Positions 1 to 64,000 of a DNA stretch of 64,000 nucleotides are shown here, in pieces (within the stretch, counting starts at the first letter, position 1; each line of letters starts with the position of its first letter). The stretch covers positions 62,001-126,000 of the forward strand of contig NZ_FNHL01000004.1 in NCBI RefSeq assembly GCF_900103715.1, written 5' to 3'. The notes under the pieces were generated by a model. The model did not search any database. It worked only from the letters and a program-made list of their open reading frames with translations, and had not been told where the DNA came from. The position numbers were made by a program, and so were the translations under genes. Source of the DNA: Halogranum gelatinilyticum (GTDB lineage Archaea; Halobacteriota; Halobacteria; Halobacteriales; Haloferacaceae).

Positions 1-1191
1 GCACTCGCACAGCTGCGACACGAGCGAATGCGGACGATATTAGCGGTGTTGGGGATTACGCTCGCAGTCCTCGCCAGTACGTTGCTTGCAAGTGTTGGGG
101 CAGGTGTCGTCCAGACAGGTCAAGAGAAATTCGAGACCTCTGGGCGTGATTTGTGGGTTACTGGTGGGCCGGTTCGGCTGAGTCCGGAGACCGGTGGATT
201 TGAGAATACCGTTGTGAATGCCCACGAGGTGTCTGATGAGATCACAGAACGTGAGGATGTTCGATCAGCTGTCCCACTCGCGTTCCAGACTGTGTATGTG
301 AGTGCTGATGGTTCTGACTTCGAAACCATTGTCGGAACCGGCTCACCAACAGGTGGAACGGCGGTCTCAATCGAACGTGGGACTGGGCTTTCGAGTGGTG
401 ACGTGCACTATGCAGGGGGGAACTACACAGGACCGATGACCTACGAAGTCGTCATCGATCCACAGATTGCAAACCAATTCAACGTCTCTGTTGGTGACAC
501 GCTGTACATCGGCGGAACGCTAGCGAGTGCACGACAAAACGAGTTTACCGTCGTCGGGATTTCGCAGACCTTCACCCAGTTTTTGGGCACGCCCACAGTC
601 GTGATGCAGTTGAGTGAGCTGCAAGAGATTACTGGAACAACGGGGTCTGACCGTGCGACGATGATTACCATTAACCTCGTTTCAGGGACAAATCCAGAAA
701 CAGTAGCGACTGAGCTTGAAGCAGAGTATCCCGGATACGAAATCCGGACAAATCGAGAACAACTTCAAACAGTTCTGCAGAACCAAGCGGTGGTTATTGC
801 AAGTGGGACAGTGTTAGTTCTCCTGGCAGTGCTTGCAGGGCTAGCGCTGACGGTGAATCTGTCTCTGTCTCTTGTGTATCATCAGCGAAAGGAATTGGCG
901 GCGTTGAAAGCGACAGGGACTCGAACGACGACGTTGGTTGGGATAATGCTCGTTCAGTTGTTCGTCGTCGGTGTTATTGCGAGTAGTCTCGGTGTTGCAC
1001 TTACCTATCCCTCGGTTGCGATCCTCAACTACGTTGCAGCGCAGATCGTGGGGTTCGAAGGGCTGGTTCAAATTTCGAGACAAATCTTACTCGGTGGGGC
1101 AGTGGTTGGTGTCGTCATGAGCCTCTTTGGTGCACTGGCAGCGAGTGTCCGTCTCGCTCGGTTGAACCCACTGACGCAGTTGGCTGACTGA
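1..1191 (+). CDS. ABC transporter permease, FtsX/MacB type (5' end cut by window)
   Basis: This is the membrane subunit of an ABC exporter or lipoprotein-release/mechanotransmission complex; the substrate is unknown. The frame is open to base 1 and encodes ALAQLRHER ahead of the first ATG at 28, so the true start probably lies upstream of the window. Visible parts are a first hydrophobic helix (about residues 5-25 after the ATG), an extracytoplasmic MacB-like periplasmic core domain (about 30-240) and three C-terminal membrane helices (about 255-285, 305-335, 355-380) forming the FtsX domain. The four-helix layout is that of the family. The ATPase partner is not in the window and is probably just upstream. 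Family call is firm, substrate unknown. Confidence 0.88.
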   Translation, partial: ALAQLRHERMRTILAVLGITLAVLASTLLASVGAGVVQTGQEKFETSGRDLWVTGGPVRLSPETGGFENTVVNAHEVSDEITEREDVRSAVPLAFQTVYVSADGSDFETIVGTGSPTGGTAVSIERGTGLSSGDVHYAGGNYTGPMTYEVVIDPQIANQFNVSVGDTLYIGGTLASARQNEFTVVGISQTFTQFLGTPTVVMQLSELQEITGTTGSDRATMITINLVSGTNPETVATELEAEYPGYEIRTNREQLQTVLQNQAVVIASGTVLVLLAVLAGLALTVNLSLSLVYHQRKELAALKATGTRTTTLVGIMLVQLFVVGVIASSLGVALTYPSVAILNYVAAQIVGFEGLVQISRQILLGGAVVGVVMSLFGALAASVRLARLNPLTQLAD

Positions 1192-1371
1192 GTGATGGTT
1201 CTCTCATAGTTACAGAGTCCTCTGCAAGCGGCCTTGAGCTACGAAGTAGTGCTGTTGAGCGAGCACGGTTATACTGCCTATCAGGGAGACTAATCGTCAG
1301 GAGCCCAATAACATGGATAGCTGAGCTATAACAAAACAGTCACATCCCGAATCACCTATGTATGAGGGTAG

Positions 1372-2019
1372 GTGGTAGGACTGGCACGAAATCAGGGGTT
1401 GTCCACCAGCAGAGACTCCCACGGAGTGGTGAGTAAGGTGCCAGACCGACGGACGTTCCTCAAGTGGGCCGGTTTCACACCAATCAGCGGTGCGATTCCC
1501 TACTGGATCACGCCTGAGCGGACGATTCAGGTCATGCCGGATGAACAACTCGAAGAGCCACCAACCGAATCAGAGTCCATAACAACAACCCGACGCTCAG
1601 TCTCGTGGGTACAGAAACATCTGCGTGATTACTTCGGTTCAGATTTCTACAAGGCCCCTAACCAAGGGATTTTCCACCATTATCCCGATTACACGTATGA
1701 CCTCTTCGAGCCAGATGTCTTTCGCGAACTCGCAGCAAGCTACTCTCCGAAGGTTATTCCAGGGAATTCAGAACGATATGACTGTGACGAGTATGCAACT
1801 GGATTCCGCTGGTACTTCTTGACTGGCGGGTTTGGTAAGTTCCCACCAACAAATATGGTTGGACAAGCGCACAACTTCGCAGGAAACCATGTGTACAACG
1901 TCGCCATCTGCGCAGATGGGACCATACTCGAGTGGGAACCGCAAACCGGAACACTCGCTGCAGACTCAGGAGCACCACCGAGATACTACGAGTTCACGAA
2001 CGGCATTCTCTACCTGTAA
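1372..2019 (+). CDS. Tat-exported transglutaminase/papain-like fold protein
   Basis: This is a probable secreted enzyme of the bacterial transglutaminase-like cysteine-peptidase type. A twin-arginine motif (RRTFLKWAG) near residues 26-34 is followed by a short hydrophobic stretch. The mature part contains Cys in YDCDEYA, then His in GNHVYNV and an acidic EWEP segment, in the order Cys-His-Asp/Glu expected of a papain-like triad. In-frame GTG codons at 1426, 1429 and 1438 lie closer to the Tat motif than the ATG at 1372, so the real start may be one of those. It stands alone between the permease and the convergent epimerase gene. The substrate is unknown, and the fold call rests on motif order only. 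Confidence 0.6.
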   Translation: MVGLARNQGLSTSRDSHGVVSKVPDRRTFLKWAGFTPISGAIPYWITPERTIQVMPDEQLEEPPTESESITTTRRSVSWVQKHLRDYFGSDFYKAPNQGIFHHYPDYTYDLFEPDVFRELAASYSPKVIPGNSERYDCDEYATGFRWYFLTGGFGKFPPTNMVGQAHNFAGNHVYNVAICADGTILEWEPQTGTLAADSGAPPRYYEFTNGILYL

Positions 2020-2174
2020 TAATCACGAACACGGGACAGCGTTGCCACCGAGAGAAGAACAAAAGGTGTGCCACCACCGGAATTCTGGGACGGTCGACCC
2101 CTGAGGCAGCGTCGGTTACCCCATATGATTGAAATGAGGTGCCCTTTTTCAAGTCAGAAGAATCCGACCGCGTG

Positions 2175-3092
2175 TCAATTTGACTTCTTATGTTCGACAA
2201 GTGTTGCAAGCCCTTCTGATAGCAGGATAGTGGGCTCGTAACCCAGTTGAGATTGGGCCTTAGAGATGTCTGCGAGACTCCGTTCGATGTCACCGTCACG
2301 ACCGTCTGTGTGCACGATTTCCGAGTTCGAATCAGTAACGTCGCGGATCGTTTCCGCGAGTTCTCGGATACTCGTTTCACTCCCTGTCCCGACGTTGTAG
2401 GGCTCGCCGACGTGGTCCGTCGTTGCGGCTTTCAGATTTGCTTGGACGACATCGTCGACGTGTACGAAATCACGCGTTTGTGAGCCATCGCCGTGGACCG
2501 TAATCGGCTCATCGTTGAGTGCCTGCTTGAGGAAGATGCTGATAACACCACTGTAGTCACCTGCGGCTTGCCGTGGGCCGTACACGTTGAAATACCGAAG
2601 TGGGACTGCTTCCAGGTCGTAGAGCTCGTGATAGACCTGTGCGTAGTGGTCGAGAGTTGTCTTGTCGATCCCATAGGGTGAGGAGGGCTTCTTGGATTCT
2701 GCTTCCGGTGTTGGGATTTCGTCGGCATCGCCATAGATAGCCGTACTCGAGGCAAGGACGATACGAGCGTTGACATCACGGGCATACTCAAGAACATTGA
2801 GCGTGCCGCCCATGTTAATCGCGTGTGAACGCGCTGGCTCCTCGACAGACTTGGGGACACTCACGAGGGCGGCTTCATGGAAGATAAGGTCGGCCTGTGG
2901 GAGGGATTCGAATACGTCCGTATCCTGAATGTCACCGCGGATGAGTTCGACATCCGCGGGTAGGTTAGACGGTTTCCCTGTAGAGAGATTATCCAGGATG
3001 TAGACGTCGTTGTCCTCAACGAGTGCGTCTGCAAGATGACTCCCAATGAAGCCTGCTCCACCCGTGATAAGGACCGTTTGACCCTGAACCAT
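2175..3092 (-). CDS. NAD-dependent sugar epimerase/dehydratase (GalE/WbpP-like)
   Basis: This is an extended short-chain dehydrogenase acting on a nucleotide sugar, most likely a UDP-glucose or UDP-GlcNAc 4-epimerase. The N-terminus has the Rossmann motif GGAGFIGSH (about residues 10-18). The active site shows Ser in ASSTAIYG and the YxxxK pair in YGIDK (about 138-142), and the NVYGPRQ substrate-loop motif is present. The 305-residue length is normal. The sequence AAGGTGTGAG sits about 15 bases before the ATG and resembles a Shine-Dalgarno site. It probably supplies an epimerised sugar to the surface-glycan genes further right, although it is not in the same operon. The exact substrate cannot be read from the sequence. 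Confidence 0.85.
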   Translation of the reverse strand: MVQGQTVLITGGAGFIGSHLADALVEDNDVYILDNLSTGKPSNLPADVELIRGDIQDTDVFESLPQADLIFHEAALVSVPKSVEEPARSHAINMGGTLNVLEYARDVNARIVLASSTAIYGDADEIPTPEAESKKPSSPYGIDKTTLDHYAQVYHELYDLEAVPLRYFNVYGPRQAAGDYSGVISIFLKQALNDEPITVHGDGSQTRDFVHVDDVVQANLKAATTDHVGEPYNVGTGSETSIRELAETIRDVTDSNSEIVHTDGRDGDIERSLADISKAQSQLGYEPTILLSEGLATLVEHKKSN

Positions 3093-3165
3093 GTTTGTAA
3101 CTACTCACACCTTGTAGGACAAAACGGTTCTCGTTCGGGTTGGTTATGTGTAAATTACTGAGAAA

Positions 3166-3702
3166 CTACCTGGTCAAGAGGCGACGTAGCAAATCGATAC
3201 CGGGGTAGTCGTCATAGACCCACACGACGAAAGCGAGTGGAACCAATCCAAACTCGAGCATGGCGAACAGTTCGAACTCGAAGGCCGCAAAATGGGCGAG
3301 GATGCTCTTGTCAGTCTCGTAGGCGGGGAGGGGAAGAAGCGGCCACGCAAGGTACGAGAGGGAAGCAAACTCACCTTCGAGAAACGGATACAGACCGTCT
3401 GCCGCGAGGTGCGAGAGGTAGCCAATTCCGAAGGCCCCTGCCAACGGCGATCGATTGGCCCGTCGTGCGAGAACGACAACGACACCGATGACGAGCGACG
3501 CCGTGAGCAGTGAGTGCGCGAGTGACCGCCCCGCCGGAAGAACCGAAACGGTCCACGCGAGTGGTTTGTCAATAAGGTCCGGAAATTGGGTACCAAATCC
3601 GACAACGACGACCGTGAGGCCTGTTGGCGGCTGGTTACGCACACTGCGGCTGTACAGCGAGTAGAGCAGATATCCGACCGCCGCGTGTCCCCAGGGCCAC
3701 AT
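3166..3702 (-). CDS. DUF457/YdjM-like membrane-bound metal-dependent hydrolase
   Basis: A 178-residue integral membrane protein with four to five hydrophobic segments and the conserved polar pattern of the DUF457 (YdjM, LexA-binding inner-membrane hydrolase) family. His is in the N-terminal WGHAAVGYL, Asp in TQFPDLIDKP, His in GRSLAHS, and His and Asp in LSHLAADG. These residues are expected to bind a metal at the membrane face. No substrate is established for haloarchaeal members. It lies on the same strand as the epimerase but 73 bases upstream of it, so co-transcription is possible. Confidence 0.78.
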   Translation of the reverse strand: MWPWGHAAVGYLLYSLYSRSVRNQPPTGLTVVVVGFGTQFPDLIDKPLAWTVSVLPAGRSLAHSLLTASLVIGVVVVLARRANRSPLAGAFGIGYLSHLAADGLYPFLEGEFASLSYLAWPLLPLPAYETDKSILAHFAAFEFELFAMLEFGLVPLAFVVWVYDDYPGIDLLRRLLTR

Positions 3703-3962
3703 TGTCTCTGACGGAGGTGCGCGGTCTGGGTGAATCTATCGAAGTCTATCCACCGATCTGTTGTTGTTTGTCGGCCAAAATAGCTACTGTGGCATAATAT
3801 TCAATGGAACATACATTCAATCCGTTCTATAATTACATTACTAGGCCAGTCATATTAATGCGGCAGAAGGTGTCTAGTAAGTCTTTTGGCCAAACATATA
3901 ATCTTTGGTCACACAGACAGGTTCGAGTACGTGCTCGCGCTGAGACGTTTTGACTGGGTACG

Positions 3963-5141
3963 CTAGAAGAGTGAATCGAGGCGGTCAGTTGGGTCCTCAA
4001 CCAACGTCTCCAGGTTCTCCTCAGAGACCTCATCCCGGTTTTCTTGCCATTCATCGGTCTCCATGGCCTGCTGTTGGAGCTGCTTGAGCCGTGGGATGTC
4101 TGTGACGCCAGAGAAAAGCCCAGCGACAGAGACATACTTCGATGATGGCTGCGGATCGTCGCCGCCGCGAATTTCCATACTAGTAGTCTCTTCTTCGAGC
4201 CACTGGCTGCTCTGTTCGATTCCCTTTCGACTCAACCACGCTGGTGGGCCGCTCACGACGACGAGCGCACGCTCGGTACTAGAGAGATCAGCAGGCAGTG
4301 TGAGGCGTCCACGGGCAGCCCGTCGTGCAGCGGTCGTAATCCGGCTCACAGCCTCTACTTCGTCGGGCTTCGGTGTCGACGAGCCGAGAAGGCCACGAAT
4401 ACTGAATCCTGAGGAACTGTCGTCCGGGAGTTCACTCGAGGCGAATCCGATTGTCGTGACACCGCCACCTTTGAGCGTGTTGATAATCTCGCTGGAGTCG
4501 ACGACACTCTCACCAACGGCATCCGAGCCAGAGACTTCTCCCGCGTTGAAGATGACCGACAGCCGTCGAACCAGTTTCTCGTTCATCGAGTCATAGGCAC
4601 TCGTCACATCCTCACCCGACTGCATCCACGCATCGTTGTCGAACAAGAGGAGGTTGTCTACCTCGTCGATGAACGTCTGGAACGAACGAGCGGCGTTGTA
4701 CGTGTAGATACTCCCTTCATCCGTCCCAGGGAGGATTCCGAGACCGTAGATTGGTTGTGCGTAGATTCGGTCTAACTCACGTGCGATGACGGGCGCAGCA
4801 CCGCTTCCCGTTCCACCGCCGAGACCGGCGACGACGAGGAACGCGTCAGCTTTGGAGGTCGGGATGTCGTCAGTCGCTCGAATGAGTTCCTGTGCGTCTT
4901 CGACTGTCAGTCTGGTCGCGAGTTCGTTGTCGGCACCGACACCATGGCCGTTCACTTCGGTCTGTCCGAAGAGGTGTCGGCGACGGTCCGGAATGTGCTC
5001 GAGCCCACGGAGGTCTGCACGGGCGGTGTTGAGTGCAACGGTGCCAACGATGAAGTCCTGATTTGTCTGTTGTTCGTACTGGAGGAAGCGGTCAACAATT
5101 TTCCCACCGGCCTGTCCGACACCAAGTAAGATGAGGCGCAT
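3963..5141 (-). CDS. cetZ: CetZ tubulin-superfamily GTPase
   Basis: A cytoplasmic GTP-binding cytoskeletal protein of the archaeal CetZ family, whose characterised members affect cell shape and motility in haloarchaea. The N-terminus MRLILLGVGQAGGK is the T1 phosphate loop, and GLGGGTGSG at residues 106-114 is the tubulin signature T4 loop. LPGTDEGSIYTYNAARSF matches the T5/helix region. I start it at 5141 because the ten residues added by the ATG at 5171 precede the conserved first strand. The predicted length of 392 residues fits CetZ better than FtsZ. It lies 72 bases downstream of glmM on the same strand. A much larger, distant tubulin relative is encoded at 53895-57329. Confidence 0.93.
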   Translation of the reverse strand: MRLILLGVGQAGGKIVDRFLQYEQQTNQDFIVGTVALNTARADLRGLEHIPDRRRHLFGQTEVNGHGVGADNELATRLTVEDAQELIRATDDIPTSKADAFLVVAGLGGGTGSGAAPVIARELDRIYAQPIYGLGILPGTDEGSIYTYNAARSFQTFIDEVDNLLLFDNDAWMQSGEDVTSAYDSMNEKLVRRLSVIFNAGEVSGSDAVGESVVDSSEIINTLKGGGVTTIGFASSELPDDSSSGFSIRGLLGSSTPKPDEVEAVSRITTAARRAARGRLTLPADLSSTERALVVVSGPPAWLSRKGIEQSSQWLEEETTSMEIRGGDDPQPSSKYVSVAGLFSGVTDIPRLKQLQQQAMETDEWQENRDEVSEENLETLVEDPTDRLDSLF

Positions 5142-5213
5142 ACAAGTGTGTGAGATTAGAACTATGTTCAATCTTCGGTCATGAGTGGGTGAAGTGGTCG
5201 GACCCTACGTTGG

Positions 5214-6527
5214 TTAGCAGAACCGCTGGAGTAGCGTTCGTGCTTCAGTGAGAAGGGTATCAGCGTGTTTGCTGTTGCGTGCTTCTGCAGTCAGTCGAAT
5301 CAGTGGTTGTGTCCCACTCGCTCGAATGAGGATCCAACCAGTGCCCATCTCGATTCGGACGCCGTCGATAGTCGAAACGTTGTCGTACTCCTCAAGGACG
5401 TGATTTCGGATAGCGTTCATCACCTCTGTTTTGTCATCGACGTCGACGTTGTCGCGTCGAATCGGGTACTGCTCGATAGAATCGACAAGCTCTGAGAGTG
5501 GGCCACGGTCGGCAACGAGTGCAGCCAGTTTCACGGCAGCGAGCGAGCCATCGGGACAGAGCGTTTCGTCAGGCCAAATCCATGCCCCGCTTGGCTCCCC
5601 ACCGAAGACGACGTCGGAATTAGTCACTTCTTCAGCAACAAACACGTCGCCGACGCGAGTTCGGGTGACAGACGCGCCACAGTCTGCGAGAGCGTCGTCG
5701 ACTGCGAGGCTTGTGTCGACCGGAGCTGCGATGCGAGTCCCTTCAGTTGCCTCGTGAATACCGAACAGCGCGAGTAGGGCGTCGCCAGAGAGGAACTCAC
5801 CGGTCTCGTCGACTGCACGCATACGGTCTGCGTCGCCGTCGTGTGCGATTCCGAGGTCTGTGTCAGTTGCGGCGACGTGTTGGCACAATCGCTTGCAGTT
5901 TTCTGCCGTTGGTTCGCTCGGACGTGCGGGGAAGCGACCATCGGGTTGGGCATTGAGTGTCTCGACGTCACAGCCGAGTTCGTAGAGGGAATCAGCAGTT
6001 ACCTGGCCAGCACCGTTACCGACGTCAACGGTGACTGAGAGTCCGTTGAGGGAGTTTTGTTTCGCTGTAAGCGCGTCGACATGGCGGGTTTGTGCAGTCG
6101 TATCCGACTGGGCGGTTCCGAGTTCGTCCCACGGTTTGAGGTCGAAGTCTTCAGTCTCGATTCGTTCAGCGATTGCTGCTCGTTGCTCTGTATCGAATGC
6201 CTGTCCAGACGGGTTCCAGAGTTTGAGGCCGTTATCAGGTGCCGGGTTGTGTGACGCAGTGATAGAGACACCAGCGTCGGCTGTGTACCAACTCACGCTT
6301 CGAGCAATTGTCGGCGTTGCTGCTTGGCCGAGATCGATGACATCAGCACCGCATTCTCGAAGGCCGGCAACGAGTGCATCACGCAGTACCTCGCCGCTCT
6401 CACGAGGGTCACGACCGACGACAACTCGTTGTGTTCCTTCGCTTGCAAGCGCACGTCCGACTGCAAGGGCGAGTGCTGCAGTGACGTCTTCTCCGATGGG
6501 ACCACGGACACCGCTTGTGCCAAACAT
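5214..6527 (-). CDS. glmM: Phosphoglucosamine mutase (phosphohexomutase family)
   Basis: Interconverts glucosamine-6-phosphate and glucosamine-1-phosphate for UDP-GlcNAc synthesis. The N-terminus MFGTSGVRGPIG is the first substrate loop. The phosphoserine loop is ITASHNP (about residues 90-96), the Mg site is DGDADR and the C-terminal phosphate-binding loop is RASGTQPLIR. At 437 residues it is full length. The archaeal family also contains phosphomannomutases, but glmS and glmU on the same strand upstream favour the glucosamine assignment. cetZ follows 72 bases downstream and may be read through. Confidence 0.88.
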   Translation of the reverse strand: MFGTSGVRGPIGEDVTAALALAVGRALASEGTQRVVVGRDPRESGEVLRDALVAGLRECGADVIDLGQAATPTIARSVSWYTADAGVSITASHNPAPDNGLKLWNPSGQAFDTEQRAAIAERIETEDFDLKPWDELGTAQSDTTAQTRHVDALTAKQNSLNGLSVTVDVGNGAGQVTADSLYELGCDVETLNAQPDGRFPARPSEPTAENCKRLCQHVAATDTDLGIAHDGDADRMRAVDETGEFLSGDALLALFGIHEATEGTRIAAPVDTSLAVDDALADCGASVTRTRVGDVFVAEEVTNSDVVFGGEPSGAWIWPDETLCPDGSLAAVKLAALVADRGPLSELVDSIEQYPIRRDNVDVDDKTEVMNAIRNHVLEEYDNVSTIDGVRIEMGTGWILIRASGTQPLIRLTAEARNSKHADTLLTEARTLLQRFC

Positions 6528-6747
6528 GACTCCGGGTTTCCAAGAGTGGCAGATAAACGCTCGGTATGGGGAAGTCCAAAATTGGCCCGGGAATTATTAT
6601 ATATCATATTAGATTATGATATCATAGGGAATACTAGGTAATCAAGGAGTTACAAGACTAGTCTTGGCAAGTATTGCAAAACAAGACTGTCTGGACAGCA
6701 GATGTGTTAGTACTTGAATCTATTGCTTAGGCCGGAGCTTTGACAAC

Positions 6748-8547
6748 CTATTCAACGGTCACACTCTTCGCAAGGTTCCGCGGCTTGTCAATCGACCGGT
6801 TGAGCCGGTTTGCCATGTGGTACGCGACAAGCTGGAGTTGAATATTCGCGAGGAGGGGTGCCATTCGCTCGTTGGTTTCGGGGATCTCAAGGACAGCGTC
6901 TGCATAGCGTTCGGCGTCAGACTCACCATCGGTGACGACGACGACCGGTGCATCCCGCGCTTCCACTTCTTTGATGTTCCCAATGGTCTTCTGGGCACTT
7001 TCGTCGTTCCCCGTGACGACGGCAAAGACGGGTGTGTTGGCGGTGACAAGCGCGAGTGGGCCGTGTTTCAGCTCGCCTGCTGCAAACCCTTCGGCGTGTT
7101 CGTATGTGATCTCCTTGAACTTGAGTGCACCTTCCAACGAGACCGGGAAGTGTAGGCCACGGCCGATGAAGAAGAACGCTGTCGAGTCGAGGAACTGCTC
7201 GACAATCTCCTCGGCGTTCGACTCGTCGAGAATCGTCTGGACGTCGGTTGGGAGGTCTCGAAGTGCCGTGATAAGTTCACGGTGGGTGTCGGTTTCGCTG
7301 AGGAGTTTCTCGACAAGGAGATTTGCCCCGATGAGTTGTGAGGAGAACGTCTTCGTCGCTGCGACGCCGATTTCTGGACCGGCTCGGATGTACAGTACGT
7401 GGTCACACTCGCGAGCGGCCGTGCTGCCGACGACGTTCGTGAGAGCGAGCGTCTCCGCACCGCGGCTCTTGGCGTCACGGAGTGCACTCATCGTGTCTGC
7501 GGTCTCTCCGCTCTGAGTGATACCGACGACGAGAGTGTCCTCGGGGATTGGTGGGTTTGCTGTCGCGTACTCGCTTGCGAGATAGGCCGTGGCCGGGACG
7601 CCACCATCGCGAAGAAGTGCTGCGGCGTAGAGCGATGCGTGGTACGAGGTACCGCAGGCGACAAACTGGACGGCACTTGGGGTGTCGAGGTCATCTAGTT
7701 CCTCGACAGCAATCTCACCAGTGAGCTCGTCGACGCGACCACTCAGACATTGTCGAAGTGAGGTCGGCTGCTCGTTAATCTCCTTGAGCATGAAGTGGTC
7801 GTAGCCACTCTTGCCAGTCTGTTCGGCACTCCAGTTGACAGTTTTGACCTGTTTGTCGACGGTGGCCCCATCGGCTGTGGTGACAGTATAGTCGTCGGGG
7901 CGAAGGGTAACAAATTCGCCATCGTCGAGGTAGACGACATCGCGCGTGTACTCAAGGAAGGCAGGAACGTCTGAGGCGAGATAGTAGCCGTCGTCGCCGA
8001 TACCGAGGACGAGCGGGGAGTCGTTACGTGCGGCGAAGATTGCGTCCTCGTCAGCGACGACGCAAGCGAGGGCGTAGGAACCCTCAAGTCGGTCGACAGC
8101 TCGGAGGAAGGCACTTTCCGGGTCGTCACCCTCATCGAGGTATTTCGCGACGAGGTGTGGGACGACTTCGGAGTCTGTGTCGCTCGTAAACTCGATGCCT
8201 TCGGCCGTAAGCTCGTCACGGAGTGCCTGGTAGTTCTCGATGATGCCGTTGTGGACGACGGCGACGGTTTCGTCTTCGTCCGTGTGTGGGTGAGAGTTGT
8301 AGTCCGAGGGCGGGCCGTGGGTACTCCAACGTGTGTGGCCGATGCCGACGTTGCCGCTGAACGAGTACTGTTCGACGGCGTCCTCAAGTGCGTTCAGTTC
8401 TCCCTCTCGTTTCTTGATTCGGAGGTTACCGTTTGCCACGGCGATTCCTGCAGAGTCGTATCCTCGATATTCGAGGCTTGAGAGTCCAGACATGAGGACC
8501 TCGTCCGGATTCGTAGCGGGACCGACGTAACCGATAATGCCGCACAT
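6748..8547 (-). CDS. glmS: Glutamine--fructose-6-phosphate aminotransferase (isomerizing)
   Basis: Makes glucosamine-6-phosphate from fructose-6-phosphate and glutamine, the committed step to UDP-GlcNAc. The protein starts MCGIIGYVG, so Cys2 is the N-terminal nucleophile of a class II glutaminase domain (about residues 1-220). Two SIS sugar-isomerase domains follow (about 280-420 and 450-585), with VACGTSYHAS and ITQSGETADT in the first. It ends KPRNLAKSVTVE, the conserved C-terminal tail. The 599-residue length is normal. Its ATG directly abuts the stop codon of glmU (8548-8550), so the two are almost certainly translationally coupled. Confidence 0.95.
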   Translation of the reverse strand: MCGIIGYVGPATNPDEVLMSGLSSLEYRGYDSAGIAVANGNLRIKKREGELNALEDAVEQYSFSGNVGIGHTRWSTHGPPSDYNSHPHTDEDETVAVVHNGIIENYQALRDELTAEGIEFTSDTDSEVVPHLVAKYLDEGDDPESAFLRAVDRLEGSYALACVVADEDAIFAARNDSPLVLGIGDDGYYLASDVPAFLEYTRDVVYLDDGEFVTLRPDDYTVTTADGATVDKQVKTVNWSAEQTGKSGYDHFMLKEINEQPTSLRQCLSGRVDELTGEIAVEELDDLDTPSAVQFVACGTSYHASLYAAALLRDGGVPATAYLASEYATANPPIPEDTLVVGITQSGETADTMSALRDAKSRGAETLALTNVVGSTAARECDHVLYIRAGPEIGVAATKTFSSQLIGANLLVEKLLSETDTHRELITALRDLPTDVQTILDESNAEEIVEQFLDSTAFFFIGRGLHFPVSLEGALKFKEITYEHAEGFAAGELKHGPLALVTANTPVFAVVTGNDESAQKTIGNIKEVEARDAPVVVVTDGESDAERYADAVLEIPETNERMAPLLANIQLQLVAYHMANRLNRSIDKPRNLAKSVTVE

Positions 8548-9744
8548 TTAATTTGTCACCTCAGAGTTCTCTCTGATATTCCTACCTATTGATGTTCCGG
8601 CATAAATGTGTGCATTTGGACCAATAAGGATACCTGGATGAATTGTTACGCCGCCACCGAGGTGAGCACGGTCGGAGATGACCGCGCCCAGGTTAACGCC
8701 TTCGTGAATCGTGGTTCCGATTCTAACGTCTGCTTTGCCACCAGGGATACAGCTTCCAGCACCGAGGTGGACTCCTTGACCAGTGACGGTATCGATTGCG
8801 GTGACGTTTGGTCCGATTCGTGTGTCACTGTCGATGACAGAGTCACGGATGACAGTACCGGCTTCGATCGTGACGTTCCGACCCAGCGAGACATTTGGCC
8901 CGATGACTACCTGAGGTCCGATGACACAGTCAGGTCCGATAATTGCTGGTGCTTGGATGGTTGCATCGTCATGGATGGTCGCAGTAGCGTCGACGTAGAC
9001 ACCGTCGCTGGTTTCTGGTTCGTCGATGAGGTCATCGGTGTTCAGAATCGCTTGGGAGAGAGCGAGAAGATCCCACGGGTAAGTCGCATCTTGCCACACA
9101 CCGTCAGTGACAACGCCACGGACTGGACCCTCAGTACTGGTGAGTCCGGCGATGGTGTCTGAGAGGGATAGTTCACCGTGTTGGCGTGGTGTTGATTCGA
9201 CCTCGGCGAAGAATGATGGTGCGAACGCGTAGACACCTGCGTTGAGTAGTCGATAGCTATCGGAGTGTGGCTTTTCGACGAGTTCGGAAATTCTGTCACC
9301 ATCCATCCGGACGGCACCGTATTCTGGTGCGTCGTCGCTTTCAACGACAGCGAGGGTAGCAACGTCCTCGACTGTGTGTGCTTGTAGAACACTCGTGACC
9401 ATCTCGTGGTGAATCAGTTGGTCACCGTTGACGACGAGGAAGTCCGAGTCCAGCGTGTCGGCGACCTGTAAGAGAGCGTGGCCGCTTCCGAGCTGTTTGT
9501 GCTGGTGGTGGTATGTGATGTTACGGTTGCGGTACGTTGGGCCGAAGTGGTTCTGGACTCTGTCAGCTTTGTAGCCAACAACGAGGTGGAGGTCGTCAAT
9601 GCCAGCGTCGATGAGTGCGTCAAGAACGTACTCAAGGATTGGTCTGTTTGCCGCGGGGAGCATCGGTTTCGGTCGGTGCTTCGTGAGTGGACGTAGGCGG
9701 GTACCCTCGCCTGCTGCAAGGATGACAGCGGAAGAGATATTCAC
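8548..9744 (-). CDS. glmU: Bifunctional sugar-1-phosphate nucleotidylyltransferase/acetyltransferase (GlmU type)
   Basis: Predicted to acetylate glucosamine-1-phosphate and transfer UMP to give UDP-GlcNAc. The N-terminal nucleotidyltransferase domain carries LAAGEGTRLRPLT (residues 9-21) with RPKPMLP, and the NGDQL metal site near residue 110. From about residue 250 a left-handed parallel beta-helix of hexapeptide repeats (for example AIIGPDCVIGPQVVIG) forms the acyltransferase half. The 398-residue length is typical of archaeal enzymes. An archaeal thymidylyl- or uridylyl-transferase with other sugars is the alternative, but adjacency to glmS supports GlmU. ACAAGGTGTGA immediately before the ATG looks like a ribosome-binding site. 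Confidence 0.88.
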   Translation of the reverse strand: MNISSAVILAAGEGTRLRPLTKHRPKPMLPAANRPILEYVLDALIDAGIDDLHLVVGYKADRVQNHFGPTYRNRNITYHHQHKQLGSGHALLQVADTLDSDFLVVNGDQLIHHEMVTSVLQAHTVEDVATLAVVESDDAPEYGAVRMDGDRISELVEKPHSDSYRLLNAGVYAFAPSFFAEVESTPRQHGELSLSDTIAGLTSTEGPVRGVVTDGVWQDATYPWDLLALSQAILNTDDLIDEPETSDGVYVDATATIHDDATIQAPAIIGPDCVIGPQVVIGPNVSLGRNVTIEAGTVIRDSVIDSDTRIGPNVTAIDTVTGQGVHLGAGSCIPGGKADVRIGTTIHEGVNLGAVISDRAHLGGGVTIHPGILIGPNAHIYAGTSIGRNIRENSEVTN

Positions 9745-10110
9745 ACCTTGTGGCTATTCGTACTGGAACTACAATCTTGCTGTGTTGTCGATTCAGTGGT
9801 TCCTGATTGCGAGAGATACCATAAGTATTCGCTCGGGCGGAGACCAATCTATCCATCTGTGTGAGTTCAGATTGCCTGTGCAGACGTCGAAAATCATGAA
9901 CGCGTTGACTAGACCCGACAGGATGACTTTGAGATTTTTGTCTTCACGCACGTCGGACTCATCAGACAAAACCTCTTTATATTATTATTGATGTGTTGAT
10001 GGTAGCAAGCGAGAATATCTATTTGGAAAGGCTGTCTTACCTTGAGACAGTCACTGAGAGGGTCACATAGAGTATGAAAAACGGGAACAACCGAAAAGGG
10101 GAAAATAGAT
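9745..10110. promoter_or_regulatory. Divergent promoter region between glmU and the glycan operon
   Basis: This 366-base AT-rich stretch separates the leftward glmU-glmS genes from the rightward glycan operon. On the minus strand CGAATACTTAT (9831-9821) looks like a BRE/TATA element about 80 bases from the glmU start. On the plus strand TTTATATTATTATT (9976-9989) is a strong TATA-like tract about 130 bases before the TTG start of the next gene. A 23-codon reading frame beginning at 9999 lies between that tract and the gene; I cannot tell whether it is translated. Confidence 0.4.
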
Positions 10111-11124
10111 TTGCACTCAAGCACTCGAGAGAATAGAGAGCCAGAACTGAGAAATGGAAACGCACGAAATGAGCACCGTGAGACTGTTTCTGAAGCAAAA
10201 ACGGCTTCACAATCTCAAGATGCCATCGTGGTGGTTGGGATTCCAGCATACAATGAAGAGGTGGGGGTTGGGAGTACAATCCTTGCTGCACAGGATTATG
10301 CTGACAAAGTTGTCGTCGTCGACGACGGCAGTTCAGACAATACGGTTTCAATTGCTCGTGCGTCCGGTGCAACAGTCATTATCCACGATGAAAACAAAGG
10401 GAAGGGTGCTGCAGTCCAGACACTCTTCGACCACGTTCGACGCACTAAGTGTGACGCCTTTGTGATTCTTGATGGAGACGGCCAGCATCACCCTCGTGAT
10501 ATCCCACGAGTCGTCTCACCTATTCTGGAAGGGGAAAGTGACCTCGTTATTGGGAGCCGGTATCTCGATCAGAACCCAGACGACGAGACACCCCTCTACC
10601 GGCGATTCGGCCAACGAGTACTGGACTTCCTAACCGCTGGCTCTAGTGGACAGAATCTCACGGACACGCAAAGTGGGTTCCGTGCGTTCGCGCCGACTGC
10701 AGTTGAACGTCTTTCGATTACAACCTCAGGCATGGGGGTCGAAAGCGAGATGATTGGTGATGCTGTTGACAAAGGGCTGGAAATTGAAGAAGCACCAATC
10801 GATGTCCGGTATGAGGGCGTCGACGGGCAAACATACAACCCGCTTCGTCACGGTCTAACTGTCGCAACTTTCATACTCCAGCTGATTCGTGACCGACACC
10901 CACTAATTTTCTTTGGCGTTCCAGGAGTGGTCTTGACTGTCGCTGGAACACTCTACGGACTAGATACAATCCTCATCTACCAAGTCTCAGGAGTATTCTA
11001 CCCCGGCAAGGTGCTCATCGCAGGATTTACTACGATTCTCGGCGTCCTCGGCGTCTTTGTGGGCCTTATTTTGAACCGTATTTCGAACATGATCACCGAA
11101 CTCAAACACGACTTCAGACCATGA
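10111..11124 (+). CDS. Family 2 glycosyltransferase, dolichol-phosphate-sugar synthase/AglJ-like, membrane-anchored
   Basis: Probably transfers a sugar from a nucleotide donor to dolichol phosphate at the membrane, as AglJ does when starting N-glycan assembly. The GT-A domain begins near residue 38 (VVVGIPAYNEE), with VVVDDGSSDNT and the DGDGQHHPRD metal motif. Two membrane helices lie at about 270-290 and 305-330. No ATG or GTG occurs before the domain after the upstream in-frame stop at 10075, so TTG at 10111 is the best start; the first 36 residues are polar and may be partly untranslated. It heads an operon: its stop overlaps the wecB start by four bases. Confidence 0.83.
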   Translation: MHSSTRENREPELRNGNARNEHRETVSEAKTASQSQDAIVVVGIPAYNEEVGVGSTILAAQDYADKVVVVDDGSSDNTVSIARASGATVIIHDENKGKGAAVQTLFDHVRRTKCDAFVILDGDGQHHPRDIPRVVSPILEGESDLVIGSRYLDQNPDDETPLYRRFGQRVLDFLTAGSSGQNLTDTQSGFRAFAPTAVERLSITTSGMGVESEMIGDAVDKGLEIEEAPIDVRYEGVDGQTYNPLRHGLTVATFILQLIRDRHPLIFFGVPGVVLTVAGTLYGLDTILIYQVSGVFYPGKVLIAGFTTILGVLGVFVGLILNRISNMITELKHDFRP

Positions 11125-12230
11125 ACACACAATCTCCGCACATCACTATCGTTCTCGGCACTCGGCCCGAGATTATCAAGCTCGCACCAATTATTCGAGC
11201 TTGTGAAGCACGTAGCACTTCGTACAGCGTCATTCATACCGGCCAGCATTATTCAAAGAACCTCAACGAGGTTTTTTTCGACCAGTTGGAACTTCCACAG
11301 CCAGATTATAATCTCGCTGTCGGATCTGCATCTCACGGGGAGCAGACTGGAGAGATGATTATCGGTATCGAAGAAATCCTACTTGAGGAAGGTACAGACG
11401 TCGTTCTTGTACAAGGAGATACCAATTCTGTTCTGGCAGGAACCATCGCAGCGACAAAACTGGACTGTGAGGTCGGACATGTTGAAGCTGGTCTCCGGAG
11501 CTTTGACCGTGATATGCCCGAGGAAAAAAATCGTGTGCTTACAGATCATGCCGCAGACTACCTCTTCGCACCAACAGAACAGTCCGAAGCACTCCTGCTA
11601 GAAGAGGGCCTCCCCAAAGACCGAATATACGTTACAGGTAACACGGTTGTCGATGCTGTTCATCAAAACCGTGAATTGGCATCTCAAAAGAGTTCGGTGC
11701 TTGAAGAGTTCGGATTGAACGACACCGAGTATGGGCTTTTAACGGCACACCGTGCGGAGAATGTTGACGAGAAGAACACGTTCATGAATCTCTTAGAGGG
11801 TGTTGAGCGTGTTGGTGAAGAACTTGGTGTTGAGTTCTTGTACCCAATCCATCCCCGTGCACGAGGGCAGTTGGAAGAGTTCGGACTGCAAATCCCGGAA
11901 CATACCCAAATTATTCCTCCGCAAGACTACCTTGACTTTCTGCAATTACAAAGTAATGCAAAAGTAATACTCACTGATTCAGGGGGAGTCCAAGAGGAAG
12001 CGTGTGTACTTAATGTTCCTTGTGTGACACTCCGGGAAAATACTGAACGGCCAGAAACGCTTGACGTTGGTGCGAACTGCCTCGCTGGGACAGCACCACA
12101 CGAAATTGTGGAGACTACAAACATGATGATACAAACAGAGCGTGGATGGGAGAATCCCTTTGGAGACGGAACAACTGCAAAAATGATTTTGCAAACAATT
12201 ATACAGTCACAACAACAGGAGGCAGTTTAA
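11121..12230 (+). CDS. wecB: Non-hydrolysing UDP-N-acetylglucosamine 2-epimerase
   Basis: Converts UDP-GlcNAc to UDP-ManNAc. The GT-B-like protein starts with the family motif VLGTRPEIIKLAP. It shows VQGDTNSVLA, HVEAGLRSFDRDMPEE(K)NR with the catalytic acids, TAHRAENVD and the UDP-binding SGGVQEEA segment. The 369-residue length is normal. ATGA overlap with the upstream glycosyltransferase and a one-base overlap with wecC mark a tight operon. The substrate UDP-GlcNAc would come from the GlmS/GlmM/GlmU pathway encoded to the left. Confidence 0.94.
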   Translation: MNTQSPHITIVLGTRPEIIKLAPIIRACEARSTSYSVIHTGQHYSKNLNEVFFDQLELPQPDYNLAVGSASHGEQTGEMIIGIEEILLEEGTDVVLVQGDTNSVLAGTIAATKLDCEVGHVEAGLRSFDRDMPEEKNRVLTDHAADYLFAPTEQSEALLLEEGLPKDRIYVTGNTVVDAVHQNRELASQKSSVLEEFGLNDTEYGLLTAHRAENVDEKNTFMNLLEGVERVGEELGVEFLYPIHPRARGQLEEFGLQIPEHTQIIPPQDYLDFLQLQSNAKVILTDSGGVQEEACVLNVPCVTLRENTERPETLDVGANCLAGTAPHEIVETTNMMIQTERGWENPFGDGTTAKMILQTIIQSQQQEAV

Positions 12231-13525
12231 TGACAGACATCTGTATCCACGGTCTCGGTTACATTGGACTCCCAACAGCCACAATATTCGCTCACTCTGG
12301 TTACGATGTAGTCGGATTTGACACCAATCCAGAAGTAGTATCTACCCTCAGGAGGAGAGAGGTCCACTTTGATGAACCGGGCCTTCAGCAAATTGCAACT
12401 GAAGCAATTGACTCGGAGAGACTCAAAGTCAAGTCTGAGCCCGTATCTGCAGACATTCACATCATTTGTGTACCGACACCGTTCGATGACACAAAAAAAC
12501 AAGCAGACCTCGGAAATGTGGCTGCAGCTGGGCGGACTATCGGTAACCTTCTAAAAGAAGATGACTTAGTTATTCTCGAATCAACTGTCCCCCCAACGAC
12601 CACGGAAGAGGTGTTGCAACCGCAACTAGAAAAATCAGGGTTAGTTGCAGGCCGAGACTTTGGGTTAGCACATTGTCCTGAGACAGTACTCCCAGGGAAC
12701 ATGATTGCTGAACTCAGAGAAAACGATCGGGTAATTGGGGGCATTGATCGACGGTCAACTGAACGAACGGTCGAACTATACGACTCTTTCGTTGAGGGAG
12801 AGATTCGAACTACAGAAAATCCGACGACCGCTGAATTTGCGAAGCTTGCCCAAAACACATTCCGTGATACAAATATCGCACTCGCAAATGAACTTGCTAT
12901 GTTGGCAGACGAATATGATATCGATTCTCGCAAGGCAATCCAGCTTTCGAACCACCATCCACGGGTGAATATTCATCACCCAGGGCCCGGTGTGGGTGGT
13001 CACTGTCTCCCCGTTGATCCGTGGTTCCTAGGCCAAGAGTCCAACAATCTCAATCTCGTTTCAACAGCCCGAGAGATTAATGACTCCATGTCTAACTACA
13101 CAATTGAACTTCTGGGGGAGGAGTTAGGAACTTTGAGCAATTCACGAATCGCGGTTTTAGGTGTCGCGTACAAGGGTAATGTTGACGACACGCGAAACAG
13201 CCCTGGCTTGAAACTTGCACGTGAGTTGCAGGCTAGAAAGTCTTTGGGAGTGAACGAGGTAACAGCAACGGATGGTGGAATCGATGATATCGATGTTCGA
13301 ATTCATGACCCATGTGTGTCCGACCAAACGCTGGATCTCGTCCCACTTGACGAGGCAGTTCGTGGCGCCGAAGCTCTAGTCCTCACAACAGATCACACAG
13401 AGTATGCGCAGTTATCACCAACTCGAATGTCTAAGCTTATGGATGGAAACTTAATTTTGGACACTATGGCACATCTGAACAAAAATGAGTGGAGTGATGC
13501 GGGTTTCAATTACCGCCAAATTTGA
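12230..13525 (+). CDS. wecC: UDP-N-acetyl-D-mannosamine dehydrogenase
   Basis: NAD-dependent four-electron oxidation of UDP-ManNAc to UDP-ManNAcA. The first ATG that fits is at 12230 (TAATG overlap with wecB); it gives 431 residues starting with the Rossmann motif GLGYIGLPTA. The catalytic Cys is in GVGGHCLPVDPWF (about residue 260), and the central domain carries ANELAMLAD. The C-terminal UDP-binding domain begins near residue 300 with VLGVAYKGNVDDTRNSP. An earlier in-frame ATG at 12146 would run back into wecB and is not favoured. Together with wecB this gives the acidic sugar ManNAcA for a surface glycan. Confidence 0.93.
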   Translation: MTDICIHGLGYIGLPTATIFAHSGYDVVGFDTNPEVVSTLRRREVHFDEPGLQQIATEAIDSERLKVKSEPVSADIHIICVPTPFDDTKKQADLGNVAAAGRTIGNLLKEDDLVILESTVPPTTTEEVLQPQLEKSGLVAGRDFGLAHCPETVLPGNMIAELRENDRVIGGIDRRSTERTVELYDSFVEGEIRTTENPTTAEFAKLAQNTFRDTNIALANELAMLADEYDIDSRKAIQLSNHHPRVNIHHPGPGVGGHCLPVDPWFLGQESNNLNLVSTAREINDSMSNYTIELLGEELGTLSNSRIAVLGVAYKGNVDDTRNSPGLKLARELQARKSLGVNEVTATDGGIDDIDVRIHDPCVSDQTLDLVPLDEAVRGAEALVLTTDHTEYAQLSPTRMSKLMDGNLILDTMAHLNKNEWSDAGFNYRQI

Positions 13526-13535
13526 CGATAAATCT

Positions 13536-14582
13536 ATGAATGACCAAAATACAGCGTGGATTGACCTCGTCAGTCCGTCACATCCGTTCTTTTTTGCATC
13601 GCTAGCTAAGCATATTGATAAGTCGGATGTGAAAACGACCGTTCGTAAGAAAACCGAGACAGTTGATTTAGCTGAAGAAGTTGATTTCGATTTCGAAGTC
13701 GTCGGTCGGGATTTCTCTCAGAAGTGGCTAAAGATTGCTGGGATTCCCGCTCGAACAGCTCAACTGGCGTTTCAGGCGCCGGATGCAGACATCGCACTAT
13801 GCTCACGGAATGCCATGTGTATCCTCGCAGCGAAAGCTCGAAATGTGCCCTCAATTAACTTCACCGACAATGACATTACTGCTCATCAAGATGGAGTAAA
13901 ATATGAAGAGAGATACAACCAGCTGGAATCATTGGCAACATATAATATTGTCCCATCAGCGTTTGAGACCGGCGAATTGACAAAATGGCATGCCGACCGT
14001 GATGATATATTCACATATGAGGGATACAAAGAGGATGTGTATGTTGCTGATTTTGAGCCGGACCCCAGGTTTTTGGACAGATTGCCATTCGAAACCTACA
14101 TCGTACTTCGTCCGGAAGCTCTTGACGCAACTTATGTTGATTCTGAAAATTCACTAGTCCCCGATTTACTTGAAAAGTCCATTGAGAACGGTCATAATGT
14201 CGTCTACTTACCTCGTGGTAGAGGTGATGAACACTATGCAGTAGAGTACTCGCAAAATCAAGTGTTTGTACCACAGAACGCTCTAGATGGTCTTCAACTC
14301 GCATGGCATTCGAATGGTGTATTAACTGGATCCGGTACAATGGCTCGAGAAGCCGCATCTATGTCGATACCAGCAGTATCGTTTTTCCCGAACAAGCTTT
14401 TGTCGGTTGATCGTTCAATGGTTGAACAGGGACGTGTCTTGCATAGTCGTGATACAATTGAAATCATGAATTATATCGATTCTGTAGGGCAAGAAGCCAC
14501 TCAAGCAGACCTAAATAGGTCAAAACAAGTAAAAGATGAGGTTGTAGATATCGTGAACAAAATTATAAATAAGCATGAATAG
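13536..14582 (+). CDS. DUF354-family protein, GT-B-like, glycan cluster
   Basis: A 348-residue cytoplasmic protein resembling the DUF354 family, which has a GT-B/2-epimerase-like fold and is found in archaeal glycan clusters. Recognisable parts are the N-terminal WIDLVSPSHPFFF strand, TDNDITAH in the middle, and the C-terminal GSGTMAREAASMSIPAVS donor-pocket-like segment. I start it at ATG 13536, ten bases after wecC, rather than at 13485, which overlaps wecC. It is the last gene of the operon. Probable glycosyltransferase activity is inference; no substrate can be named. Confidence 0.7.
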   Translation: MNDQNTAWIDLVSPSHPFFFASLAKHIDKSDVKTTVRKKTETVDLAEEVDFDFEVVGRDFSQKWLKIAGIPARTAQLAFQAPDADIALCSRNAMCILAAKARNVPSINFTDNDITAHQDGVKYEERYNQLESLATYNIVPSAFETGELTKWHADRDDIFTYEGYKEDVYVADFEPDPRFLDRLPFETYIVLRPEALDATYVDSENSLVPDLLEKSIENGHNVVYLPRGRGDEHYAVEYSQNQVFVPQNALDGLQLAWHSNGVLTGSGTMAREAASMSIPAVSFFPNKLLSVDRSMVEQGRVLHSRDTIEIMNYIDSVGQEATQADLNRSKQVKDEVVDIVNKIINKHE

Positions 14583-14814
14583 CCCCCATACATAGCAGTG
14601 TCTAAATAAGGGGCGAGCAAGCCGAAGATCTATTGTTCAATGCTGCACAGAGACCAGCTCACAGAGAATCTCGACACTACACAGTTGAATGGTGGTAGTG
14701 GGACGGACAGCGACGCTAACGAGACTCGAGGCGTCTCGTTCACGTATCAGAAAGATTCGGTTGCTGGGGACGCCGTCAGAGTATTTGTCGTCTGACCCCG
14801 CGCTGCGGAACTTT
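14583..14814. other. Intergenic spacer after the wec operon
   Basis: No convincing gene. A 51-codon frame at 14640-14795 on the plus strand starts with ATG, but it matches nothing I recognise and borders the IS6 remnant, so it is probably also a relic. Confidence 0.3.
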
Positions 14815-15297
14815 CGCTCAGAGAAATAGATGCGGTTCTACATCTACTTGGATATAACAATTATCTTAAGCAATTTTCAGTGGTGCATCGGTTATCTAAC
14901 GGCGTTACAGACCCAACAAAGGCGCACGAGATGGGACGCGATTGACGAGACCGCTGTCAAAATCAACGGTGAGTCGTCTTGATGTACGCTCCAAAAGGCC
15001 TCGACACAGAGATATGTCATGGTGTCACACCGTTCAAAAATCACGGGACTGATCCGGCGACTGTGTTTCTCCATAACCCCGCAAGAGATAAGATTGCTCC
15101 TAAACGGTGTTTCTCGTGGATCCATTCCTCAAACTGCGTTCTCTTGGTTAGTTGTGGACGGTCAAGGCGACTACACAGATCGAAACGTGATCGAAAAGGG
15201 GTGTCGTACGTTGAGAATATGGGTCGACCGTTTCGATAATTTTTGTGTAAGCCGGTCGGTTGAGCATCGTAAGCGGTTTACAATGTTCAGTAATTAA
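14815..15297 (+). pseudogene. IS6-family transposase remnant (frameshifted, internally deleted)
   Basis: Pieces of a haloarchaeal IS6-type DDE transposase can be read in successive frames. VVHRLSNGVTDPTKA appears first, then DETAVKING with the first catalytic Asp region (14934-14976). MYAPKGLDTEIC in another frame is followed by GTDPATVFLH. The C-terminal segment RNVIEKGCRTLRIWVDRF carries the Glu of the triad (about 15182-15240). Most of the catalytic core is missing and several stops and frameshifts intervene, so it is dead. No terminal inverted repeats were found. It marks past insertion next to the glycan operon. Confidence 0.72.
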
Positions 15298-15382
15298 TAT
15301 TACTTTCAGCGACCGCATCAATCGCTTGGAGGTCGGACACCATCTTGCGGGTTAACCGGACAGTTCCTCATATAAATTATAA

Positions 15383-16828
15383 TCAACCAATTGACTCTAA
15401 TATGACTCTGTCCTTCTCCTCAAATCCTAGGATATAATTAGACAAAGCAAACACAGAGAGAGTCAAGAATCCAGCAACCATTGCGAGAAAAACCCCGTCT
15501 AGTGGGAGATACACAACCAATGCAAGAGTAACTAGCGCTAAGACTAGTGAAATAACACTTGCAGGATTAAACAGTGAAAATGGCTTTATCTGAGCCAACC
15601 ACCATACCTGAATCAATCGAATAAAATTGTAAATTGTGAACGAAATTCCGGTGGCGATAGCTGCCCCCAGAGCGCCATGCGTCTGCACGAAGAAAATATT
15701 CAAAGAAATATTGATAGTTGCGACAATTATTGTATTCGCTGTTTCTACCCGCTCATTCCCACTCATTACGAGCAGGTATCCTACAGGACCAACTGCCGCA
15801 CTAATCATTTGACCAACAGCCAAAATCGAAAGGATGTTATTTGCTTGGGTGGTTGGTTCTCCGAAGATTGACAAAATATCGTTTGAAAAGACAATCAAGT
15901 ACATACAACCAAGGATTGATAGAAGAGCAATCCATTTCGTTGTTGTATTATATATTTGTTGAAGTTTCTGCATCTGACCTGATTCGTACAGATCGGAAGC
16001 CAAGGCCGGGAAAATACTGTTCGCTGCATGAAGTACAATCAACAGAAGAGCTGAAGTTTGGTATGCAGCCTGATACCAACCTAACTCTACATTAGAAACA
16101 TATACGCCCAATATCATGACGTCGGCCCACGAAACTAGACGACCACCTGCAGCTAACAGTACTAATGGCAAAGAAAAATTCAACAATTTTCTCGGTTCAA
16201 AAGTGGTTGGTTTAGAATTGAATCCTCCAAGAGATTTGATTGAGAACAACATGACAAATAGACCAATTGTTGTCGCAGCAAAATATCCGATAACAACAGC
16301 CACTAAGTCATTATAAATGAATGATGATACGTATGCAAGCACTAGTGCAAGGCCAGACCTGACGATATTATCCCCAAAGACTGCGTACTTTGTTTCTTTA
16401 AAACCTTTTGTTGCATTTACTGCAACTTCAAACCCTGCCAATATTGGAAGGCCTGCAAAAAAGATGAAGAGAATATTTCTTTGGCCACTACCGAGGATCG
16501 ACAATAACATATCTAGATTCAAGATAAGTATAGATGATATGAGGGTAGAGAGCAGGATTGGTGTTCCAATTGAGAACACAACAACACCTGTTGTTTTCTC
16601 TGGAGATTCGTCCAAGTAAATTGGTATGAATTTTTGAACTGCTTGATCTAGTCCTAATCTAGAGAATATTATGACAAATTGGGAGATAACCAGTCCAAAG
16701 GTAAATACTCCAAGAGCATCAGGACCAAGTCCTCTTGAAATCACGACATCAAGAGAGTATCTAAATCCACGACCAACAATACCGCCAATAAGAGCGATAG
16801 AGGCCAATTGGAAAATTGACTTTTTCAT
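15383..16828 (-). CDS. Polysaccharide/oligosaccharide flippase (Wzx/MATE-like)
   Basis: A 481-residue integral membrane protein with about 12-14 hydrophobic helices over its whole length, of the polysaccharide biosynthesis/MviN-Wzx type. Such proteins move lipid-linked oligosaccharides across the membrane, and haloarchaeal AglR is a functional example. The N-terminus has the typical GRGFRYSLDVVISRGLGPDALGVF helix-loop with the conserved GPxxxGVF pattern. It lies in very AT-rich DNA, ten bases downstream of the phosphatase-superfamily gene, suggesting an operon. The substrate is presumably the glycan made by the surrounding enzymes. Confidence 0.86.
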   Translation of the reverse strand: MKKSIFQLASIALIGGIVGRGFRYSLDVVISRGLGPDALGVFTFGLVISQFVIIFSRLGLDQAVQKFIPIYLDESPEKTTGVVVFSIGTPILLSTLISSILILNLDMLLSILGSGQRNILFIFFAGLPILAGFEVAVNATKGFKETKYAVFGDNIVRSGLALVLAYVSSFIYNDLVAVVIGYFAATTIGLFVMLFSIKSLGGFNSKPTTFEPRKLLNFSLPLVLLAAGGRLVSWADVMILGVYVSNVELGWYQAAYQTSALLLIVLHAANSIFPALASDLYESGQMQKLQQIYNTTTKWIALLSILGCMYLIVFSNDILSIFGEPTTQANNILSILAVGQMISAAVGPVGYLLVMSGNERVETANTIIVATINISLNIFFVQTHGALGAAIATGISFTIYNFIRLIQVWWLAQIKPFSLFNPASVISLVLALVTLALVVYLPLDGVFLAMVAGFLTLSVFALSNYILGFEEKDRVILESIG

Positions 16829-16837
16829 CAGTGAATT

Positions 16838-17746
16838 CTATGCTCGATATCCGAGATTTTCTAACCGTTCTTTTATCACATCATCTTCAATATTTTTGTC
16901 ATATCCTTGAGGAGACTCGGATTTAATTGCCCTTCTATCACCATCTATTTCAAGCCATGGTACATTAACTAGTTCACTAACGAATGTCTCTTGAGGATGC
17001 CCAAAGTCCCGAAATGGAATCGGGAAGGAACGTTCGCCAATTAGTTGCCCGTGATCTGAAGTGACAACGGTTTTTCCGCCAATCATATCAGTCAACTTTT
17101 CAACACTTTCTAATACAACTTCCAAATTCTCATGATAAGCATCAAACAGAACGTCCACAGGCGTATCTATCTTCCCGGCTCGAACCTTTGGCCAGAAATC
17201 AATTCCACCACCATCAGTATATGAATCTCCTTTTTTACCAATAAATGGACAGTGTGGCTGTAGATAGTGGATGATAAGCCGTTTGTTCGGATATTTTTCG
17301 TTTGCCTTCACTGCAAACTCATTCACCGTAGATGGAAGCACCGTTCTTTTTGATGAATCCCACCCATCTTCTTTCCAAACATGAATGACATCATGGAAGT
17401 CTGGGCTAAAAAGTTCAGATTTCCACTCTAATTGAGGGTTTGCTGAGACATACACAGTGTCATGCAACTCACGGTTGCTAATGTTAGAATCTAAAAAACC
17501 AACAGTACTGCTAGCCCGAGATTTTTTAGCCTGCAGATCTCCTTCAATGGAATTGAGTTCTTTAAAAGAATCAAAGCGGCAAGCATCAAGTATTAATAAA
17601 TTGTCCCAATCTTGTGAGATGAAATCTTCACCTTCAGAATTGTACCCCTCATTCGTATAGCGATAATATAGCTTATTGAGTTGTTGGGGCACAAGTTTAG
17701 GGTCCTCGAATATTCTATGGATACGTCTTTTATTTATTCCGAGCAT
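16838..17746 (-). CDS. Sulfatase/alkaline-phosphatase superfamily protein
   Basis: A 302-residue enzyme with the metal-binding strands of the alkaline-phosphatase/sulfatase fold: LLILDACRFDSF near the N-terminus and VVTSDHGQLIGER near residue 240. The nucleophile region is SRASSTVGFL, with Ser/Thr and no CxPxR motif, so a formylglycine sulfatase is unlikely and a phosphatase or phospho-group transferase is more plausible. I prefer ATG 17746 (MLGINKRRIHRIF) over ATG 17800, because related proteins begin at this point. It sits directly upstream of the flippase in AT-rich DNA. The function in glycan decoration is inferred. Confidence 0.72.
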   Translation of the reverse strand: MLGINKRRIHRIFEDPKLVPQQLNKLYYRYTNEGYNSEGEDFISQDWDNLLILDACRFDSFKELNSIEGDLQAKKSRASSTVGFLDSNISNRELHDTVYVSANPQLEWKSELFSPDFHDVIHVWKEDGWDSSKRTVLPSTVNEFAVKANEKYPNKRLIIHYLQPHCPFIGKKGDSYTDGGGIDFWPKVRAGKIDTPVDVLFDAYHENLEVVLESVEKLTDMIGGKTVVTSDHGQLIGERSFPIPFRDFGHPQETFVSELVNVPWLEIDGDRRAIKSESPQGYDKNIEDDVIKERLENLGYRA

Positions 17747-17887
17747 GATCTCGAGTAGGTGAAATACGTGTCTTCTTTGTCGGTTAAAACTGTTGTGCAA
17801 TCCTCATTAGCATGTGGACCCATTAGCAATTGGCAAGATTATTGCAATCCAATTAATACAAGGAACTGCCATATGCAATTGTAGCTA

Positions 17888-19075
17888 ATGAGCATCATCA
17901 GTGAAACGATTTTTGAGATCAAGAAGAACGGAATCATCTCTGGGATTAAGTGGGGGTCAAGGCTTTTAGCGACGTCACTTATTCAGCCCACTGCGGACAT
18001 TCTAGATTCATATTTTCCATTTATATTCATCCGGGGAGAGAAGCTAAAGGAGGCTTTTGAGGAGAATGGTACAATATATACATATGGTGACCCATATTAT
18101 TTGAACATTGATGGAAATGAGGAAGAGACTAAAACAGCACCAGACTATATTACTTCAAAATCAGGAAGGCGGAAGGTGGACCAGCCTTTTGTCGGGATAT
18201 TGCATGAGGTACACATCGTAGGAGACTATCCAATCCCAATCAAAGGCCGTTCAATAATTCAAGAGGCAGTTGTTTCAACATCTCACCTTGTACTTCATCT
18301 TGGGTATTCTCTCTCGCGATTACTAACGGGTCAATACAGTGGCCGTAAGGAAGTCGACACAGGCGTATTATTATTCAATAAATGGAATTCAGGATACTAC
18401 CATTGGACAACAGAGACACTAACACGATTAATCAGCATAAAAAAATATATTGAACACACCAACACTAATTTGAAATTAATTGTTGGTCCAAACCTCACTC
18501 GCTTTCAGGAAGATACACTATCGCTATTGGGATTTGCTAACGATCAAATCATTAGGTACAATGTCTCGTCGATGAAAGTCAACCGGTTAATAGTGCCATC
18601 AAACAGACGTGGCTTTGACCCAGGTGATCCAGCTCCAGTTGATTACCGGTATCTGAGGCACCAAATGCGAGAAATAGTGGATGTAGAATCTGAAGGACAT
18701 AGTTCGAGAGTATACATATCGAGACAGGATGCGCCAACCCGCCAAGTCACTAATGAAAAAGAAGTAATCACAATGCTCAAATCCTATGGGTTTGAGTTAG
18801 TTACACTTTCTGAGAACAATGTACAGGAAAACATTCGGATTTTTTCAAAAGCTGATGTTGTTGTCGCACCTCACGGGGCGGGGTTGACAGATATAATATA
18901 CTCAAATTCGCTTTCGGTCATTGAATTGCTTAAAGAGGACGACTGTTCGGCAGCATATTATACACTCTCCAAGTCACTAAGTCACGATTATTACTCGCTC
19001 CTATGTGATTCGGATGGAAAGAATCTCAGTGTTGACGTTGCCAAGCTGGAAAAGTTGGTGAATGAGGTGATATAG
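17888..19075 (+). CDS. Family 61 glycosyltransferase (DUF563)
   Basis: A 395-residue cytoplasmic protein with the DUF563/GT61 signature: NSGYYHWTTETLTRL (about residue 165), VYISRQDAPTRQVTNE (about 275) and VVAPHGAGLTDIIYSN (about 330). It presumably adds a sugar to the surface glycan; donor and acceptor are unknown. Codon use is AT-rich like its neighbours. It is divergent from the sulfatase-like gene, with about 140 bases of AT-rich promoter region between them. Confidence 0.83.
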   Translation: MSIISETIFEIKKNGIISGIKWGSRLLATSLIQPTADILDSYFPFIFIRGEKLKEAFEENGTIYTYGDPYYLNIDGNEEETKTAPDYITSKSGRRKVDQPFVGILHEVHIVGDYPIPIKGRSIIQEAVVSTSHLVLHLGYSLSRLLTGQYSGRKEVDTGVLLFNKWNSGYYHWTTETLTRLISIKKYIEHTNTNLKLIVGPNLTRFQEDTLSLLGFANDQIIRYNVSSMKVNRLIVPSNRRGFDPGDPAPVDYRYLRHQMREIVDVESEGHSSRVYISRQDAPTRQVTNEKEVITMLKSYGFELVTLSENNVQENIRIFSKADVVVAPHGAGLTDIIYSNSLSVIELLKEDDCSAAYYTLSKSLSHDYYSLLCDSDGKNLSVDVAKLEKLVNEVI

Positions 19076-19606
19076 GGGCATCGGAGCGTAATAAGTATCG
19101 AGGATGTGAGATATAGATAGAAGTATCAAACCTATTCTTGAAGAGCCTCTCCCTACGTTCTGTGGAAGAACCAAGGTCTTTCCGCCTTCAAACGAATTTA
19201 TAAATCATCTATAAAGAAAGTGCAAGACTCAACAACTCGAACGAGTTGCTAACCAGTATGTCCATCAAGATATACTCATACTACTTCTTTAACATATGCA
19301 CATCTGACTTCCACTCGCGGCCCTACTACAATGACGAAGGCGACACAGACGGCCTCTATCATTCGTAGAGGGGAACCTAGAACGACTACATCACACGTTC
19401 AGGTAGGTACCAGTAGCAATGACCAACGGTTTCAATCAACGCCAGCCACAAATGTTGTTTTATCTACACATTTCCCTGAAAACACCATCTCATCAGGCTA
19501 GGCTGCTGGAGCCAGGTCCAGTGCGCTAGGGACGCTGGCAAGTCACCGAAAAATCAGTAAATCGATAAAAACATTAGTTCCGAATTGAAAAGACAATGAA
19601 GTGACT
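19076..19606. other. Gene-free stretch in the glycan island
   Basis: About 530 bases with no sustained reading frame. A peptide-like stretch with several stops (19305-19410, containing RPYYNDEGDTDGLYH) suggests a decayed gene, but I cannot name it. TATA-like sequence occurs shortly before the next gene (around 19557-19575). Confidence 0.35.
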
Positions 19607-20992
19607 ATGAATGATGGAGACGCAGCCCATCCAGATATCCTATGGGTAACACTTGAGAGTGTCAGATACGATCATACCTCTATTTCGGATTACGAACGAG
19701 ATACCACACCGAATATTTCGTTGCTTGCTAATGAAAAGGGGTCAAGTGCATCGAATGCTTATAGCCATGGAATTTGGACACGAGCTTCATCTGCGTCAAT
19801 CCTTACTGGTTATCCACCTGCAGTCCATCAAACGTGGTCTGGCGAGAGTAGCTTACCGAAAAACATGGAGACGATTCCTGAACAACTTCAATCAAGGGGA
19901 TATTCGACTACTGCCATTTCAGCAAATCCTCAGTTTGGTCCAGATGTTGGACTGGATAGAGGGTTTGATGACTTCCACCTACTGAGAAAAGAGACTCTGA
20001 TCAACGAAGTTGGAGTCCTTTCCACAGTGAAATACATCTTGAATTTGTGGAGACATTCAGCAGGTTACACAACAAAGACGAATCGGCATTCGTTAGGGTA
20101 TCTCACAAATGAAGCAGCTGTTCAAAACCTAAAGAGAAAATCAAACCAGTCCCCTCACTTCCTCTACGTTCATCACTTTGACACACATCATCCGTACATT
20201 CCTCCTAAGCTGTGGAGGTCTAGTTTTGAATCCCCACTAGGAGTGAAGAAGTCAGTTGAGCTCGCGGAGAAAATGTCGTCGAATTTGCACAAGAGTATTG
20301 GCGACGGTGTTCAATTTTCTGGAGAAGAACTACAGGCAATAACCACGATGTATGATTCGTTAATTAGGTATGTGGACACATTAGTTGGAAGACTCACAAA
20401 AACGGCAAGAAAGTATCTTGACAATCCGATTATTGTGATAACCTCAGATCATGGAGAATTTTTTGGAGAAAATGACTTGTTAGCGCATATGTTATCAACT
20501 CACTCCGCAGTCTGTGAAGTGCCAATGATTGTTTCAGGACTTCCGGAATTGCCCAAAGATTCTCCTATCCAGCCTGCAGATATTTGGAAAGTGATTAGCG
20601 AAGAGAACAACTTGGGCCTGTCTGTCCCAGCAGGGCACCATTACAAGAGCGACCCTCGCAAGTATGCAGTCGTCCAGAGAGGAAAAGAAAGGTCTCAGAA
20701 GAAGGTAGATTTGATTTCCAAGCAGAGCCCAACGTTCGACTTAAATAAATTTCCTACAGGTAACGAGACAAGCATAATTGGGAACAACTATCGCCTTGAA
20801 CGGATTAGCGAACATACAAATTTATTCAAATTGGATACTGAGCAGGCGAGCGTGAAAAAAGAGCAGGTAGACATTATGAATGCCTGGTTAGACGAATGGG
20901 AACACAAGTGGAGTGAAACGAATTATTCACCCGAGAGATCGGATTTCAGTCCAAGTGTTCAAGACCAGTTGAGTGATCTTGGATATCTGTGA
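19607..20992 (+). CDS. Sulfatase-like hydrolase/transferase
   Basis: A 461-residue alkaline-phosphatase-superfamily protein. The N-terminal metal strand is ILWVTLESVRYDH. The nucleophile segment is WTRASSASILTGYPP, where Thr replaces the Cys/Ser of the CxPxR sulfatase motif. HHFDTHHPYIPP and VITSDHGEFFGE provide further metal ligands. The absence of the formylglycine motif suggests a phosphodiesterase or phospholipid-headgroup transferase rather than a true sulfatase; this is inference. ATG 19607 is preferred over the GTG two codons earlier. Its stop (20990-20992) lies just before the next gene, so the two are probably co-transcribed. Confidence 0.8.
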   Translation: MNDGDAAHPDILWVTLESVRYDHTSISDYERDTTPNISLLANEKGSSASNAYSHGIWTRASSASILTGYPPAVHQTWSGESSLPKNMETIPEQLQSRGYSTTAISANPQFGPDVGLDRGFDDFHLLRKETLINEVGVLSTVKYILNLWRHSAGYTTKTNRHSLGYLTNEAAVQNLKRKSNQSPHFLYVHHFDTHHPYIPPKLWRSSFESPLGVKKSVELAEKMSSNLHKSIGDGVQFSGEELQAITTMYDSLIRYVDTLVGRLTKTARKYLDNPIIVITSDHGEFFGENDLLAHMLSTHSAVCEVPMIVSGLPELPKDSPIQPADIWKVISEENNLGLSVPAGHHYKSDPRKYAVVQRGKERSQKKVDLISKQSPTFDLNKFPTGNETSIIGNNYRLERISEHTNLFKLDTEQASVKKEQVDIMNAWLDEWEHKWSETNYSPERSDFSPSVQDQLSDLGYL

Positions 20993-21003
20993 ATTGTTCG
21001 AAA

Positions 21004-22110
21004 ATGAAAATTGGAATATACCACAGAAGGGTATCATGGAATACGAGTGGAGGGGTTTCAGTATACCTTCAAGAGATTGCCGCCCAACTTGCAAAAGAAC
21101 ATTCTGTGACCGTCTTCAGTTCAGCAGATGAACAAGTTGCACCAAAACTTGCAGATTCAGACGTCAACGTCATCACCTATGATAGATCAGTGATGGCGAA
21201 ACGACTGGAACAACTGACTCAGTCCAAACTTGCCCCTGAAAAGATTGACAGCTTATCATTATTTCTATCAGGTGTGCTCCGTGGAATGCGATCTGACATC
21301 AGGAGCCAGTGCGACGTACTTCTCACAGGTTTCCCAGTTGACGATATCTTAGTTTCAAATCTGGTGAATATACCCTGCATTTTCCAATATCATTCATTAG
21401 ATGTGATAAACAAAGGTACAAAGATTCATGATTTTGTATCCTCGTCTGAATTGACCATTGCCAATTCTCAATCGATCGCTGACCGACTCCAAACCGAAGT
21501 GAGAATTCGGACTAATGGTGTCGTTGAACCAGGAGTTGATTATGAATTCTTCTCAGAGGGTAAGCAATCAGTGCTTCCAGACCAAGGGGTGTCAATTGTC
21601 TTTGTTGGTAGATTAATCAAAAATAAAGGGGTACAAGATATCATCAAGGCAATATCAAATGAACCACAATTCCAACTGCACATTATCGGGGAAGGAGAAT
21701 ATGAAAAAAATTTAATGCGAATATGTTCCAAAAAGTCCGTTTCAAGAAGAGTTACATTTCACGGTCGAAAGCCTCGGTCAAAAGTTAGAGACTACTTATG
21801 CTCTGCAGACATAGTCTGTCACCCCTCTTACGACGAAACATGGTGCATGACAAATTTTGAGGCAATGGCTGCAGGGTCACCACTGATAACGACAAACTTG
21901 GACACCATTTGCCAGTATGCAGACCATGAAGAAAATTGTCTACTAGTTGAGCCTGGAAACCCCAACCAGATTCAAGAGTCACTCCAGAGAATTAACGAGA
22001 ACCCTGAATTTGCAAAAGACTTAATTGATGGAGGAAGGAAGACGTCAAAGAAATATTCGTGGGAATCCCAAGCTAATGATATCTGCAAACATATTCGGAA
22101 TTGCCTGTAG
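21004..22110 (+). CDS. Family 4 glycosyltransferase
   Basis: A GT-B retaining glycosyltransferase of 368 residues. The N-terminus MKIGIYHRRVSWNTSGGVSVYLQEIA is the typical acceptor-domain Gly-rich loop. FVGRLIKNKGVQDIIKA (about residue 200) is the start of the donor domain, and the E-x7-E-like motif falls at CHPSYDETWCMTNFEAMAAG. An overlapping GTG start at 20989 is possible, but ATG 21004 begins at the conserved first strand. It follows the sulfatase-like gene directly. Sugar specificity is unknown. Confidence 0.86.
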   Translation: MKIGIYHRRVSWNTSGGVSVYLQEIAAQLAKEHSVTVFSSADEQVAPKLADSDVNVITYDRSVMAKRLEQLTQSKLAPEKIDSLSLFLSGVLRGMRSDIRSQCDVLLTGFPVDDILVSNLVNIPCIFQYHSLDVINKGTKIHDFVSSSELTIANSQSIADRLQTEVRIRTNGVVEPGVDYEFFSEGKQSVLPDQGVSIVFVGRLIKNKGVQDIIKAISNEPQFQLHIIGEGEYEKNLMRICSKKSVSRRVTFHGRKPRSKVRDYLCSADIVCHPSYDETWCMTNFEAMAAGSPLITTNLDTICQYADHEENCLLVEPGNPNQIQESLQRINENPEFAKDLIDGGRKTSKKYSWESQANDICKHIRNCL

Positions 22111-22191
22111 CACGTGACTGACCTAATCAAGCGATAGGTCAAAACGCGACTCATTATTATTTTGTACTTTGAATCTGCAACAACCGAATAG

Positions 22192-23256
22192 ATGACTGAA
22201 ATGACTATTCTAGTGATTGGTGCCATTGACAGAGATACTGGGGGAATCGCTCAGTACACTAATGAGCAGATAAGGCACTTACAGCGCGACAATGAAATAA
22301 TCGGCCTCGATGTCTCAGCTCCTGAAGTCAGGCGAGTTCTATTGGTCCCGTATGCCAGTCTGAAGCTTTTCAAAGACGTGATCAAACTTGTTCGTCAAGA
22401 TCCACCAGACATTGTACATATGCATGTAGCACAAGGAATACCCTTCTACCGGGAAACGCTCTTTGGGCTAATCGCCACATATTTCTGGGATATCGAGACT
22501 GTCCTCCACATTCATGGATCTTCATTTGATAAATTTCTAGAATCAGATGGAATTCTATCTAATGCGTATCAATCAGTAGTATTTGAAAGAGTGGACAAAA
22601 TAGTCTGTCTGTCATCATATTGGGAAGAAGTACTTTCAAATCATACTGACCAAGACAAATTAGAGATATTGCCAAATGCAGTCAACGTGTGTGATTATGC
22701 ACCAGAAGAGAATGAATCTGGTAAGCTGAGAATATCCTATATTTCGGACTTAGTGAAGCGAAAAGGTGTTCGAGAATTTTCTAACGCTGTAGAGCAATTC
22801 GGCGATGATGATAGCATCCAGATTGACGTTGCAGGGAAGGGCCCACTATCATCAATTATCCAAGATTTATCTGACCAGCATCAAAACGTCAGATATCATG
22901 GATATGTTTCAGAAGACACCAAACAGGATATATTAAATAGGTCTGACATTTTTATATTACCTTCGTACGCTGAAGGACTTCCAATCGTTATTCTCGAGGC
23001 TATGGCTGGTGGCAATGCAATTGTGTCTACAAATGTCGGGAGTATTCCGGAATTAATCGGAAGTGAGAATGGAATACTCATCTCACCAAGGAATGAAGAG
23101 ATGATTAGAGATTCGGTTAAAAGGTTGGGGAATGAAAGAAAAAAACTTCATGAAATTAAGAGAAGGAATCGAGAGTTGATAGAAAAATCATTTTCATGGG
23201 AAGCACATAAGAGAGATCTCACACAAATATACAACTCTGCTCTACAAAAGGAGTAA
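22192..23256 (+). CDS. Family 4 glycosyltransferase
   Basis: A 354-residue GT-B glycosyltransferase. MTILVIGAIDRDTGGIAQYT is the N-terminal loop, DIVHMHVAQG the acceptor-domain strand, and ISYISDLVKRKGVREF the donor-domain entry. LPSYAEGLPIVILEAMAGG holds the conserved Glu pair. It is preceded by 81 AT-rich bases and is the last intact gene before the IS5 element. Likely another step of the island's glycan pathway; the specificity is unknown. Confidence 0.86.
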   Translation: MTEMTILVIGAIDRDTGGIAQYTNEQIRHLQRDNEIIGLDVSAPEVRRVLLVPYASLKLFKDVIKLVRQDPPDIVHMHVAQGIPFYRETLFGLIATYFWDIETVLHIHGSSFDKFLESDGILSNAYQSVVFERVDKIVCLSSYWEEVLSNHTDQDKLEILPNAVNVCDYAPEENESGKLRISYISDLVKRKGVREFSNAVEQFGDDDSIQIDVAGKGPLSSIIQDLSDQHQNVRYHGYVSEDTKQDILNRSDIFILPSYAEGLPIVILEAMAGGNAIVSTNVGSIPELIGSENGILISPRNEEMIRDSVKRLGNERKKLHEIKRRNRELIEKSFSWEAHKRDLTQIYNSALQKE

Positions 23257-23750
23257 ATAAAGAAGACGGCGGTTCTAATGCAAGAGAAGGAATCCGTCTC
23301 CATCCGCTCACCAACGGCGTCGAAAAATGACGCTCCCGATTGACAATACCACCACACACATAGTACTATGTTGATTTTAGAGAGCAGTTTTGACCGCGTG
23401 TTTAAGTGCTTCTCGACCGGATTTTCTGAAGAGTTCGCTGTGTAACTGAGAGGCACGAAGATACTGTGTCAACCTGTCCTTCAAGAAGCCTCAATACAGT
23501 GAGTGCCACTCTAGCACTGGGATGCTCGATTCCACAGACATTAGCATTAACGTCTCCTACAGTGTATTCTGATCGTTTGGATGACCTATTTGCGGTAGAA
23601 TTTGTCGTCGTCTTCGAGTGAGTTCAGGCTCGAAGTCGTCGGTGTAAATAGGCCAGAGACTCGTCCTCGTACTCTGTCAGCACGAGTCGCACACCGAATT
23701 GTAAGTGAATTTCGCCGGCATGGTGTACCGGTGTCGCATTCCACGATTAA
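23257..23750. other. Gene-free, probably decayed DNA left of the IS5 element
   Basis: Roughly 490 bases with only broken reading frames on both strands. Short peptide stretches on the minus strand (around 23370-23460 and 23600-23680) have a coding look, so this is probably relic mobile DNA, but I cannot assign a family. Confidence 0.35.
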
Positions 23751-23773
23751 GAATGGTGGGCTCTGTAGTTTCG
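23751..23773. repeat. Left target duplication and terminal inverted repeat of IS5-type element
   Basis: GAATGGTG (23751-23758) is repeated exactly at the right end (24685-24692). It is followed by GGCTCTGTAGTTTCG (23759-23773), the perfect inverse of 24670-24684. Confidence 0.92.
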
Positions 23774-24684
23774 CTAGACAGAGACGTCACGACTGCGTTA
23801 TTGCCGTAGAAAGCGAAGAGACAGAATGGTTTGATATCGGAATTCCGTCTCCTCACCCGTGTTACGGTCGCTAAGGCTAAATCAGTTGTCGATAACTCAG
23901 ACGAACCCGCCGACCCCCAAGGGGGTGGCGGGTTCGCCGAATGGGCGATGCTCACGCTTCATGCACTCCGCATCGAGCTGGGCAAATCCTACCGCGTTGC
24001 GGTAGATTTGCTCAGCGAAATGCCCGGCGTTCTTGAAGAGATCGGGCTCACCAGACTTCCACACTACACGGTGCTTCGCACGTGGTTTGCGCGGATTCCA
24101 ACGAAGACGTGGCGTGCGTTTCTCGGTGCGTCCGCCGAGAAACGCACTGGCCACGCTGCTATCGATTCGACCGGCTTCGACCGTGACCAGCCCAGCCGTC
24201 ACTACGCCAACCGCACGCACTACCGTGTCCGGGCGCTGAAAGTCACTGCACTCGTGGATGTCGAAACGCTGTACATCACGGACATCCACTCCACAACGAG
24301 CAAGAAACACGATGCGAAGATCGGCCCGCAGGTCGCCCGCGTTCCGGCGGGCGACCTGCGGAGCCTCGCTGCCGACCGAGGATACGACGCAAAAGCCTTC
24401 CGCGACGAACTCCGCGAAAACGGCATCAGACCGCTGATCAAGCACAGGATCATGAATCCACTCGATCACGCCCACAACGCCCGCATGGATCGTGATCGGT
24501 ACAACCGTCGCTCAATGTCAGAAACCGTCTTCTCAAGCATCAAGCGCACGCTCGGCGCTGCCGTGCGTGCGCGTAGCTGGTGGCTTGAGTTCCGTGAAAT
24601 GCTTCTCAAAGCGACCGTCTACAACCTCCGTAGGAGCGTCCGATATCCGTGAAATCAACCGCCGTGTACCGAAACTACAGAGCC
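23759..24684 (+). mobile_element. Complete IS5-family insertion sequence, 926 bp
   Basis: Bounded by 15-bp perfect terminal inverted repeats and flanked by an 8-bp direct target duplication. It carries one transposase gene. An 8-bp duplication is known for the ISH1-type branch of IS5. Base composition is markedly GC-richer than the AT-rich glycan island around it, pointing to recent arrival. The intact ends, exact duplication and open transposase frame suggest it is still capable of transposition. Confidence 0.92.
23831..24652 (+). CDS. IS5-family DDE transposase
   Basis: A 273-residue transposase encoded inside the 926-bp element. The catalytic triad is readable: Asp in AIDSTGFD (about residue 110), Asp in AADRGYDAK (about 185) and Glu in MSETVFSSIKR (about 235), with the following Arg/Lys of the YREK-like signature. 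The N-terminal 100 residues form the DNA-binding region. The ATG at 23831 is 58 bases inside the left end, which is normal. No frameshift is seen. Confidence 0.92.
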   Translation: MISEFRLLTRVTVAKAKSVVDNSDEPADPQGGGGFAEWAMLTLHALRIELGKSYRVAVDLLSEMPGVLEEIGLTRLPHYTVLRTWFARIPTKTWRAFLGASAEKRTGHAAIDSTGFDRDQPSRHYANRTHYRVRALKVTALVDVETLYITDIHSTTSKKHDAKIGPQVARVPAGDLRSLAADRGYDAKAFRDELRENGIRPLIKHRIMNPLDHAHNARMDRDRYNRRSMSETVFSSIKRTLGAAVRARSWWLEFREMLLKATVYNLRRSVRYP

Positions 24685-24692
24685 GAATGGTG
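24670..24692. repeat. Right terminal inverted repeat and target duplication of IS5-type element
   Basis: CGAAACTACAGAGCC (24670-24684) is the exact inverse complement of 23759-23773, followed by GAATGGTG (24685-24692), the second copy of the target duplication. Confidence 0.92.
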
Positions 24693-24817
24693 AGAGATAG
24701 TTTGTCTCTATCGTACGAACATCGTCCGCTTGTGGAGAAGCATAGCGACCATGCCGCCTATTGCTATTGAAACTGTGAATTCGCTTCTTGAAGTTATTCT
24801 CTAGAGATGGAACAAAG

Positions 24818-26389
24818 TCATATGGATGTGGATTTCAGGCCAGCGTTATTATAAATCTCCGCTCTCCCACTGGAGTAAATCTTGTTAATCTGAGTGTTTG
24901 ATCGTATCTCTTCTCGACTCTCTAGCCATGTCTTTAGATGAACCCAATTCATGAGTGCAACTTTATCACGTTCGTAGTCTATAATGTATAGGATATCATC
25001 GTCAACATGACTCTGCTCTCCAAGGAGGTGTTTTACATGTTTGAGTTCAAGAGATTTTATCTCACCATCCCACGATGACCTCGTTATGTCTCTTTTCACA
25101 TGGCGGAATAATTCAATTCGGAACCAAGTCTTCACATCTGTTCTAATCTTTGTCTCGTCACTTTCGTACTTGTGGAGAAACAGTTCCAAATTCTCGGGAG
25201 TGTCGCTTGATATATTTCTATCCACCACTTGCCCTGTTGAGATGCGCGCCCCTGCCAACGCTGCATTTGCGGTCAAGAGCAAGACAATCCCAACAACAGC
25301 AATCTGTTTGTAAGATACTGATAGAATTCCATCAAGATCGGACCTGTACATCCAGAGCAAAGCAACAGTGGCTGGAAGCGCGATAGCGTCAATTGCAATA
25401 CTTCCGATAGCAAGCCTCATTACAAGCCAAATTGCCGCAGAACAAAACATACTAGCAGGAAGCAAAGCCGACTTGGGGATCTTCCGTTGTATAATCGTAC
25501 GGTTGAAGAAAATGCAACCGAAAACTGTTGAAATTGTCCCAAATATGACATACTTGACTACCGCGAGTTGAGTGATGATGCGAGGACGAGTCAGATATAA
25601 GCGCGACAGTTCAGATGTACCGCTACTGCCGAAGTATGCCAGCAGGAATTTATCTAGACTGGTTACCTCCATTATCCTCTCTGATGCGAACAGTGGGACT
25701 GCTTTGTTATAGAAAAAGCCGTTCACACCCAGCTCCACAACCACCATTATGATAAAAACTAGGCAAATACTACCCACTTGTGAAGAAATTCGACGGCCAT
25801 AAAACATGGACATGAAAACCATCGAACCAAGCAGGAGTAGCAAGATCGCCTCGATATCATATGATAATGACATGGTAGACGACAGCAAAAGAAGCATGAT
25901 TATTTTAATTTGCCATTTGAAATCACGCCGCCTCAGCGTTAGTAGGATGATTGTTAATAACAAGAGATACAGAACGTTCGCAAGACCGTGAGAATACAGG
26001 AAGTGCTTGCCAGTGCCTGTATTTCCGCTTACTAGTCTAACCGCGGTAAATGAAGCAGCGATAATACGACTGCCAGAAAGTTCTCTCGCAAGCATATAAA
26101 ATATAGGCGCGATTGCAAAAATGATAAATGGTGTCTTCATAATATATAGCGCAGATATATCTAGGGTTTCCAAAATCATTGCTCCGTAGAGATGGAACCC
26201 TGGCGTGGCAGATTTCTCCCAGTGTAAGGTATTGAGGTCGGTGATCGTGTCCATCTGCGCCGCATGTGATGGAGGAAACGCCGCTGTTGATCCACTGAAG
26301 ACAAAGAGAGCAGATGTAAACCCGAGTAAAACGATAACTGCAGCGATTTTTATCTCCTGTTTACGTGTCAAATTCGGAGATTTTACCAT
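24818..26389 (-). CDS. Polytopic membrane protein of the glycan island, unknown function
   Basis: About 523 residues with some ten hydrophobic helices (roughly residues 15-400) and a soluble C-terminal part of about 110 residues. After the first helix a polar extracytoplasmic loop contains HAAQMDTITDLNTLHWEK. The layout resembles GT-C glycosyltransferases or glycan polymerases, but I see no diagnostic DD/DE motif. ATG 26389 (MVKSPNLTRKQEIK) is a better start than ATG 26521, whose extra 44 residues are Cys/Trp-rich and unlike a natural N-terminus. AT-rich like the other island genes. The role is inferred only from context. Confidence 0.6.
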   Translation of the reverse strand: MVKSPNLTRKQEIKIAAVIVLLGFTSALFVFSGSTAAFPPSHAAQMDTITDLNTLHWEKSATPGFHLYGAMILETLDISALYIMKTPFIIFAIAPIFYMLARELSGSRIIAASFTAVRLVSGNTGTGKHFLYSHGLANVLYLLLLTIILLTLRRRDFKWQIKIIMLLLLSSTMSLSYDIEAILLLLLGSMVFMSMFYGRRISSQVGSICLVFIIMVVVELGVNGFFYNKAVPLFASERIMEVTSLDKFLLAYFGSSGTSELSRLYLTRPRIITQLAVVKYVIFGTISTVFGCIFFNRTIIQRKIPKSALLPASMFCSAAIWLVMRLAIGSIAIDAIALPATVALLWMYRSDLDGILSVSYKQIAVVGIVLLLTANAALAGARISTGQVVDRNISSDTPENLELFLHKYESDETKIRTDVKTWFRIELFRHVKRDITRSSWDGEIKSLELKHVKHLLGEQSHVDDDILYIIDYERDKVALMNWVHLKTWLESREEIRSNTQINKIYSSGRAEIYNNAGLKSTSI

Positions 26390-26819
26390 CGAGCACTGTT
26401 TAAACAGATAGTGGTATAGTATTTTCCATCGGCAAAAACAGGATGTGTCGCAATCACGCGATTCCAAAGGGTATCGTGTCCATGATGGTAAATTGGCCGT
26501 GATTTCACCCGACAGTTGCACAGGGTCAATTTAGGCCTTCAAATCACCGGCCATGGGTGTTAAATTTTGTTTGACTTGTCTATCTCGATGAATTCGCCGA
26601 CGAGATTGAACGCAAACTTGATTGGCGTCTTCGTACAGTCTCATAGAGGCAGAAACTGAGTTGATAAGTGGTTTTTAATCGGAGTAGAGCGCGCAAATGA
26701 GCTTTGCTCCCGATGTTGCCGCGTTTGGTGTGTTATAGAACCCTCAACGTTTGGAATCCGTTTGCCAGTCTTGCGGGTGAAGGTGTCACCGCCGATGACA
26801 CACCTCCACCACTCCATGC
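26390..26819. other. Spacer between the membrane protein and the TnpB pseudogene
   Basis: No sustained frame. It contains the probable promoter region of the membrane protein and low-quality sequence that may be the eroded C-terminal end of the TnpB pseudogene. No zinc-finger motif of TnpB could be recognised here. Confidence 0.35.
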
Positions 26820-27601
26820 GGTTTAGTTGTGTGCCTTCGCGTTCACACGACCCGGCCAGTCGTACTGAGTACGTTCTTTAGTTCACCGACGTACATCATT
26901 GAAATGGCTCTTTCGTACAGACGTTTAATCAAATTTTGGGCAAGTGTGTCTTGCACATGATTGCGTCGTCTGTGCAGGCGACAAGGTTGTTAGCACTAAT
27001 GTATAGAGCCACCGTTTCGTCACCTGATGGGACGCTAATTGAGTGGCGTCAATCGTAACTGATTGGAAGGTCACTAATTGCTCCAAGTCATCATTGTACT
27101 GTAGTTCCAGACGGCCTTATTTGCCGTGATTTTTCCAATTGGGTTCGCCACTACTTCCAGTCGGAGTCCTTCACAGTGAGCAAGCCCGTATTCGTTTATC
27201 AGGTCTTGCCCAACAAGTATTTCCAATCGTGAGTGTTCTCCCCACTCAACTGAGTACGACGTGTTGCGAATGTATGTCCGAAGTTTGCGCCCCTCCTCTT
27301 GATTACCCCAGAAACCAGGTGGATTGATCAGTTTACTTTTCTTTGAGAGTGAGAAAAATGAGCTCCATGCTTCGTACGTTCTTCTCTCAATTTGTTGGGC
27401 TGTGGACACACCCAGAATTCCACTATAACGGTCGCGGTACTCACTGACGTCCCACACGTCTCCGCCTGGGTCGAGATACTGCTGGCGCCGCTCATAGTTG
27501 ACCTCGTTCCATAGCGCAGCAGAAGCATCCAATAATCGGAGTAGCAACTCCCCGTCCGAATCAGACTTGGGAACGACCTCAAACGAGCTGGTCCGCTTCA
27601 T
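26820..27601 (-). pseudogene. tnpB: TnpB (IS200/IS605-type RNA-guided nuclease family) pseudogene
   Basis: The intact first part (27601-27074, 175 residues) is the N-terminal region of a haloarchaeal TnpB, with [20 protein letters not shown] and the [20 protein letters not shown] segment. Past its stop the homology continues in other frames: [10 protein letters not shown] and TFQSVTIDATQL in one frame, ALYISANNLVACT in a second and RLYERAISMMYVGELKNVLS in a third. The RuvC-I Asp (normally in LDVGANN) reads Tyr-Ile-Ser here, so the catalytic acid is lost as well as the frame. No TnpA was seen. The gene start overlaps the upstream zinc-finger gene by four bases. Confidence 0.8.
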
Positions 27602-27933
27602 AGGTGAGAGATTAGGTGGGTTGGGCGTACCATCTCAACAACAACTGGTGCGACAAGTGTCAACCAGGTCCGCTGAGTAAGCGCGTCTTGAGCAACACCA
27701 AGACGACCTTCAACAAGTACCTCAATCCCCGAGGTGGTAGGAAGAGAATCAAACGAGGCGGATGCACAACCAACGCAGTAACGTTCCAAGATATTCCAGC
27801 AGTCATCCTTCTTTCTAAGTCGAATCGTGAGTGGACTACGCTCAGTGAGAGTGATTCCACACTGGTTGCAGACAGTTGACGTTCCCTCGTTGATTCGGAA
27901 TCCAGCAACCGCTTGTTCCAGTGCGAGACTCAT
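27598..27933 (-). CDS. Small zinc-finger protein, DUF8112-like
   Basis: A 111-residue protein with two CxxC knuckles ([10 protein letters not shown] at about residues 21-30 and YCVGCASAS at about 52-60), likely one zinc site. It resembles a haloarchaeal family I recall as DUF8112. ATG 27933 overlaps the stop of the upstream small gene by four bases, and its own stop overlaps the TnpB start by four, giving a three-gene coupled unit. A longer frame from 27987 exists but would ignore that arrangement. No biochemical function is known to me. Confidence 0.65.
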
Positions 27934-28067
27934 ACATGAGCCTCCATGTAACATTCGAAGCAAGGGAGTGTGCCCAGCCTGTCGCAATCGTCACAATTAG
28001 TCTGCTTTGCGTTCGCTGCCGACCTCGATGAGGTAGGCTTACCAATAGTGCGTTCGTTCGTAAACAT
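27930..28067 (-). CDS. Very small CxxC zinc-ribbon protein
   Basis: A 45-codon gene with ATG at 28067. The second half carries NCDDCDRLGTLPCFECYME, two CxxC pairs spaced as in a miniature zinc ribbon. The stop overlaps the start of the next gene (ATGA), a strong sign of real translation despite its size. It begins 18 bases from a conspicuous inverted-repeat structure. The role is unknown; small zinc-finger proteins are abundant in haloarchaea. Confidence 0.62.
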   Translation of the reverse strand: MFTNERTIGKPTSSRSAANAKQTNCDDCDRLGTLPCFECYMEAHV

Positions 28068-28085
28068 GGTCTTTTGGTTCCAATT

Positions 28086-28149
28086 AGAAAGACCAGCTCA
28101 GGTGTTCCAGCACCTGGGCACTTCTACGCCCTGAGCAACTGGTCTTTCT
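28086..28149. repeat. Multi-stem inverted repeat upstream of the zinc-finger/TnpB unit
   Basis: AGAAAGACCAG (28086-28096) is perfectly complementary to CTGGTCTTTCT (28139-28149). Inside it CTCAGG pairs with CCTGAG, and a further small hairpin GGTG-TTCCA-GCACC is possible. It lies in the leader of the minus-strand zinc-finger/TnpB unit. It could be an IS605-type end hairpin, a transcribed structured leader or a regulator site; the sequence alone does not decide. Confidence 0.6.
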
Positions 28150-28258
28150 TGAATAAGAGGAGAGCATACGTCCACCTATACTTTACGATGTAAATTGACG
28201 TCGTAACTAGACGCGAGACGCAGGTTCTATTGCAACATGAGAGTGTAGGTCAAAACCA

Positions 28259-28501
28259 ATGACCCTCTCTGCTTCAGACTTGAATGAACTTGATCGGCAA
28301 ATTCTGGACTATGCCCAAGAAGGACGAGTGGCACCCCGTCTACTACGCGAGTTATTCCGTCATGAAGGATTGAAGGACAGTGAAATTCCATCGAGGCAGT
28401 ATCTATACCAGCGCCTCAAACGACTTGAAGAGCATAACCATCTAGAGAACCTGTTCGGAACGGGAATTTATGAATTCGTGAGTGACCCACGTGAGCAATA
28501 A
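28259..28501 (+). CDS. Small winged-helix DNA-binding protein
   Basis: 80 residues, predicted almost entirely as a winged helix: a helix ELDRQILDYAQEG, a second AAPRLLRELFR-like helix, a recognition helix YLYQRLKRLEEHNHLE and a short wing ending YEFVSDP. Such proteins act as local transcription regulators on haloarchaeal viruses and plasmids. Convergent with the next small regulator. No target can be named. Confidence 0.65.
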   Translation: MTLSASDLNELDRQILDYAQEGRVAPRLLRELFRHEGLKDSEIPSRQYLYQRLKRLEEHNHLENLFGTGIYEFVSDPREQ

Positions 28502-28532
28502 ACCAGATTAAATCAGGTTTCATGTTCGGAGA

Positions 28533-28781
28533 CTACAACTCTGACGCATCGACGCTCCCAGATAGATATCCAAGTCCCTCGTCCGTAATTTCGTATTTTC
28601 CTCTCTCAACACGTCTCACAAGTCCTCTCTCGACGAACTCCGACAATCGTCTGTTCACGTGGGAGCGATTGAATCCAGCGTTGAACGCTATGACGGTGGG
28701 CGTTAACACCAGTTCAGAATCGCCCAACAGCTCCAGGATCTGGTCGTCGGTCGGTTTCATCCACTCCCCCCGTTTGCGCAT
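28533..28781 (-). CDS. PhiH1-repressor-like winged-helix regulator
   Basis: 82 residues matching the small haloarchaeal family named after the PhiH1 phage repressor: KPTDDQILELLGDSELVLTP, recognition helix NRSHVNRRLSEFVERGLVRRV, and wing KYEITDEGLGYLSG. ATG 28781 or 28760 (MKPTDDQ) are both possible; relatives usually start close to the second. Typical of mobile or integrated elements. Convergent with the small winged-helix gene at its 3' side. Confidence 0.78.
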   Translation of the reverse strand: MRKRGEWMKPTDDQILELLGDSELVLTPTVIAFNAGFNRSHVNRRLSEFVERGLVRRVERGKYEITDEGLGYLSGSVDASEL

Positions 28782-29058
28782 ACGAGAGCAAGTCAGAAGG
28801 ACCTGTTAACAGACCCGATATGTAGAACTGCAAGCACAAAATAGAACTATTTGAGCACTTCTTAGTGACTACCTTGAAGTACCCACCATGAGTTTCTCAA
28901 AGTAACGACTCACCGAATCACTTGGTCCTCTCAGAAAGGACCCGTGCTAGAACACGGATCCGGTGCGGTCAAAGGAACCTCAACCGCATGCAACCGAACA
29001 CGCCACCAACTCAAAAAGGTCTCGTCGCACAATTATCCCTCACCACGGAGGAAACTGA

Positions 29059-29694
29059 ATGAGCGACGATGCCTCAGACGACGTCGCGACCCGCCTAAAT
29101 GAACTTGAGAACCGAGTCGACGAACTTGAACAGAAGACCGAACAACTCGAAGAGACAGTCGAAGCGCAAGCGGACATAATCGCCTCCCAACGCGAGCAAC
29201 TCGCGGAGTACCGCGACATCGTAGACGACATCGAGTCCACCCTCCACACCTCGAAAGACCACCGCAAGCACCTCCAACAGCGCGTCCACGCACTCGAAGA
29301 CGACCCCGAAACCGACGCCACAGACACTGCCTCCCCACTGCAGCAACTCATCAGACTCCCCTCGAAAGCCGCATCAAAACTCACAGCCAACCAAGAACGC
29401 GCACGCTTCATCGCACAGGACATCCGCGAGTACGCGAAGAAAGTTCCGGCTGGATTCGCGATCGACTCAACCACGGTCCGCAAGCTCCTGCAGGCCAAAG
29501 AAGGCCAGACGCCACACACTCAGACAGTCACGCGCGTCATGGACTTCCTCGATAGACTCGGCAAAGAGGACGTTCGCATCGTCAAACGCCGTGGGACCAA
29601 ACGCGTCGTCTTCTCCGAACACGCCGTCGGCGAACTCGCCGCGACGTCCACAACGTCACAAGCAATCACGGATGTTGTGATGGGGTGGAAGTAG
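29059..29694 (+). CDS. Coiled-coil protein with C-terminal winged-helix-like domain
   Basis: 211 residues. Residues 10-80 are an uninterrupted heptad pattern rich in Leu, Glu and Gln, predicting a coiled coil that would oligomerise the protein. After a short acidic linker, residues 115-200 look like a DNA-binding domain, with FAIDSTTVRKLLQAKEGQ as a possible helix-turn-helix and VKRRGTKRVVFSE as a wing. It resembles haloarchaeal plasmid-encoded proteins of unknown role. A clean GC-rich gene with GGAGG a few bases before the ATG. Confidence 0.66.
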   Translation: MSDDASDDVATRLNELENRVDELEQKTEQLEETVEAQADIIASQREQLAEYRDIVDDIESTLHTSKDHRKHLQQRVHALEDDPETDATDTASPLQQLIRLPSKAASKLTANQERARFIAQDIREYAKKVPAGFAIDSTTVRKLLQAKEGQTPHTQTVTRVMDFLDRLGKEDVRIVKRRGTKRVVFSEHAVGELAATSTTSQAITDVVMGWK

Positions 29695-29937
29695 AGACGC
29701 CGTGATACCAGGTCGGTAGTCCACACAACGGACACACCCACCCAAACCACCACGCGCTTGCTTGCACTAGTGTGAGCAGCAGCACTCGACAACACCCTTC
29801 TGGCTGTAGGAGTAGTAGACGACGAAGCAACGAGTTTGAGCAGAATGTCTATTCGGAGCGTATCACAACAGGTGTGATGAGCGTGAGAACAAACAGGGCT
29901 CTCAAACACATCCGTACGAGCGATTGCCCGGCACGAA

Positions 29938-30309
29938 CTACCGCAACCGCCAAACAAGCGACCGGATCTTGTACCCCAGCGAATTGTTCTGATACCCCCT
30001 CCAGCCGCTCATTCCGCCGAGGAGTGTCGATGCGTCATAGCCCTCTTCTCTGAGTATACTCGTCGCTCGCTTGGCGACCATTCCCATCTTACAAACGACC
30101 ACCACGTCTCTATCAGACGGAATTTCCCCGAACCTGGCGCGCAACGCCGACGCATCACCTCCACGAAGTTCATCGTACACAGGAATATTGTGACTCCGAT
30201 CGAGAGCACCTGACTCGTATGCCGATGTCGGACGAATGTCGAGGAGAAACGGCTCGTCTCCCGACGACCCGAGACGGTCGTCGAGTTCGTCCGGACGAAT
30301 ACTGCTCAT
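29938..30309 (-). CDS. Single-domain rhodanese-like protein
   Basis: A 123-residue rhodanese domain, probable sulfurtransferase. FLLDIRPTSAYESGAL and HNIPVYDEL are the typical CH2A/CH2B strands. The active-site loop begins with Cys in VVVCKMGMVAKRA (about residue 73), and LLGGMSGWRGY is the standard C-terminal motif. It stands alone. Sulfur acceptor unknown. Confidence 0.85.
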   Translation of the reverse strand: MSSIRPDELDDRLGSSGDEPFLLDIRPTSAYESGALDRSHNIPVYDELRGGDASALRARFGEIPSDRDVVVVCKMGMVAKRATSILREEGYDASTLLGGMSGWRGYQNNSLGYKIRSLVWRLR

Positions 30310-30642
30310 GGGTGTGGGATTGTGTCACCCACACAAAGCGGTGCTGTTCGCGCCCGTCGCATGGGCTCTTCTGGCCATCGACACAGCCACGACGGCGCGA
30401 TGACCGCCGAGCTCACAAACACATCACCCAGAGGCGGGCGACTGCGTCGACGCGTCGTCACCACTGAGTCGGCCTTCCATGTGAGAGCGTGTTCCTGTAT
30501 TCACCAGGTGACGTGCTCAGACTGGTCTGAGAACAACCATACCGAGGATGTCGACAGACGACTCTGCCCCCCATCACAATCGCGCCGGTCACAGACATCT
30601 CAACAGAGTAGCTTTTTGTGTCATATACACAGAGTTATCTGA
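30310..30642. other. Intergenic region before the FAD oxidoreductase
   Basis: 333 bases with no plausible gene; the open frames here are out-of-frame GC artefacts. It contains the divergent promoters of the rhodanese and oxidoreductase genes; TTTTTGTGTCATATACAC (30613-30630) is a plausible TATA region about 20 bases before the GTG at 30643. Confidence 0.4.
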
Positions 30643-31983
30643 GTGACGCTGGCGAATCTCAATCAGTACAATCCAGGCCAAACACAGCCTGTTGGATGTC
30701 GAGCCATCGTCGTCGGTGGCAGCATGGCGGGGCTCTGTGCAGCACGAGTTCTTCGAGATTCATTCGATGAAGTTGTCGTCCTCGATCGCGACGAGTTTCC
30801 GAGGAAGCCACAGAGGCGCGATGGGGCACCACAAACCAGCCAGCCACATGCGATGCTCGAAGCTGGTCGAGCCACTCTCGAAGACTTCTTTCCAGGATTC
30901 ACTGAGGCCGTGCAGTCCGCTGGGGGCCTGCTGCTTGAGGTCGGTGAGGACATCGTGTGGTACGACAAAGGAGCCCCTGTCGCGGAACCTGCCGCTGACC
31001 TCCCGGCACTCTACGCCAGCAGACCGCTTTTCGAACACGTTGTACGCGAGCAGATTCGAGAGTTCAACGAGATTCAGTTGCGAGGAGACTGTCACTTCCG
31101 TGAGTACGAGTACGATAGCGACGACGAACAGGTGACTGGAGTGTGCTATCGGGACGAAGCGGGAACCGAGAGAACACTCGATGCAGCACTCATCGTCGAC
31201 GCAACCGGTCGGAACAGTCGGACTCCGAAATGGCTCGAGGCACACGGCTACCCAGTGCCCGATGTCGACGAAGTTGAAGTAGACGTCACCTACAGCACTG
31301 TGCGCATCGACCGGCCCTCGGACATTCACCGGGGTGTCCTCATCGCACCTGAAGTCCATCGCCCACGGGGGGCAGCCATGCTTCCCGTTGAGGGCGACCG
31401 TTGGGAAGTACTGCTCCAAGGAATGCATGGAGAACGAGCACCGGACGATCGCGAGACATTTATGCAGTGGGCCGAGCAGCTACCACTCGACGAAATCGGC
31501 CAGCGACTTCGCCAGCACGAGTGGGTCTCGGACATCCAACAGTATCCATTCCCTGGAAGTATCCGTCGGCACTACGAAGCCATCGAACGGTTTCCCGAGG
31601 GGCTCGTCGTCACCGGCGACGCCCTTGCGAGTTTTAACCCCGTCTATGGCCAAGGAATGTCTGTTGCTGCACTGGATGCACTCGTGCTGCATCATGAACT
31701 CGTCAATGGACTCGATGGACTTGGTCCACGGTTCTTCGAACGCACGAACAAGACAATCGATGAAGCGTGGACGGTCGCCGTCGGAAACGACTTCAGCTTC
31801 GACGAAACAACAGGGCCCAAACCGTTCGGAACTGACCTGCTTAACCGATACGTCAACAGACTCATCCGTCGTGCACACGACGATAGCGAGTTATCTGCAG
31901 CGTTCTTCCGCGTCCTTCGTCTAGAGAAATCTACCACCAGTTTGGCTCACCCAAGTGTTGTCTGGCGAGTCTTTCGCCCATAG
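30643..31983 (+). CDS. FAD-dependent oxidoreductase (hydroxylase/geranylgeranyl-reductase-like)
   Basis: A 446-residue flavoprotein. The dinucleotide-binding motif AIVVGGSMAGLCAARVL lies at about residues 21-37, DATGRNSRTPKWL near 195, and the second FAD motif VVTGDALASFNPVYGQGMS near 325. This combination is found in FAD monooxygenases and the geranylgeranyl-reductase/tryptophan-halogenase superfamily; I cannot choose a substrate. The start is GTG 30643; the first 18 residues precede the Rossmann strand and the real start could be slightly later. Confidence 0.8.
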   Translation: MTLANLNQYNPGQTQPVGCRAIVVGGSMAGLCAARVLRDSFDEVVVLDRDEFPRKPQRRDGAPQTSQPHAMLEAGRATLEDFFPGFTEAVQSAGGLLLEVGEDIVWYDKGAPVAEPAADLPALYASRPLFEHVVREQIREFNEIQLRGDCHFREYEYDSDDEQVTGVCYRDEAGTERTLDAALIVDATGRNSRTPKWLEAHGYPVPDVDEVEVDVTYSTVRIDRPSDIHRGVLIAPEVHRPRGAAMLPVEGDRWEVLLQGMHGERAPDDRETFMQWAEQLPLDEIGQRLRQHEWVSDIQQYPFPGSIRRHYEAIERFPEGLVVTGDALASFNPVYGQGMSVAALDALVLHHELVNGLDGLGPRFFERTNKTIDEAWTVAVGNDFSFDETTGPKPFGTDLLNRYVNRLIRRAHDDSELSAAFFRVLRLEKSTTSLAHPSVVWRVFRP

Positions 31984-32002
31984 TGTGTACGAAAGAAGAG
32001 AT

Positions 32003-32311
32003 ATGACGATTTACCAGACCATCATTCGTCGTGCGCGCTCTGGTGGCCTAGCGTCGGCCGCTGGCCCTTTCAAAATGCAAGGCCTGTGTGACGAAGGGGC
32101 GCACAACGCTGCGTGGGACGACGTCGAGTTCGAGACGCGCTACCGGTCACATCTCGCCGACGACGCCGATGCACAGCAAGCAATGGACGAACTCACAGAC
32201 CGTCTCCGTGGCGGTGAACAACTGGCATTAGTCTGTTTCGAGAATACGAACCAGAAACGCTGTCACCGGACGCTGCTTCGAGCGGTTCTCATCGAACAGC
32301 TGGAGCCGTAG
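32003..32311 (+). CDS. DUF488-like small protein
   Basis: About 102 residues ending with LALVCFENTNQKRCHRTLL, matching the DUF488 C-terminal signature CFE...CHR with its conserved Cys and His. Family members are small proteins of unknown function. I begin at ATG 32003 (MTIYQTIIRRA) rather than 31955, which overlaps the oxidoreductase gene. Confidence 0.7.
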   Translation: MTIYQTIIRRARSGGLASAAGPFKMQGLCDEGAHNAAWDDVEFETRYRSHLADDADAQQAMDELTDRLRGGEQLALVCFENTNQKRCHRTLLRAVLIEQLEP

Positions 32312-32386
32312 TGGAAACCCACCAGTACCTTCGAAGAGAGTGCCGCAGGGAACAACCATACTCTTAGCTAACCTACACAACTCACG

Positions 32387-32833
32387 ATGTACACCACCAT
32401 CCTGGTCCCCACCGACGGCAGTGAAACGGCCAGTCGTGCCGTCGACCACGCCATCGACCTCGCCAAGCAATACGGCGCAACAGTCCACGCCCTCTCGGTT
32501 GTCGACGTGAGTGAACTCGGTCTTCGAACACCCACAGAGATCGACCCAGCACGACTCCGCCAGCCTCTCCGAGATCGCGCACAGAGCGCGGTGGATGCCG
32601 TCGCACGAGTCGGAAAGAAAGCCGGCATTGACGTCACCAAAGCTATCAGAGTTGGCGTCACACACGAGGTCGTTACCGACTACGTCATCGACAACGACAT
32701 CGATCTCGTCGTCATGGGTACACACGGCCGGCGTGGTCTCCCACACGCATTTCTCGGGAGCGTCACCGAGCGCGTCATCCGGACGTCAAATGTCCCAATA
32801 CTCGTCGTTCACCCGCTCGATGACTCACCGTAG
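32387..32833 (+). CDS. Universal stress protein (UspA family)
   Basis: A 148-residue single Usp domain. The N-terminus TILVPTDGSETASRAVDHA and the ATP-binding motif GTHGRRGLPHAFLGSVTERV (residues 115-134) fit the ATP-binding branch. It ends VPILVVHP as usual. It overlaps the following gene by 14 bases, suggesting co-expression. Confidence 0.93.
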   Translation: MYTTILVPTDGSETASRAVDHAIDLAKQYGATVHALSVVDVSELGLRTPTEIDPARLRQPLRDRAQSAVDAVARVGKKAGIDVTKAIRVGVTHEVVTDYVIDNDIDLVVMGTHGRRGLPHAFLGSVTERVIRTSNVPILVVHPLDDSP

Positions 32834-33338
32834 CGACGGTCGACGGAAACAGAAAGTCGACGCCACGGTCAGCAACGCGTACAAGGCAACTGGTGATTTC
32901 GAGACGTGGAACGCCTGGGCACAGCTCACGCTTGGACAGATGCTGTTCGATGATCTGTACATCCAACGGCACTGTTTCGATTACCTCGAGTCGGGTGAGC
33001 GGGCAGTGTTCGATAGCATACTCACAGAACGCCGCCCGGGAGCGGAAGCTCCTTTCGTCGCCGACGCAGGTCGGATGTTCGAGGCCACCTCGGACGCGCT
33101 CAATGACTACGCTGCCGGTGAGGTTTCGGCCGACACCGCAGCAGGGGCCATCCGTGCCGAACTGCGTGACGCCGAGTGGCTCCCCAAACACGTCTACAAC
33201 TGGGGGAGCGAGGACGCCCGCCACGTTGACTTCAGCGACCCGGCACTCGTCGAAGCGTTCATCACGTGGGGGAAAACTGAGTCACCGGACCACCTTCGTG
33301 AGCAACTCTTCGACTTCCAACTCCCCAAATCTGCGTAG
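32820..33338 (+). CDS. Conserved haloarchaeal protein, function unknown
   Basis: 172 residues, cytoplasmic, mostly helical by composition. ATG 32820 overlaps the end of the Usp gene by 14 bases. Aromatic-rich stretches such as WNAWAQLTLGQMLFDDLY and WLPKHVYNWGSEDARHVDF stand out, but no catalytic motif or domain is recognised. Coupling to the stress protein suggests a shared condition of expression only. Confidence 0.6.
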   Translation: MTHRSDGRRKQKVDATVSNAYKATGDFETWNAWAQLTLGQMLFDDLYIQRHCFDYLESGERAVFDSILTERRPGAEAPFVADAGRMFEATSDALNDYAAGEVSADTAAGAIRAELRDAEWLPKHVYNWGSEDARHVDFSDPALVEAFITWGKTESPDHLREQLFDFQLPKSA

Positions 33339-33650
33339 GTTACTGACGATATTTTTACAGAGTTTCTCTCGGAATACATTGGCCTCTCTTTCGAAATTGA
33401 GTGATTGTGGTAGCACACGTTCTTGGAGTCAACTCACACACCGGGTTTGACCTCCCCCGGTTTTCTGAGAACAGACGAAACGTACTCTCTCAGAAAGACC
33501 GTACAATCGGCTTCGGAACTCCGGTGTGTCTCATCTGCCACAGTATATGTACAAAGCAACACCAACAAAATATCGGATATTCTAGAAATTTTCACAACAC
33601 TTTCAAAACCGGAATCTTTGCCTCACAGTACAGCCCTCACACTTGTAGGA
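33339..33650. other. Intergenic region containing the left part of duplication copy A
   Basis: 312 bases without a gene. From 33467 on it is similar to 35495-35680, the leader of the second copy, so the duplicated unit includes its own promoter region. Confidence 0.55.
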
Positions 33651-34142
33651 ATGGTTGGCATCGAAGACCTCGACTCGAAGTCCAAAGACATCATCTGGGC
33701 ACTCTCTCAGATGGGTGGCAAAGCAAACACGAGTGAAATCCGCCGGTATACAGATATCGACAACACGACCATCATCAATTACCGGTTGAAGGGAAAGCTC
33801 GGGCCAGACCAGTTTGGGCTTGTCGAGACAGAGCAACCCCCAATGGGAGATGGCCCACTCCCAGCGAAGATCGCGACGCTCACTGACGCGGGTCACGAAT
33901 TCGCAGACGAACTGTATTCGCAATCTGTGACCGACGCCGAATCGCTCGTCAAGGAAATCGAGCGGTTGCAAAACCGCGTCGACGATCTCGAGTCAGAACT
34001 CCAGGCGGGCGAAACCAACAGCGAGCCGGACGATGTCGATGAGCGGATTGACACGATTTGGAACGCGACAATCGCAATCCGTGACTACCTTATCGAAGAA
34101 CACGACGCTAATCTCGAACAGTACCATCCACGGAATCGGTGA
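33467..34142 (+). repeat. Direct duplication, copy A (regulator gene plus leader)
   Basis: This segment and 35495-36172 are diverged direct copies. The leader part shares GAGAACAGACGAAACGTACT and GGAACTCCGGTGTGTCTCAT. The coding parts differ at about 10 of 163 residues. The copies flank a two-gene minus-strand module at 34185-35191. Confidence 0.85.
33651..34142 (+). CDS. Winged-helix protein with C-terminal coiled coil (copy A)
   Basis: 163 residues. Residues 8-75 form a winged helix (DIIWALSQMGGKANTSEIRR, then DNTTIINYRLKGKL as recognition helix). LTDAGHEFADEL ends that domain, and residues 97-120 form a short coiled coil (ESLVKEIERLQNRVDDLESE). A probable transcription regulator dimerising through the coil. 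ATG 33651 is at the same position relative to the domain as in the second copy at 35681. Confidence 0.75.
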   Translation: MVGIEDLDSKSKDIIWALSQMGGKANTSEIRRYTDIDNTTIINYRLKGKLGPDQFGLVETEQPPMGDGPLPAKIATLTDAGHEFADELYSQSVTDAESLVKEIERLQNRVDDLESELQAGETNSEPDDVDERIDTIWNATIAIRDYLIEEHDANLEQYHPRNR

Positions 34143-34184
34143 GAGACAGAACTTGGCGCTTGCGCGCTCGCTCAACGAAAACGA

Positions 34185-34688
34185 CTATTTCCGAATCTGG
34201 TCTTCGAGCAGGTCAAGCAACTCCCAGAGGGCACTAGCTGGTGTCCGGGCATCAAGACTGGCTGGTGAGTACTCGTATTTCGCGTCTGATGTGGGTCGTT
34301 CTTGGAAGTGAAACCATCCCTCAACGTGTGGATTGGGTTCATTATGAAACCCACAGTCGTAGCTACTGGACTCGCTGTAGTGCAATTTGAACATAGCCTC
34401 GAAGTGAGTTCGCGGTCCAGCAGTCGTCTGATCTGCGGGGTCTGGACGAGAATCGCTTTCGGTGACAGTTGGTGAGGGGTACCACACGAGTCGAAGCGTC
34501 GCGGTTTCAGCGTCACGTCCGAAGTACGTCGGAGAAACTGCCGCACCCACTTCGGCATACGCACCGTCTGGCTCGCCCCACGCAGCCTCGATAGCAGGGT
34601 GTTGCTCGAGCTGCTGGCGAAGCTGGCGAAGAATACGGTGACGCTCAGCACCTGGCTCACGACTACCAGACGGTGGTTCGTCGGTCAT
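34185..34688 (-). CDS. Partner of DUF7342-type regulator, unknown function
   Basis: 167 residues. The core has ATLRLVWYPSPT, FEAMFKLHYSESSSYDCGFH and NPHVEGWFHFQER, a conserved His-rich pattern of a small haloarchaeal family regularly found beside DUF7342 regulators. The ATG at 34688 overlaps the stop of that regulator by four bases, so the two are co-translated. The layout (small regulator plus small partner, flanked by repeats) fits a toxin-antitoxin-like pair, which is inference; no nuclease motif is evident. Confidence 0.6.
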   Translation of the reverse strand: MTDEPPSGSREPGAERHRILRQLRQQLEQHPAIEAAWGEPDGAYAEVGAAVSPTYFGRDAETATLRLVWYPSPTVTESDSRPDPADQTTAGPRTHFEAMFKLHYSESSSYDCGFHNEPNPHVEGWFHFQERPTSDAKYEYSPASLDARTPASALWELLDLLEDQIRK

Positions 34689-35191
34689 GCCGACGCTGGG
34701 CGTGACGAACTGTAAGTGTCGTAGTGTTCGAGTGCGTCCCGCACTACTGACAGCCGATACTGTGCGTACTCCCAATCGGAGACCGCTTCGAGACGCTCTC
34801 GTGCTTCTTCCGGAGAGAGACTAGCCGTTGCAATAGACGTTCTGAGTGCAGTTGGTGACTCGACATCATACGTGGTTGAAAACGACGCCAATTCTTCTTG
34901 GAGTTCAACTGCTTGCGTAGCGAGTTGGTCTTCGGTATTTGTGTGGATGAGTTCGCGAATATCTTGTGAACGCGTGTAGATTGCATCAGGACTGTACCCA
35001 GTGCCACGGTCAGTCGTGGTTGTTGTGAGTACACCGAGTTCAGCCAGTCGTGAGAGATGACTCCGGGCGGTATTCTCCGAAACGTGCGCTTCCTCAGCAA
35101 TCCAGACAGCGGTACGTGGCGTTGAGAGTGTAAGAGCGACGCTCTTCACCCGGTCAAATGCAGATGTTTGTTCAACCCAAGTCTCGCTCAT
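34685..35191 (-). CDS. DUF7342-type winged-helix transcription regulator
   Basis: 168 residues beginning MSETWVEQTSAFDRVKSVALTL. The ArsR-like helix-turn-helix is WIAEEAHVSENTARSHLSRLAELGVL (about residues 31-56), then a helical domain with YDVESPTALR and WEYAQYRLSVVRDALEHYD. This is the layout of haloarchaeal DUF7342 proteins. It leads a two-gene unit on the minus strand between the duplicated regulator genes and probably autoregulates it. Confidence 0.78.
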   Translation of the reverse strand: MSETWVEQTSAFDRVKSVALTLSTPRTAVWIAEEAHVSENTARSHLSRLAELGVLTTTTTDRGTGYSPDAIYTRSQDIRELIHTNTEDQLATQAVELQEELASFSTTYDVESPTALRTSIATASLSPEEARERLEAVSDWEYAQYRLSVVRDALEHYDTYSSSRPASA

Positions 35192-35680
35192 GTGATTGAC
35201 TTTGAACTCGAAAGCAATAGTTCTATCTCTGGCTCAAGTTATGGGATAGAATCGACATCCACGATAACGAGACAATCAATCTTCGTAACCAATCTCTACG
35301 CTGGGAACTGCCTCTAGAGCAAGGACTAGGGGCCAGCACCTGCAAAGCGATAGCGGACCTGATAGAAGAAACACACCACTCTTCCGGAACTCTCAGAAAG
35401 TGGATTTCGTGAGTAATCGAACGGTAGAGGAGCTGAAGCGCACGTTCCACCGTTAGCAACAAGATTTTGGAACAGATTCTCGCCCGTTGGATGGGAGAAC
35501 AGACGAAACGTACTCTCTCTGAGAGACTGTACGAGTGGCTCCGGAACTCCGGTGTGTCTCATCGCCCATTTCGTGTGTACAAAACACCATCGCCATGGGG
35601 TGTCTATTCTTCTAGAAATCCACCCTACACCTTCCAAATCGGAAGCTTTGCGTCCTAATACGGCCCTCACTTACCTAAGA
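35192..35680. other. Intergenic region with promoter of the DUF7342 pair and leader of copy B
   Basis: 489 bases without a convincing gene. The left part holds the promoter of the minus-strand DUF7342 pair. From 35495 it repeats the leader of copy A. An open frame on the minus strand (35326-35670) has no recognisable product. Confidence 0.45.
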
Positions 35681-36172
35681 ATGGTCGGTCTCGGAGATCT
35701 CGATTCGAAGTCCAAAGACATCATCTGGGCACTCTCTCAGATGGGTGGCAAAGCAAACACGAGCGAAATCCGCCGGTATACAGACATCGACAACACGACA
35801 ATAATCAACTACCGGCTGAACGGCAAGCTCGGACCAGATCAGTTCGGACTCGTTGAGACAGAGCAGCCCCCAATGGGAGATGGCCCACTCCCAGCGAAGA
35901 TCGCGACGCTAACCGACGCCGGCCACGAATTCGCCGACGAACTGTATTCGCAGTCTGTGACCGACGCCGAATCGCTCGTCAAGGAAATCGAGCGGTTGCA
36001 AAAGCGCGTCGACGATCTCGAGTCAGAACTCCAGACGGGCGAAACCAACAGCGAGCGAAATGACGTCGACGAGCGGATTGACACGATTTGGAACGCGACA
36101 ATCGCAATCCGTGATTACCTCATTGAGGAACACGACGCTGATCTCGAACGGTACCATCCACGGAACCAGTGA
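35495..36172 (+). repeat. Direct duplication, copy B
   Basis: Second copy of the segment at 33467-34142, in the same orientation, about 2.03 kb downstream. See copy A for shared sequence. Confidence 0.85.
35681..36172 (+). CDS. Winged-helix protein with C-terminal coiled coil (copy B)
   Basis: 163 residues, about 94 percent identical to the protein at 33651-34142 by direct comparison (changes include Ile4/Leu, Glu5/Gly, Lys47/Asn). The helix-turn-helix and coil are unchanged, so both copies are expected to bind the same DNA and to form mixed dimers. Most nucleotide differences in the coding part are silent, implying purifying selection after duplication. Confidence 0.75.
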   Translation: MVGLGDLDSKSKDIIWALSQMGGKANTSEIRRYTDIDNTTIINYRLNGKLGPDQFGLVETEQPPMGDGPLPAKIATLTDAGHEFADELYSQSVTDAESLVKEIERLQKRVDDLESELQTGETNSERNDVDERIDTIWNATIAIRDYLIEEHDADLERYHPRNQ

Positions 36173-36256
36173 CCTGTAGCAAACACTGAACAAACTCCTC
36201 CCAGAAGGTGAGTGACCAACACATTTTCATTGTTGTGGGTACAACGTACATACAAC

Positions 36257-36559
36257 ATGAACACAAAACGAGTGAATTTTCGGCTTCCTGAGGAGCTAGT
36301 CACGCAAGCCGATATCGCCGCCAAAATAACGCACAAAAATCGCACAGAAGTGCTTATCGAGGCACTACGCCGGTACCTCGAGGAGATCGAATCCGAAGAA
36401 AAGTTTCGAGAAGCAGTTGTAGAACTCTACTTGAATGATCAAATCGAATTTGAGGCACTGGTAGACGTTATCGGGCGGCAAGATGCAGAGGCGGTCCGAG
36501 CCTCTAAGCAGGTACTTGACCGGGGGGAAGAGTTGGCAGACGAACTCGCAGGTCTCTGA
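36257..36559 (+). CDS. Ribbon-helix-helix (CopG-like) antitoxin candidate
   Basis: 100 residues. The N-terminus TKRVNFRLPEELVTQADIAA is a classic ribbon-helix-helix strand and first helix, followed by NRTEVLIEALRRYLEE. The acidic C-terminus would bind the toxin. ATG 36257 is chosen because it directly precedes the ribbon. Its stop is immediately followed by the ATG of the PIN-domain gene, the usual antitoxin-toxin order of VapBC. Confidence 0.82.
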   Translation: MNTKRVNFRLPEELVTQADIAAKITHKNRTEVLIEALRRYLEEIESEEKFREAVVELYLNDQIEFEALVDVIGRQDAEAVRASKQVLDRGEELADELAGL

Positions 36560-37048
36560 ATGATCGTTGTCGATACAAGTGCGTTCATCTCGCTTGCAGT
36601 TGGTGATGTTCTCCAGCAGACATTGACAGAGTTCAACGTATTGACTACACAGGTCGTCATCGAAGAGCTAGAACAAACAGCCGACTACGACGATCGCCAT
36701 GGACGTGCTGCGGCAGATGTACTGACTCTCGTTGATCACTTCGAAGTCACCACGACAGGCCCGACAGAATTGGAAACGAGCCGAATCGACGCTGGCGAAG
36801 CGAGTTGTGTAGTCGCAGTTCGGGAAACCGAGGCACCATTTTTCGTTACTGACGACTACCGTGCACTTCCTGAGTTACAGCGTCTAATCGATGCTGAAGT
36901 CGCACTGTCTCCCATCGTTCTCCGCGCCCTCGTCAAGCGGGGGGCACTCACAGATGATGAGGCAAGGAACATCCTTGGGGAAATCGCTGAGCAGAGAGAT
37001 TGGCTTGGTGCACCAATCTATCGGTACGCACGACAGTTGCTCGAGTGA
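36560..37048 (+). CDS. PIN-domain ribonuclease, VapC-like toxin candidate
   Basis: 162 residues. The four PIN acidic positions are visible: Asp in VVDTSAF (residue 5), Glu in VIEELEQ, Asp/Glu in DAGEASCV and Asp in VTDDYRAL. It would cleave RNA with Mg2+. It starts at the base after the antitoxin stop. At 162 residues it is somewhat longer than a minimal VapC, with a helical C-terminal extension. Confidence 0.85.
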   Translation: MIVVDTSAFISLAVGDVLQQTLTEFNVLTTQVVIEELEQTADYDDRHGRAAADVLTLVDHFEVTTTGPTELETSRIDAGEASCVVAVRETEAPFFVTDDYRALPELQRLIDAEVALSPIVLRALVKRGALTDDEARNILGEIAEQRDWLGAPIYRYARQLLE

Positions 37049-37106
37049 GTGTTGGAAGACAAGGTTAAGACCTCAAAAGTCGCGTGTGAAGCTGCCTGGC
37101 AAACGA

Positions 37107-39953
37107 TTACAGAATTAGGTCATCGCTCGTCCCATCGCAACTGTCCTGCGACGACCCCTCAGAAACAGGTCTCATTCCAGCCATTAGCCCCTCCACCTCT
37201 CCATCCGAATAGCCGTCTTGAGTAGTGTCCGTATCCGTTCCATACTCTGACAACGGCGTACACTCCCCACCGACAACCACCTGCAATTCTTCGTACTTTG
37301 ACCCTGAGTCAGGGACGACAACGAACAGAAAGTCCTCCGAACGCACATCACGCGGAAACTCTCGTTCGGGGACGAACGGCTCATACACTCGCCCCCACTC
37401 AGCCTCGAACTCGTCAATCGAACTGTAGCGATACGTCCGGTCCCCACACTCAACAGCGTATTCCCCACTCGCGCGGTCGACAGTGTAGTAGGCTTCGACG
37501 TCCGAGGGCGAGACTGCATCTAAATCCTCGACACCACCGAGTTGGACATGAATTGACCCACCGGAATCCCGGTTAATGAGCCCGCTGTCGGTTTCGACCC
37601 ATTCGCTTCGCGTGTTCGATTGTGGTCGGACGGCTGTTCCGTCTTCACCCACAGAGAGCGTCGTCGACGTCGTGTAGAACGTCCGTGATCGGCCATCCAC
37701 CTCACTAACACATGGTGGGTCCGTCAGGATTGACACACCGCGCTTTGCCCAATACGCAACGTCTCCGTGTTCTGCCGACCCATCCTTACAGACAAACACG
37801 CAACGTCGTCCAGCCTCGATTGCTTTCCGGAGGTTGGTGAGTGTCTGCATCGGCTTCGAGAGCGTCGTCGTCTCTGCCTCAAGTGCGACTTCACGGCCGT
37901 CACTCACGGTGGCACAGACTGGATACTCTGTCTCAAGCTGTTCCAGACGTCGCTGGACGTCCTGCGGTGTGCTCGCTTTCATTGGGTCGATGGGCAATGC
38001 TGCAATCCCATCTGGGAGCTCACCACCGTCCTGCGTGGGAAGCGTCACGTCGAATCCCGCCGCAGTGAACGCCTCGAAGGCTTCTCGAAGGACAAACCGA
38101 TGCTCGTCTCCGCCGCCACTCGCCGCAGTGCCGGTGTTGAACAACCATCCCTGGCCTGTTTGTGTAAGCCGGACTTGCATCCGTCCATCGCGTCGTCGCG
38201 CGTCGAGATACTCACCAGTCAGACGCTCGCGAATGTTGGAGAGTTGACTCTGCTCGAGCGGTTTATTCGTCCGTCTCTTCATCGCCTCGTTGACCTCCGA
38301 GACGAACATCCACTCACGCGCTACCCGAATTGACTGCGCGTAGATCGACTGCAGCATGAGTGCTGCAACATCCTGCTCACCGCCACGTGTACCATCACTG
38401 TCGACAACAGAGCCACGACCTGTCGACGCGTCGAATCGGAGTTCCGAGCGAATTGTCTTGTCGTCCAATCGGTCGTTCCCGTACCGGTCGAGACTCTCCC
38501 GAATTACCTGCTCAACATCTTGTCCATCCCGTTGGGGAACCATCGCTGGGAACGTCTGCACACGGAGTGGGTCAGTCCGTTTACCCTCGTCGAGCGCGAG
38601 TCGAACCCACGCCTGGTACTGTGGCGTACTGTTAATCGTGTCTGCATCAAGGTCCCCGAACCGTTGGGCGAGTTGCCGGGCATCGTTCGGATTCCCGGGC
38701 CGGAACGTCAGGAGCGTATCACAGTTCCCGAACATCGCTTCCCGCGTTGCCTTCGGGAGTTGAGAGGGCTGTTGGCAACAGAGAGTCACGCTCATCCGCA
38801 TCGCCCGCGCCTTCGAGAGCATCCGTTCGACGTCAGCATCAGGGGCGACGACGGCATCGAACTCATCAACGACCAGAAAGAACGGCTCTCTGTCCGCCAG
38901 TGGGACTCGCTTTCGGGCTTTGATCGTCGCCCACACGCGACGCATCACAGCCGTCGCAATCATCTGGCCGATAGTCGTGCTCTCGGTAGCATTGCGAACG
39001 ATGACGAGTTTCCCTGACTCGACGGCATTGGCGATGTTGATCGGCGACTCACGATGCGCAAGCAACTGCCGAGTCACCGGGTTCTCAACCCACGGCTGGA
39101 ACCGACCAAGTAGTGGCTCTAACTCTGAGTCGCTCAACTGAGCGATTTTTCGGGTATACTCACGAATGAACGGGAGTTCTTCCTCGTCGACGAGGGCAGC
39201 GAACTGTTGACGACTACTCTCCGAGGCAAGTGCGAAGTAGACGTCCAAGAGCGTGTATTCGTACTTCGAGCGCTGCATCGCCCGCAGCATGTTTTGCGTC
39301 ACCCGATCCATTCGCGCACCCCAATACCGGTCCGCTCGCAGGAGGGCAACGAGGTCCTCGGTCAGCCCCTCGATAGCGGCGTCGTACTGTGGGTGCGATG
39401 GCTCGAATCCGACATCGAGAAAGTTGAATCCGACTGTCCGGTCTCTGTCAGCCCCTGGTTCAATCCAAATAACGTCCGCAAGGCGCGCTTCAGGAAGTGA
39501 CTGCAACACATCGTAGGCGGTGTCGCCCTTCGGATCAATGAAACAGAAGCCGTGGTCACCGCGGGCCCACTGGTACAGGAGGTTCTGGAGGACCGTGCTC
39601 TTCCCGTATCCTGTGGTTCCGAACACGCCAAGGTGCTGAAAGAGGTTCTCGAAGGCAATCCCCGCCTCGCGAAGTCGGCCACGGCCATAGCCGACCCACG
39701 TCGGCTGTCTCGATTGCTCCGCTGAATGCTCTAACAGTCGTTGTGGCCACTCACCGACAACAGTTTCGAGACCTCCAGTGGCCGTCTCGACGGTCCGTGT
39801 CAGTTCTTTCCCGCGGCGAGTCTCCGTCGCTCGGATGTCGAACCCGTCTGGGAGCACAGACTCCTCAGGAGCCACCTCTGAAGCGCGTCTTTCCGCTGTA
39901 TCCTCTTCCGATGTCTCTCCCGTCCCAGAACCAAACAGCGAACGCCATCGCAT
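37107..39953 (-). CDS. VirD4/TraD-like conjugative coupling ATPase
   Basis: A 948-residue P-loop ATPase that would pump DNA through the conjugation channel. Walker A is GTTGYGKST (residues 112-120), Walker B is VVDEFD (361-366), and the QQPSQLP segment is typical of TraD/VirD4/HerA enzymes. No transmembrane anchor is seen, as in TcpA-less soluble couplers; membrane contact may come from partners. About 400 residues follow the motor, including a winged-helix-like stretch around 560-610 and a large region of unknown fold, probably for substrate recognition. It is the last gene of the module and its start touches the stop of the preceding gene. Confidence 0.85.
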   Translation of the reverse strand: MRWRSLFGSGTGETSEEDTAERRASEVAPEESVLPDGFDIRATETRRGKELTRTVETATGGLETVVGEWPQRLLEHSAEQSRQPTWVGYGRGRLREAGIAFENLFQHLGVFGTTGYGKSTVLQNLLYQWARGDHGFCFIDPKGDTAYDVLQSLPEARLADVIWIEPGADRDRTVGFNFLDVGFEPSHPQYDAAIEGLTEDLVALLRADRYWGARMDRVTQNMLRAMQRSKYEYTLLDVYFALASESSRQQFAALVDEEELPFIREYTRKIAQLSDSELEPLLGRFQPWVENPVTRQLLAHRESPINIANAVESGKLVIVRNATESTTIGQMIATAVMRRVWATIKARKRVPLADREPFFLVVDEFDAVVAPDADVERMLSKARAMRMSVTLCCQQPSQLPKATREAMFGNCDTLLTFRPGNPNDARQLAQRFGDLDADTINSTPQYQAWVRLALDEGKRTDPLRVQTFPAMVPQRDGQDVEQVIRESLDRYGNDRLDDKTIRSELRFDASTGRGSVVDSDGTRGGEQDVAALMLQSIYAQSIRVAREWMFVSEVNEAMKRRTNKPLEQSQLSNIRERLTGEYLDARRRDGRMQVRLTQTGQGWLFNTGTAASGGGDEHRFVLREAFEAFTAAGFDVTLPTQDGGELPDGIAALPIDPMKASTPQDVQRRLEQLETEYPVCATVSDGREVALEAETTTLSKPMQTLTNLRKAIEAGRRCVFVCKDGSAEHGDVAYWAKRGVSILTDPPCVSEVDGRSRTFYTTSTTLSVGEDGTAVRPQSNTRSEWVETDSGLINRDSGGSIHVQLGGVEDLDAVSPSDVEAYYTVDRASGEYAVECGDRTYRYSSIDEFEAEWGRVYEPFVPEREFPRDVRSEDFLFVVVPDSGSKYEELQVVVGGECTPLSEYGTDTDTTQDGYSDGEVEGLMAGMRPVSEGSSQDSCDGTSDDLIL

Positions 39954-41011
39954 CAGGATTCACCCTCGAACGACGGGGCTCGGTCCGGAACGACGTCGTA
40001 GGAACTCACAGGATCTCCATCGACAGGCGGTGTGAGTGTGGACATCGACGGGACGTGTGCGACGCCAGCTAGCTCGGGGGTCGTGAGAAGCCCATAGCCG
40101 TATGTCGTCACCTCGCGTGTAGCAACGGCCTCGAGAACAGTCCGAAGGTCGTCACCGCGAAGGAGCTCCTGTCGAAAGCCCTGGTTGCTCTGGGAAGTAT
40201 AGTACCGTTTGAACACGCGAGCGATGGTCCCAGCGCGGGTGATTGCTGTCGACGCCGTGTCCGCCTGAACCACAATACGAACGTCTGCGTGAAACGCCTG
40301 CATACCCGCTTGGGCTTGCACGACCTGTGCCGTCTGTCGCTGTGCCTTGGACGCCTCAATTTCGCAGACGCCACCGAGTGATTCACGAACTGAAGGGCTT
40401 CGAAGTCGTTCGGCAACCATCTCGATGCTGTCGGCAGTCCACCCACCTCGCACCCACGAGTTTTTCGCGGGTTGGACGACGACCTGCAGACCGGCTCGCA
40501 ACTCACCGCCACCAAGCAACTCGGCAACGAGTGGGCCATAGGGGTCCGCTTTGAAACCCTCAACGTCGTAGCGACGAATCGGTAACAGGCCCTCTCGTCG
40601 AAGTGGCAATGCGACCACGGCTGTCGGCTGTCCCGTCGTCAGTGCGAAGGCACCTGTCTCAGTCGTCACTGTTGCGTCACGATACTGGCTCCGAGCTTGC
40701 TCAAGGAGCGACAACGATTCGTCTCCAGACGTAAACACACAGCTCACATCACCACGGTCGTTCCACAGTTCGAAGGAGACGGTCGGACTCAGGTTTCGAC
40801 CGAGCCAGTCTGTCTCGACGCGATGCAGCGATGGCCATAGCTGTGTGGCGTCTTCGAGACTCACTGTATCCGACCGGGGGCGAACGCGAACAGTGGACTC
40901 TCGGGTTCCTGCTCGCGCTTCTAAATCCTCTTGATTCTGACTGTTTAATACGTGCGTTCGCGGCCCTCCTTGCAACCATTGCCGGATTGCGGCAAGCGAG
41001 TCACGCACCAT
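39953..41011 (-). CDS. Conjugation-module protein, unknown function
   Basis: About 352 residues from ATG 41011 (MVRDSLAAIRQWLQGG). That start overlaps the end of virB4 by eleven bases, and the gene's stop touches the VirD4-like start, so it is translated in series with both ATPases. Visible features are acidic beta-rich segments, GLQVVVQPAKNSWVRGGW and a helix with KRYYTSQSNQGFRQELLR. No membrane segment or catalytic motif. Placement between the two motors suggests an adaptor. ATG 41116 would be inside virB4 and is not favoured. Confidence 0.6.
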   Translation of the reverse strand: MVRDSLAAIRQWLQGGPRTHVLNSQNQEDLEARAGTRESTVRVRPRSDTVSLEDATQLWPSLHRVETDWLGRNLSPTVSFELWNDRGDVSCVFTSGDESLSLLEQARSQYRDATVTTETGAFALTTGQPTAVVALPLRREGLLPIRRYDVEGFKADPYGPLVAELLGGGELRAGLQVVVQPAKNSWVRGGWTADSIEMVAERLRSPSVRESLGGVCEIEASKAQRQTAQVVQAQAGMQAFHADVRIVVQADTASTAITRAGTIARVFKRYYTSQSNQGFRQELLRGDDLRTVLEAVATREVTTYGYGLLTTPELAGVAHVPSMSTLTPPVDGDPVSSYDVVPDRAPSFEGES

Positions 41012-43070
41012 GGTTCCGGAGCTCCCTACGTGTCTGTTCAGTCGGATCGAAGTCGATGACCCGCTTCTCGTGCTCCATCGCTCTGACCTCCACGCCACGC
41101 CACTCCCCATCGACACCCACTAACGCGTGAGAAAATCCCGCTTCCTCGTTGCCAGGCACAGCGTCCTGCACAAATCGCATCTGGGCGTGGTTCAACCCGA
41201 ACTCGTCGGCCCACTGTTCGTCCATCCCATCCAACCGATGGAACTGCTTGATTGCACACTGGTCCAAGATGGCCTCGGATTCGGCGTGCTCGAAGAACTC
41301 GTCGACGGTCTGGGTCACCAGTCGAATCGAGAGGTCGTGGTGACGGTGATGCCGGAACACCGTCTCTAAGAAAGACAGGCTCGCTGCGTCCTGCATGATG
41401 TAGCGTGCCTCGTCGATGACGAAGACGACCTCCTTGTCCGTCTCCTTCGCACGCTCATACACCAGCGAAATCAGTAGTTGCATCACGAGACTCGTCGCAC
41501 CACCGACGCTGCCTTCCTGTTGGGCCAAATCGAGGTAGACGACCTTCTCGTCGTGGATGTCGAAGTCCGTCTCCCGACCGAGATTCTCGTACTGCCCTCC
41601 ATCCTCGAAGGGTCGGAGTTGGTCAATGAGCCACGTGGCGTCATCGAGGAGTTTCTCGGCCTCGGCTGGAGAACGAACGACGAACTCCTCTGGTTCGTTG
41701 ATGAGATCTTCGAGCACGTCCAAGACGTCACGCATCGTCGGGCTCTCTTTCGAATGCGTCTCAACATCTTCCGTTATCCCACGCCGACTGTACGCTTCCC
41801 GAACAGCCAACTCCAGAGTTGTGCGTTTATCCCCCAGCTCGATATCGCGAAGCGCGAAGTAGTTCGCGAGGAAGCTCAACACGTCTGCGAGCTTTTCCGA
41901 AAAGGGGCTTGCGTCCTCACCCATCGCCCGTCGAACGTGTTCGGGCGTGGGCTTGATCTCTAATGGATTCAACCCGAGTGTTCCACCGACGGTCACTCGT
42001 TGTCCGCCGAGTGCTTCGGACACACCAGCCCAGTTGTTCAGTGGTTCAAGCACCACACCGATTCGGTCTTCGCTCTGTTCGATCGAGCGGATGAAGTTCT
42101 GTTTCGCGCCGAAAGACTTCCCGGAACCAGGGTCGCCGACGGTGAACATCGCATAGCCGTTTTCGCGTGCGAACGGATCGACGACGACGGGACTACGGAC
42201 GTCCTTGTGAATACCGACCTCGACCCCACCGTCTTCAAGAATCGTCGCACTATGCGGCGACGCCAACAACGCACCGACAGCACCACCCAAGGCAATCGAC
42301 TCCCGCCCGAGTTCGTTCATCCCAATCGGTGCGGCCGACTGGAGGGCTTTGTCCTGGACACAGATGGCTGTCTTTGGCGACAGGTTCGCTGGGTCGTCAC
42401 GAAGTGTCCGTTTGACTTTCCGAACCGAGTCACGCAACTCCGAGCGATTGTCTGCGCGGACCGTGACGAACGTCGCCTGGTCGAACACTTGGTGGCCGGA
42501 TTCGACAGCCCGATAGGTCGCCGCAGCCTCGGCAGCACGTTCTTGGAGATACGAACTGCGCACACTCTGTGCTAACTCAGCGTCGACCTGCAAGTCGTCG
42601 GCAACCTCCTCAAGCTCACTACGAGCGCGTTCGTAATCGCGCGGACGGACGTGGACCGTCAGGTCGAACTGGACGTCAGTGAGTTCGAACAACGCACTCA
42701 GATAGCCATCCTTCGGATAGTCGGGATACCCGGCCACGTACAGCGTACTCGTCCACTGCTCACCAACGCGTGCAGCACGAGTCTCCCATTCAATCGCATC
42801 CGGGGCAGTAACGTTCCGTTGGGATTCAGAGACGTCGTCGGTGCCACCCTCTGCGGTCAAGAACTCCACGAACTCGACTGTTTCTGCTTGCTCCGTGTCA
42901 CCTTCTTCATCACCCACGTCTCGGTCCGCATTCCACCGGAAATAGAGGGAGATCCCCGTGACAGCAAGCAGTGTAACCCCAACAGCCAACCCCATCGTTG
43001 ACGTGGAACTATCAACTACAGAGAATACGTCGTTCACAACTGTGCTCCCCTGAAGCACTGGCTCACTCAT
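41001..43070 (-). CDS. virB4: VirB4/TraC-like conjugation ATPase
   Basis: About 689 residues. A short hydrophobic helix lies at about residues 25-45, an acidic linker follows, then a VirB4 N-terminal-like region and the C-terminal RecA-like motor. Walker A is GDPGSGKS (312-319), Walker B is VFVIDEARYIM and RLVTQTVDEFF is a further motor motif. Energises pilus assembly or DNA transfer at the membrane. ATG 43070 overlaps the preceding gene by eight bases. Confidence 0.88.
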   Translation of the reverse strand: MSEPVLQGSTVVNDVFSVVDSSTSTMGLAVGVTLLAVTGISLYFRWNADRDVGDEEGDTEQAETVEFVEFLTAEGGTDDVSESQRNVTAPDAIEWETRAARVGEQWTSTLYVAGYPDYPKDGYLSALFELTDVQFDLTVHVRPRDYERARSELEEVADDLQVDAELAQSVRSSYLQERAAEAAATYRAVESGHQVFDQATFVTVRADNRSELRDSVRKVKRTLRDDPANLSPKTAICVQDKALQSAAPIGMNELGRESIALGGAVGALLASPHSATILEDGGVEVGIHKDVRSPVVVDPFARENGYAMFTVGDPGSGKSFGAKQNFIRSIEQSEDRIGVVLEPLNNWAGVSEALGGQRVTVGGTLGLNPLEIKPTPEHVRRAMGEDASPFSEKLADVLSFLANYFALRDIELGDKRTTLELAVREAYSRRGITEDVETHSKESPTMRDVLDVLEDLINEPEEFVVRSPAEAEKLLDDATWLIDQLRPFEDGGQYENLGRETDFDIHDEKVVYLDLAQQEGSVGGATSLVMQLLISLVYERAKETDKEVVFVIDEARYIMQDAASLSFLETVFRHHRHHDLSIRLVTQTVDEFFEHAESEAILDQCAIKQFHRLDGMDEQWADEFGLNHAQMRFVQDAVPGNEEAGFSHALVGVDGEWRGVEVRAMEHEKRVIDFDPTEQTRRELRNHGA

Positions 43071-44154
43071 TGTCGTCCCTCCGAGTCGAATCCCCGACGA
43101 CTGGCTGTTCACGAACTATCGACTCCGGCGTCGACTCGCGATGTTCGACGCCGTTCCAATACTCCCAGTTCAACGTGAACAGCTCGACAGTACTGAGTCG
43201 TCGTGCCGACCATCCCGAGGCTTTCTGAATGAACTCCGACTGGACGGCTCTAAGCCGCTTATCGAGCGTTTCCAGCATCCGACTCCGACGCTCACTCTCC
43301 GTGAGGTCCTCTCGTCGCGTGACAAACGGGGTGAACAGCACGCCAACTACCGGAAGTTCAGTGAGCCGCTCCGCAGGCGTTGCTTCCCGACGATTCCGTT
43401 GATACACCTCCAGCGGATGAACTTCGATGCCGATGAAGTATCGAACCTGTTGGATGCCACGACTCCGCATCTCCGCAGGACGTTGCTCACGATACTCTTC
43501 GAGAAGGGTCTCGAAGACAGGGTTTGTACCCACGTCCTCGTCACTCAATCGGCCGTCGATTCGTTCGACGATCGATTCAACCGGGAACGATTGCGTCGTC
43601 GCGTGGAACTTCAGTTTCCACGAGACCTCGTTGTTCGCAAACTCGGCACCGGCAGCCTGGAGTGTTGCCCAGTCGTCGGACATCGCGAAGTCCATGTTGC
43701 CAGGTGTGACCTCGACAAACGCTTCCATCGCACCATCGGTCCGTTGGACTGCGTTGGCACCGCTCCACGCACGTTCGATGGAAGTCAACTCCTGAGTGCG
43801 CTCTCCAGTCATGAAGGGAACACGGTCGTCAGTCGGCGTGACCGGCTCACCGGGTGGTGCGTGAACAGACAGCGACGGCCGTTTCAGATAGTGCCAGACC
43901 TGTCCAAGCCATGCCGGTGCTGTCAGATGCCGTGGTGTGATGTAGATGATGGCACTCGCCAAACCGGCACCACCCACGAGCAGCGGCAGTGCAAGTGACT
44001 CGACGCCAACGAGTCCAGCAAACAGGAGGCCAGCGACTGGAAGCGCGATTAGGACGCCCACGTCAGCCTCGTCGATGTTCAGATAGGGAATCCGACTCTC
44101 TTCTCCGAGTTCGGTCATGATCCGTCGTGCTGCAGCAGTGTCGTCTGTGTCCAT
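43063..44154 (-). CDS. VirB3/PrgI-like plus VirB4 N-terminal-like membrane protein
   Basis: 363 residues. Two adjacent membrane helices (about 32-52 and 54-72) resemble VirB3/PrgI proteins. The following 280 residues look like the CagE/VirB4 N-terminal domain (TQELTSIERAWSG, FVEVTPGNMDFAMSDDW, RYFIGIEV) but have no Walker motifs. This appears to be a separately encoded N-terminal half that works with the downstream VirB4 motor. Family assignment is by layout and context, so moderate. Confidence 0.6.
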   Translation of the reverse strand: MDTDDTAAARRIMTELGEESRIPYLNIDEADVGVLIALPVAGLLFAGLVGVESLALPLLVGGAGLASAIIYITPRHLTAPAWLGQVWHYLKRPSLSVHAPPGEPVTPTDDRVPFMTGERTQELTSIERAWSGANAVQRTDGAMEAFVEVTPGNMDFAMSDDWATLQAAGAEFANNEVSWKLKFHATTQSFPVESIVERIDGRLSDEDVGTNPVFETLLEEYREQRPAEMRSRGIQQVRYFIGIEVHPLEVYQRNRREATPAERLTELPVVGVLFTPFVTRREDLTESERRSRMLETLDKRLRAVQSEFIQKASGWSARRLSTVELFTLNWEYWNGVEHRESTPESIVREQPVVGDSTRRDDNE

Positions 44155-44162
44155 TGTCGAAT

Positions 44163-45230
44163 CTAGGGGTCGTTCTTCGTACGTCGATACCGCGGCTGGT
44201 GCTCGTCGTCCTGTTCAAACCGCTTCGAGACGCGGCGCACGGTCTCGCGCTTCGCCGCTTGTCGTGCGCCCCGATATGCAACCGTACGCGCAACTGTTGG
44301 ACCGGCGACGGAGCCGCCGACGGCAACTGCACCGACGGTCCCGACGGTCCGTGTCGTTGCCGCAAGTACCCGCGATGTAAGCGGCGTCGCATACTGGAAG
44401 GTCTTCCACGAGAGAACCACGGCGACGACAGGCAGCGACGCCGCAACGAGAAATTGCAGGTAGACCGTCGTTGGCGAGAGAATCCCCTGCCCGTACAGGA
44501 GGTCGTACCCACGGAAGACGACAGCAGCCGGCAGGGGAAGCAATGCAAGTGGAATGAAACGCCTGCAGAACCCATCCGCAATGTCGGCGACGACTGGGAC
44601 GTTGCCGTAGGCGAGTGCGACAGCGATAGGCATCCCGTACAGGTAGACGTACAACAGTACGTGTCGGATGTAGAGAAACGCCTCAAGTGCCCACATCGAG
44701 AGCCCACCGACAGCGGCGACGACGAACGCGAGTGCGGGGTTCGAGATTGAGACGGTGAGAAAGCTAGTCATCGCCGTTGCAACCGACTGCACACTCGGAA
44801 GGAGTGCAATCGTGAGTGCTTCAACGAGGTACAGAGAGACCGAGCCAATCCAGTACCACATCACGACGACCATTGCACCGACCCACGCCGTCTTCGAAGT
44901 TCGCCGAGCGGCGTAGGCACTCCCGACGTTGAAGATACGCAGGGTGTGGCGAGCTTGGACGCACACCACGAGGATGAGCAAGGCAAGTAGCGTCACCTCG
45001 CCACCCACCAGTGCATCACGGAGTTGTGGCCACGGCGCGTTCGACGGGACGCCAAAGATGAACGAGCCGTTCGTCTCGGGCGTTGGCGTTCCAAACAACT
45101 CCGCTGAAAGCTGCTGATAGCCACCGTTGAGTCCGTCGATGAATTGGGCAGTAATCCACTCGAGCGCTTGCTTGAAGCCTTCGAGGACGACGTCGATTAG
45201 TTCAACCACAGTGGAACCTCCGGAGTCCAC
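44163..45230 (-). CDS. VirB6/TrbL-like polytopic membrane protein
   Basis: 355 residues. A first amphipathic segment is followed by six to seven membrane helices between about 75 and 285, and a positively charged C-terminus (RRTKNDP end). The size and helix density fit the VirB6/TrbL channel component. Eight bases separate it from the next gene. Function inferred from topology and operon. Confidence 0.7.
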   Translation of the reverse strand: MDSGGSTVVELIDVVLEGFKQALEWITAQFIDGLNGGYQQLSAELFGTPTPETNGSFIFGVPSNAPWPQLRDALVGGEVTLLALLILVVCVQARHTLRIFNVGSAYAARRTSKTAWVGAMVVVMWYWIGSVSLYLVEALTIALLPSVQSVATAMTSFLTVSISNPALAFVVAAVGGLSMWALEAFLYIRHVLLYVYLYGMPIAVALAYGNVPVVADIADGFCRRFIPLALLPLPAAVVFRGYDLLYGQGILSPTTVYLQFLVAASLPVVAVVLSWKTFQYATPLTSRVLAATTRTVGTVGAVAVGGSVAGPTVARTVAYRGARQAAKRETVRRVSKRFEQDDEHQPRYRRTKNDP

Positions 45231-45273
45231 GGTGGCGGCCGAAACAACTGCTCGTAGACGTGTTCTGAATCAT

Positions 45274-46917
45274 TCACAGAAACCTCTGAATATCGAAGAT
45301 ATTGAGGAAGGCTCGCCCGGCGGCGTAGACAACGGCAAACGGAATCAGGTTCCAGCTGACAGTGAGTGCGAGGTGCCACCAGCCACTGCGTGTCGACAGC
45401 GGGTGCCACCTAATCGTCTCAGTGGATGAGGCATACGCAGGCTCGGCCGTCAACCATGATTCGGGGTGGTATCGAACAGTGTACACACCCGGTTGCGAGA
45501 GGGTTACGGTGGCGACACCACTCGAGTTTGTCTCGACGCGTTGACCGGCAATCGTGATGTATCCATCTCGATCGTCGAATCTGATCGGTTGACTTCCACG
45601 CTCAGGGTCGGCAAGGACAATTGGGTCGCCAACGTCATGGTAGAGTTCAATCCGAACCGTCGCTTCCGAGGCGTCTTGCTCAACAACGCGCACCGAGAGA
45701 TTGCTCTCTCGAATGCGTGTCCGGTTCGTCGACTCCGCTACACGAGCCGTCACACCACGGACGATACCGATGACTCGAACGTCGTCGAGTGACCCAGATG
45801 ACGTCCGCACGGCAACACCGTATGAGGTCTTGTACGTCCCATCAACGACTTCGACACTGATGTTCTCTCCAAGCGTTTCCTCGGCACCACGGCGTTCGAT
45901 ACCCCAGACTCGCTGGAGTGTCGGTCCATCTCGTACCGGCTGTGTTCGCGGGCCAATTCGAGAGGGATACGCGTGGACGTACACCGGGTGTGCATCCGAG
46001 TGCTCCACTGTGGTCCCACCAGCGTTCGCACGAACCACTCGGTCCCACTGTGGATTCCGAGCGGTGTAAAATCGCCAGACGCCACGAACTCGGTGGTCAC
46101 TCATTCCGTCGAGGACATAGCCCTGCCACGGTAACGGCTGAAAGACCGCAATCTCCGTCTTACCGTTTGGATACGTCGCCGCCGATCCAACGGCGTCGAG
46201 ATCGTAGACAGTGACAGACTGTGAATCAGAGATGGTGAGAGTCTCCACTGATTCGTTTCCACCTGTCGTCTCGACACGGACCCGGATGTCCGCCTCCAGT
46301 GTGAGCGTCGTCGGACCGCCTGAGAGTTCGCCGTACGTCAGCGTCGGTGTCTGTGTGTCACTGACTTCGTCGATGACTCTCCCTTCTCGGAGCACCCTCA
46401 CTGCGGTGACCTCGTGGCTGACGACGCTGAGAGACTGATTACCCATCGTCTCTCGGATGCGGTAATCAACGAGGCCACGAACCGTGCCGTTCGGGGCGAT
46501 GTATAGCGGCGTCTCGCCTGAAGCGATGTGTGCTCGTGTCGAGGGCTGCACTGCAAACGTCGTCGCGTGGGCGTCGGCGATGTACGTCCCGTTCCGTGTA
46601 TCAGCATGTGGGGGATACACCGACTCCCGTACGCCACCGGGCCGGAGATCAGTGAAGTCATTTCGTGTCCACGTCGCCGCAGTCGCCGGTGGTCGCTTGA
46701 ACGAGATGTCCGTCGCTGCGGCAACTGCCTCGACACCCGTTTGAGAATTCTCTGGAACGCCTGTGTCGGCGTCGCGAGACCACACTGTCGCGGACTCGTT
46801 CTGTGAGAGTCCGTTATCCTCCCCCGACGCATTGTTGCCCACGACGACGCCAGCCCAAAGACTCACCACGACACAGACGGCGAACACCCCCGCAGCGAGC
46901 GAACGACAAGCAGACAT
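45274..46917 (-). CDS. Exported, C-terminally membrane-anchored surface protein of the conjugation module
   Basis: 547 residues. Residues 1-28 form a signal peptide-like helix ending AGVVVGNN, and a single membrane helix lies near 515-540 (HLALTVSWNLIPFAVVYAAG). Between them is a beta-rich extracellular region with Ig-like segments (for example ITIAGQRVETNSSGVATVTL). The Asn-x-Ser/Thr sites could be glycosylated. Likely contacts recipient cells or stabilises the pilus; that is inference. Confidence 0.68.
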   Translation of the reverse strand: MSACRSLAAGVFAVCVVVSLWAGVVVGNNASGEDNGLSQNESATVWSRDADTGVPENSQTGVEAVAAATDISFKRPPATAATWTRNDFTDLRPGGVRESVYPPHADTRNGTYIADAHATTFAVQPSTRAHIASGETPLYIAPNGTVRGLVDYRIRETMGNQSLSVVSHEVTAVRVLREGRVIDEVSDTQTPTLTYGELSGGPTTLTLEADIRVRVETTGGNESVETLTISDSQSVTVYDLDAVGSAATYPNGKTEIAVFQPLPWQGYVLDGMSDHRVRGVWRFYTARNPQWDRVVRANAGGTTVEHSDAHPVYVHAYPSRIGPRTQPVRDGPTLQRVWGIERRGAEETLGENISVEVVDGTYKTSYGVAVRTSSGSLDDVRVIGIVRGVTARVAESTNRTRIRESNLSVRVVEQDASEATVRIELYHDVGDPIVLADPERGSQPIRFDDRDGYITIAGQRVETNSSGVATVTLSQPGVYTVRYHPESWLTAEPAYASSTETIRWHPLSTRSGWWHLALTVSWNLIPFAVVYAAGRAFLNIFDIQRFL

Positions 46918-46939
46918 GAACTGAAGAATCAGTATCTGT

Positions 46940-47347
46940 CTACCACGGTGCGAGATTCACACAGTCGGCCAGTGGCAAGTTCATAATTTCCCCGGCGACG
47001 CTGTATAGCGACCCGAGCACGAGAAGAATCACTGCGGACTTCAGTGCCGAGCGTTTGTGTTCTTTGACGCCTTTCTTCTGTTTGGGGTTCAGGGTAAACA
47101 GCTCAAGAAGCGAATCAGCTTGCCAGACGATAACCAACCCGACGATGCCGAGACCAGTCGTAAGTTGAAAGAAGCCTTCAATGATGCCGGGGAGTTTACT
47201 CGTCTGGCAGATGGCGTTCGTCGTCGATTGGGCGAACGCTGGCTCAACGGCGACGAGTGCAAAGAGTGCGAGCGGAAGTGCTCTTCCCACCCACCGATGT
47301 GTTCGTGATGCTGTTCGACTCGTTGTAGTGTTGCCACTCTGTGACAT
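46940..47347 (-). CDS. VirB2/TrbC-like pilin
   Basis: 135 residues. The signal peptide RALPLALFALVAVEPAFAQS has a signal-peptidase site after AFA. The mature protein has two hydrophobic helices (about 62-82 and 105-125) separated by a short basic loop NPKQKKGVKEHKR, the classic VirB2 hairpin. Two Cys residues (about 47 and 129) may form a disulfide. First gene of the conjugation operon, consistent with high expression. Confidence 0.8.
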   Translation of the reverse strand: MSQSGNTTTSRTASRTHRWVGRALPLALFALVAVEPAFAQSTTNAICQTSKLPGIIEGFFQLTTGLGIVGLVIVWQADSLLELFTLNPKQKKGVKEHKRSALKSAVILLVLGSLYSVAGEIMNLPLADCVNLAPW

Positions 47348-47650
47348 TGTGTCTGAATAGCGTCTACTCTGTGTGACCGTCGACGGCCTCGAAGACGGTC
47401 AGGCGAGCATCGCTGCGTGTCCGTTGAGTATCGCAAGCCAGGATATAAGTCTGAACATTCGGTCGAAGAATTAACTAGCAAACAGAGTTTCTAGAAAGAA
47501 AATTGGTAGAGAAGAGAATAATCAGTAGGTGTGATTTTTCCAGGGACAGACAGTGGTACGCTGAACGACAGGGTATCCTAAGCAAGCCAACGACATTGAG
47601 GAGAGATTCCCCACGAAAAAGCGTACACCAAAGTATTCTATTTGCGATTA
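47348..47650. promoter_or_regulatory. Divergent promoter region, conjugation operon side
   Basis: About 300 bases without a gene separating the leftward conjugation operon from the rightward ATPase gene. It is AT-rich from 47455 on. I see no clear repeat in this half. Confidence 0.4.
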
Positions 47651-47700
47651 GCATACTCTTGAGTACGATACTTCAGAGTACGCTATTCGGAATAATTATC
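47651..47700 (+). promoter_or_regulatory. Operator-like GAGTAC repeats next to a TATA box
   Basis: Three related half-sites, GCATACTC (47651), GAGTACGATACT (47661) and GAGTACGC (47675), form overlapping inverted and direct repeats. Immediately after them AATAATTATC (47691-47700) is a TATA-like element centred about 28 bases from the ATG at 47724, which predicts a leaderless transcript. A repressor bound to the repeats would sit beside the promoter. Confidence 0.55.
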
Positions 47701-47723
47701 TCGATGTGCTCTCAACACAACGT

Positions 47724-49112
47724 ATGGACGAGTTCGTCGACCGAGAGGCCGAACTAGCACGGCTGGAAGAACTGTATGAGTCACTAAATCCAGAACTGGC
47801 AGTCATTTACGGCCGGCGACGGCTGGGAAAGACCGAACTCGTCAAACAGTCACTGCGCGGGCGGGAAAACACGGTTGTCTACCAAGCACGCCAGAAGACC
47901 AAGGAGTTACAGTTACAGCAGTTCGCCGAAATCGCAGCCAAAGAATTCCCCGGTGTCAGTCGCATTCAGAATGACTGGGAATCGCTGCTTGGTTATTTGG
48001 CCGAGCAAGACGCCATTATCGTCCTCGACGAATTTCCGTATCTCATTGAGGAGGATGCGAGCCTCCCGTCTGTGTTGCAGGCGATGTATGACTATGAGTT
48101 GGATGACGCAGCCCCCACGATTGTACTCATTGGGTCTTCGATTAGCATGATGGAGGAGGCAGCACTCCTTGGGAATAGCCCGCTATATGGTCGTGCTTCG
48201 GTCAAACTCGATGTTCTCCAACTGCCATTCAGTGCTGCAATGCAGTTCTTCAAGCACACATACACACCCGAAGAGCAGGTCCTGCTGTGGAGTGTCTTCG
48301 GTGGAACGCCGTATTATCTCGAAGAGGCAGCAACGGCGACGAACCTCAGCGAGGCAGTCTCAGAAACAATTCTCGCACAACACGGGTCATTGCACAACGA
48401 CCCCGATTATGTCCTTCGGATGGAGCTAACTGAGCCGACACGGTACTTCGCTATTCTCGAATCGATCGCTGGTGGCGCAACAGTGCGAAACGAGATTGCA
48501 CAAGCGTCGGGAATCGACAACAACCAACTCTCGAAATACCTGAACCGTCTAGAGCGACTTCGGCTCATCGAACGACACGTCCCAATCACTGAACAAAAAG
48601 AGCGGTCTCGCCGGGGGCGATACCGAATACTGGACCCGCTGTTCCGGTTTTGGTTCAGATTCGTCTACGGGACTGGGACTCGCTACGACGACTTCGGCGA
48701 CGACGCGTTTGCCACACTGGTTGAACCTGAGTTGGCAGATTTCGCAAGCGGCGAGTTCGAGCGTCTCTGTCAACACGCCCTCCGTGAACTGTACCCCCAG
48801 TACACAATCACCGACGTCGGTCAGTGGTGGTTCCGTGAGCACGAGGTTGACGTCGTCGGATTCACCGCTGGAGACACACTCATCGCCGGCGAATGCAAGT
48901 TTCAACAATCTCCGTTGGGGTACAACGCCCTTGCATCGCTCGAGGACCACGTCGACGAACTACGTTGGACACCACCAGGTGGTGGCGAACGGTCCTGTGA
49001 GTACGCGCTGTTCAGTCGGAGTGGATTCAAGCAATCCGTCACAGAGGCAGCCAGTGAACGGGAGAACATCCGTCTAATCGATCTTCCAGAGATTGTCGAG
49101 AAACTCGAATAG
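47724..49112 (+). CDS. AAA ATPase with DUF234 nuclease-like C-terminal domain
   Basis: 462 residues of the archaeal ATPase_2/DUF234 family. MDEFVDREAELARLEELY is the standard start, Walker A is YGRRRLGKTELV (about residues 27-38) and Walker B is IVLDEFPYL. A winged helix follows (ASGIDNNQLSKYLNRLERL), then the C-terminal PD-(D/E)XK-like DUF234 domain with EVDVVG and AGECKF, plausible nuclease residues. ATG 47724 is supported by the TATA position. Often found near mobile elements; target unknown. Confidence 0.86.
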   Translation: MDEFVDREAELARLEELYESLNPELAVIYGRRRLGKTELVKQSLRGRENTVVYQARQKTKELQLQQFAEIAAKEFPGVSRIQNDWESLLGYLAEQDAIIVLDEFPYLIEEDASLPSVLQAMYDYELDDAAPTIVLIGSSISMMEEAALLGNSPLYGRASVKLDVLQLPFSAAMQFFKHTYTPEEQVLLWSVFGGTPYYLEEAATATNLSEAVSETILAQHGSLHNDPDYVLRMELTEPTRYFAILESIAGGATVRNEIAQASGIDNNQLSKYLNRLERLRLIERHVPITEQKERSRRGRYRILDPLFRFWFRFVYGTGTRYDDFGDDAFATLVEPELADFASGEFERLCQHALRELYPQYTITDVGQWWFREHEVDVVGFTAGDTLIAGECKFQQSPLGYNALASLEDHVDELRWTPPGGGERSCEYALFSRSGFKQSVTEAASERENIRLIDLPEIVEKLE

Positions 49113-49198
49113 GATACAGAGTTAGGCACGGGCCCCACCGATGAGTGCGGATGACATGGAGGAGACAGAATCAAACCTGTCGACACAGATGCAGACGT

Positions 49199-49864
49199 AT
49201 GAAGCTCGGCCTCATTTCCGACGTCCATGGAAACCTCCCAGCACTCGAAGCAGTTCTTGAGGATCTGCCAGCGGTCGACATGATCGCCTGTGCTGGTGAT
49301 GTCGTCGGGTATAACCCGTGGCCAGCAGACTGTGTCGAGCGAGTCCGGGAGGTCGCCGCTATCACGGTTGTTGGCAACCACGACCGTGCGGTCGGTGATA
49401 GAGAGTCGTTCCGTGCGAACTCGATGGCACTGGCCGGAATCGAATATGCGCGAGAGGAACTCTCTGATGAACAGAAAGATTGGTTAGCTGAGCTTCCGCG
49501 GAAAGCAACGCTCGCCGACGGGTCAATCCTCTTGGTCCACGACCATCCTACCGTGCAAGACCGCTACGTCTTCCCTCGGCATTTTCCGGAGGTCAGACCT
49601 CACATCGACGAGTACGATGGAGCCGTTCTCGGTCACACACACAGACAGCACAAAGCTCGTATCGATGGTCGACTCATCGTCAATCCTGGAAGCGTGGGAC
49701 AGCCTCGTGACGGTGATTCCGACGCCGCCTATGCCGTTCTGGATACCGACGCTCTCGAAGTTGAACTCCACCGTGTTGAGTACGACATCAATCGGGTCAT
49801 AGAGCGCGTTGAGGAAGCAGGACTCCCACCAGAAATCGGAACACGCCTACTCGATGGCTCATGA
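49199..49864 (+). CDS. YfcE/MJ0936-type metallophosphoesterase
   Basis: 221 residues starting MKLGLISDVHGNLPALEAVL. The metal ligands are in SDVHGN (Asp, His), CAGDVVGY, GNHDRAVG and HDHPT/GHTHRQ, the complete calcineurin-like set. Probably a cytoplasmic phosphodiesterase. The upstream ATG at 49145 would add a Cys/Arg-rich tail absent in relatives, so 49199 is preferred. Confidence 0.88.
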   Translation: MKLGLISDVHGNLPALEAVLEDLPAVDMIACAGDVVGYNPWPADCVERVREVAAITVVGNHDRAVGDRESFRANSMALAGIEYAREELSDEQKDWLAELPRKATLADGSILLVHDHPTVQDRYVFPRHFPEVRPHIDEYDGAVLGHTHRQHKARIDGRLIVNPGSVGQPRDGDSDAAYAVLDTDALEVELHRVEYDINRVIERVEEAGLPPEIGTRLLDGS

Positions 49865-50050
49865 GGAGTGACAACTGCTCCGTGGTGAAGTGACGCTCGA
49901 GCATCGTCGCATCCATCTCTTAGATAGTTGAACGATGAGTGTGGCCGTCGTATGCTATTCGATGTCACAGTTTGAGACGTCCACGCTGGACAGGGAGCCT
50001 CACGCGAGAGCCACCAAGCCGACGACAGTCGCAATGAGTGCACTGGAGTG

Positions 50051-51916
50051 TCAGCCGGTCGTCGATGAGAACAGCGTCTGCTGTACCACCAGCTGCTCAA
50101 TCACGACGAGAGCACCGTAGAAGACAACACTGGCTCCGACGGCCGCATAGGCCACGGTCTCGGTGGGAATCGCCGTCTGTAGTTGCGAGAGGCCGGTGAG
50201 CCGTACCGTGAAGTACGCCGTCCCGGCGAGGAGCGCGGCTCCTCCCCCGACGAGCACCCACGACCGGCGGAGCACTCTCGTACGTGACCGTCGGACGAGT
50301 AGCGCGAGGCCGCCGATAGCGACAGCGGAGACGACCAGAAAGAGGTCGGAGCCGAAAGCGATCGACGGGGGGAGAGCACCTAGGGTATGAGCGACCCACA
50401 CCAGATAGCCCGTCAAGACGGTGCCGGCGACGAAAGCGATCAGTCCGCCCCGGAAGAGCCGACCGGTCGCATCGACCGTCACGCAGACGAAGCCACACGC
50501 GACCGCGAGCTCGACGAGCGGCCGAACCACACCCACGTCGCCGAACGGGACGCCGACACCCGAGAGGAGAACTCCACCGGCGACCGCGATGCTCCCGGCG
50601 AGGCCGAATACGGTCGACGGTTCGTGGACGGGGACGTAGGACTCCGTCAGGTCGTCCAGTCGCCACTGCGCCTCGATGTGGAGGCTCCGAAGGACCAGGG
50701 TGTGGAGCCCAAACGCACAGAGCCCGGCGACTGCTGGGAGCCCCACAGTGGGTAAGGGGGGTATCGAGCCGACACCCCGCCCGGTCCAGTTCGCGACGGG
50801 GCCCAGCAACGGCAGCACGTAGCAGAGTCGCACGAGGTTCCCGAACGACATCGGCCCCGCGAGGGTTGCCCCGACGACACCAGCCACGCTCGCGAGTCCC
50901 CCGGCGAAAGACAGGAGACCGACGAGAGTGGGTCCGAGCCGTGCGCCGACCTCGGTGTAAACCATTCCGACGGAGGCAACTGTCAGCACGAATCCAACCA
51001 TCGCCAGCACGAGCCAGCGGTCGAAGCCGTTCTTCGCCATCCGCAATCGCGGGGAAATCCCCGCGAGTGGGATGACCGAACGGGTTCCGAGCGTCCAGCT
51101 GACGAGCGGCAGCTCCCGGCGGCCGAACCCGCGTTCGGCGAGCGAGTTCCCCCCGCGTATGAGGTTCTGTCCCCATAGGTCCTCGTCGTCAGATTCGCGG
51201 GGGCCTTCACCGTCCTCAGTCGCGAGTACAGGGTCGTATCCACGGAGCCGCAGTTCGGCTCGCCGGAGTGCCCGCTGGGTGGACCGAAGTGTCTCACCGA
51301 CGTCCTGAAGGGCTCGGCCGGCCACGACTTCAGTGGTCCCGACGGTGTCGGCAAGCCGTCGACGAACGCGTTCGACGACGGTTCGGGATTCTCTGTGTGC
51401 GACCCACGCAGCGAGCTCGTCGTCGTCAATCCCGAGTTCGCCTCGATAACGCCGATAGAACGCGACGCTCGTGTGGTTCCGTATCAGCCTGATGAGGTCG
51501 TGGCCGTCGATTAATTTCACACCCAGATCGGCTGCCCGGTCGTGCGCCTGTGAGGTGAACCGTCCGGTCGTGACGAGCAGCCCCTCGTCGGCGCCCACCT
51601 GATACTTCATCGCAAAGTACTGTTGGATCTCCGGGCTCCCGACTGTGTTCGACTCTTTGTACCGCTTCGCCTGTATCGCCGTTGTCTTCCCCATCGGTCC
51701 GCGTTTCCGTGCGATGACGTCAATCCCGTTGTCCCCGGATGAGGGCCGTTCGACGGTCTTGTACCCCATCTCCTCCCAGAGCTCGGCGACGAACCGCTCG
51801 AACCGGTCGTGGTCCATTCGTCGCAACGAGTGCAGCGACGGGTTCGGCGGAGCGATGTCGTCAGGTCCGGTTGCCGAAGCGTGCAACAGCCGTTCGGTGA
51901 GTCGTCTATCTGCCAT
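50051..51916 (-). CDS. Mrr-type restriction endonuclease fused to a polytopic membrane domain
   Basis: 621 residues. The N-terminal 150 residues are an Mrr catalytic domain (PD-(D/E)XK): DHDRFERFVAELWEEMGY, Asp in SGDNGIDVI (61-66) and Gln-x-Lys in AIQAKRY (81-87). That is the usual Mrr pattern and suggests DNA cleavage. After a basic helical linker (about 150-285) come some nine to ten membrane helices up to the C-terminus. ATG 51916 is preferred because CGAACTTATTGG on the minus strand (51947-51936) looks like BRE/TATA about 25 bases upstream. A GTG at 52018 overlapping the previous stop is the alternative. Confidence 0.8.
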   Translation of the reverse strand: MADRRLTERLLHASATGPDDIAPPNPSLHSLRRMDHDRFERFVAELWEEMGYKTVERPSSGDNGIDVIARKRGPMGKTTAIQAKRYKESNTVGSPEIQQYFAMKYQVGADEGLLVTTGRFTSQAHDRAADLGVKLIDGHDLIRLIRNHTSVAFYRRYRGELGIDDDELAAWVAHRESRTVVERVRRRLADTVGTTEVVAGRALQDVGETLRSTQRALRRAELRLRGYDPVLATEDGEGPRESDDEDLWGQNLIRGGNSLAERGFGRRELPLVSWTLGTRSVIPLAGISPRLRMAKNGFDRWLVLAMVGFVLTVASVGMVYTEVGARLGPTLVGLLSFAGGLASVAGVVGATLAGPMSFGNLVRLCYVLPLLGPVANWTGRGVGSIPPLPTVGLPAVAGLCAFGLHTLVLRSLHIEAQWRLDDLTESYVPVHEPSTVFGLAGSIAVAGGVLLSGVGVPFGDVGVVRPLVELAVACGFVCVTVDATGRLFRGGLIAFVAGTVLTGYLVWVAHTLGALPPSIAFGSDLFLVVSAVAIGGLALLVRRSRTRVLRRSWVLVGGGAALLAGTAYFTVRLTGLSQLQTAIPTETVAYAAVGASVVFYGALVVIEQLVVQQTLFSSTTG

Positions 51917-52014
51917 CGAATCGACACCTACGTGACCAATAAGTTCGGGTCGTCTGACAAATATGTGCCGCCACAAGCGGGAGGGCTCGCCGCCCTCGCC
52001 GGACGCGTGAGACG

Positions 52015-53793
52015 TCACCGGCCGAGCGACTGGAGAAGTAACCCTGCCCCACGGAGCGGCGTCGGTCCCGAGAGGTCAATAGCACGGCCGTCGACCGACG
52101 GGTCGGTGACGCCGTACCAGAGGACGTACGGACGGTCCGGTGACACCACGGTTTCGAGGAGTTGGCACTCTTCGGTACTGAGGTCTTCGTACACACTCGA
52201 CTCCGTCAGATAGCGTCTCCTGACAAATTCAGCGAAGTCGCGTGGAAAAATGTTGTCGAGCGTCTCAAGGCTGTCTTGGGTTGCGTACTCGAAGTGGTTG
52301 ACTGCCAGGTCGGCCATCGTCACGACGGGCCTGACGTTCGTCGTGTTCGACGTCGCTCGATGGAGACCCTCGTACGCACGGAGGTACGACGAGGGAGCCT
52401 GACGCTGGGGGCGGCCGACGTCGACGAGGACGGTCCCCTCTCGACGGTACGTCGGATAGACCCGTTTCGCCGTCCCCCCATGTGAGACGGCGAGTTTGTC
52501 CAGTTCGTCGCTGGAGGGGACGCCGTCGTCCCACTGTCGTAACCGCGTCGACAGCGACGCCGGATACAGTGTCCGGTCGGCTGGATGTTCGACGACCGTC
52601 CCGACGAAGTCGTCCAGTGGCAGCACACAGAGGACGTCGTCGGCGACAGTGGTAGCATCGGCGACTGCCTCGGTGTACCGACCTGCCGATTCGGCGTCGT
52701 CGGCACTCGCGATGGCGTCGCGCCACCGTGTCCGAGACTGGCCGGTCAACCGCCGGACCCAGCGTTCGGTCCGTGAGTCTGTTCCCGCGTTGGTGTCTTT
52801 GGTCGCGTCGACGATTCGGTCCAGTTCCCCCGGGTCACAAACGACGGCGAGTTCGACGTGTGTCGGGAAGAACCGTCCCAGCCGGTACCGGAGAACGTGT
52901 GTCTGCCAACGACTCTCGCTCCCCTCGTGATCCGGTTCGGGAAACCGGCCGTCGTCGGTCAACAGTTGTTCGAGTTCCGTGACTGTCTCTGGGTCGTCAA
53001 GACGGTCCGCGCCGAGCACGCTCAGGTCCTTCACGGCCCGTCGCAGTCCCCCCGCGACGGAGCGTCGACCGCTCGAATGTGGTCCAACGAGGAGAGCACG
53101 TCGGGTTCGTTCGACCGACGACACCGTCAGGACGGAGACCGCTCCGAGCGTCGAGAACCCGCCCAGAGCGATGGCGACGACGCCAGCGACGGGTCGCCCC
53201 CCAGAGACGGCCATAGAGACGCCGGTCAGACAGTAGCCACCGCCGAGGAGGACGACGGCAGCGACGACGGCGTACTGGACGACGGAGTCGCCCGAGACCG
53301 GACCGTACCGGGTGTCGACGACGCCCGACTCGAGAGAGACCGCCGCGACGAACGTCGAGATGCCCGCCAAGACGACTAGTGCCAACTGGAGTGGTGTACT
53401 CCCGACGACGGCCTGCACGACGGGGACGGGACTGACGAGGAGTCCGACGACCAGGCTCCCGCCGGTGACGACTGTGGCTGTCCAGGTCCGTCTTGTGTAG
53501 TCGACTCCAGCGACAGCACCGAAGACGCTGGCGAGCACCGGTCCCCAGCCGCCGACAGGGCCGAAGACGGTGGTGAGTAGGGCCCAGACACCACCGAGCG
53601 GCCACTGACTCGCGACGGCCGTCTGATAGCCCGTCGCCAGCGTTCCGGTGGCCGCCGCTCCGAAGGCAATCAGCGAGAGGAGTACCGACAGTTCCCACTG
53701 GGAGTAGCTCAGACGTCCCTCGTCGACAAAGTAGAGAGGATTCCAAGAGGATGGCCAACTGTCCACTAATTGAGTAGAACACAACAGTGACAT
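52015..53793 (-). CDS. Membrane protein with degenerate NTPase-like cytoplasmic domain
   Basis: 592 residues of unknown family. Six or seven membrane helices lie between about 33 and 225. The soluble part begins with ALLVGPHSSGRRSVAGGL (233-250), which looks like a Walker A loop with Lys changed to Arg. Later segments DDVLCVLPLDDFV (385-397) and VRPVVTMADL (487-496) resemble the Walker B and base-recognition strands of a G domain. The protein at 57350-58825 has the same layout and motifs. Divergent from the tubulin-like gene with a 101-base spacer. GTG 53764, about 29 bases after CATATATG, is an alternative start. Confidence 0.62.
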   Translation of the reverse strand: MSLLCSTQLVDSWPSSWNPLYFVDEGRLSYSQWELSVLLSLIAFGAAATGTLATGYQTAVASQWPLGGVWALLTTVFGPVGGWGPVLASVFGAVAGVDYTRRTWTATVVTGGSLVVGLLVSPVPVVQAVVGSTPLQLALVVLAGISTFVAAVSLESGVVDTRYGPVSGDSVVQYAVVAAVVLLGGGYCLTGVSMAVSGGRPVAGVVAIALGGFSTLGAVSVLTVSSVERTRRALLVGPHSSGRRSVAGGLRRAVKDLSVLGADRLDDPETVTELEQLLTDDGRFPEPDHEGSESRWQTHVLRYRLGRFFPTHVELAVVCDPGELDRIVDATKDTNAGTDSRTERWVRRLTGQSRTRWRDAIASADDAESAGRYTEAVADATTVADDVLCVLPLDDFVGTVVEHPADRTLYPASLSTRLRQWDDGVPSSDELDKLAVSHGGTAKRVYPTYRREGTVLVDVGRPQRQAPSSYLRAYEGLHRATSNTTNVRPVVTMADLAVNHFEYATQDSLETLDNIFPRDFAEFVRRRYLTESSVYEDLSTEECQLLETVVSPDRPYVLWYGVTDPSVDGRAIDLSGPTPLRGAGLLLQSLGR

Positions 53794-53863
53794 ATATGTG
53801 GTACGGTTGTAAAGTTCCCAATCGAGCGCGTGACGAACGTGTCAAAAATAAATGGTTGGGAAG

Positions 53864-53873
53864 ATTTTATTAT
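53864..53873 (+). promoter_or_regulatory. TATA box of the tubulin-like gene
   Basis: ATTTTATTAT lies 22-31 bases before the ATG at 53895, preceded by a purine-rich GGGAAG that may serve as BRE. The distance predicts a leaderless mRNA. It is one of the few AT-rich spots in this GC-rich cluster. Confidence 0.5.
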
Positions 53874-53894
53874 GGGCCACCGTAAGAAACAGCC

Positions 53895-56800
53895 ATGGCT
53901 GTCAACAACAACGGGGAATACCGTGCCCAGATTCCCGATACGATCATCGGGATCGGGGGCGGGGGCAAATCCGTCGTGTACACGCTTCTTGACCAGGATT
54001 GGATCCTCAAAGAGGCACTGGAACCTCGTGACGATACAGCTACCCCGGGGTTCAACCCCGTTGTCGTCGACTCCGAGAGCGGAGCGGGCAACAATGACGA
54101 CTCGCTGGCTAAAGAATACTCGGAGCGGATCGACGAGTTCGCCACGAGTCTCGGACACAACGCGAATAGCTCGGAGCTCACCTACATCAACACCGTCGAG
54201 GAGAGTTCGGTCCAGGATACGGTTTCGTTGACCGACGGGACACCCGTCAACGAGATCGCCCGCGCTTCCAACCTCCGCAGTTGGTGGGTCGACGACTCCG
54301 ACCGGATGATCGACACCGACGACAACTTCGCGGAGGGTGTCAACCGACGTCGGGCACTGAGTAAGGCGTTCTTCCACGGAACCCGAGCGAACAGAGACCC
54401 GTTCAACGAGGTCGTCAACCACGCAGGGACCTCCGTCTACATCGTCGTCGGGCTCGGTGGGGGGACTGGTTCGGGGACCTTCCTCGATCTGGCCCGGCGG
54501 TTCGACGACAACACCTCGGTCCATCTGTTCGGAATCCTCCCCGGTCAGAATGCCGGATCACAAGAAGACGCCAACGCCCACGCTGCCCTCTCTGAACTCG
54601 AATATCTCTCGCTCACCGACAACCTCCCGTTCGACAACGTCGTCATCGTCCCGTTCGCGCCGGCGACGGACTACGGCGACTTCGACGAGGCGGTCGTCAA
54701 CGCGATGATCTCTCACGCCAACATCGCCGAACAGGGAGTAATCAACAACCACGCAGACTTCTTCAATCCCGGTGAGGGAGCGGCAGTCAAGAAATTCGCC
54801 CCGTTCACCATCGCGGTCCCCAAAACCTTCCACATCGACGTTCCAGAGATCGAGGAGGCTGCCGAGAAAGTTGAGTCGTACGTGACCCGAATCGAGGGCG
54901 CGCTCGACACCGAGGAGGCGCTCTACAACAGGATCGAATCGATCCTCCTGCGTCCCGAGGATTTCGCCGAAGAGCGCACTGGAGCGTTCGAAACGGGGAG
55001 TCTCCCGGGCGACGTACGAGAGGCGCAAGACGCGCTCAGAGAGAGCCTCGACGGCGGCTCCCCCGAGTCCACGCTGTTCCAGTTAGACACCGGTGAGGCC
55101 GAACGGCTCGAAGAGCGACTCAACAACCTGCGTTCGTTGCTCGAAAAGGAGATTTTCGATGATCTGAACTTCCTCGGACCGGCAGGACTCGCAAACAAGA
55201 TCGACAACACCGAAGACCAACTCGATGTCCAACGCGAAGACGTCAACGATGTCGAGTACTTCGAGCGCCTCGTCGACAAACTGTATCGGGTCTTCGAGAC
55301 GCTGAGCGTTGAGGACATCCTCGACGCTGGAAACCGTAACGTCGACCAGACGGACCGAGAACTGACCAAACAACTCAAGCGAGAGATACTCCTCATCGGG
55401 AAACGGAGCACCTTCCTCCGAGCACTGCACGTAATCGAGGACGACAAACCCCTCCGACGTGGGCTGCAGGCGGCTATCGGCCCGAAAGTTGAGAACTTCG
55501 CCATTGTCGACGACGCTGACCGCGCACGGCGGGACCTTCTGAGTGCGGAGTCCCGTGAGCAGAACTGTCTCGAGGCACTTGAGTCGGCACTGACTGATTC
55601 ACAGGACGAACTCGAACGAGCCCTCGAAGAGTGGGAGACGTCCGTCGAGCCGGATGTCGACCGGCTTCTGTACATCGACTCACACCGCGACGAGATTGAA
55701 GAACTCCTCGCGAAGCTGAACCGGAAGATCGGACAGGCCGTCACCGACCTCAAACGTCCGGGGAACGAAGCACCCGCCCGACAGCCACTGGACTTCGACG
55801 AGTTCGGCAAACTGAACAATATGCTGAAATCCGCTGGCGGCGAGCGCGTCCCCCAAGATGCCATTCTAACGTCGCTCAAGAACCTCTCGAACATGAGGCG
55901 GGCGAAGATCGAAGACGAGGACGGTGGGGGATACATTCCGTTCCTCGGAAGCAACAACAACAACTCCGATCCGGAAGGCGACTACGAGAACGCCCTCATC
56001 AACGTCAACGATCAACTGTTCGACACGGAGCCAGAGTTCCAGCGGAGCTTCGACGTTACGTTCGTCGGGGAGGAAGCCATCGAGAGCCGACTCGACGACG
56101 TCGACAAGGCCCGGCGCGAGGCAGTCGAAGCGATCCTCGAAGACCTCGACAGCTACACCCAACAGACCGTCGGGTTCGAGGAACTCGTCGACGACCCGTC
56201 GGATCTCGCGAAGTGTGAATTCGACATCACGCTCGGACTGAAGCGCCACCAGAACGACTACAAACATACGCTGAAGAGCGAGCTCAATCGAACGTTCACT
56301 GAGACGACGACGAGCTCCCTCCTGCGGGACCTGACTAGATCCGACGACGGGCAACGCGGTTCGTCGGAGATCGATAACGTCGTCAGACAGGCACTCTCGG
56401 CGGCTATCGTCGATCCGATACAGGACTCGCTAGAATCCCGACGGGCGAGTTTGGTCGACGACCAGATCCGGCTGAGCCTCTTCGATTCCGTCCGCGACCT
56501 CGTCAACGAGGAGGGCAAAGAGTTCACGAACAACCGGAGCATCGAGATATCGCTCGACGTGAGCTTCAGCGAGCAAGCGCGGGCAGCGAACCCGCACAAA
56601 GAGCGAATCTCTCCGCACAACCGCGGGACGTTCGTCGGCTACGACGACATCGAGGCGGCCGATATCCTCGACAACGACCGGGAGATGGAGCGGCTGCTGG
56701 CGAAGTTCAGCCAACAGGCCACTTCCATCGCTGCAGGCGACGATATCGCGCCGATACTCAACCCAAGTCTCAGGCGACATAAGGGAAAGAAGGTCTCGAA

Positions 56801-57329
56801 CGCGTCACCGTACTACGAGGGACAGGTAATCAAATCGGTATTCCTCTCCCGGGCGTTCGGAGAGTCACAACAGGCCAACGCGAACCTGACGCTATTCAAC
56901 GACGAACTCAAGAACAACGGCTTCGACGGCATCCGCTTCCAAGAGAACATGGAGTTCTACAACGAGATGCAGGTCGCGTACGGCGCGCCGTGGGACATCA
57001 CGATGACGACGTTCGTCGGCGGGGTCTTCCTTGACAACCTAGCACCGGCCGGAAGCGTACGGAGCGGCTACCTGCAAGCCTACAGAGGCCAGCGTGACGA
57101 ATTCGGCGAAGACATCATCGTCCGTCACGTCCACGGTCTCGACGGCCACGACAAGTATCTCGACCTCGATTTCAACGAGGGCGCGTACGTGTACCGTGAC
57201 GAGCTCGTCAACGTCCTCGGAGACGAACGGGATCTCTTCACTCTCGGTAACGAAGACGACATCGCGAACGAACTCATCGAGAAGTACACCGTGACTCGCT
57301 TCGACTCGCCGGTGCCGTTAGAAGAGTGA
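53895..57329 (+). CDS. Giant tubulin-superfamily protein (Tubulin_2-like)
   Basis: 1144 residues, about three times the size of FtsZ or CetZ. The N-terminal 350 residues look like a tubulin/FtsZ GTPase: DTIIGIGGGGKSVV (15-28) at the T1 loop, VVVDSESG as the next strand, VVGLGGGTGSGTFLDLARRF (184-203) containing the GGGTGSG signature, and LFGILPGQNAGSQED. The remaining 800 residues are helical and acidic with coiled-coil stretches (about 400-470, 520-620), then a C-terminal beta-rich part near 980-1144. It resembles the poorly known Pfam Tubulin_2 group of large tubulin-like proteins. No signal or membrane segment. First gene of a plus-strand operon with the next two. Confidence 0.85.
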   Translation: MAVNNNGEYRAQIPDTIIGIGGGGKSVVYTLLDQDWILKEALEPRDDTATPGFNPVVVDSESGAGNNDDSLAKEYSERIDEFATSLGHNANSSELTYINTVEESSVQDTVSLTDGTPVNEIARASNLRSWWVDDSDRMIDTDDNFAEGVNRRRALSKAFFHGTRANRDPFNEVVNHAGTSVYIVVGLGGGTGSGTFLDLARRFDDNTSVHLFGILPGQNAGSQEDANAHAALSELEYLSLTDNLPFDNVVIVPFAPATDYGDFDEAVVNAMISHANIAEQGVINNHADFFNPGEGAAVKKFAPFTIAVPKTFHIDVPEIEEAAEKVESYVTRIEGALDTEEALYNRIESILLRPEDFAEERTGAFETGSLPGDVREAQDALRESLDGGSPESTLFQLDTGEAERLEERLNNLRSLLEKEIFDDLNFLGPAGLANKIDNTEDQLDVQREDVNDVEYFERLVDKLYRVFETLSVEDILDAGNRNVDQTDRELTKQLKREILLIGKRSTFLRALHVIEDDKPLRRGLQAAIGPKVENFAIVDDADRARRDLLSAESREQNCLEALESALTDSQDELERALEEWETSVEPDVDRLLYIDSHRDEIEELLAKLNRKIGQAVTDLKRPGNEAPARQPLDFDEFGKLNNMLKSAGGERVPQDAILTSLKNLSNMRRAKIEDEDGGGYIPFLGSNNNNSDPEGDYENALINVNDQLFDTEPEFQRSFDVTFVGEEAIESRLDDVDKARREAVEAILEDLDSYTQQTVGFEELVDDPSDLAKCEFDITLGLKRHQNDYKHTLKSELNRTFTETTTSSLLRDLTRSDDGQRGSSEIDNVVRQALSAAIVDPIQDSLESRRASLVDDQIRLSLFDSVRDLVNEEGKEFTNNRSIEISLDVSFSEQARAANPHKERISPHNRGTFVGYDDIEAADILDNDREMERLLAKFSQQATSIAAGDDIAPILNPSLRRHKGKKVSNASPYYEGQVIKSVFLSRAFGESQQANANLTLFNDELKNNGFDGIRFQENMEFYNEMQVAYGAPWDITMTTFVGGVFLDNLAPAGSVRSGYLQAYRGQRDEFGEDIIVRHVHGLDGHDKYLDLDFNEGAYVYRDELVNVLGDERDLFTLGNEDDIANELIEKYTVTRFDSPVPLEE

Positions 57330-57349
57330 GGCTGTCGTAATCCTCACTT

Positions 57350-58825
57350 ATGACCCGTTCACGCGTTTACGACGGTGCGCTGTTGGTCGTGTCGATAGCC
57401 GTGATGATCCTCTCTGCGAGGCCGTTCACAGGACTATTAGTCGACGCGTGGTCAGTTGAAAGCAGCGTCGTCGCCGCCGCCGTAACCGGCTTCCTCTCGG
57501 CCATCGGAGCGACTCTCGCGTCTGCAATCGCGTTCACGACCGGACTGCTCGGTGTATTCATCCTGTTGTTCCTGTTCGACTCGTCAAAGAAGGTTCAGGC
57601 ACTCGTCTTCGTGCTCGCGCTCCCGCTGTTCTTCACCACGTTGAACCGCTTCGACCTGTGGACAATCCCGTGGACACGAGAACTGATTCCGTTGGCGGTC
57701 GGGGTTGTGGTTGCTCTTCCCATCGGAACCGCCGGTGCGCGGGTCGACACCGAGTCCGACGGCGCGATCCCGCGAGTTCGGGAGTTCCCAGCGGCGACAC
57801 GGGCGATTTACTGGATCGTCGTCGTCTCAGTCCTCGTGGCACTCGTCCAGGTACACGTGTTGGCCGGGCAACCAGGCATCGTACTGAACGTGGTCCTCTC
57901 CGGGGCCATCGTCGCACTCACTGCCGTGTTTACGACGTATCAAGACGACCGGTCGGTCCTCATCATCAGTCCCGATCCGTACGAGGAGGCGAACGTCCTC
58001 GGAGGGATCTATCAGGAAGCGAGAAGCCGCTTCGGAGCCGAGGCGATAAACGAGGGGAGTTCGATCGCGACCGAAGACGTCTCCGCGCTGGGCCGTGCAC
58101 GAAAGCTCACGGCCCCCGACCTCGACCTCGACCAGAGTTCGGGGATGACGGTCGCAGCAGCGGCGAAAGAACATCTCGTGGAGATCCGTGGCGACGCCGG
58201 GTTCAGGTTCCGTGCGCCCGGTGTGTTCGGCCGAACGCTCGAAATCATCGCGCACGGATACGGCCCGGACGACATTCGACGCGAAGACTTGGACGCGCTG
58301 GACGACAACGGCCAGTCGTCGCGCCTCGACTCGCTGCGACGACGTGTCGTCGACTTCGCCGGGTTCGTCCTCCCAGCGATGCTCCCGGCGTTCGTCCGAG
58401 AGCGGCTCACCGGTGGCCCGACGAAGAGCATTGGTGAGGCGATACGAGACGCCGACATCCTCCTCCTCGTCGCCCCGCTTGACGACCAGGTCGCCGAGGG
58501 AGCCGCGACGCAGGACGCTGGCGACAGATCGACGGTACTCGGCAAGTACGACGCAATCTGTGGGTCGGACGCTGTGAAGGAGAAGACAGTTCGGATGGTC
58601 GTCACGGACAGCCACCGGCTGAAAGACGAGTTCGAGGAGAAACGGAACGCGTCGACCAACTCACCGCCGTCGAAGTATCTCCGTCGTTTCGGGCGGTTCT
58701 TGAACCAGACGAGGTTGGGGAACACGTGCTGTGAGGTCGTCCCCGTCTTTCGAGTGCTCAACTCAGAACGAGAGATGGACACCCGACTCTGGGGTGCCAG
58801 CGAACTACTGGAGGAAGTCTATTGA
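57350..58825 (+). CDS. Membrane protein with degenerate NTPase-like cytoplasmic domain (second copy of the architecture)
   Basis: 491 residues. About six membrane helices lie between 8 and 197, then a cytoplasmic domain starting SVLIISPDPYEEANVLGGIY (202-221) where a P-loop would be expected but the Gly/Lys are missing. DADILLLVAPLDDQVA (367-382) and VRMVVTDSHRL (414-424) follow. The PLDDxV and VVT motifs match those of the protein at 52015-53793. It starts 20 bases after the tubulin-like gene, so the two are in one operon. I infer a membrane anchor or receptor for the tubulin; no enzymatic activity is evident. Confidence 0.62.
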   Translation: MTRSRVYDGALLVVSIAVMILSARPFTGLLVDAWSVESSVVAAAVTGFLSAIGATLASAIAFTTGLLGVFILLFLFDSSKKVQALVFVLALPLFFTTLNRFDLWTIPWTRELIPLAVGVVVALPIGTAGARVDTESDGAIPRVREFPAATRAIYWIVVVSVLVALVQVHVLAGQPGIVLNVVLSGAIVALTAVFTTYQDDRSVLIISPDPYEEANVLGGIYQEARSRFGAEAINEGSSIATEDVSALGRARKLTAPDLDLDQSSGMTVAAAAKEHLVEIRGDAGFRFRAPGVFGRTLEIIAHGYGPDDIRREDLDALDDNGQSSRLDSLRRRVVDFAGFVLPAMLPAFVRERLTGGPTKSIGEAIRDADILLLVAPLDDQVAEGAATQDAGDRSTVLGKYDAICGSDAVKEKTVRMVVTDSHRLKDEFEEKRNASTNSPPSKYLRRFGRFLNQTRLGNTCCEVVPVFRVLNSEREMDTRLWGASELLEEVY

Positions 58826-58927
58826 CACGAACCCACGACACGGCTGGCCGCGTACAGACGTATCGACGACTGTTGACTCACCAGAGTGTTGTCTCGGCCA
58901 CTCAGAGAACGCTGAGGAGGAGCGTCG

Positions 58928-61900
58928 ATGACTAACGAGGAGTCGATAGACGGACTAATCGAGGGGCTAACCGACGCCGGCTATACGCACCGGACGACAC
59001 TCACGTCGAAGCTGTCCGGACCGACCACCGCCGACACGACGCGTCTCGGCACGTTCACGACCGACGGGCGGGTCTGTGTCCTCGACGTGGGTGAGTCCGA
59101 TCCGTCGCCCGTACCGGGGTTTGTCGCCGAGGACCCAACCGACATCTGTTTCGGTCGTGGCGACCAGCTGTACGTCCTCGACGGGTCGGCGGTCGTCCCA
59201 CTTATCGCGTCCTCCGGTCCGATTGGTGTCCGGTGGGACCAGTGGTCGAACCTCCGACGTATCGACGCGTTCGACGGTGAACCATCGCTCGCTGCACTCA
59301 CCGAGCAGGGTGACGTTCTCCTGTTGAGCGCACAGGATGGGCGGGAGCGAACCAGAATCGAACAGCGGCTCGGCTCATCGATACACGGAGAGCACTTGTT
59401 GACTCACCGAGAGCGGGTGTTCACCGCTGTCGGTGAGACGCTGACGTGTCATGACTACCGGGGGAACTTCGAGTTCGACGTGGCACTTAGTGCGCCCGCG
59501 GTGGCGATGGCGGTACTGAACTCACGGGTCGTGGTCGCGTGTGCCGACGACCACGTGTACTGGTACGACTTCGATGGCGACGAGAGAGCCTCAGTCGACG
59601 AAACTATCGACACGTTGGAGGCGGTCGGCACGTCGATGGTGTTGGGCAAACGTGATCGTTCGCTCGTCGCTTGTGGGAAGGGTGGAACGGTTGAACCACT
59701 GACGGAGATCGGAACGAGGGAGATGGCACACACGGTTGATGGGAAACGGCTACTCGTCTTGGGTGACGAGAGCGCGCTCTTCGAATACGATGCAACGCCG
59801 CAAACGAAGGTCTTAGCCGACAGCGTGGCTGTCGGAACGGGAGAGATCGCCATCGAACTCGTGAACCCACACCCGATTCCACACGACTTTACCGTGGCTC
59901 TCTCTGCTGCGGACGTGGATGCGGAATCCGCGTCACAGTACAACGTGACGGTGGCACCGGCGACAACCGAAGAGGTGGAGTTCCCGCTCGGTGAGTTCGC
60001 CAGCGACCCGGGGACGCTACTCGTCGAGACACAGTCTTCGGAGGGACAGGAAGAGGTCTCCGTACCCGTCGTCTCACAGCGGGTGCACGATACTGAGTTA
60101 CCCCTCTCCCAACCCGAACGCCCTACCGACGAGAGAGATCTGGGCTCGCCCGATTCGACGACGAACCCACAACGAGAGACCGTAGATGTAGATCGCGGGG
60201 ACCGGTCGAACAGGCCACCGGTTCGCTCGGGGTCGCTGAGCGATCCGAGGCTCCAGCAGGGGACCGAAGATACCGAGACGTCCGAATCCGAGGCGGACGG
60301 CTCAGAAGCGGATGGGACCGAGGTGGGTCCCACGCCGTCCGGCGATGCGGAGGCCGACGAAACGGTGACGGACTCTCACCACGGCCGCGAGACGGTGGGG
60401 GGTGGGACTGAGTCGTGGGGAAGAGAGGAGTCGTCGAGTCCGTTCGAGTTCACAGAACCGAGTTCGGAAGCGAGTCCGACCGAAGTCGCGGAGACTGCTG
60501 ACTCTGGAGAGCGGGTCCCCGAGTCGGAGGCCGCAGCTGGCCACGCTGACGACCCGGGAGACACTGACGAGCAGTCCGGACAGCGACCGGCTGCAGGCGG
60601 TTCTTCGCCGTCGCCGGGAGACGGGAAGGCACCGACCGAATCCCTGAACGAACCACCGGTCGAAAAGATCGACGTCAACATCGACCTGGTCACGGTCGAG
60701 AATGGCCGGGGGGTCGCGGAGGTGACGCTTCGGAACCACACCCCGGCCGAGTTCGAAGACGTTTCGCTCCCGGACTGTCCACGAAACGTCCAACTTGACA
60801 CCGACTTGCCGACGGTACTTCCCGCCGGGCGGACCGCGTCATTCCGCATCGCGGGTCCGCTCTCGGCCGTCAGCGAGTTCGCGGTCAGCCCACGAATCCG
60901 GAGCTTCGAAGTCGGGACCACCACGCTGGAACTCCCCGAGGAGGTGCTCCGAATCGAACTCAAGGATCACGGAGAAGACGCGGCCGGTCTGTCCGTGCAA
61001 AACGAACTCGCCGTGCCGGTTACCGATACGGTCCATCTCTCCGTCACCCGTCCGGACGGTGACAAAGTCGGAGAGTGGTCGTACAAGACGACGTTCCGTC
61101 CCGGTCGGACCAACGTCCAACTACCGGTCGCACCGCTCGTTGAGCGGGGAGCGTCCGTGGTCACTATCTCGATACTCGGTGTCGACACACGGTCTGAGGT
61201 ATCCCTCGACCGGTTCACACCGTTCTCGTCGGTTACCTGTACGAACCAGATGCTGTGTCAGTCTCAGGATGACGAGAACGGTGAGATACGAGTGCACAAC
61301 GAACAGTACGCTTCGGAGTCTAAGAGCCGTTTCACGGGACCGGTCGTCGACATCATCGAGATCGAAAACGGCCGCTCGGAGCCGCTCGAAGCGGTACAGG
61401 TCCTCGACTTTCGAAATCCCGCGGGGTCGTCGTCGACGTTCGATATCCCCGCATCCGAGACCCGGAAGATAGCCAGACTTTGCGATTTCTCCGGGGCAGA
61501 GTCAACGGTTCCGGCAATCGGAGTCGAAGCGGACGACGGTCGACATCTCGACCAGCGAGGGTCGAAGCCAATCCGGACGACGTCAAAGGTGATCGATGCG
61601 CGTGTGCGAATCCAACCGTTCGACGAGGATTCGGTTCTCGTCTCACTGGCGATCGATGCGGAGTTACCACGGTCCGTCGATTCGCTTCGGTTGACCACAT
61701 TCCGAATCACAAAGGGGCCAGTGTCGATTAAGCTCTATCCGAAGCTCGAAGTCGAGACAGGGCGTACGTACACGACTCACGTGGTGTCAGCGGACGTGAG
61801 TTCACTCCGTGGCCAGCATCCGCGTGTCGATCTCACGTTCGCCGACGGCAGCCGTGAGATCTCGGACATCACCACCGTTGCCGATCTGGTCCCGGAGCCG

Positions 61901-62311
61901 TTTCGGGGACCGCCGGTCGAACTGGAACGTGTAACACAGGGCGAAAGTCGAGAAGATCTCACGATCGCCGTGCGGACGCAGTCGGACTGTCCGGCGGTCA
62001 CGGTCCAGGAGGTGACCGTGCTTGTCGATGATGGCACCGTTACCCCCCGTCAGTCGGACGATGCCGAGGGGAAGCGTCGATTCGACGTGTCCGTCCCGTT
62101 GGCTGACAGAGGAGAGATCCCCGTCGAACTCGTCTACGAACGACGAACGGGACCGAAAGAGACCGCACAGTACGTCGTCAGGACGACGGAACCCGGGGAC
62201 GTGGAGTTGGTTGCGGGTGACGTTCCGATGTCGGAGTTCTTCGGTGAGGGCTGGCCGACGCCCCTGTGTTCGTACTGGAGCGTCTTGGACCCCGACCGCA
62301 CTCAACGGTAG
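58928..62311 (+). CDS. Large cytoplasmic protein: beta-propeller-like, disordered linker, beta-sandwich repeats
   Basis: 1127 residues without signal peptide or membrane segment. Residues 40-290 show repeated strands of a beta-propeller type (for example GTFTTDGRVCVLDV, SLAALTEQGDVLLLSA, RVVVACADDHVYWYDFDG). Residues 295-385 look like an Ig/CARDB-like sandwich. Residues 390-590 are a low-complexity Glu/Ser/Asp/Thr linker, and 595-1120 hold four or five further beta-sandwich units (for example VENGRGVAEVTLRNHTPAEF). A GAGGAGG Shine-Dalgarno-like site ends eight bases before the ATG. Likely a scaffold in the tubulin system. It meets the next gene tail to tail with no spacer. Confidence 0.62.
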   Translation: MTNEESIDGLIEGLTDAGYTHRTTLTSKLSGPTTADTTRLGTFTTDGRVCVLDVGESDPSPVPGFVAEDPTDICFGRGDQLYVLDGSAVVPLIASSGPIGVRWDQWSNLRRIDAFDGEPSLAALTEQGDVLLLSAQDGRERTRIEQRLGSSIHGEHLLTHRERVFTAVGETLTCHDYRGNFEFDVALSAPAVAMAVLNSRVVVACADDHVYWYDFDGDERASVDETIDTLEAVGTSMVLGKRDRSLVACGKGGTVEPLTEIGTREMAHTVDGKRLLVLGDESALFEYDATPQTKVLADSVAVGTGEIAIELVNPHPIPHDFTVALSAADVDAESASQYNVTVAPATTEEVEFPLGEFASDPGTLLVETQSSEGQEEVSVPVVSQRVHDTELPLSQPERPTDERDLGSPDSTTNPQRETVDVDRGDRSNRPPVRSGSLSDPRLQQGTEDTETSESEADGSEADGTEVGPTPSGDAEADETVTDSHHGRETVGGGTESWGREESSSPFEFTEPSSEASPTEVAETADSGERVPESEAAAGHADDPGDTDEQSGQRPAAGGSSPSPGDGKAPTESLNEPPVEKIDVNIDLVTVENGRGVAEVTLRNHTPAEFEDVSLPDCPRNVQLDTDLPTVLPAGRTASFRIAGPLSAVSEFAVSPRIRSFEVGTTTLELPEEVLRIELKDHGEDAAGLSVQNELAVPVTDTVHLSVTRPDGDKVGEWSYKTTFRPGRTNVQLPVAPLVERGASVVTISILGVDTRSEVSLDRFTPFSSVTCTNQMLCQSQDDENGEIRVHNEQYASESKSRFTGPVVDIIEIENGRSEPLEAVQVLDFRNPAGSSSTFDIPASETRKIARLCDFSGAESTVPAIGVEADDGRHLDQRGSKPIRTTSKVIDARVRIQPFDEDSVLVSLAIDAELPRSVDSLRLTTFRITKGPVSIKLYPKLEVETGRTYTTHVVSADVSSLRGQHPRVDLTFADGSREISDITTVADLVPEPFRGPPVELERVTQGESREDLTIAVRTQSDCPAVTVQEVTVLVDDGTVTPRQSDDAEGKRRFDVSVPLADRGEIPVELVYERRTGPKETAQYVVRTTEPGDVELVAGDVPMSEFFGEGWPTPLCSYWSVLDPDRTQR

Positions 62312-63898
62312 TCAGGCCTCAACGAGCCGGTAGTCGGGGCTGCGCAGCTTCCACAGATCGTTTAATTGTGCCTGAAGCCGTCTGTCCTCATACATCGATT
62401 TGATAGCCGACAACATCATCTCTGCCGCGATCGTCATCCCCATCGCCCGCTCTTGCTCACCCTGCTCTCGTGTGCGGCCGGCCTCCGAGAGCAACGAGCT
62501 GATCGCGTTTGCGAAGTGGCTCGGGATCCGATTGTTGTATCTCTCTCCCCTGCTTCCGTTGATGTAGGCATCCCGGTACGCTTCGAGCTCCTGTTTGCAT
62601 GCCGCGTGTCTCTTGTCGACGTCCGTCTCTTCGTCTTCGACCCGTCCGACGAAGTCGCCGATGACGTCCTCGAGGAGGCTCACCCGAGTATCGACGAGAT
62701 ACCGCTGAAGGAGCTGCATATCCTCGTCGAGCCGGTCGCGTTCTCGCGTCAGACGCTCGGCCATCTCGGCCCCGAAGTAGTGGTCGATGGCCCGACACTG
62801 CTCTATCAGCGACGCTACCTTCCGGTCGATGTCTTCGACGGAGGATGCCGCGCCGAGTTGGCCTTGGACGATGCGGTGCTCGTCCAGTGTCTCGGCCGTC
62901 GCTCGCAGTGTCTCTGTAACCGCTTCGACCGATTCGGAGGGATCCGAGAGCACCTCACACAGACGGCGTGCCTCCGGGGCACTGAGCGTCTCTTCCTGTG
63001 AGACCCGTGTCGCCGCCTCAAGCGCAGTACGACGGCCGATCCGGTCGTCGTCGACATCGCTGATGATCTGTTGGAGCGTCTTGTCGCTGTTCTTGCTCGT
63101 CTCGACTCCGATTTTCGTTCCCAGTTCCTCGATGCGACTGGCTTGTTGGCTCAACTGCTCACGGTGTTTGATATATTGGCTCAGGAGCGTTTCGGTCGAT
63201 CCGAGGAACGACTCTACGTCACCGGTACCGACCGGCTTCCGTCCGAGTTCCGCCCGCTGTCGTTTGAGGCTCTCTTTCGCCTGCTCTAACTCGGCTTCCG
63301 AACTCGTCGCCGGCGACTTGTCGAAGTTCTCCGAGAGTTGCGAGAAGAGCTGCGCGATGCGCTCTGACTCATGGTTTTCGCTTTCGAGGTCGTCTATCCT
63401 GTCAACCGTGTCTTCGAGTGATCGGACGACGCGCTGGTGGTTGTGTCCGTTCTGTCCGTACTCTTCTAACTCGTCTACGACGGTGCGGATGGCAGCGACG
63501 TTACCGTGGTCGACGTCCTTCGAGAGGGTCTGCAACCATCTATCGTTCACTCCCTCGTCGGCGCGGACGATTTTGTCGCCTTCGACGCGAGTCGAGAGTC
63601 TCGCCGCGAGCGTCCGTGCGTTTGCGGGACGTCTGATGTCCAACTCGAGATTCTCGTGGACAGTCTCCAGTTCGGACCGTGTCTCCTGGAGTCGTGTCCG
63701 CAACTGCTTCCCGCGGAGTCCGAGCAACAGCGCTATCGCCACCAGACCCACGACCGCAAGGAGTGATGCCCACGACGAACTCCCGACTGCGGTCGACGAA
63801 CCGATTCCGAGTAGCGTGGCAAGTACGTAGACGACGGCGACTCCCACGGCGGCGGCGGTCAGAGCGACATCGAAGGTGAGATTTCGCATCCGCATCAT
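62312..63898 (-). CDS. Membrane-anchored coiled-coil protein
   Basis: About 528 residues. Two N-terminal membrane helices (about 10-30 and 40-60) are followed by KQLRTRLQETRSELETVHEN and a long alpha-helical region with several coiled-coil stretches (about 65-90, 155-215, 245-275, 370-450). No catalytic motif seen. ATG 63898 overlaps the stop of the upstream gene (TGATG); a GTG one codon earlier is possible. Its stop abuts the stop of the propeller gene. The layout suggests a membrane tether or length-spanning partner in the cluster; function unknown. Confidence 0.62.
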   Translation of the reverse strand: MMRMRNLTFDVALTAAAVGVAVVYVLATLLGIGSSTAVGSSSWASLLAVVGLVAIALLLGLRGKQLRTRLQETRSELETVHENLELDIRRPANARTLAARLSTRVEGDKIVRADEGVNDRWLQTLSKDVDHGNVAAIRTVVDELEEYGQNGHNHQRVVRSLEDTVDRIDDLESENHESERIAQLFSQLSENFDKSPATSSEAELEQAKESLKRQRAELGRKPVGTGDVESFLGSTETLLSQYIKHREQLSQQASRIEELGTKIGVETSKNSDKTLQQIISDVDDDRIGRRTALEAATRVSQEETLSAPEARRLCEVLSDPSESVEAVTETLRATAETLDEHRIVQGQLGAASSVEDIDRKVASLIEQCRAIDHYFGAEMAERLTRERDRLDEDMQLLQRYLVDTRVSLLEDVIGDFVGRVEDEETDVDKRHAACKQELEAYRDAYINGSRGERYNNRIPSHFANAISSLLSEAGRTREQGEQERAMGMTIAAEMMLSAIKSMYEDRRLQAQLNDLWKLRSPDYRLVEA

Positions 63899-64000
63899 CA
63901 CTGGTCGAGAACCCGTCCGATACCGAGATGGTCACAGATTGCGTCGATGTCATTCATGCGCTTTTTCAAGTCGTCGTAGATGTCCATGTGGCTGAACATC
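63898..64000 (-). CDS. C-terminal end of a gene running off the right edge
   Basis: The last 33 codons of a minus-strand gene are visible, ending DHLGIGRVLDQ. Its stop codon overlaps the start of the coiled-coil membrane gene, so they are co-translated and the cluster continues beyond the window. Too short to assign. Confidence 0.6.
   Translation of the reverse strand, partial: MFSHMDIYDDLKKRMNDIDAICDHLGIGRVLDQ

Follow-up and report, generated by a model that had tools for sequence, protein, structure and literature searches.

A locus of Halogranum gelatinilyticum joins two separate haloarchaeal tubulin modules

The FtsZl1 family of giant tubulin-like proteins, whose haloarchaeal founder is 1051 aa in length, was described in 2010 and was proposed to function in membrane remodeling; a C-terminal tubulin domain was not found at that time (PMC2875224). 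The majority of predicted FtsZl1 operons include a gene for a vWA-domain protein, and protein kinases accompany a more distant haloarchaeal form (PMC2875224). No experimental study of FtsZl1 was found in a literature search. The GTPase-centric DO-GTPase/GAP1-N2 systems also couple a tubulin with a helical extension to paired DO-GTPase2 proteins with transmembrane (TM) segments, but their tubulin theme is firmicute and actinobacterial, and their role in biological conflict is a genomic prediction (PMC7159879). Among Halobacterota, the Halo.Tub paralogs comprise tubulin-like copies in quasi-tandem with coiled-coil neighbors, and the passages of the source that treat them give neither operon anatomy nor partner families nor a link to FtsZl1 (PMC9871819).

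The window examined here is a stretch of 64,000 nucleotides from H. gelatinilyticum, the last ~14 kb of which have a G+C content of 0.59–0.65 compared to 0.40–0.59 for most of the remainder. Open reading frames of 655, 592, 1144, 491, 1127, and 529 aa and a partial seventh were confirmed in this region. The overlapping stop and start codons that had been reported were verified for two gene pairs, P0001/P0002 (positions 52015–52018) and P0006/P0010 (the latter gene ending at 63898), each with an overlap of 4 nt. A cluster of conjugation-like genes (TraG/TrwB and TrbL) is located ~3 kb upstream of the locus inside the window. The locus consists of two separate haloarchaeal tubulin modules that are joined. 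Module A comprises P0003, P0004, and P0002, with P0001 as a rare accessory, and module B is represented by P0005, P0006, P0010, and P0011. The original prediction that the seven genes form one functional unit did not survive, as P0005, P0006, P0010, and P0011 derive from an operon that is distributed independently, and a seven-gene single system was rejected on these grounds.

The P0003 protein (53895–57329, + strand; 1144 aa) was correctly recognized as tubulin-like: it matches the Pfam Tubulin_2 family with an E-value of 1.6e-11, above the cut-off. In 51 relatives the GGGTGSG loop of the N-terminal tubulin GTPase domain is near-invariant, and residues G188–G190, G192, G194, and D198 are invariant. 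The T7-like acidic residues are moderately conserved (D918, 60%; D923, 50%). An AlphaFold2 model with a pLDDT of 81.4 places an N-terminal GTPase domain ahead of a ~600-residue helical insertion, and a C-terminal tubulin domain at the extreme C-terminus. The helices span residues 316–882, one of which is 90 residues long, and constitute a long helical extension of the kind expected in the FtsZl1 family. The model aligned with CetZ with a Z score of 20.8 over 309 of 342 residues, and with tubulin with a Z score of 18.5 over 357 residues. Thus, P0003 is predicted to possess a complete but split FtsZ/tubulin fold. The protein resembles CetZ and FtsZ (3zid, 4b46, and 2vap) in the two-domain tubulin fold, with Z scores of ~20, but shares only 12–17% identity with these proteins from which it also differs in the ~600-residue insertion and in gene context. 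The features shared with FtsZl1 (PMC2875224; Pfam PF13809) are giant size, an N-terminal FtsZ-like domain, a coiled-coil or helical extension, haloarchaeal origin, and location beside membrane-associated GTPases. In contrast to FtsZl1 as described, a tubulin domain is predicted at the extreme C-terminus of P0003.

Two membrane proteins with a related domain, as had been proposed, flank the giant tubulin; profile comparison confirmed the relationship. The larger, P0002 (52015–53793, - strand), possesses N-terminal TM helices and a TRAFAC-type domain, and was recovered by the profile of family F1 with an E-value of 8e-19. The smaller, P0004 (57350–58825, + strand), is an F1 member positioned directly 3′ of P0003. 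Pfam detected no domain in P0002, which is tied to DO-GTPase2 through the family profile: 19 of 39 family members match the Pfam DO-GTPase2 profile, with a best E-value of 3.6e-6. The Pfam match of P0004 was sub-threshold. The predicted fold of P0002 aligned with the YcjX, Era, Rag, and Rab GTPases with Z scores of 11–12.5 in VIA-align, on which the GTPase likeness rests, as a Foldseek search with the same model returned no match that reached an E-value of 0.001. The P-loop of P0002 is degenerate, with GPHSSGRR in place of GxxxxGKS, and P0004 lacks any GxxxxGK[ST] sequence. The P-loop lysine is therefore gone from both copies, the DPGE motif is retained in P0002 only, and neither protein displays the full set of motifs of an active GTPase. 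Judged by its sequence, P0004 is a pseudo-GTPase. The GTPase gene is duplicated in one clade in which every tubulin-side copy is without a P-loop; in a tree produced with FastTree, the basal support value of the degenerate clade is not informative, owing to root placement. This duplication with an apparently dead copy differs from FtsZl1, and in the window genome the P-loop is missing from both copies. A spare intact DO-GTPase was sought elsewhere in the genome, and neither this nor a third copy was found. With both copies apparently nucleotide-dead here, NTP-driven activity at the locus would fall to the tubulins.

The giant tubulin is patchily distributed, with representatives in 31 of 242 haloarchaeal genomes. 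The adjacency of P0003 and P0004 homologs is retained in most of 38 sampled loci and across Euryarchaeota, and a membrane GTPase-like gene is located 3′ of the giant tubulin on the same strand in 73 distinct loci. The anticipated recurrence of a membrane system built on a giant tubulin accordingly holds for the tubulin/GTPase pair, but not for the seven-gene set. Nor is it a new kind of system: the giant-tubulin family dates from 2010 (PMC2875224), GTPase-centric tubulin systems have been described (PMC7159879), and the membership of P0002 and P0004 in the DO-GTPase2 family places module A with these known types. In common with the systems of PMC7159879, genes for Hsp70, GrpE, DnaJ-type, and vWA proteins are located beside module A in some relatives. 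Unlike most FtsZl1 operons, the window locus has no vWA gene: a Pfam scan detected no vWA domain among the window proteins scanned. No kinase accompanies the window copy, and no gene of GAP1 type was recognized at the locus. The GAP1-N2 domain was not found in the genome or in the 13 archaeal proteins that occupy the GAP1 position, profile comparison provided no support for it, and assignment as a GAP1-N2 system was rejected. A viral origin was also dismissed, as searches of IMG/VR with the giant tubulin and with K0b, one of the module B tubulins, recovered no relatives of either.

The P0001 gene (50051–52018, - strand) encodes the Mrr-type endonuclease fused to a multi-TM domain that had been noted. 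The Pfam Mrr_cat match (E-value 2.4e-30; residues 65–179) covers the full length of the model, the D..QxK motif is present (GIDV...IQAKR), and the membrane domain has ~8 TM segments, as counted, like those of the other proteins here, with a crude hydropathy window. Of 234 haloarchaeal genomes, 3 encode the TM half of P0001, and each of these possesses module A; the gene adjoins the module in two and is solitary in the third. Thus, P0001 is a rare accessory of module A, and the idea of a nuclease effector rests on this single rare gene. In PADLOC the generic Mrr domain was matched well and otherwise two matches were very weak; identification as a known defense system was rejected because the only good match was to this generic domain. 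An anti-virus or anti-plasmid system, in which the GTPase and tubulin would act as a threshold switch and the Mrr-membrane or other membrane proteins would kill or halt the infected cell, is plausible, but less likely than not. The placement of the family near GTPase-centric conflict systems, the Mrr-membrane fusion beside module A in two genomes, the Hsp70, GrpE, DnaJ, and vWA parts of relatives, and the patchiness of the giant tubulin are in keeping with this role. However, the PADLOC result, the scarcity of the nuclease, which is missing from nearly all relatives and can stand alone, and the predictive nature of the conflict role in PMC7159879 argue against it.

The supposed truncated partner at the end of the locus is cut by the window edge alone. 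The gene, P0010 (63898–64000 in the window, - strand), runs to approximately position 65580 (G000:C4:125898-127580; read in L004:15899-17581) and encodes a second tubulin-superfamily protein of 560 aa with an N-terminal C2H2-like zinc finger and a Pfam Tubulin match with an E-value of 2.6e-11. Homologs are present in 26 of 234 haloarchaeal genomes. In 24 of the 234, module B takes the form of a longer conserved operon, almost always without the giant tubulin, that encodes three tubulins: the P0010 type (K0a), K0b, and K0c. These proteins score 44.6, 52.8, and 39.9 bits, respectively, against Pfam Tubulin, all exceeding the cut-off of 33, and each has a conserved T7-like D-x-x-D motif. The full operon is present on plasmid PHS2 of Halobacterium salinarum R1, where the tubulin genes are OE_RS12070, OE_RS12060, and OE_RS12040. 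The P0006 protein (62312–63901, - strand; 2 TM segments and a coiled coil) belongs to component K2, whose gene adjoins the P0010-type tubulin in the other haloarchaeal module B loci. The next gene after P0010, beyond the window, encodes P0011 (L004:17588-19543; 651 aa, 4 TM segments and a coiled coil). The P0005 protein (58928–62311, + strand) has the 1127 residues reported previously and is a propeller plus beta-sandwich protein, with weak propeller matches in Pfam. It was selected by the F33 profile with an E-value of 4.8e-21. The F33 gene is located at the end of full module B in several genomes, convergent with the last gene of the module, and in L106 the relative of P0005 neighbors homologs of P0006, P0010, and P0011. 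Overall, module B in H. gelatinilyticum is a reduced form, comprising propeller/sandwich, coiled-coil, tubulin, and membrane coiled-coil proteins, of the three-tubulin operon, and its tubulins are probably the Halo.Tub paralogs of PMC9871819.

Elsewhere, module B includes signal-peptide/TM proteins with predicted sandwich-like outer regions. These proteins, the predominance of membrane proteins among the partners, the complete tubulin fold predicted for P0003, and the kinases found with the more distant form in haloarchaea (PMC2875224) favor a membrane-remodeling or envelope/cytoskeletal apparatus involved in vesicles, cell-surface assembly, or shape, in which module B with its predicted surface sandwich proteins would be the trans-membrane part. 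This interpretation is plausible, but well short of probable: the modules are patchy and often plasmid-borne and so are not a core envelope function, and the window copy has neither vWA protein nor kinase.

The original prediction had named partners that occur routinely without the tubulin as grounds for its rejection, and for module B this is the pattern observed, as 24 of 28 genomes with the operon lack the giant tubulin. The two modules are not enriched together at the genome level, with 4 genomes possessing both compared to ~3.6 expected. They are contiguous in three of these four sampled genomes (G000, G042, and G048) and also in Halobellus sp. Atlit-31R, and a module A unit contiguous with a second tubulin module distinguishes this locus from FtsZl1. 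The new observation is the contiguity of both tubulin modules in three different arrangements, namely those of the window, G042, and Halobellus/Halorubrum. That they are unrelated accessory modules, each independent, which a shared hotspot of gene capture or a shared mobile region brought together by accident, is plausible, but less likely than not: the absence of genome-level co-occurrence, their location on different contigs in G173, the proximity of the conjugation-like cluster, and the occurrence of both on plasmids are consistent with this scenario, but the multiple arrangements, and the placement of module A beside a module B without the K1-K0a-K2 part in G042 and G048, speak against it.

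A membrane-anchored tubulin assembly built from modules A and B is an even prospect. The tubulin identities, the modeled fold of P0003, the DO-GTPase2 identity of relatives of P0002 and P0004, the TRAFAC fold of P0002, gene adjacency, P-loop loss, the three-tubulin operon with its D-x-x-D motifs, A-B contiguity, and the Hsp70, GrpE, DnaJ-type, and vWA genes beside module A in relatives all point toward such an assembly. Counting against it are the genome-level result for A and B, the failure to recognize a GAP1-type or vWA gene at the locus, and the moderate conservation of the T7-like acidic residues in the giant tubulin. On the inner face of the membrane, the pair of GTPases or pseudo-GTPases would tether and gate the giant tubulin, which may assemble with GTP through its split but complete fold. 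Anchored through membrane coiled-coil partners of its own, the module B tubulin would form or extend the same membrane-attached assembly, which an envelope signal, or a misfolded or foreign component, may switch on. In a few lineages, the Mrr-membrane protein could serve as an optional effector that cuts DNA. The output would be either defense and cell death or envelope maintenance, with a slight lean toward a conflict role for module A. A more elaborate composite, in which a split-fold giant tubulin driven by a GTPase/pseudo-GTPase pair and three smaller tubulins with dedicated membrane and surface proteins form a heteropolymeric, envelope-spanning machine of up to four tubulins, is improbable.

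The predicted split fold of P0003 answers, as a prediction, the question raised in 2010 of whether FtsZl1 proteins have a filament-forming C-terminal domain. A membrane GTPase and a dead copy beside a tubulin, if correctly interpreted, would be an unusual way to control a cytoskeletal filament. Module B is an archaeal operon of three distinct tubulins, and its presence on a plasmid of H. salinarum R1, a laboratory strain in wide use, means that its function is directly testable. If the composite machine does exist, it would be one not described before that is partly present in Halobacterium salinarum.

Genes P0001 to P0006 all lie within the final 14 kb of the window, which spans G000:C4:62001-126000 in the 3.77 Mb haloarchaeal genome. 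P0001 (50051-52018, minus strand), an Mrr domain with transmembrane segments, and P0002 (52015-53793, minus), a DO-GTPase2-type family member, precede the 1144-residue tubulin P0003 (53895-57329, plus), the membrane protein P0004 of the same family as P0002 (57350-58825, plus), the propeller/sandwich gene P0005 (58928-62311, plus) and P0006 (62312-63901, minus), which is of type K2 described below. The original prediction recognized a single tubulin and a truncated partner beyond P0006. The partner, P0010, is cut by the window end alone: the full protein is 560 residues long, matches Pfam Tubulin (E 2.6e-11) and bears a C2H2-like zinc finger. Thus, the locus contains two tubulins. P0011 follows (651 residues, four transmembrane segments and a coiled coil).

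P0003 matches Pfam Tubulin_2, and its family is FtsZl1, founded on a 1051-residue haloarchaeal protein (Makarova and Koonin, 2010; PMC2875224). Full-size relatives occurred in 31 of 242 haloarchaeal genomes. When neighboring stretches were fetched and their genes called, a P0004-family membrane gene directly followed the giant tubulin in almost all loci sampled, and the pair also was present in methanogen, Methanoperedens and Geoglobus loci. In distant haloarchaeal FtsZl1 loci (L057-L063 and similar), the GAP1 position, a gene slot near the GTPase, holds kinase, propeller and carboxypeptidase-regulatory-domain fusions, in place of which methanogen loci carry PEGA-like proteins. An AlphaFold2 model of P0003 built on an alignment of 51 rows (mean pLDDT 81.4) superposed on CetZ with Z 20.8 (309/342 residues, rmsd 3.6) and on tubulin with Z 18.5 (357 residues), the aligned ends falling near residues 2-14 and 1044-1119. 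As almost the entire target structure was aligned, the C-terminal tubulin domain of this predicted, not solved, structure must occupy the last ~180 residues behind a ~600-residue helical insertion. T6-H7 and the C-terminal domain were not identifiable in FtsZl1 in 2010 (PMC2875224). The candidate T7 loop (D918...D923, E930) is partially conserved, with E930 at 94%.

Pfam DO-GTPase2 was matched by 19/39 relatives of P0002 and P0004 (best E 3.6e-6), and in its predicted fold P0002 is similar to the GTPases YcjX, Era, Rag and Rab. Among 89 distinct family members, the P-loop was intact in 59 of 73 tubulin-side copies, mainly from single-copy loci, and in 14 of 16 copies sited elsewhere in loci. 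It was lost from the tubulin-side copy of 14 loci, almost all with a second copy, and the giant tubulins of these loci form one clade (FastTree). Both window copies are degenerate, P0002 having GPHSSGRR where GxxxxGKS is expected, and the genome has no third DO-GTPase2-type copy. Two giant tubulins of this clade (L049, L067) lack an adjoining GTPase gene. Haloparvum sedimenti (G195, L046) has three GTPase-family copies, a giant tubulin, a 1167-residue coiled-coil GAP1-position protein and an Mrr-membrane gene.

P0010 homologues occurred in 26/234 haloarchaeal genomes, sampled as species representatives; genes outside the window derive from our own gene caller, with errors possible for small genes. 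Gene order is highly constant: K1 (P0011 type), K0a (P0010 type), K2, K0b, a small two-transmembrane gene, K4, K3, K0c and K5, then two further secreted or membrane proteins and a convergent P0005-type gene; P0005 itself was found with that family's profile (E 4.8e-21). K0b and K0c also match Pfam tubulin (E 8.2e-14 and 7.3e-10), and the operon, termed module B, therefore has three tubulin genes; a D-x-x-D motif is conserved at the expected T7 position in each. In the model organism Halobacterium salinarum R1, plasmid PHS2 (L212) carries the full module, K1 to K5 and tail genes (OE_RS12075 to OE_RS12025), with K0a and K0b annotated 'cell division protein FtsZ' and K0c (OE_RS12040) only 'hypothetical protein'. 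A short version (L106) unites the P0005, P0006, P0010 and P0011 types, as in the window. K0b profile matches reach other families of the phylum at lower scores; ~300-residue tubulins of one distant family (f16; G274-G464) scored 1e-20 to 1e-42. The 'Halo.Tub' copies reported in quasi-tandem (PMC9871819) are probably these tubulins, and module B may have been described before outside open-licence papers.

The giant tubulin, which with its membrane GTPases forms module A, occurred in 31 genomes and K0a or K0b in 28; four (G000, G042, G048, G173) had both, against ~3.6 expected by chance, and hence there is no genome-level association. The modules are contiguous in three of these four, although the counts are small, and a common insertion hotspot is one possible cause. 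Contiguity takes three different arrangements, which argues for a working link: in the window, module A then the propeller gene converge with K2-K0a-K1; in G042 the module A GTPase and K0b are head to head; and in Halobellus salinus (G048, L135) K0b-K4-K3-K0c-K5-tail converges with propeller, GAP1-like, two GTPase and tubulin genes, as also in Halobellus sp. Atlit-31R. A Halorubrum contig ends within a tail gene adjoining module A.

The Mrr-membrane fusion, previously counted as part of the unit, is accessory rather than core. Its transmembrane half occurred in 3/234 genomes, all with module A, and the gene adjoins module A in the window and G195 but is solitary in G048. Elsewhere in the window, a conjugation-like cluster (36212-47347) includes an antitoxin-like small gene with a PIN-domain gene (36212-37048), a TraG/TrwB coupling ATPase (37107-39953), a VirB4/TraG-like ATPase (41001-43070) and a TrbL_3 protein (44163-45209; E 4.7e-117), and polysaccharide biosynthesis genes (10111-17800; UDP-sugar dehydrogenase, flippase) lie in a stretch of lower GC (0.40-0.52).

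FtsZl1 was earlier proposed to remodel membranes (PMC2875224), and GTPase-centric systems to act as threshold switches in conflict systems (PMC7159879). The latter proposal fits the Hsp70, GrpE, DnaJ-type and vWA genes that adjoin the tubulin in relatives of the window locus. Haloplanus rubicundus plasmid pCBA1112-01 (L213) carries vWA, Hsp70, GrpE, the giant tubulin, both GTPase copies and the propeller protein on one stretch, an archaeal counterpart of tubulin/HSP70 themes known from bacteria. The GAP1-N2 domain was not found in the window's genome or in 13 archaeal GAP1-position proteins, and the locus therefore is not assigned to the GAP1-N2 systems, although its mode of action is probably similar to theirs. 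A membrane-tethered tubulin assembly is likely, with defence and envelope functions about equally probable as its output.

Follow-up and report, generated by a model that had tools for sequence, protein, structure and literature searches.

Why would an Mrr-type nuclease be built into a large membrane protein, and does the tubulin gene encoded close by have a part in what it does? The combination lies in a 64,000-nucleotide stretch of Halogranum gelatinilyticum (contig NZ_FNHL01000004.1), here called the window, and we were interested whether both halves of the protein, termed Mrr-TM, are what they appear to be, how rarely they are joined, and which function the neighbourhood suggests.

Nuclease and membrane parts of Mrr-TM

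The gene and its parts are as follows.

50051 to 51916, minus strand: Mrr-TM gene, 621 aa, ATG start; an alternative in-frame GTG at 52018 is possible
51482 to 51826, minus strand: Mrr/REase catalytic domain, residues 31-145 (Pfam Mrr_cat, Foldseek)
51665 to 51721, minus strand: catalytic residues, with D66 at 51719-51721 and Q82-x-K84 at 51665-51673
51236 to 51424, minus strand: long helical linker, residues 165-227 (AlphaFold2 model, block pLDDT ~52-79)
50054 to 51046, minus strand: polytopic membrane domain, residues 291-621, about 10 helices by hydropathy, no Pfam family

A start at the GTG would lengthen the protein by 34 residues and run into the stop codon of the upstream gene. The initial annotation had read a complete Mrr catalytic motif (GDNGID plus QAK) from the letters, and a match to Mrr_cat over the full model length (E 2.3e-30; 105.5 bits against a Pfam cut-off of 21) bears this out and rules out a chance occurrence of the motif. 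In an alignment of three sequences D62, I65, D66, Q82 and K84 were invariant, and the fourth homologue reads SGDAGID...IQVK, so that D66, Q82 and K84 are kept in all four proteins. Modelling of residues 1-165 from the three-sequence alignment (mean pLDDT 68) and a Foldseek search led to MspJI (E 5.9e-6) and AspBHI (E 4.7e-5) as best PDB matches, with the matches to these two enzymes ranging from 5.9e-6 to 9.5e-5 and weaker scores for EndoMS, AF1548 and the CRISPR nuclease Can2. The assignment of the N-terminal part as a motif-intact Mrr nuclease domain of the REase fold is therefore well supported, and cutting is predicted. Its core is also the best-conserved part of the protein, with identities of 75% and 50% compared to 37% and 26% in the membrane part and 34-46% over the whole length. 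Mrr-TM thus shares the REase fold, the D...QxK motif and a full-length Pfam match with type IV/Mrr nucleases such as MspJI and AspBHI, but, unlike them, it carries a helical stalk with roughly ten membrane helices behind it, and Pfam recognised no separate DNA-recognition domain in it. No solved structure was matched by sequence, and a comparison with NCBIfam gave no match.

The stretch behind the nuclease had been described as a basic linker, but with 27 K/R and 24 D/E in residues 146-300 it is near neutral. By Kyte-Doolittle analysis the Haloparvum protein has 9 hydrophobic segments and each of the other three (window, Halobellus, Haloplanus) has 10, in agreement with the roughly ten helices first counted. 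The full-length AlphaFold2 model showed a mostly helical membrane domain at pLDDT <50, which is unusable, and a fold assignment from it was dropped. As the predicted inside loops of the window protein carry 10 K/R compared to 3 in the outside loops, the N-terminal nuclease is predicted to face the cytoplasm, which is the topology that had been proposed as a check. Loss of the catalytic Asp/Lys in homologues or a soluble C-terminal part had been named as refuting outcomes, and neither occurred.

A promoter of its own, also claimed for the gene, found little backing. The upstream region contains no sigma-70-like site, a pattern that is not of the archaeal type in any case, and no TTTAWA box. In AT content, the 60 nt that precede the ATG rank within the top 2.5% of windows across about 50051-53792, which makes an archaeal promoter possible.

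Rarity of the polytopic domain

To the initial annotation a nuclease fused to a large membrane domain seemed unusual. For the distribution searches, the C-terminal membrane domain without Mrr was used as query, and the genome samples overlap. The domain was found in 3 of 392 genomes of the order (single-sequence search), in 4 of 170 genomes of the family (profile search) and with certainty in three of 391 genomes of the class, where four further matches (E 0.001-0.008) were short and judged to be due to chance. Two loci in genome_contigs belong to Halobellus salinus and Haloparvum sedimenti, and one of 72,556 plasmid records, Haloplanus rubicundus pCBA1112-01, matched over 97% of the query. 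Altogether the domain was found in four genomes, and each of the four copies is fused to Mrr. A viral origin of Mrr-TM was rejected, as no relative of the membrane domain was detected in viral_contigs and phage records match the Mrr domain only.

For comparison, 92 places with PF04471 were collected from 42 tubulin-bearing genomes, three of them Mrr-TM and 89 others. Among these 89, 44 have no predicted helix, 41 have one, three have two and one has three, with none at four or more, although the hydropathy count is crude and the genomes were selected for tubulin and are not a random sample. At least one helix, mostly a single tail anchor, is therefore predicted in 45 of the 89, indicating that membrane attachment of Mrr is common in these archaea, and the notion that a membrane-bound Mrr is rare as such was rejected. 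Among the closest Mrr domains, four (46-53% identity) likewise come from proteins for which one to three helices are predicted. About 32 of the 89 places represent a widespread tail-anchored haloarchaeal Mrr family (e.g. L098-L138) of ~454 aa, which has the Mrr domain and the membrane attachment in common with Mrr-TM but possesses one C-terminal helix and an RDx..ECK motif. Strict catalytic-motif patterns, matched by 22 and 19 of the 89 places, turned out to be too narrow for this 454-aa family and were set aside. What stands of the original claim is the polytopic domain, which is the rare feature and a new partner for Mrr nucleases; attachment to the membrane as such is not. A polytopic Mrr protein tied to tubulin was not reported in the literature covered by our searches, which is no proof of its absence from print.

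Linkage to tubulin cassettes

The genes on the other side of Mrr-TM are listed here.

52015 to 53793, minus strand: membrane GTPase-like protein, 592 aa, P-loop degenerate (GPHSSGRRS)
53895 to 57329, plus strand: FtsZl1-type tubulin, 1144 aa (Pfam Tubulin_2, E 1.6e-11; GGGTGSG loop at residue 188)
57350 to 58825, plus strand: second membrane GTPase-like protein, 491 aa, no P-loop
58928 to 62311, plus strand: 1127-aa protein with a weak beta-propeller match (PF13570, E 4e-4, below cut-off), probable cassette member
62312 to 63901, minus strand: 529-aa protein with 2 hydrophobic segments, possible cassette member

The 592-aa gene is located directly upstream of Mrr-TM on the same strand, and the genes for the tubulin and the 491-aa protein are divergent from it. 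The FtsZl1 family was named by Makarova and Koonin in 2010, who predicted a role in membrane remodelling and noted vWA proteins and GTPases as partners (PMC2875224). Both marks of the family, a Tubulin_2 protein with a GGGTG(S/T)G loop and a GTPase-like membrane protein, are present beside Mrr-TM, together with further shared traits, namely the N-terminal GTPase domain of the tubulin, archaeal membrane GTPase-like partners and the many partners with membrane segments; a difference is the nuclease, as no such component is mentioned in the parts of that paper drawn on here.

With the tubulin search, 46 of the 392 genomes were found, of which four were excluded (sole match a 361-394 aa protein, without the GTPase family) to leave 42. 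In profile searches over the surveyed loci, both GTPase-like proteins of the window fell into a single family of 46 members, most of which carry GPxxSGK[ST] and an ATKAD-like motif; weak matches to Pfam DO-GTPase1/2 were obtained for 1-2 of 17 members. Out of 41 surveyed tubulin loci, 37 contain at least one GTPase-like gene, 28 the third gene and 8 two or more GTPase-like genes, while seven further tubulin genomes outside the locus survey have one GTPase gene each. The paired cassette thus occurs in 8 of 392 genomes. HSP70, DnaJ, GrpE, vWA and PQQ beta-propeller proteins are encoded in related haloarchaeal cassettes; with Pfam, the window cassette yielded no HSP70/GrpE/DnaJ or vWA partner, nor was the third gene typical of such cassettes detected in it. 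PADLOC matched no protein of the window cassette except Mrr-TM, to which its type IV models correspond. An intact P-loop is present in neither of the two window GTPase-like proteins, whereas the other seven paired cassettes each keep at least one. Either the window cassette is altered or decaying, or Mrr-TM is independent of GTPase cycling.

The initial annotation had pointed to the neighbouring tubulin system and proposed a survey of homologous loci, and this survey revealed Mrr-TM in or next to an FtsZl1-type cassette in three of four copies, two of them together with the GTPase-like pair and the third immediately ahead of a second tubulin gene. In the window, Mrr-TM follows the GTPase-like gene and thereby takes the third-gene place of the other paired cassettes. 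In Haloparvum (L038) it is the last gene of an operon (GTPase, third gene, 485-aa protein, Mrr-TM) divergent from the tubulin. On pCBA1112-01 of Haloplanus rubicundus, Mrr-TM precedes by 200 bp a tubulin gene of the same orientation, which is not accompanied by a GTPase gene. This circular plasmid also bears, about 21 kb away from Mrr-TM, a complete tubulin cassette (L179:11055-29882; plasmid NZ_CP031147) in the order beta-propeller, two hypothetical proteins with GTPase matches, tubulin, GrpE, Hsp70 and vWA. Within the 20 kb read around the Halobellus copy no tubulin was observed, and a tubulin cassette is found on another contig (L037). A gene near the Halobellus copy (L036:4669-6633, plus strand) encodes a 654-aa protein that is rich in CxxC repeats, weakly matches a DnaJ zinc finger and contains 5 hydrophobic segments.

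Tubulin and GTPase-family genes are present in all four Mrr-TM genomes. In the 392-genome sample the three genomes with Mrr-TM are all among the eight with a paired cassette (hypergeometric probability 5.6e-6; with the window genome excluded, 2.8e-4), figures that ignore relatedness and refer to a paired class defined after seeing the data. Mrr-TM is beside the cassette in only two of the 42 tubulin genomes of this sample. The tubulins linked to it are ~24-36% identical over BLAST stretches, compared to 50-75% for the Mrr cores, and as the tubulins are more diverged than the nuclease domains, the link looks like a repeated association. That Mrr-TM recurs next to different tubulins argues most strongly for a putative working link between the two.

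Several other genes surround the cassette. Just past the end of the window, L002:399-2081 (minus strand) is a second tubulin-superfamily gene beside the window cassette; its 560-aa product has cysteines close to the N terminus and matches Pfam Tubulin (E 2.6e-11). About 11 kb beyond the tubulin gene of the cassette an HNH endonuclease-domain protein with predicted hydrophobic segments is encoded (L002:4899-6074, minus strand). On the other side, the minus strand of 37107-47347 holds a conjugation/T4SS-like block with coupling-protein-like, VirB4/TraG-like and TrbL_3 (E 5e-117) matches. It is followed at 47706-49112 (plus strand) by an ATPase_2-DUF234 protein whose C-terminal part weakly resembles Mrr (E 0.0065) and which PADLOC matched to PDC-S27 (E 1e-41). 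A metallophosphoesterase (49145-49864) is encoded next to Mrr-TM, and two other tubulin loci have one nearby as well; since these two loci are similar plasmid stretches, we do not count it as part of the cassette. Positions 12001-24000 have a GC content of 41-46% and few long ORFs, possibly reflecting foreign or decayed DNA.

Possible function of Mrr-TM

We give roughly an even chance to the reading that Mrr-TM is a membrane-held Mrr-type endonuclease serving as an accessory DNA-cutting effector of the FtsZl1-tubulin/membrane-GTPase cassette. The protein would consist of a cytoplasmic N-terminal REase-fold domain that a long helical stalk connects to the polytopic membrane part. Entry of a virus or plasmid, or another event at the membrane, may trigger the assembly of the tubulin and the GTPase-like membrane proteins, which would concentrate or release the Mrr domains and lead to cutting of DNA near the membrane. 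That DNA is the substrate, that tubulin gates the enzyme and that the purpose is defence we infer from this arrangement. More tentative, and rather doubtful in its full form, is the extension that FtsZl1 filaments and membrane GTPases sense a breach of the membrane and switch on membrane-built nucleases, with horizontal transfer exchanging the effector among cassettes. Against the effector reading stand the membrane remodelling predicted for such cassettes in PMC2875224, the Halobellus copy with no tubulin in the 20 kb read, the small number of tubulin genomes with Mrr-TM by the cassette (2 of 42) and, in the window, the GTPase-like proteins without an intact P-loop, the third gene that was not found and the lack of PADLOC matches outside Mrr-TM.

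Pfam presumably includes GAP1 models, and no GAP1-named family was found with it among the window cassette proteins or the scanned relatives, where distant forms could be missed. Systems with GAP1 as a core part are the subject of PMC7159879, a study by Kaur et al. In the sections considered here, it describes predicted conflict systems in which double GTPases are combined with a tubulin or with HSP70/GrpE/DnaJ, and lists an Mrr-like clade in the section on nucleic-acid effectors, not for the tubulin systems (PMC7159879). The DO-GTPase/GAP1-N2 systems, as far as described there, share with the present cassettes the tubulin and two GTPase-like membrane-helix proteins, and with related cassettes also HSP70, GrpE, DnaJ, vWA and beta-rich proteins; the window cassette differs in being archaeal, in having no GAP1 match and in its degenerate P-loops. 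As GAP1, a core part, was not seen, the cassette may be said to work like such a system, not to be one. A second parallel is Zorya, described in the part of PMC11890865 used here as a ZorAB membrane complex with the Mrr-like nuclease ZorD, in which membrane sensing is coupled to a nuclease. Membrane-based sensing and a nuclease would be common to both, but Mrr-TM joins nuclease and membrane part in one chain, and tubulin replaces the ion-driven motor. With PADLOC, neither ZorA nor ZorB was matched in the window cassette, and only the Mrr part of ZorD was.

The main competitor, which we regard as possible but distinctly less probable than a cassette effector, is that Mrr-TM works by itself as a membrane-held restriction enzyme of the modification-dependent (type IV-like) kind, without tubulin, with which it would share a mobile or defence island. 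The nearest folds, MspJI and AspBHI, are modification-dependent and the PADLOC type IV matches point the same way, as do the Halobellus copy without adjacent tubulin, the abundance of small membrane-anchored Mrr proteins in haloarchaea and the one to three helices of several nearest Mrr relatives. The location of three of four copies in or by tubulin cassettes, beside different tubulins, argues against such an enzyme, as does the lack of a separate DNA-recognition domain in the Pfam search. If Mrr-TM were instead a DNA tether that cuts hardly or not at all, by which tubulin moves or holds DNA during the partition of plasmids or chromosomes, the occurrence of two copies on or beside mobile DNA (pCBA1112-01; the T4SS-like genes of the window) would fit, and the plasmid tubulins TubZ and RepX are named as serving plasmid stability in the part of PMC2875224 referred to here. 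Retention of D66, Q82 and K84 in all four proteins, the high conservation of the Mrr core and the many tubulin cassettes without an Mrr neighbour make a tether unlikely.

Two further explanations are less probable still. Mrr-TM might belong to a membrane-remodelling or envelope-stress machine with the nuclease as a fail-safe killing device, in line with the remodelling predicted for FtsZl1 cassettes (PMC2875224, in part) and with the connection of DO-GTPases to membrane-related stress made in the portion of PMC11237479 used; no direct sequence sign of remodelling was found, and this explanation, which we consider improbable, overlaps partly with that of a cassette effector. Slightly more improbable again is entry exclusion or DNA processing for the conjugation-like T4SS genes, whose matches lie ~3-13 kb from Mrr-TM: no T4SS match was detected among the few scanned Halobellus and Haloparvum neighbours, and the annotation around the Haloplanus copy lists none either.

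The observation made in the initial annotation was thus confirmed, and its interpretation is partly supported, namely in the catalytic motif kept in all four homologues, the predicted cytoplasmic nuclease and the link to the tubulin system in three of four loci; cleavage of incoming DNA at the membrane, toxicity and activation by tubulin would be possible consequences. Since their description in 2010, the role of FtsZl1 tubulins has been guessed from context only, and a motif-intact nuclease linked to their cassettes offers a biochemical output that can be tested as DNA damage or as restriction of viruses or plasmids in organisms with working genetics. If a membrane-held effector nuclease is indeed what Mrr-TM represents, a cytoskeletal protein would be tied to nucleic-acid defence.
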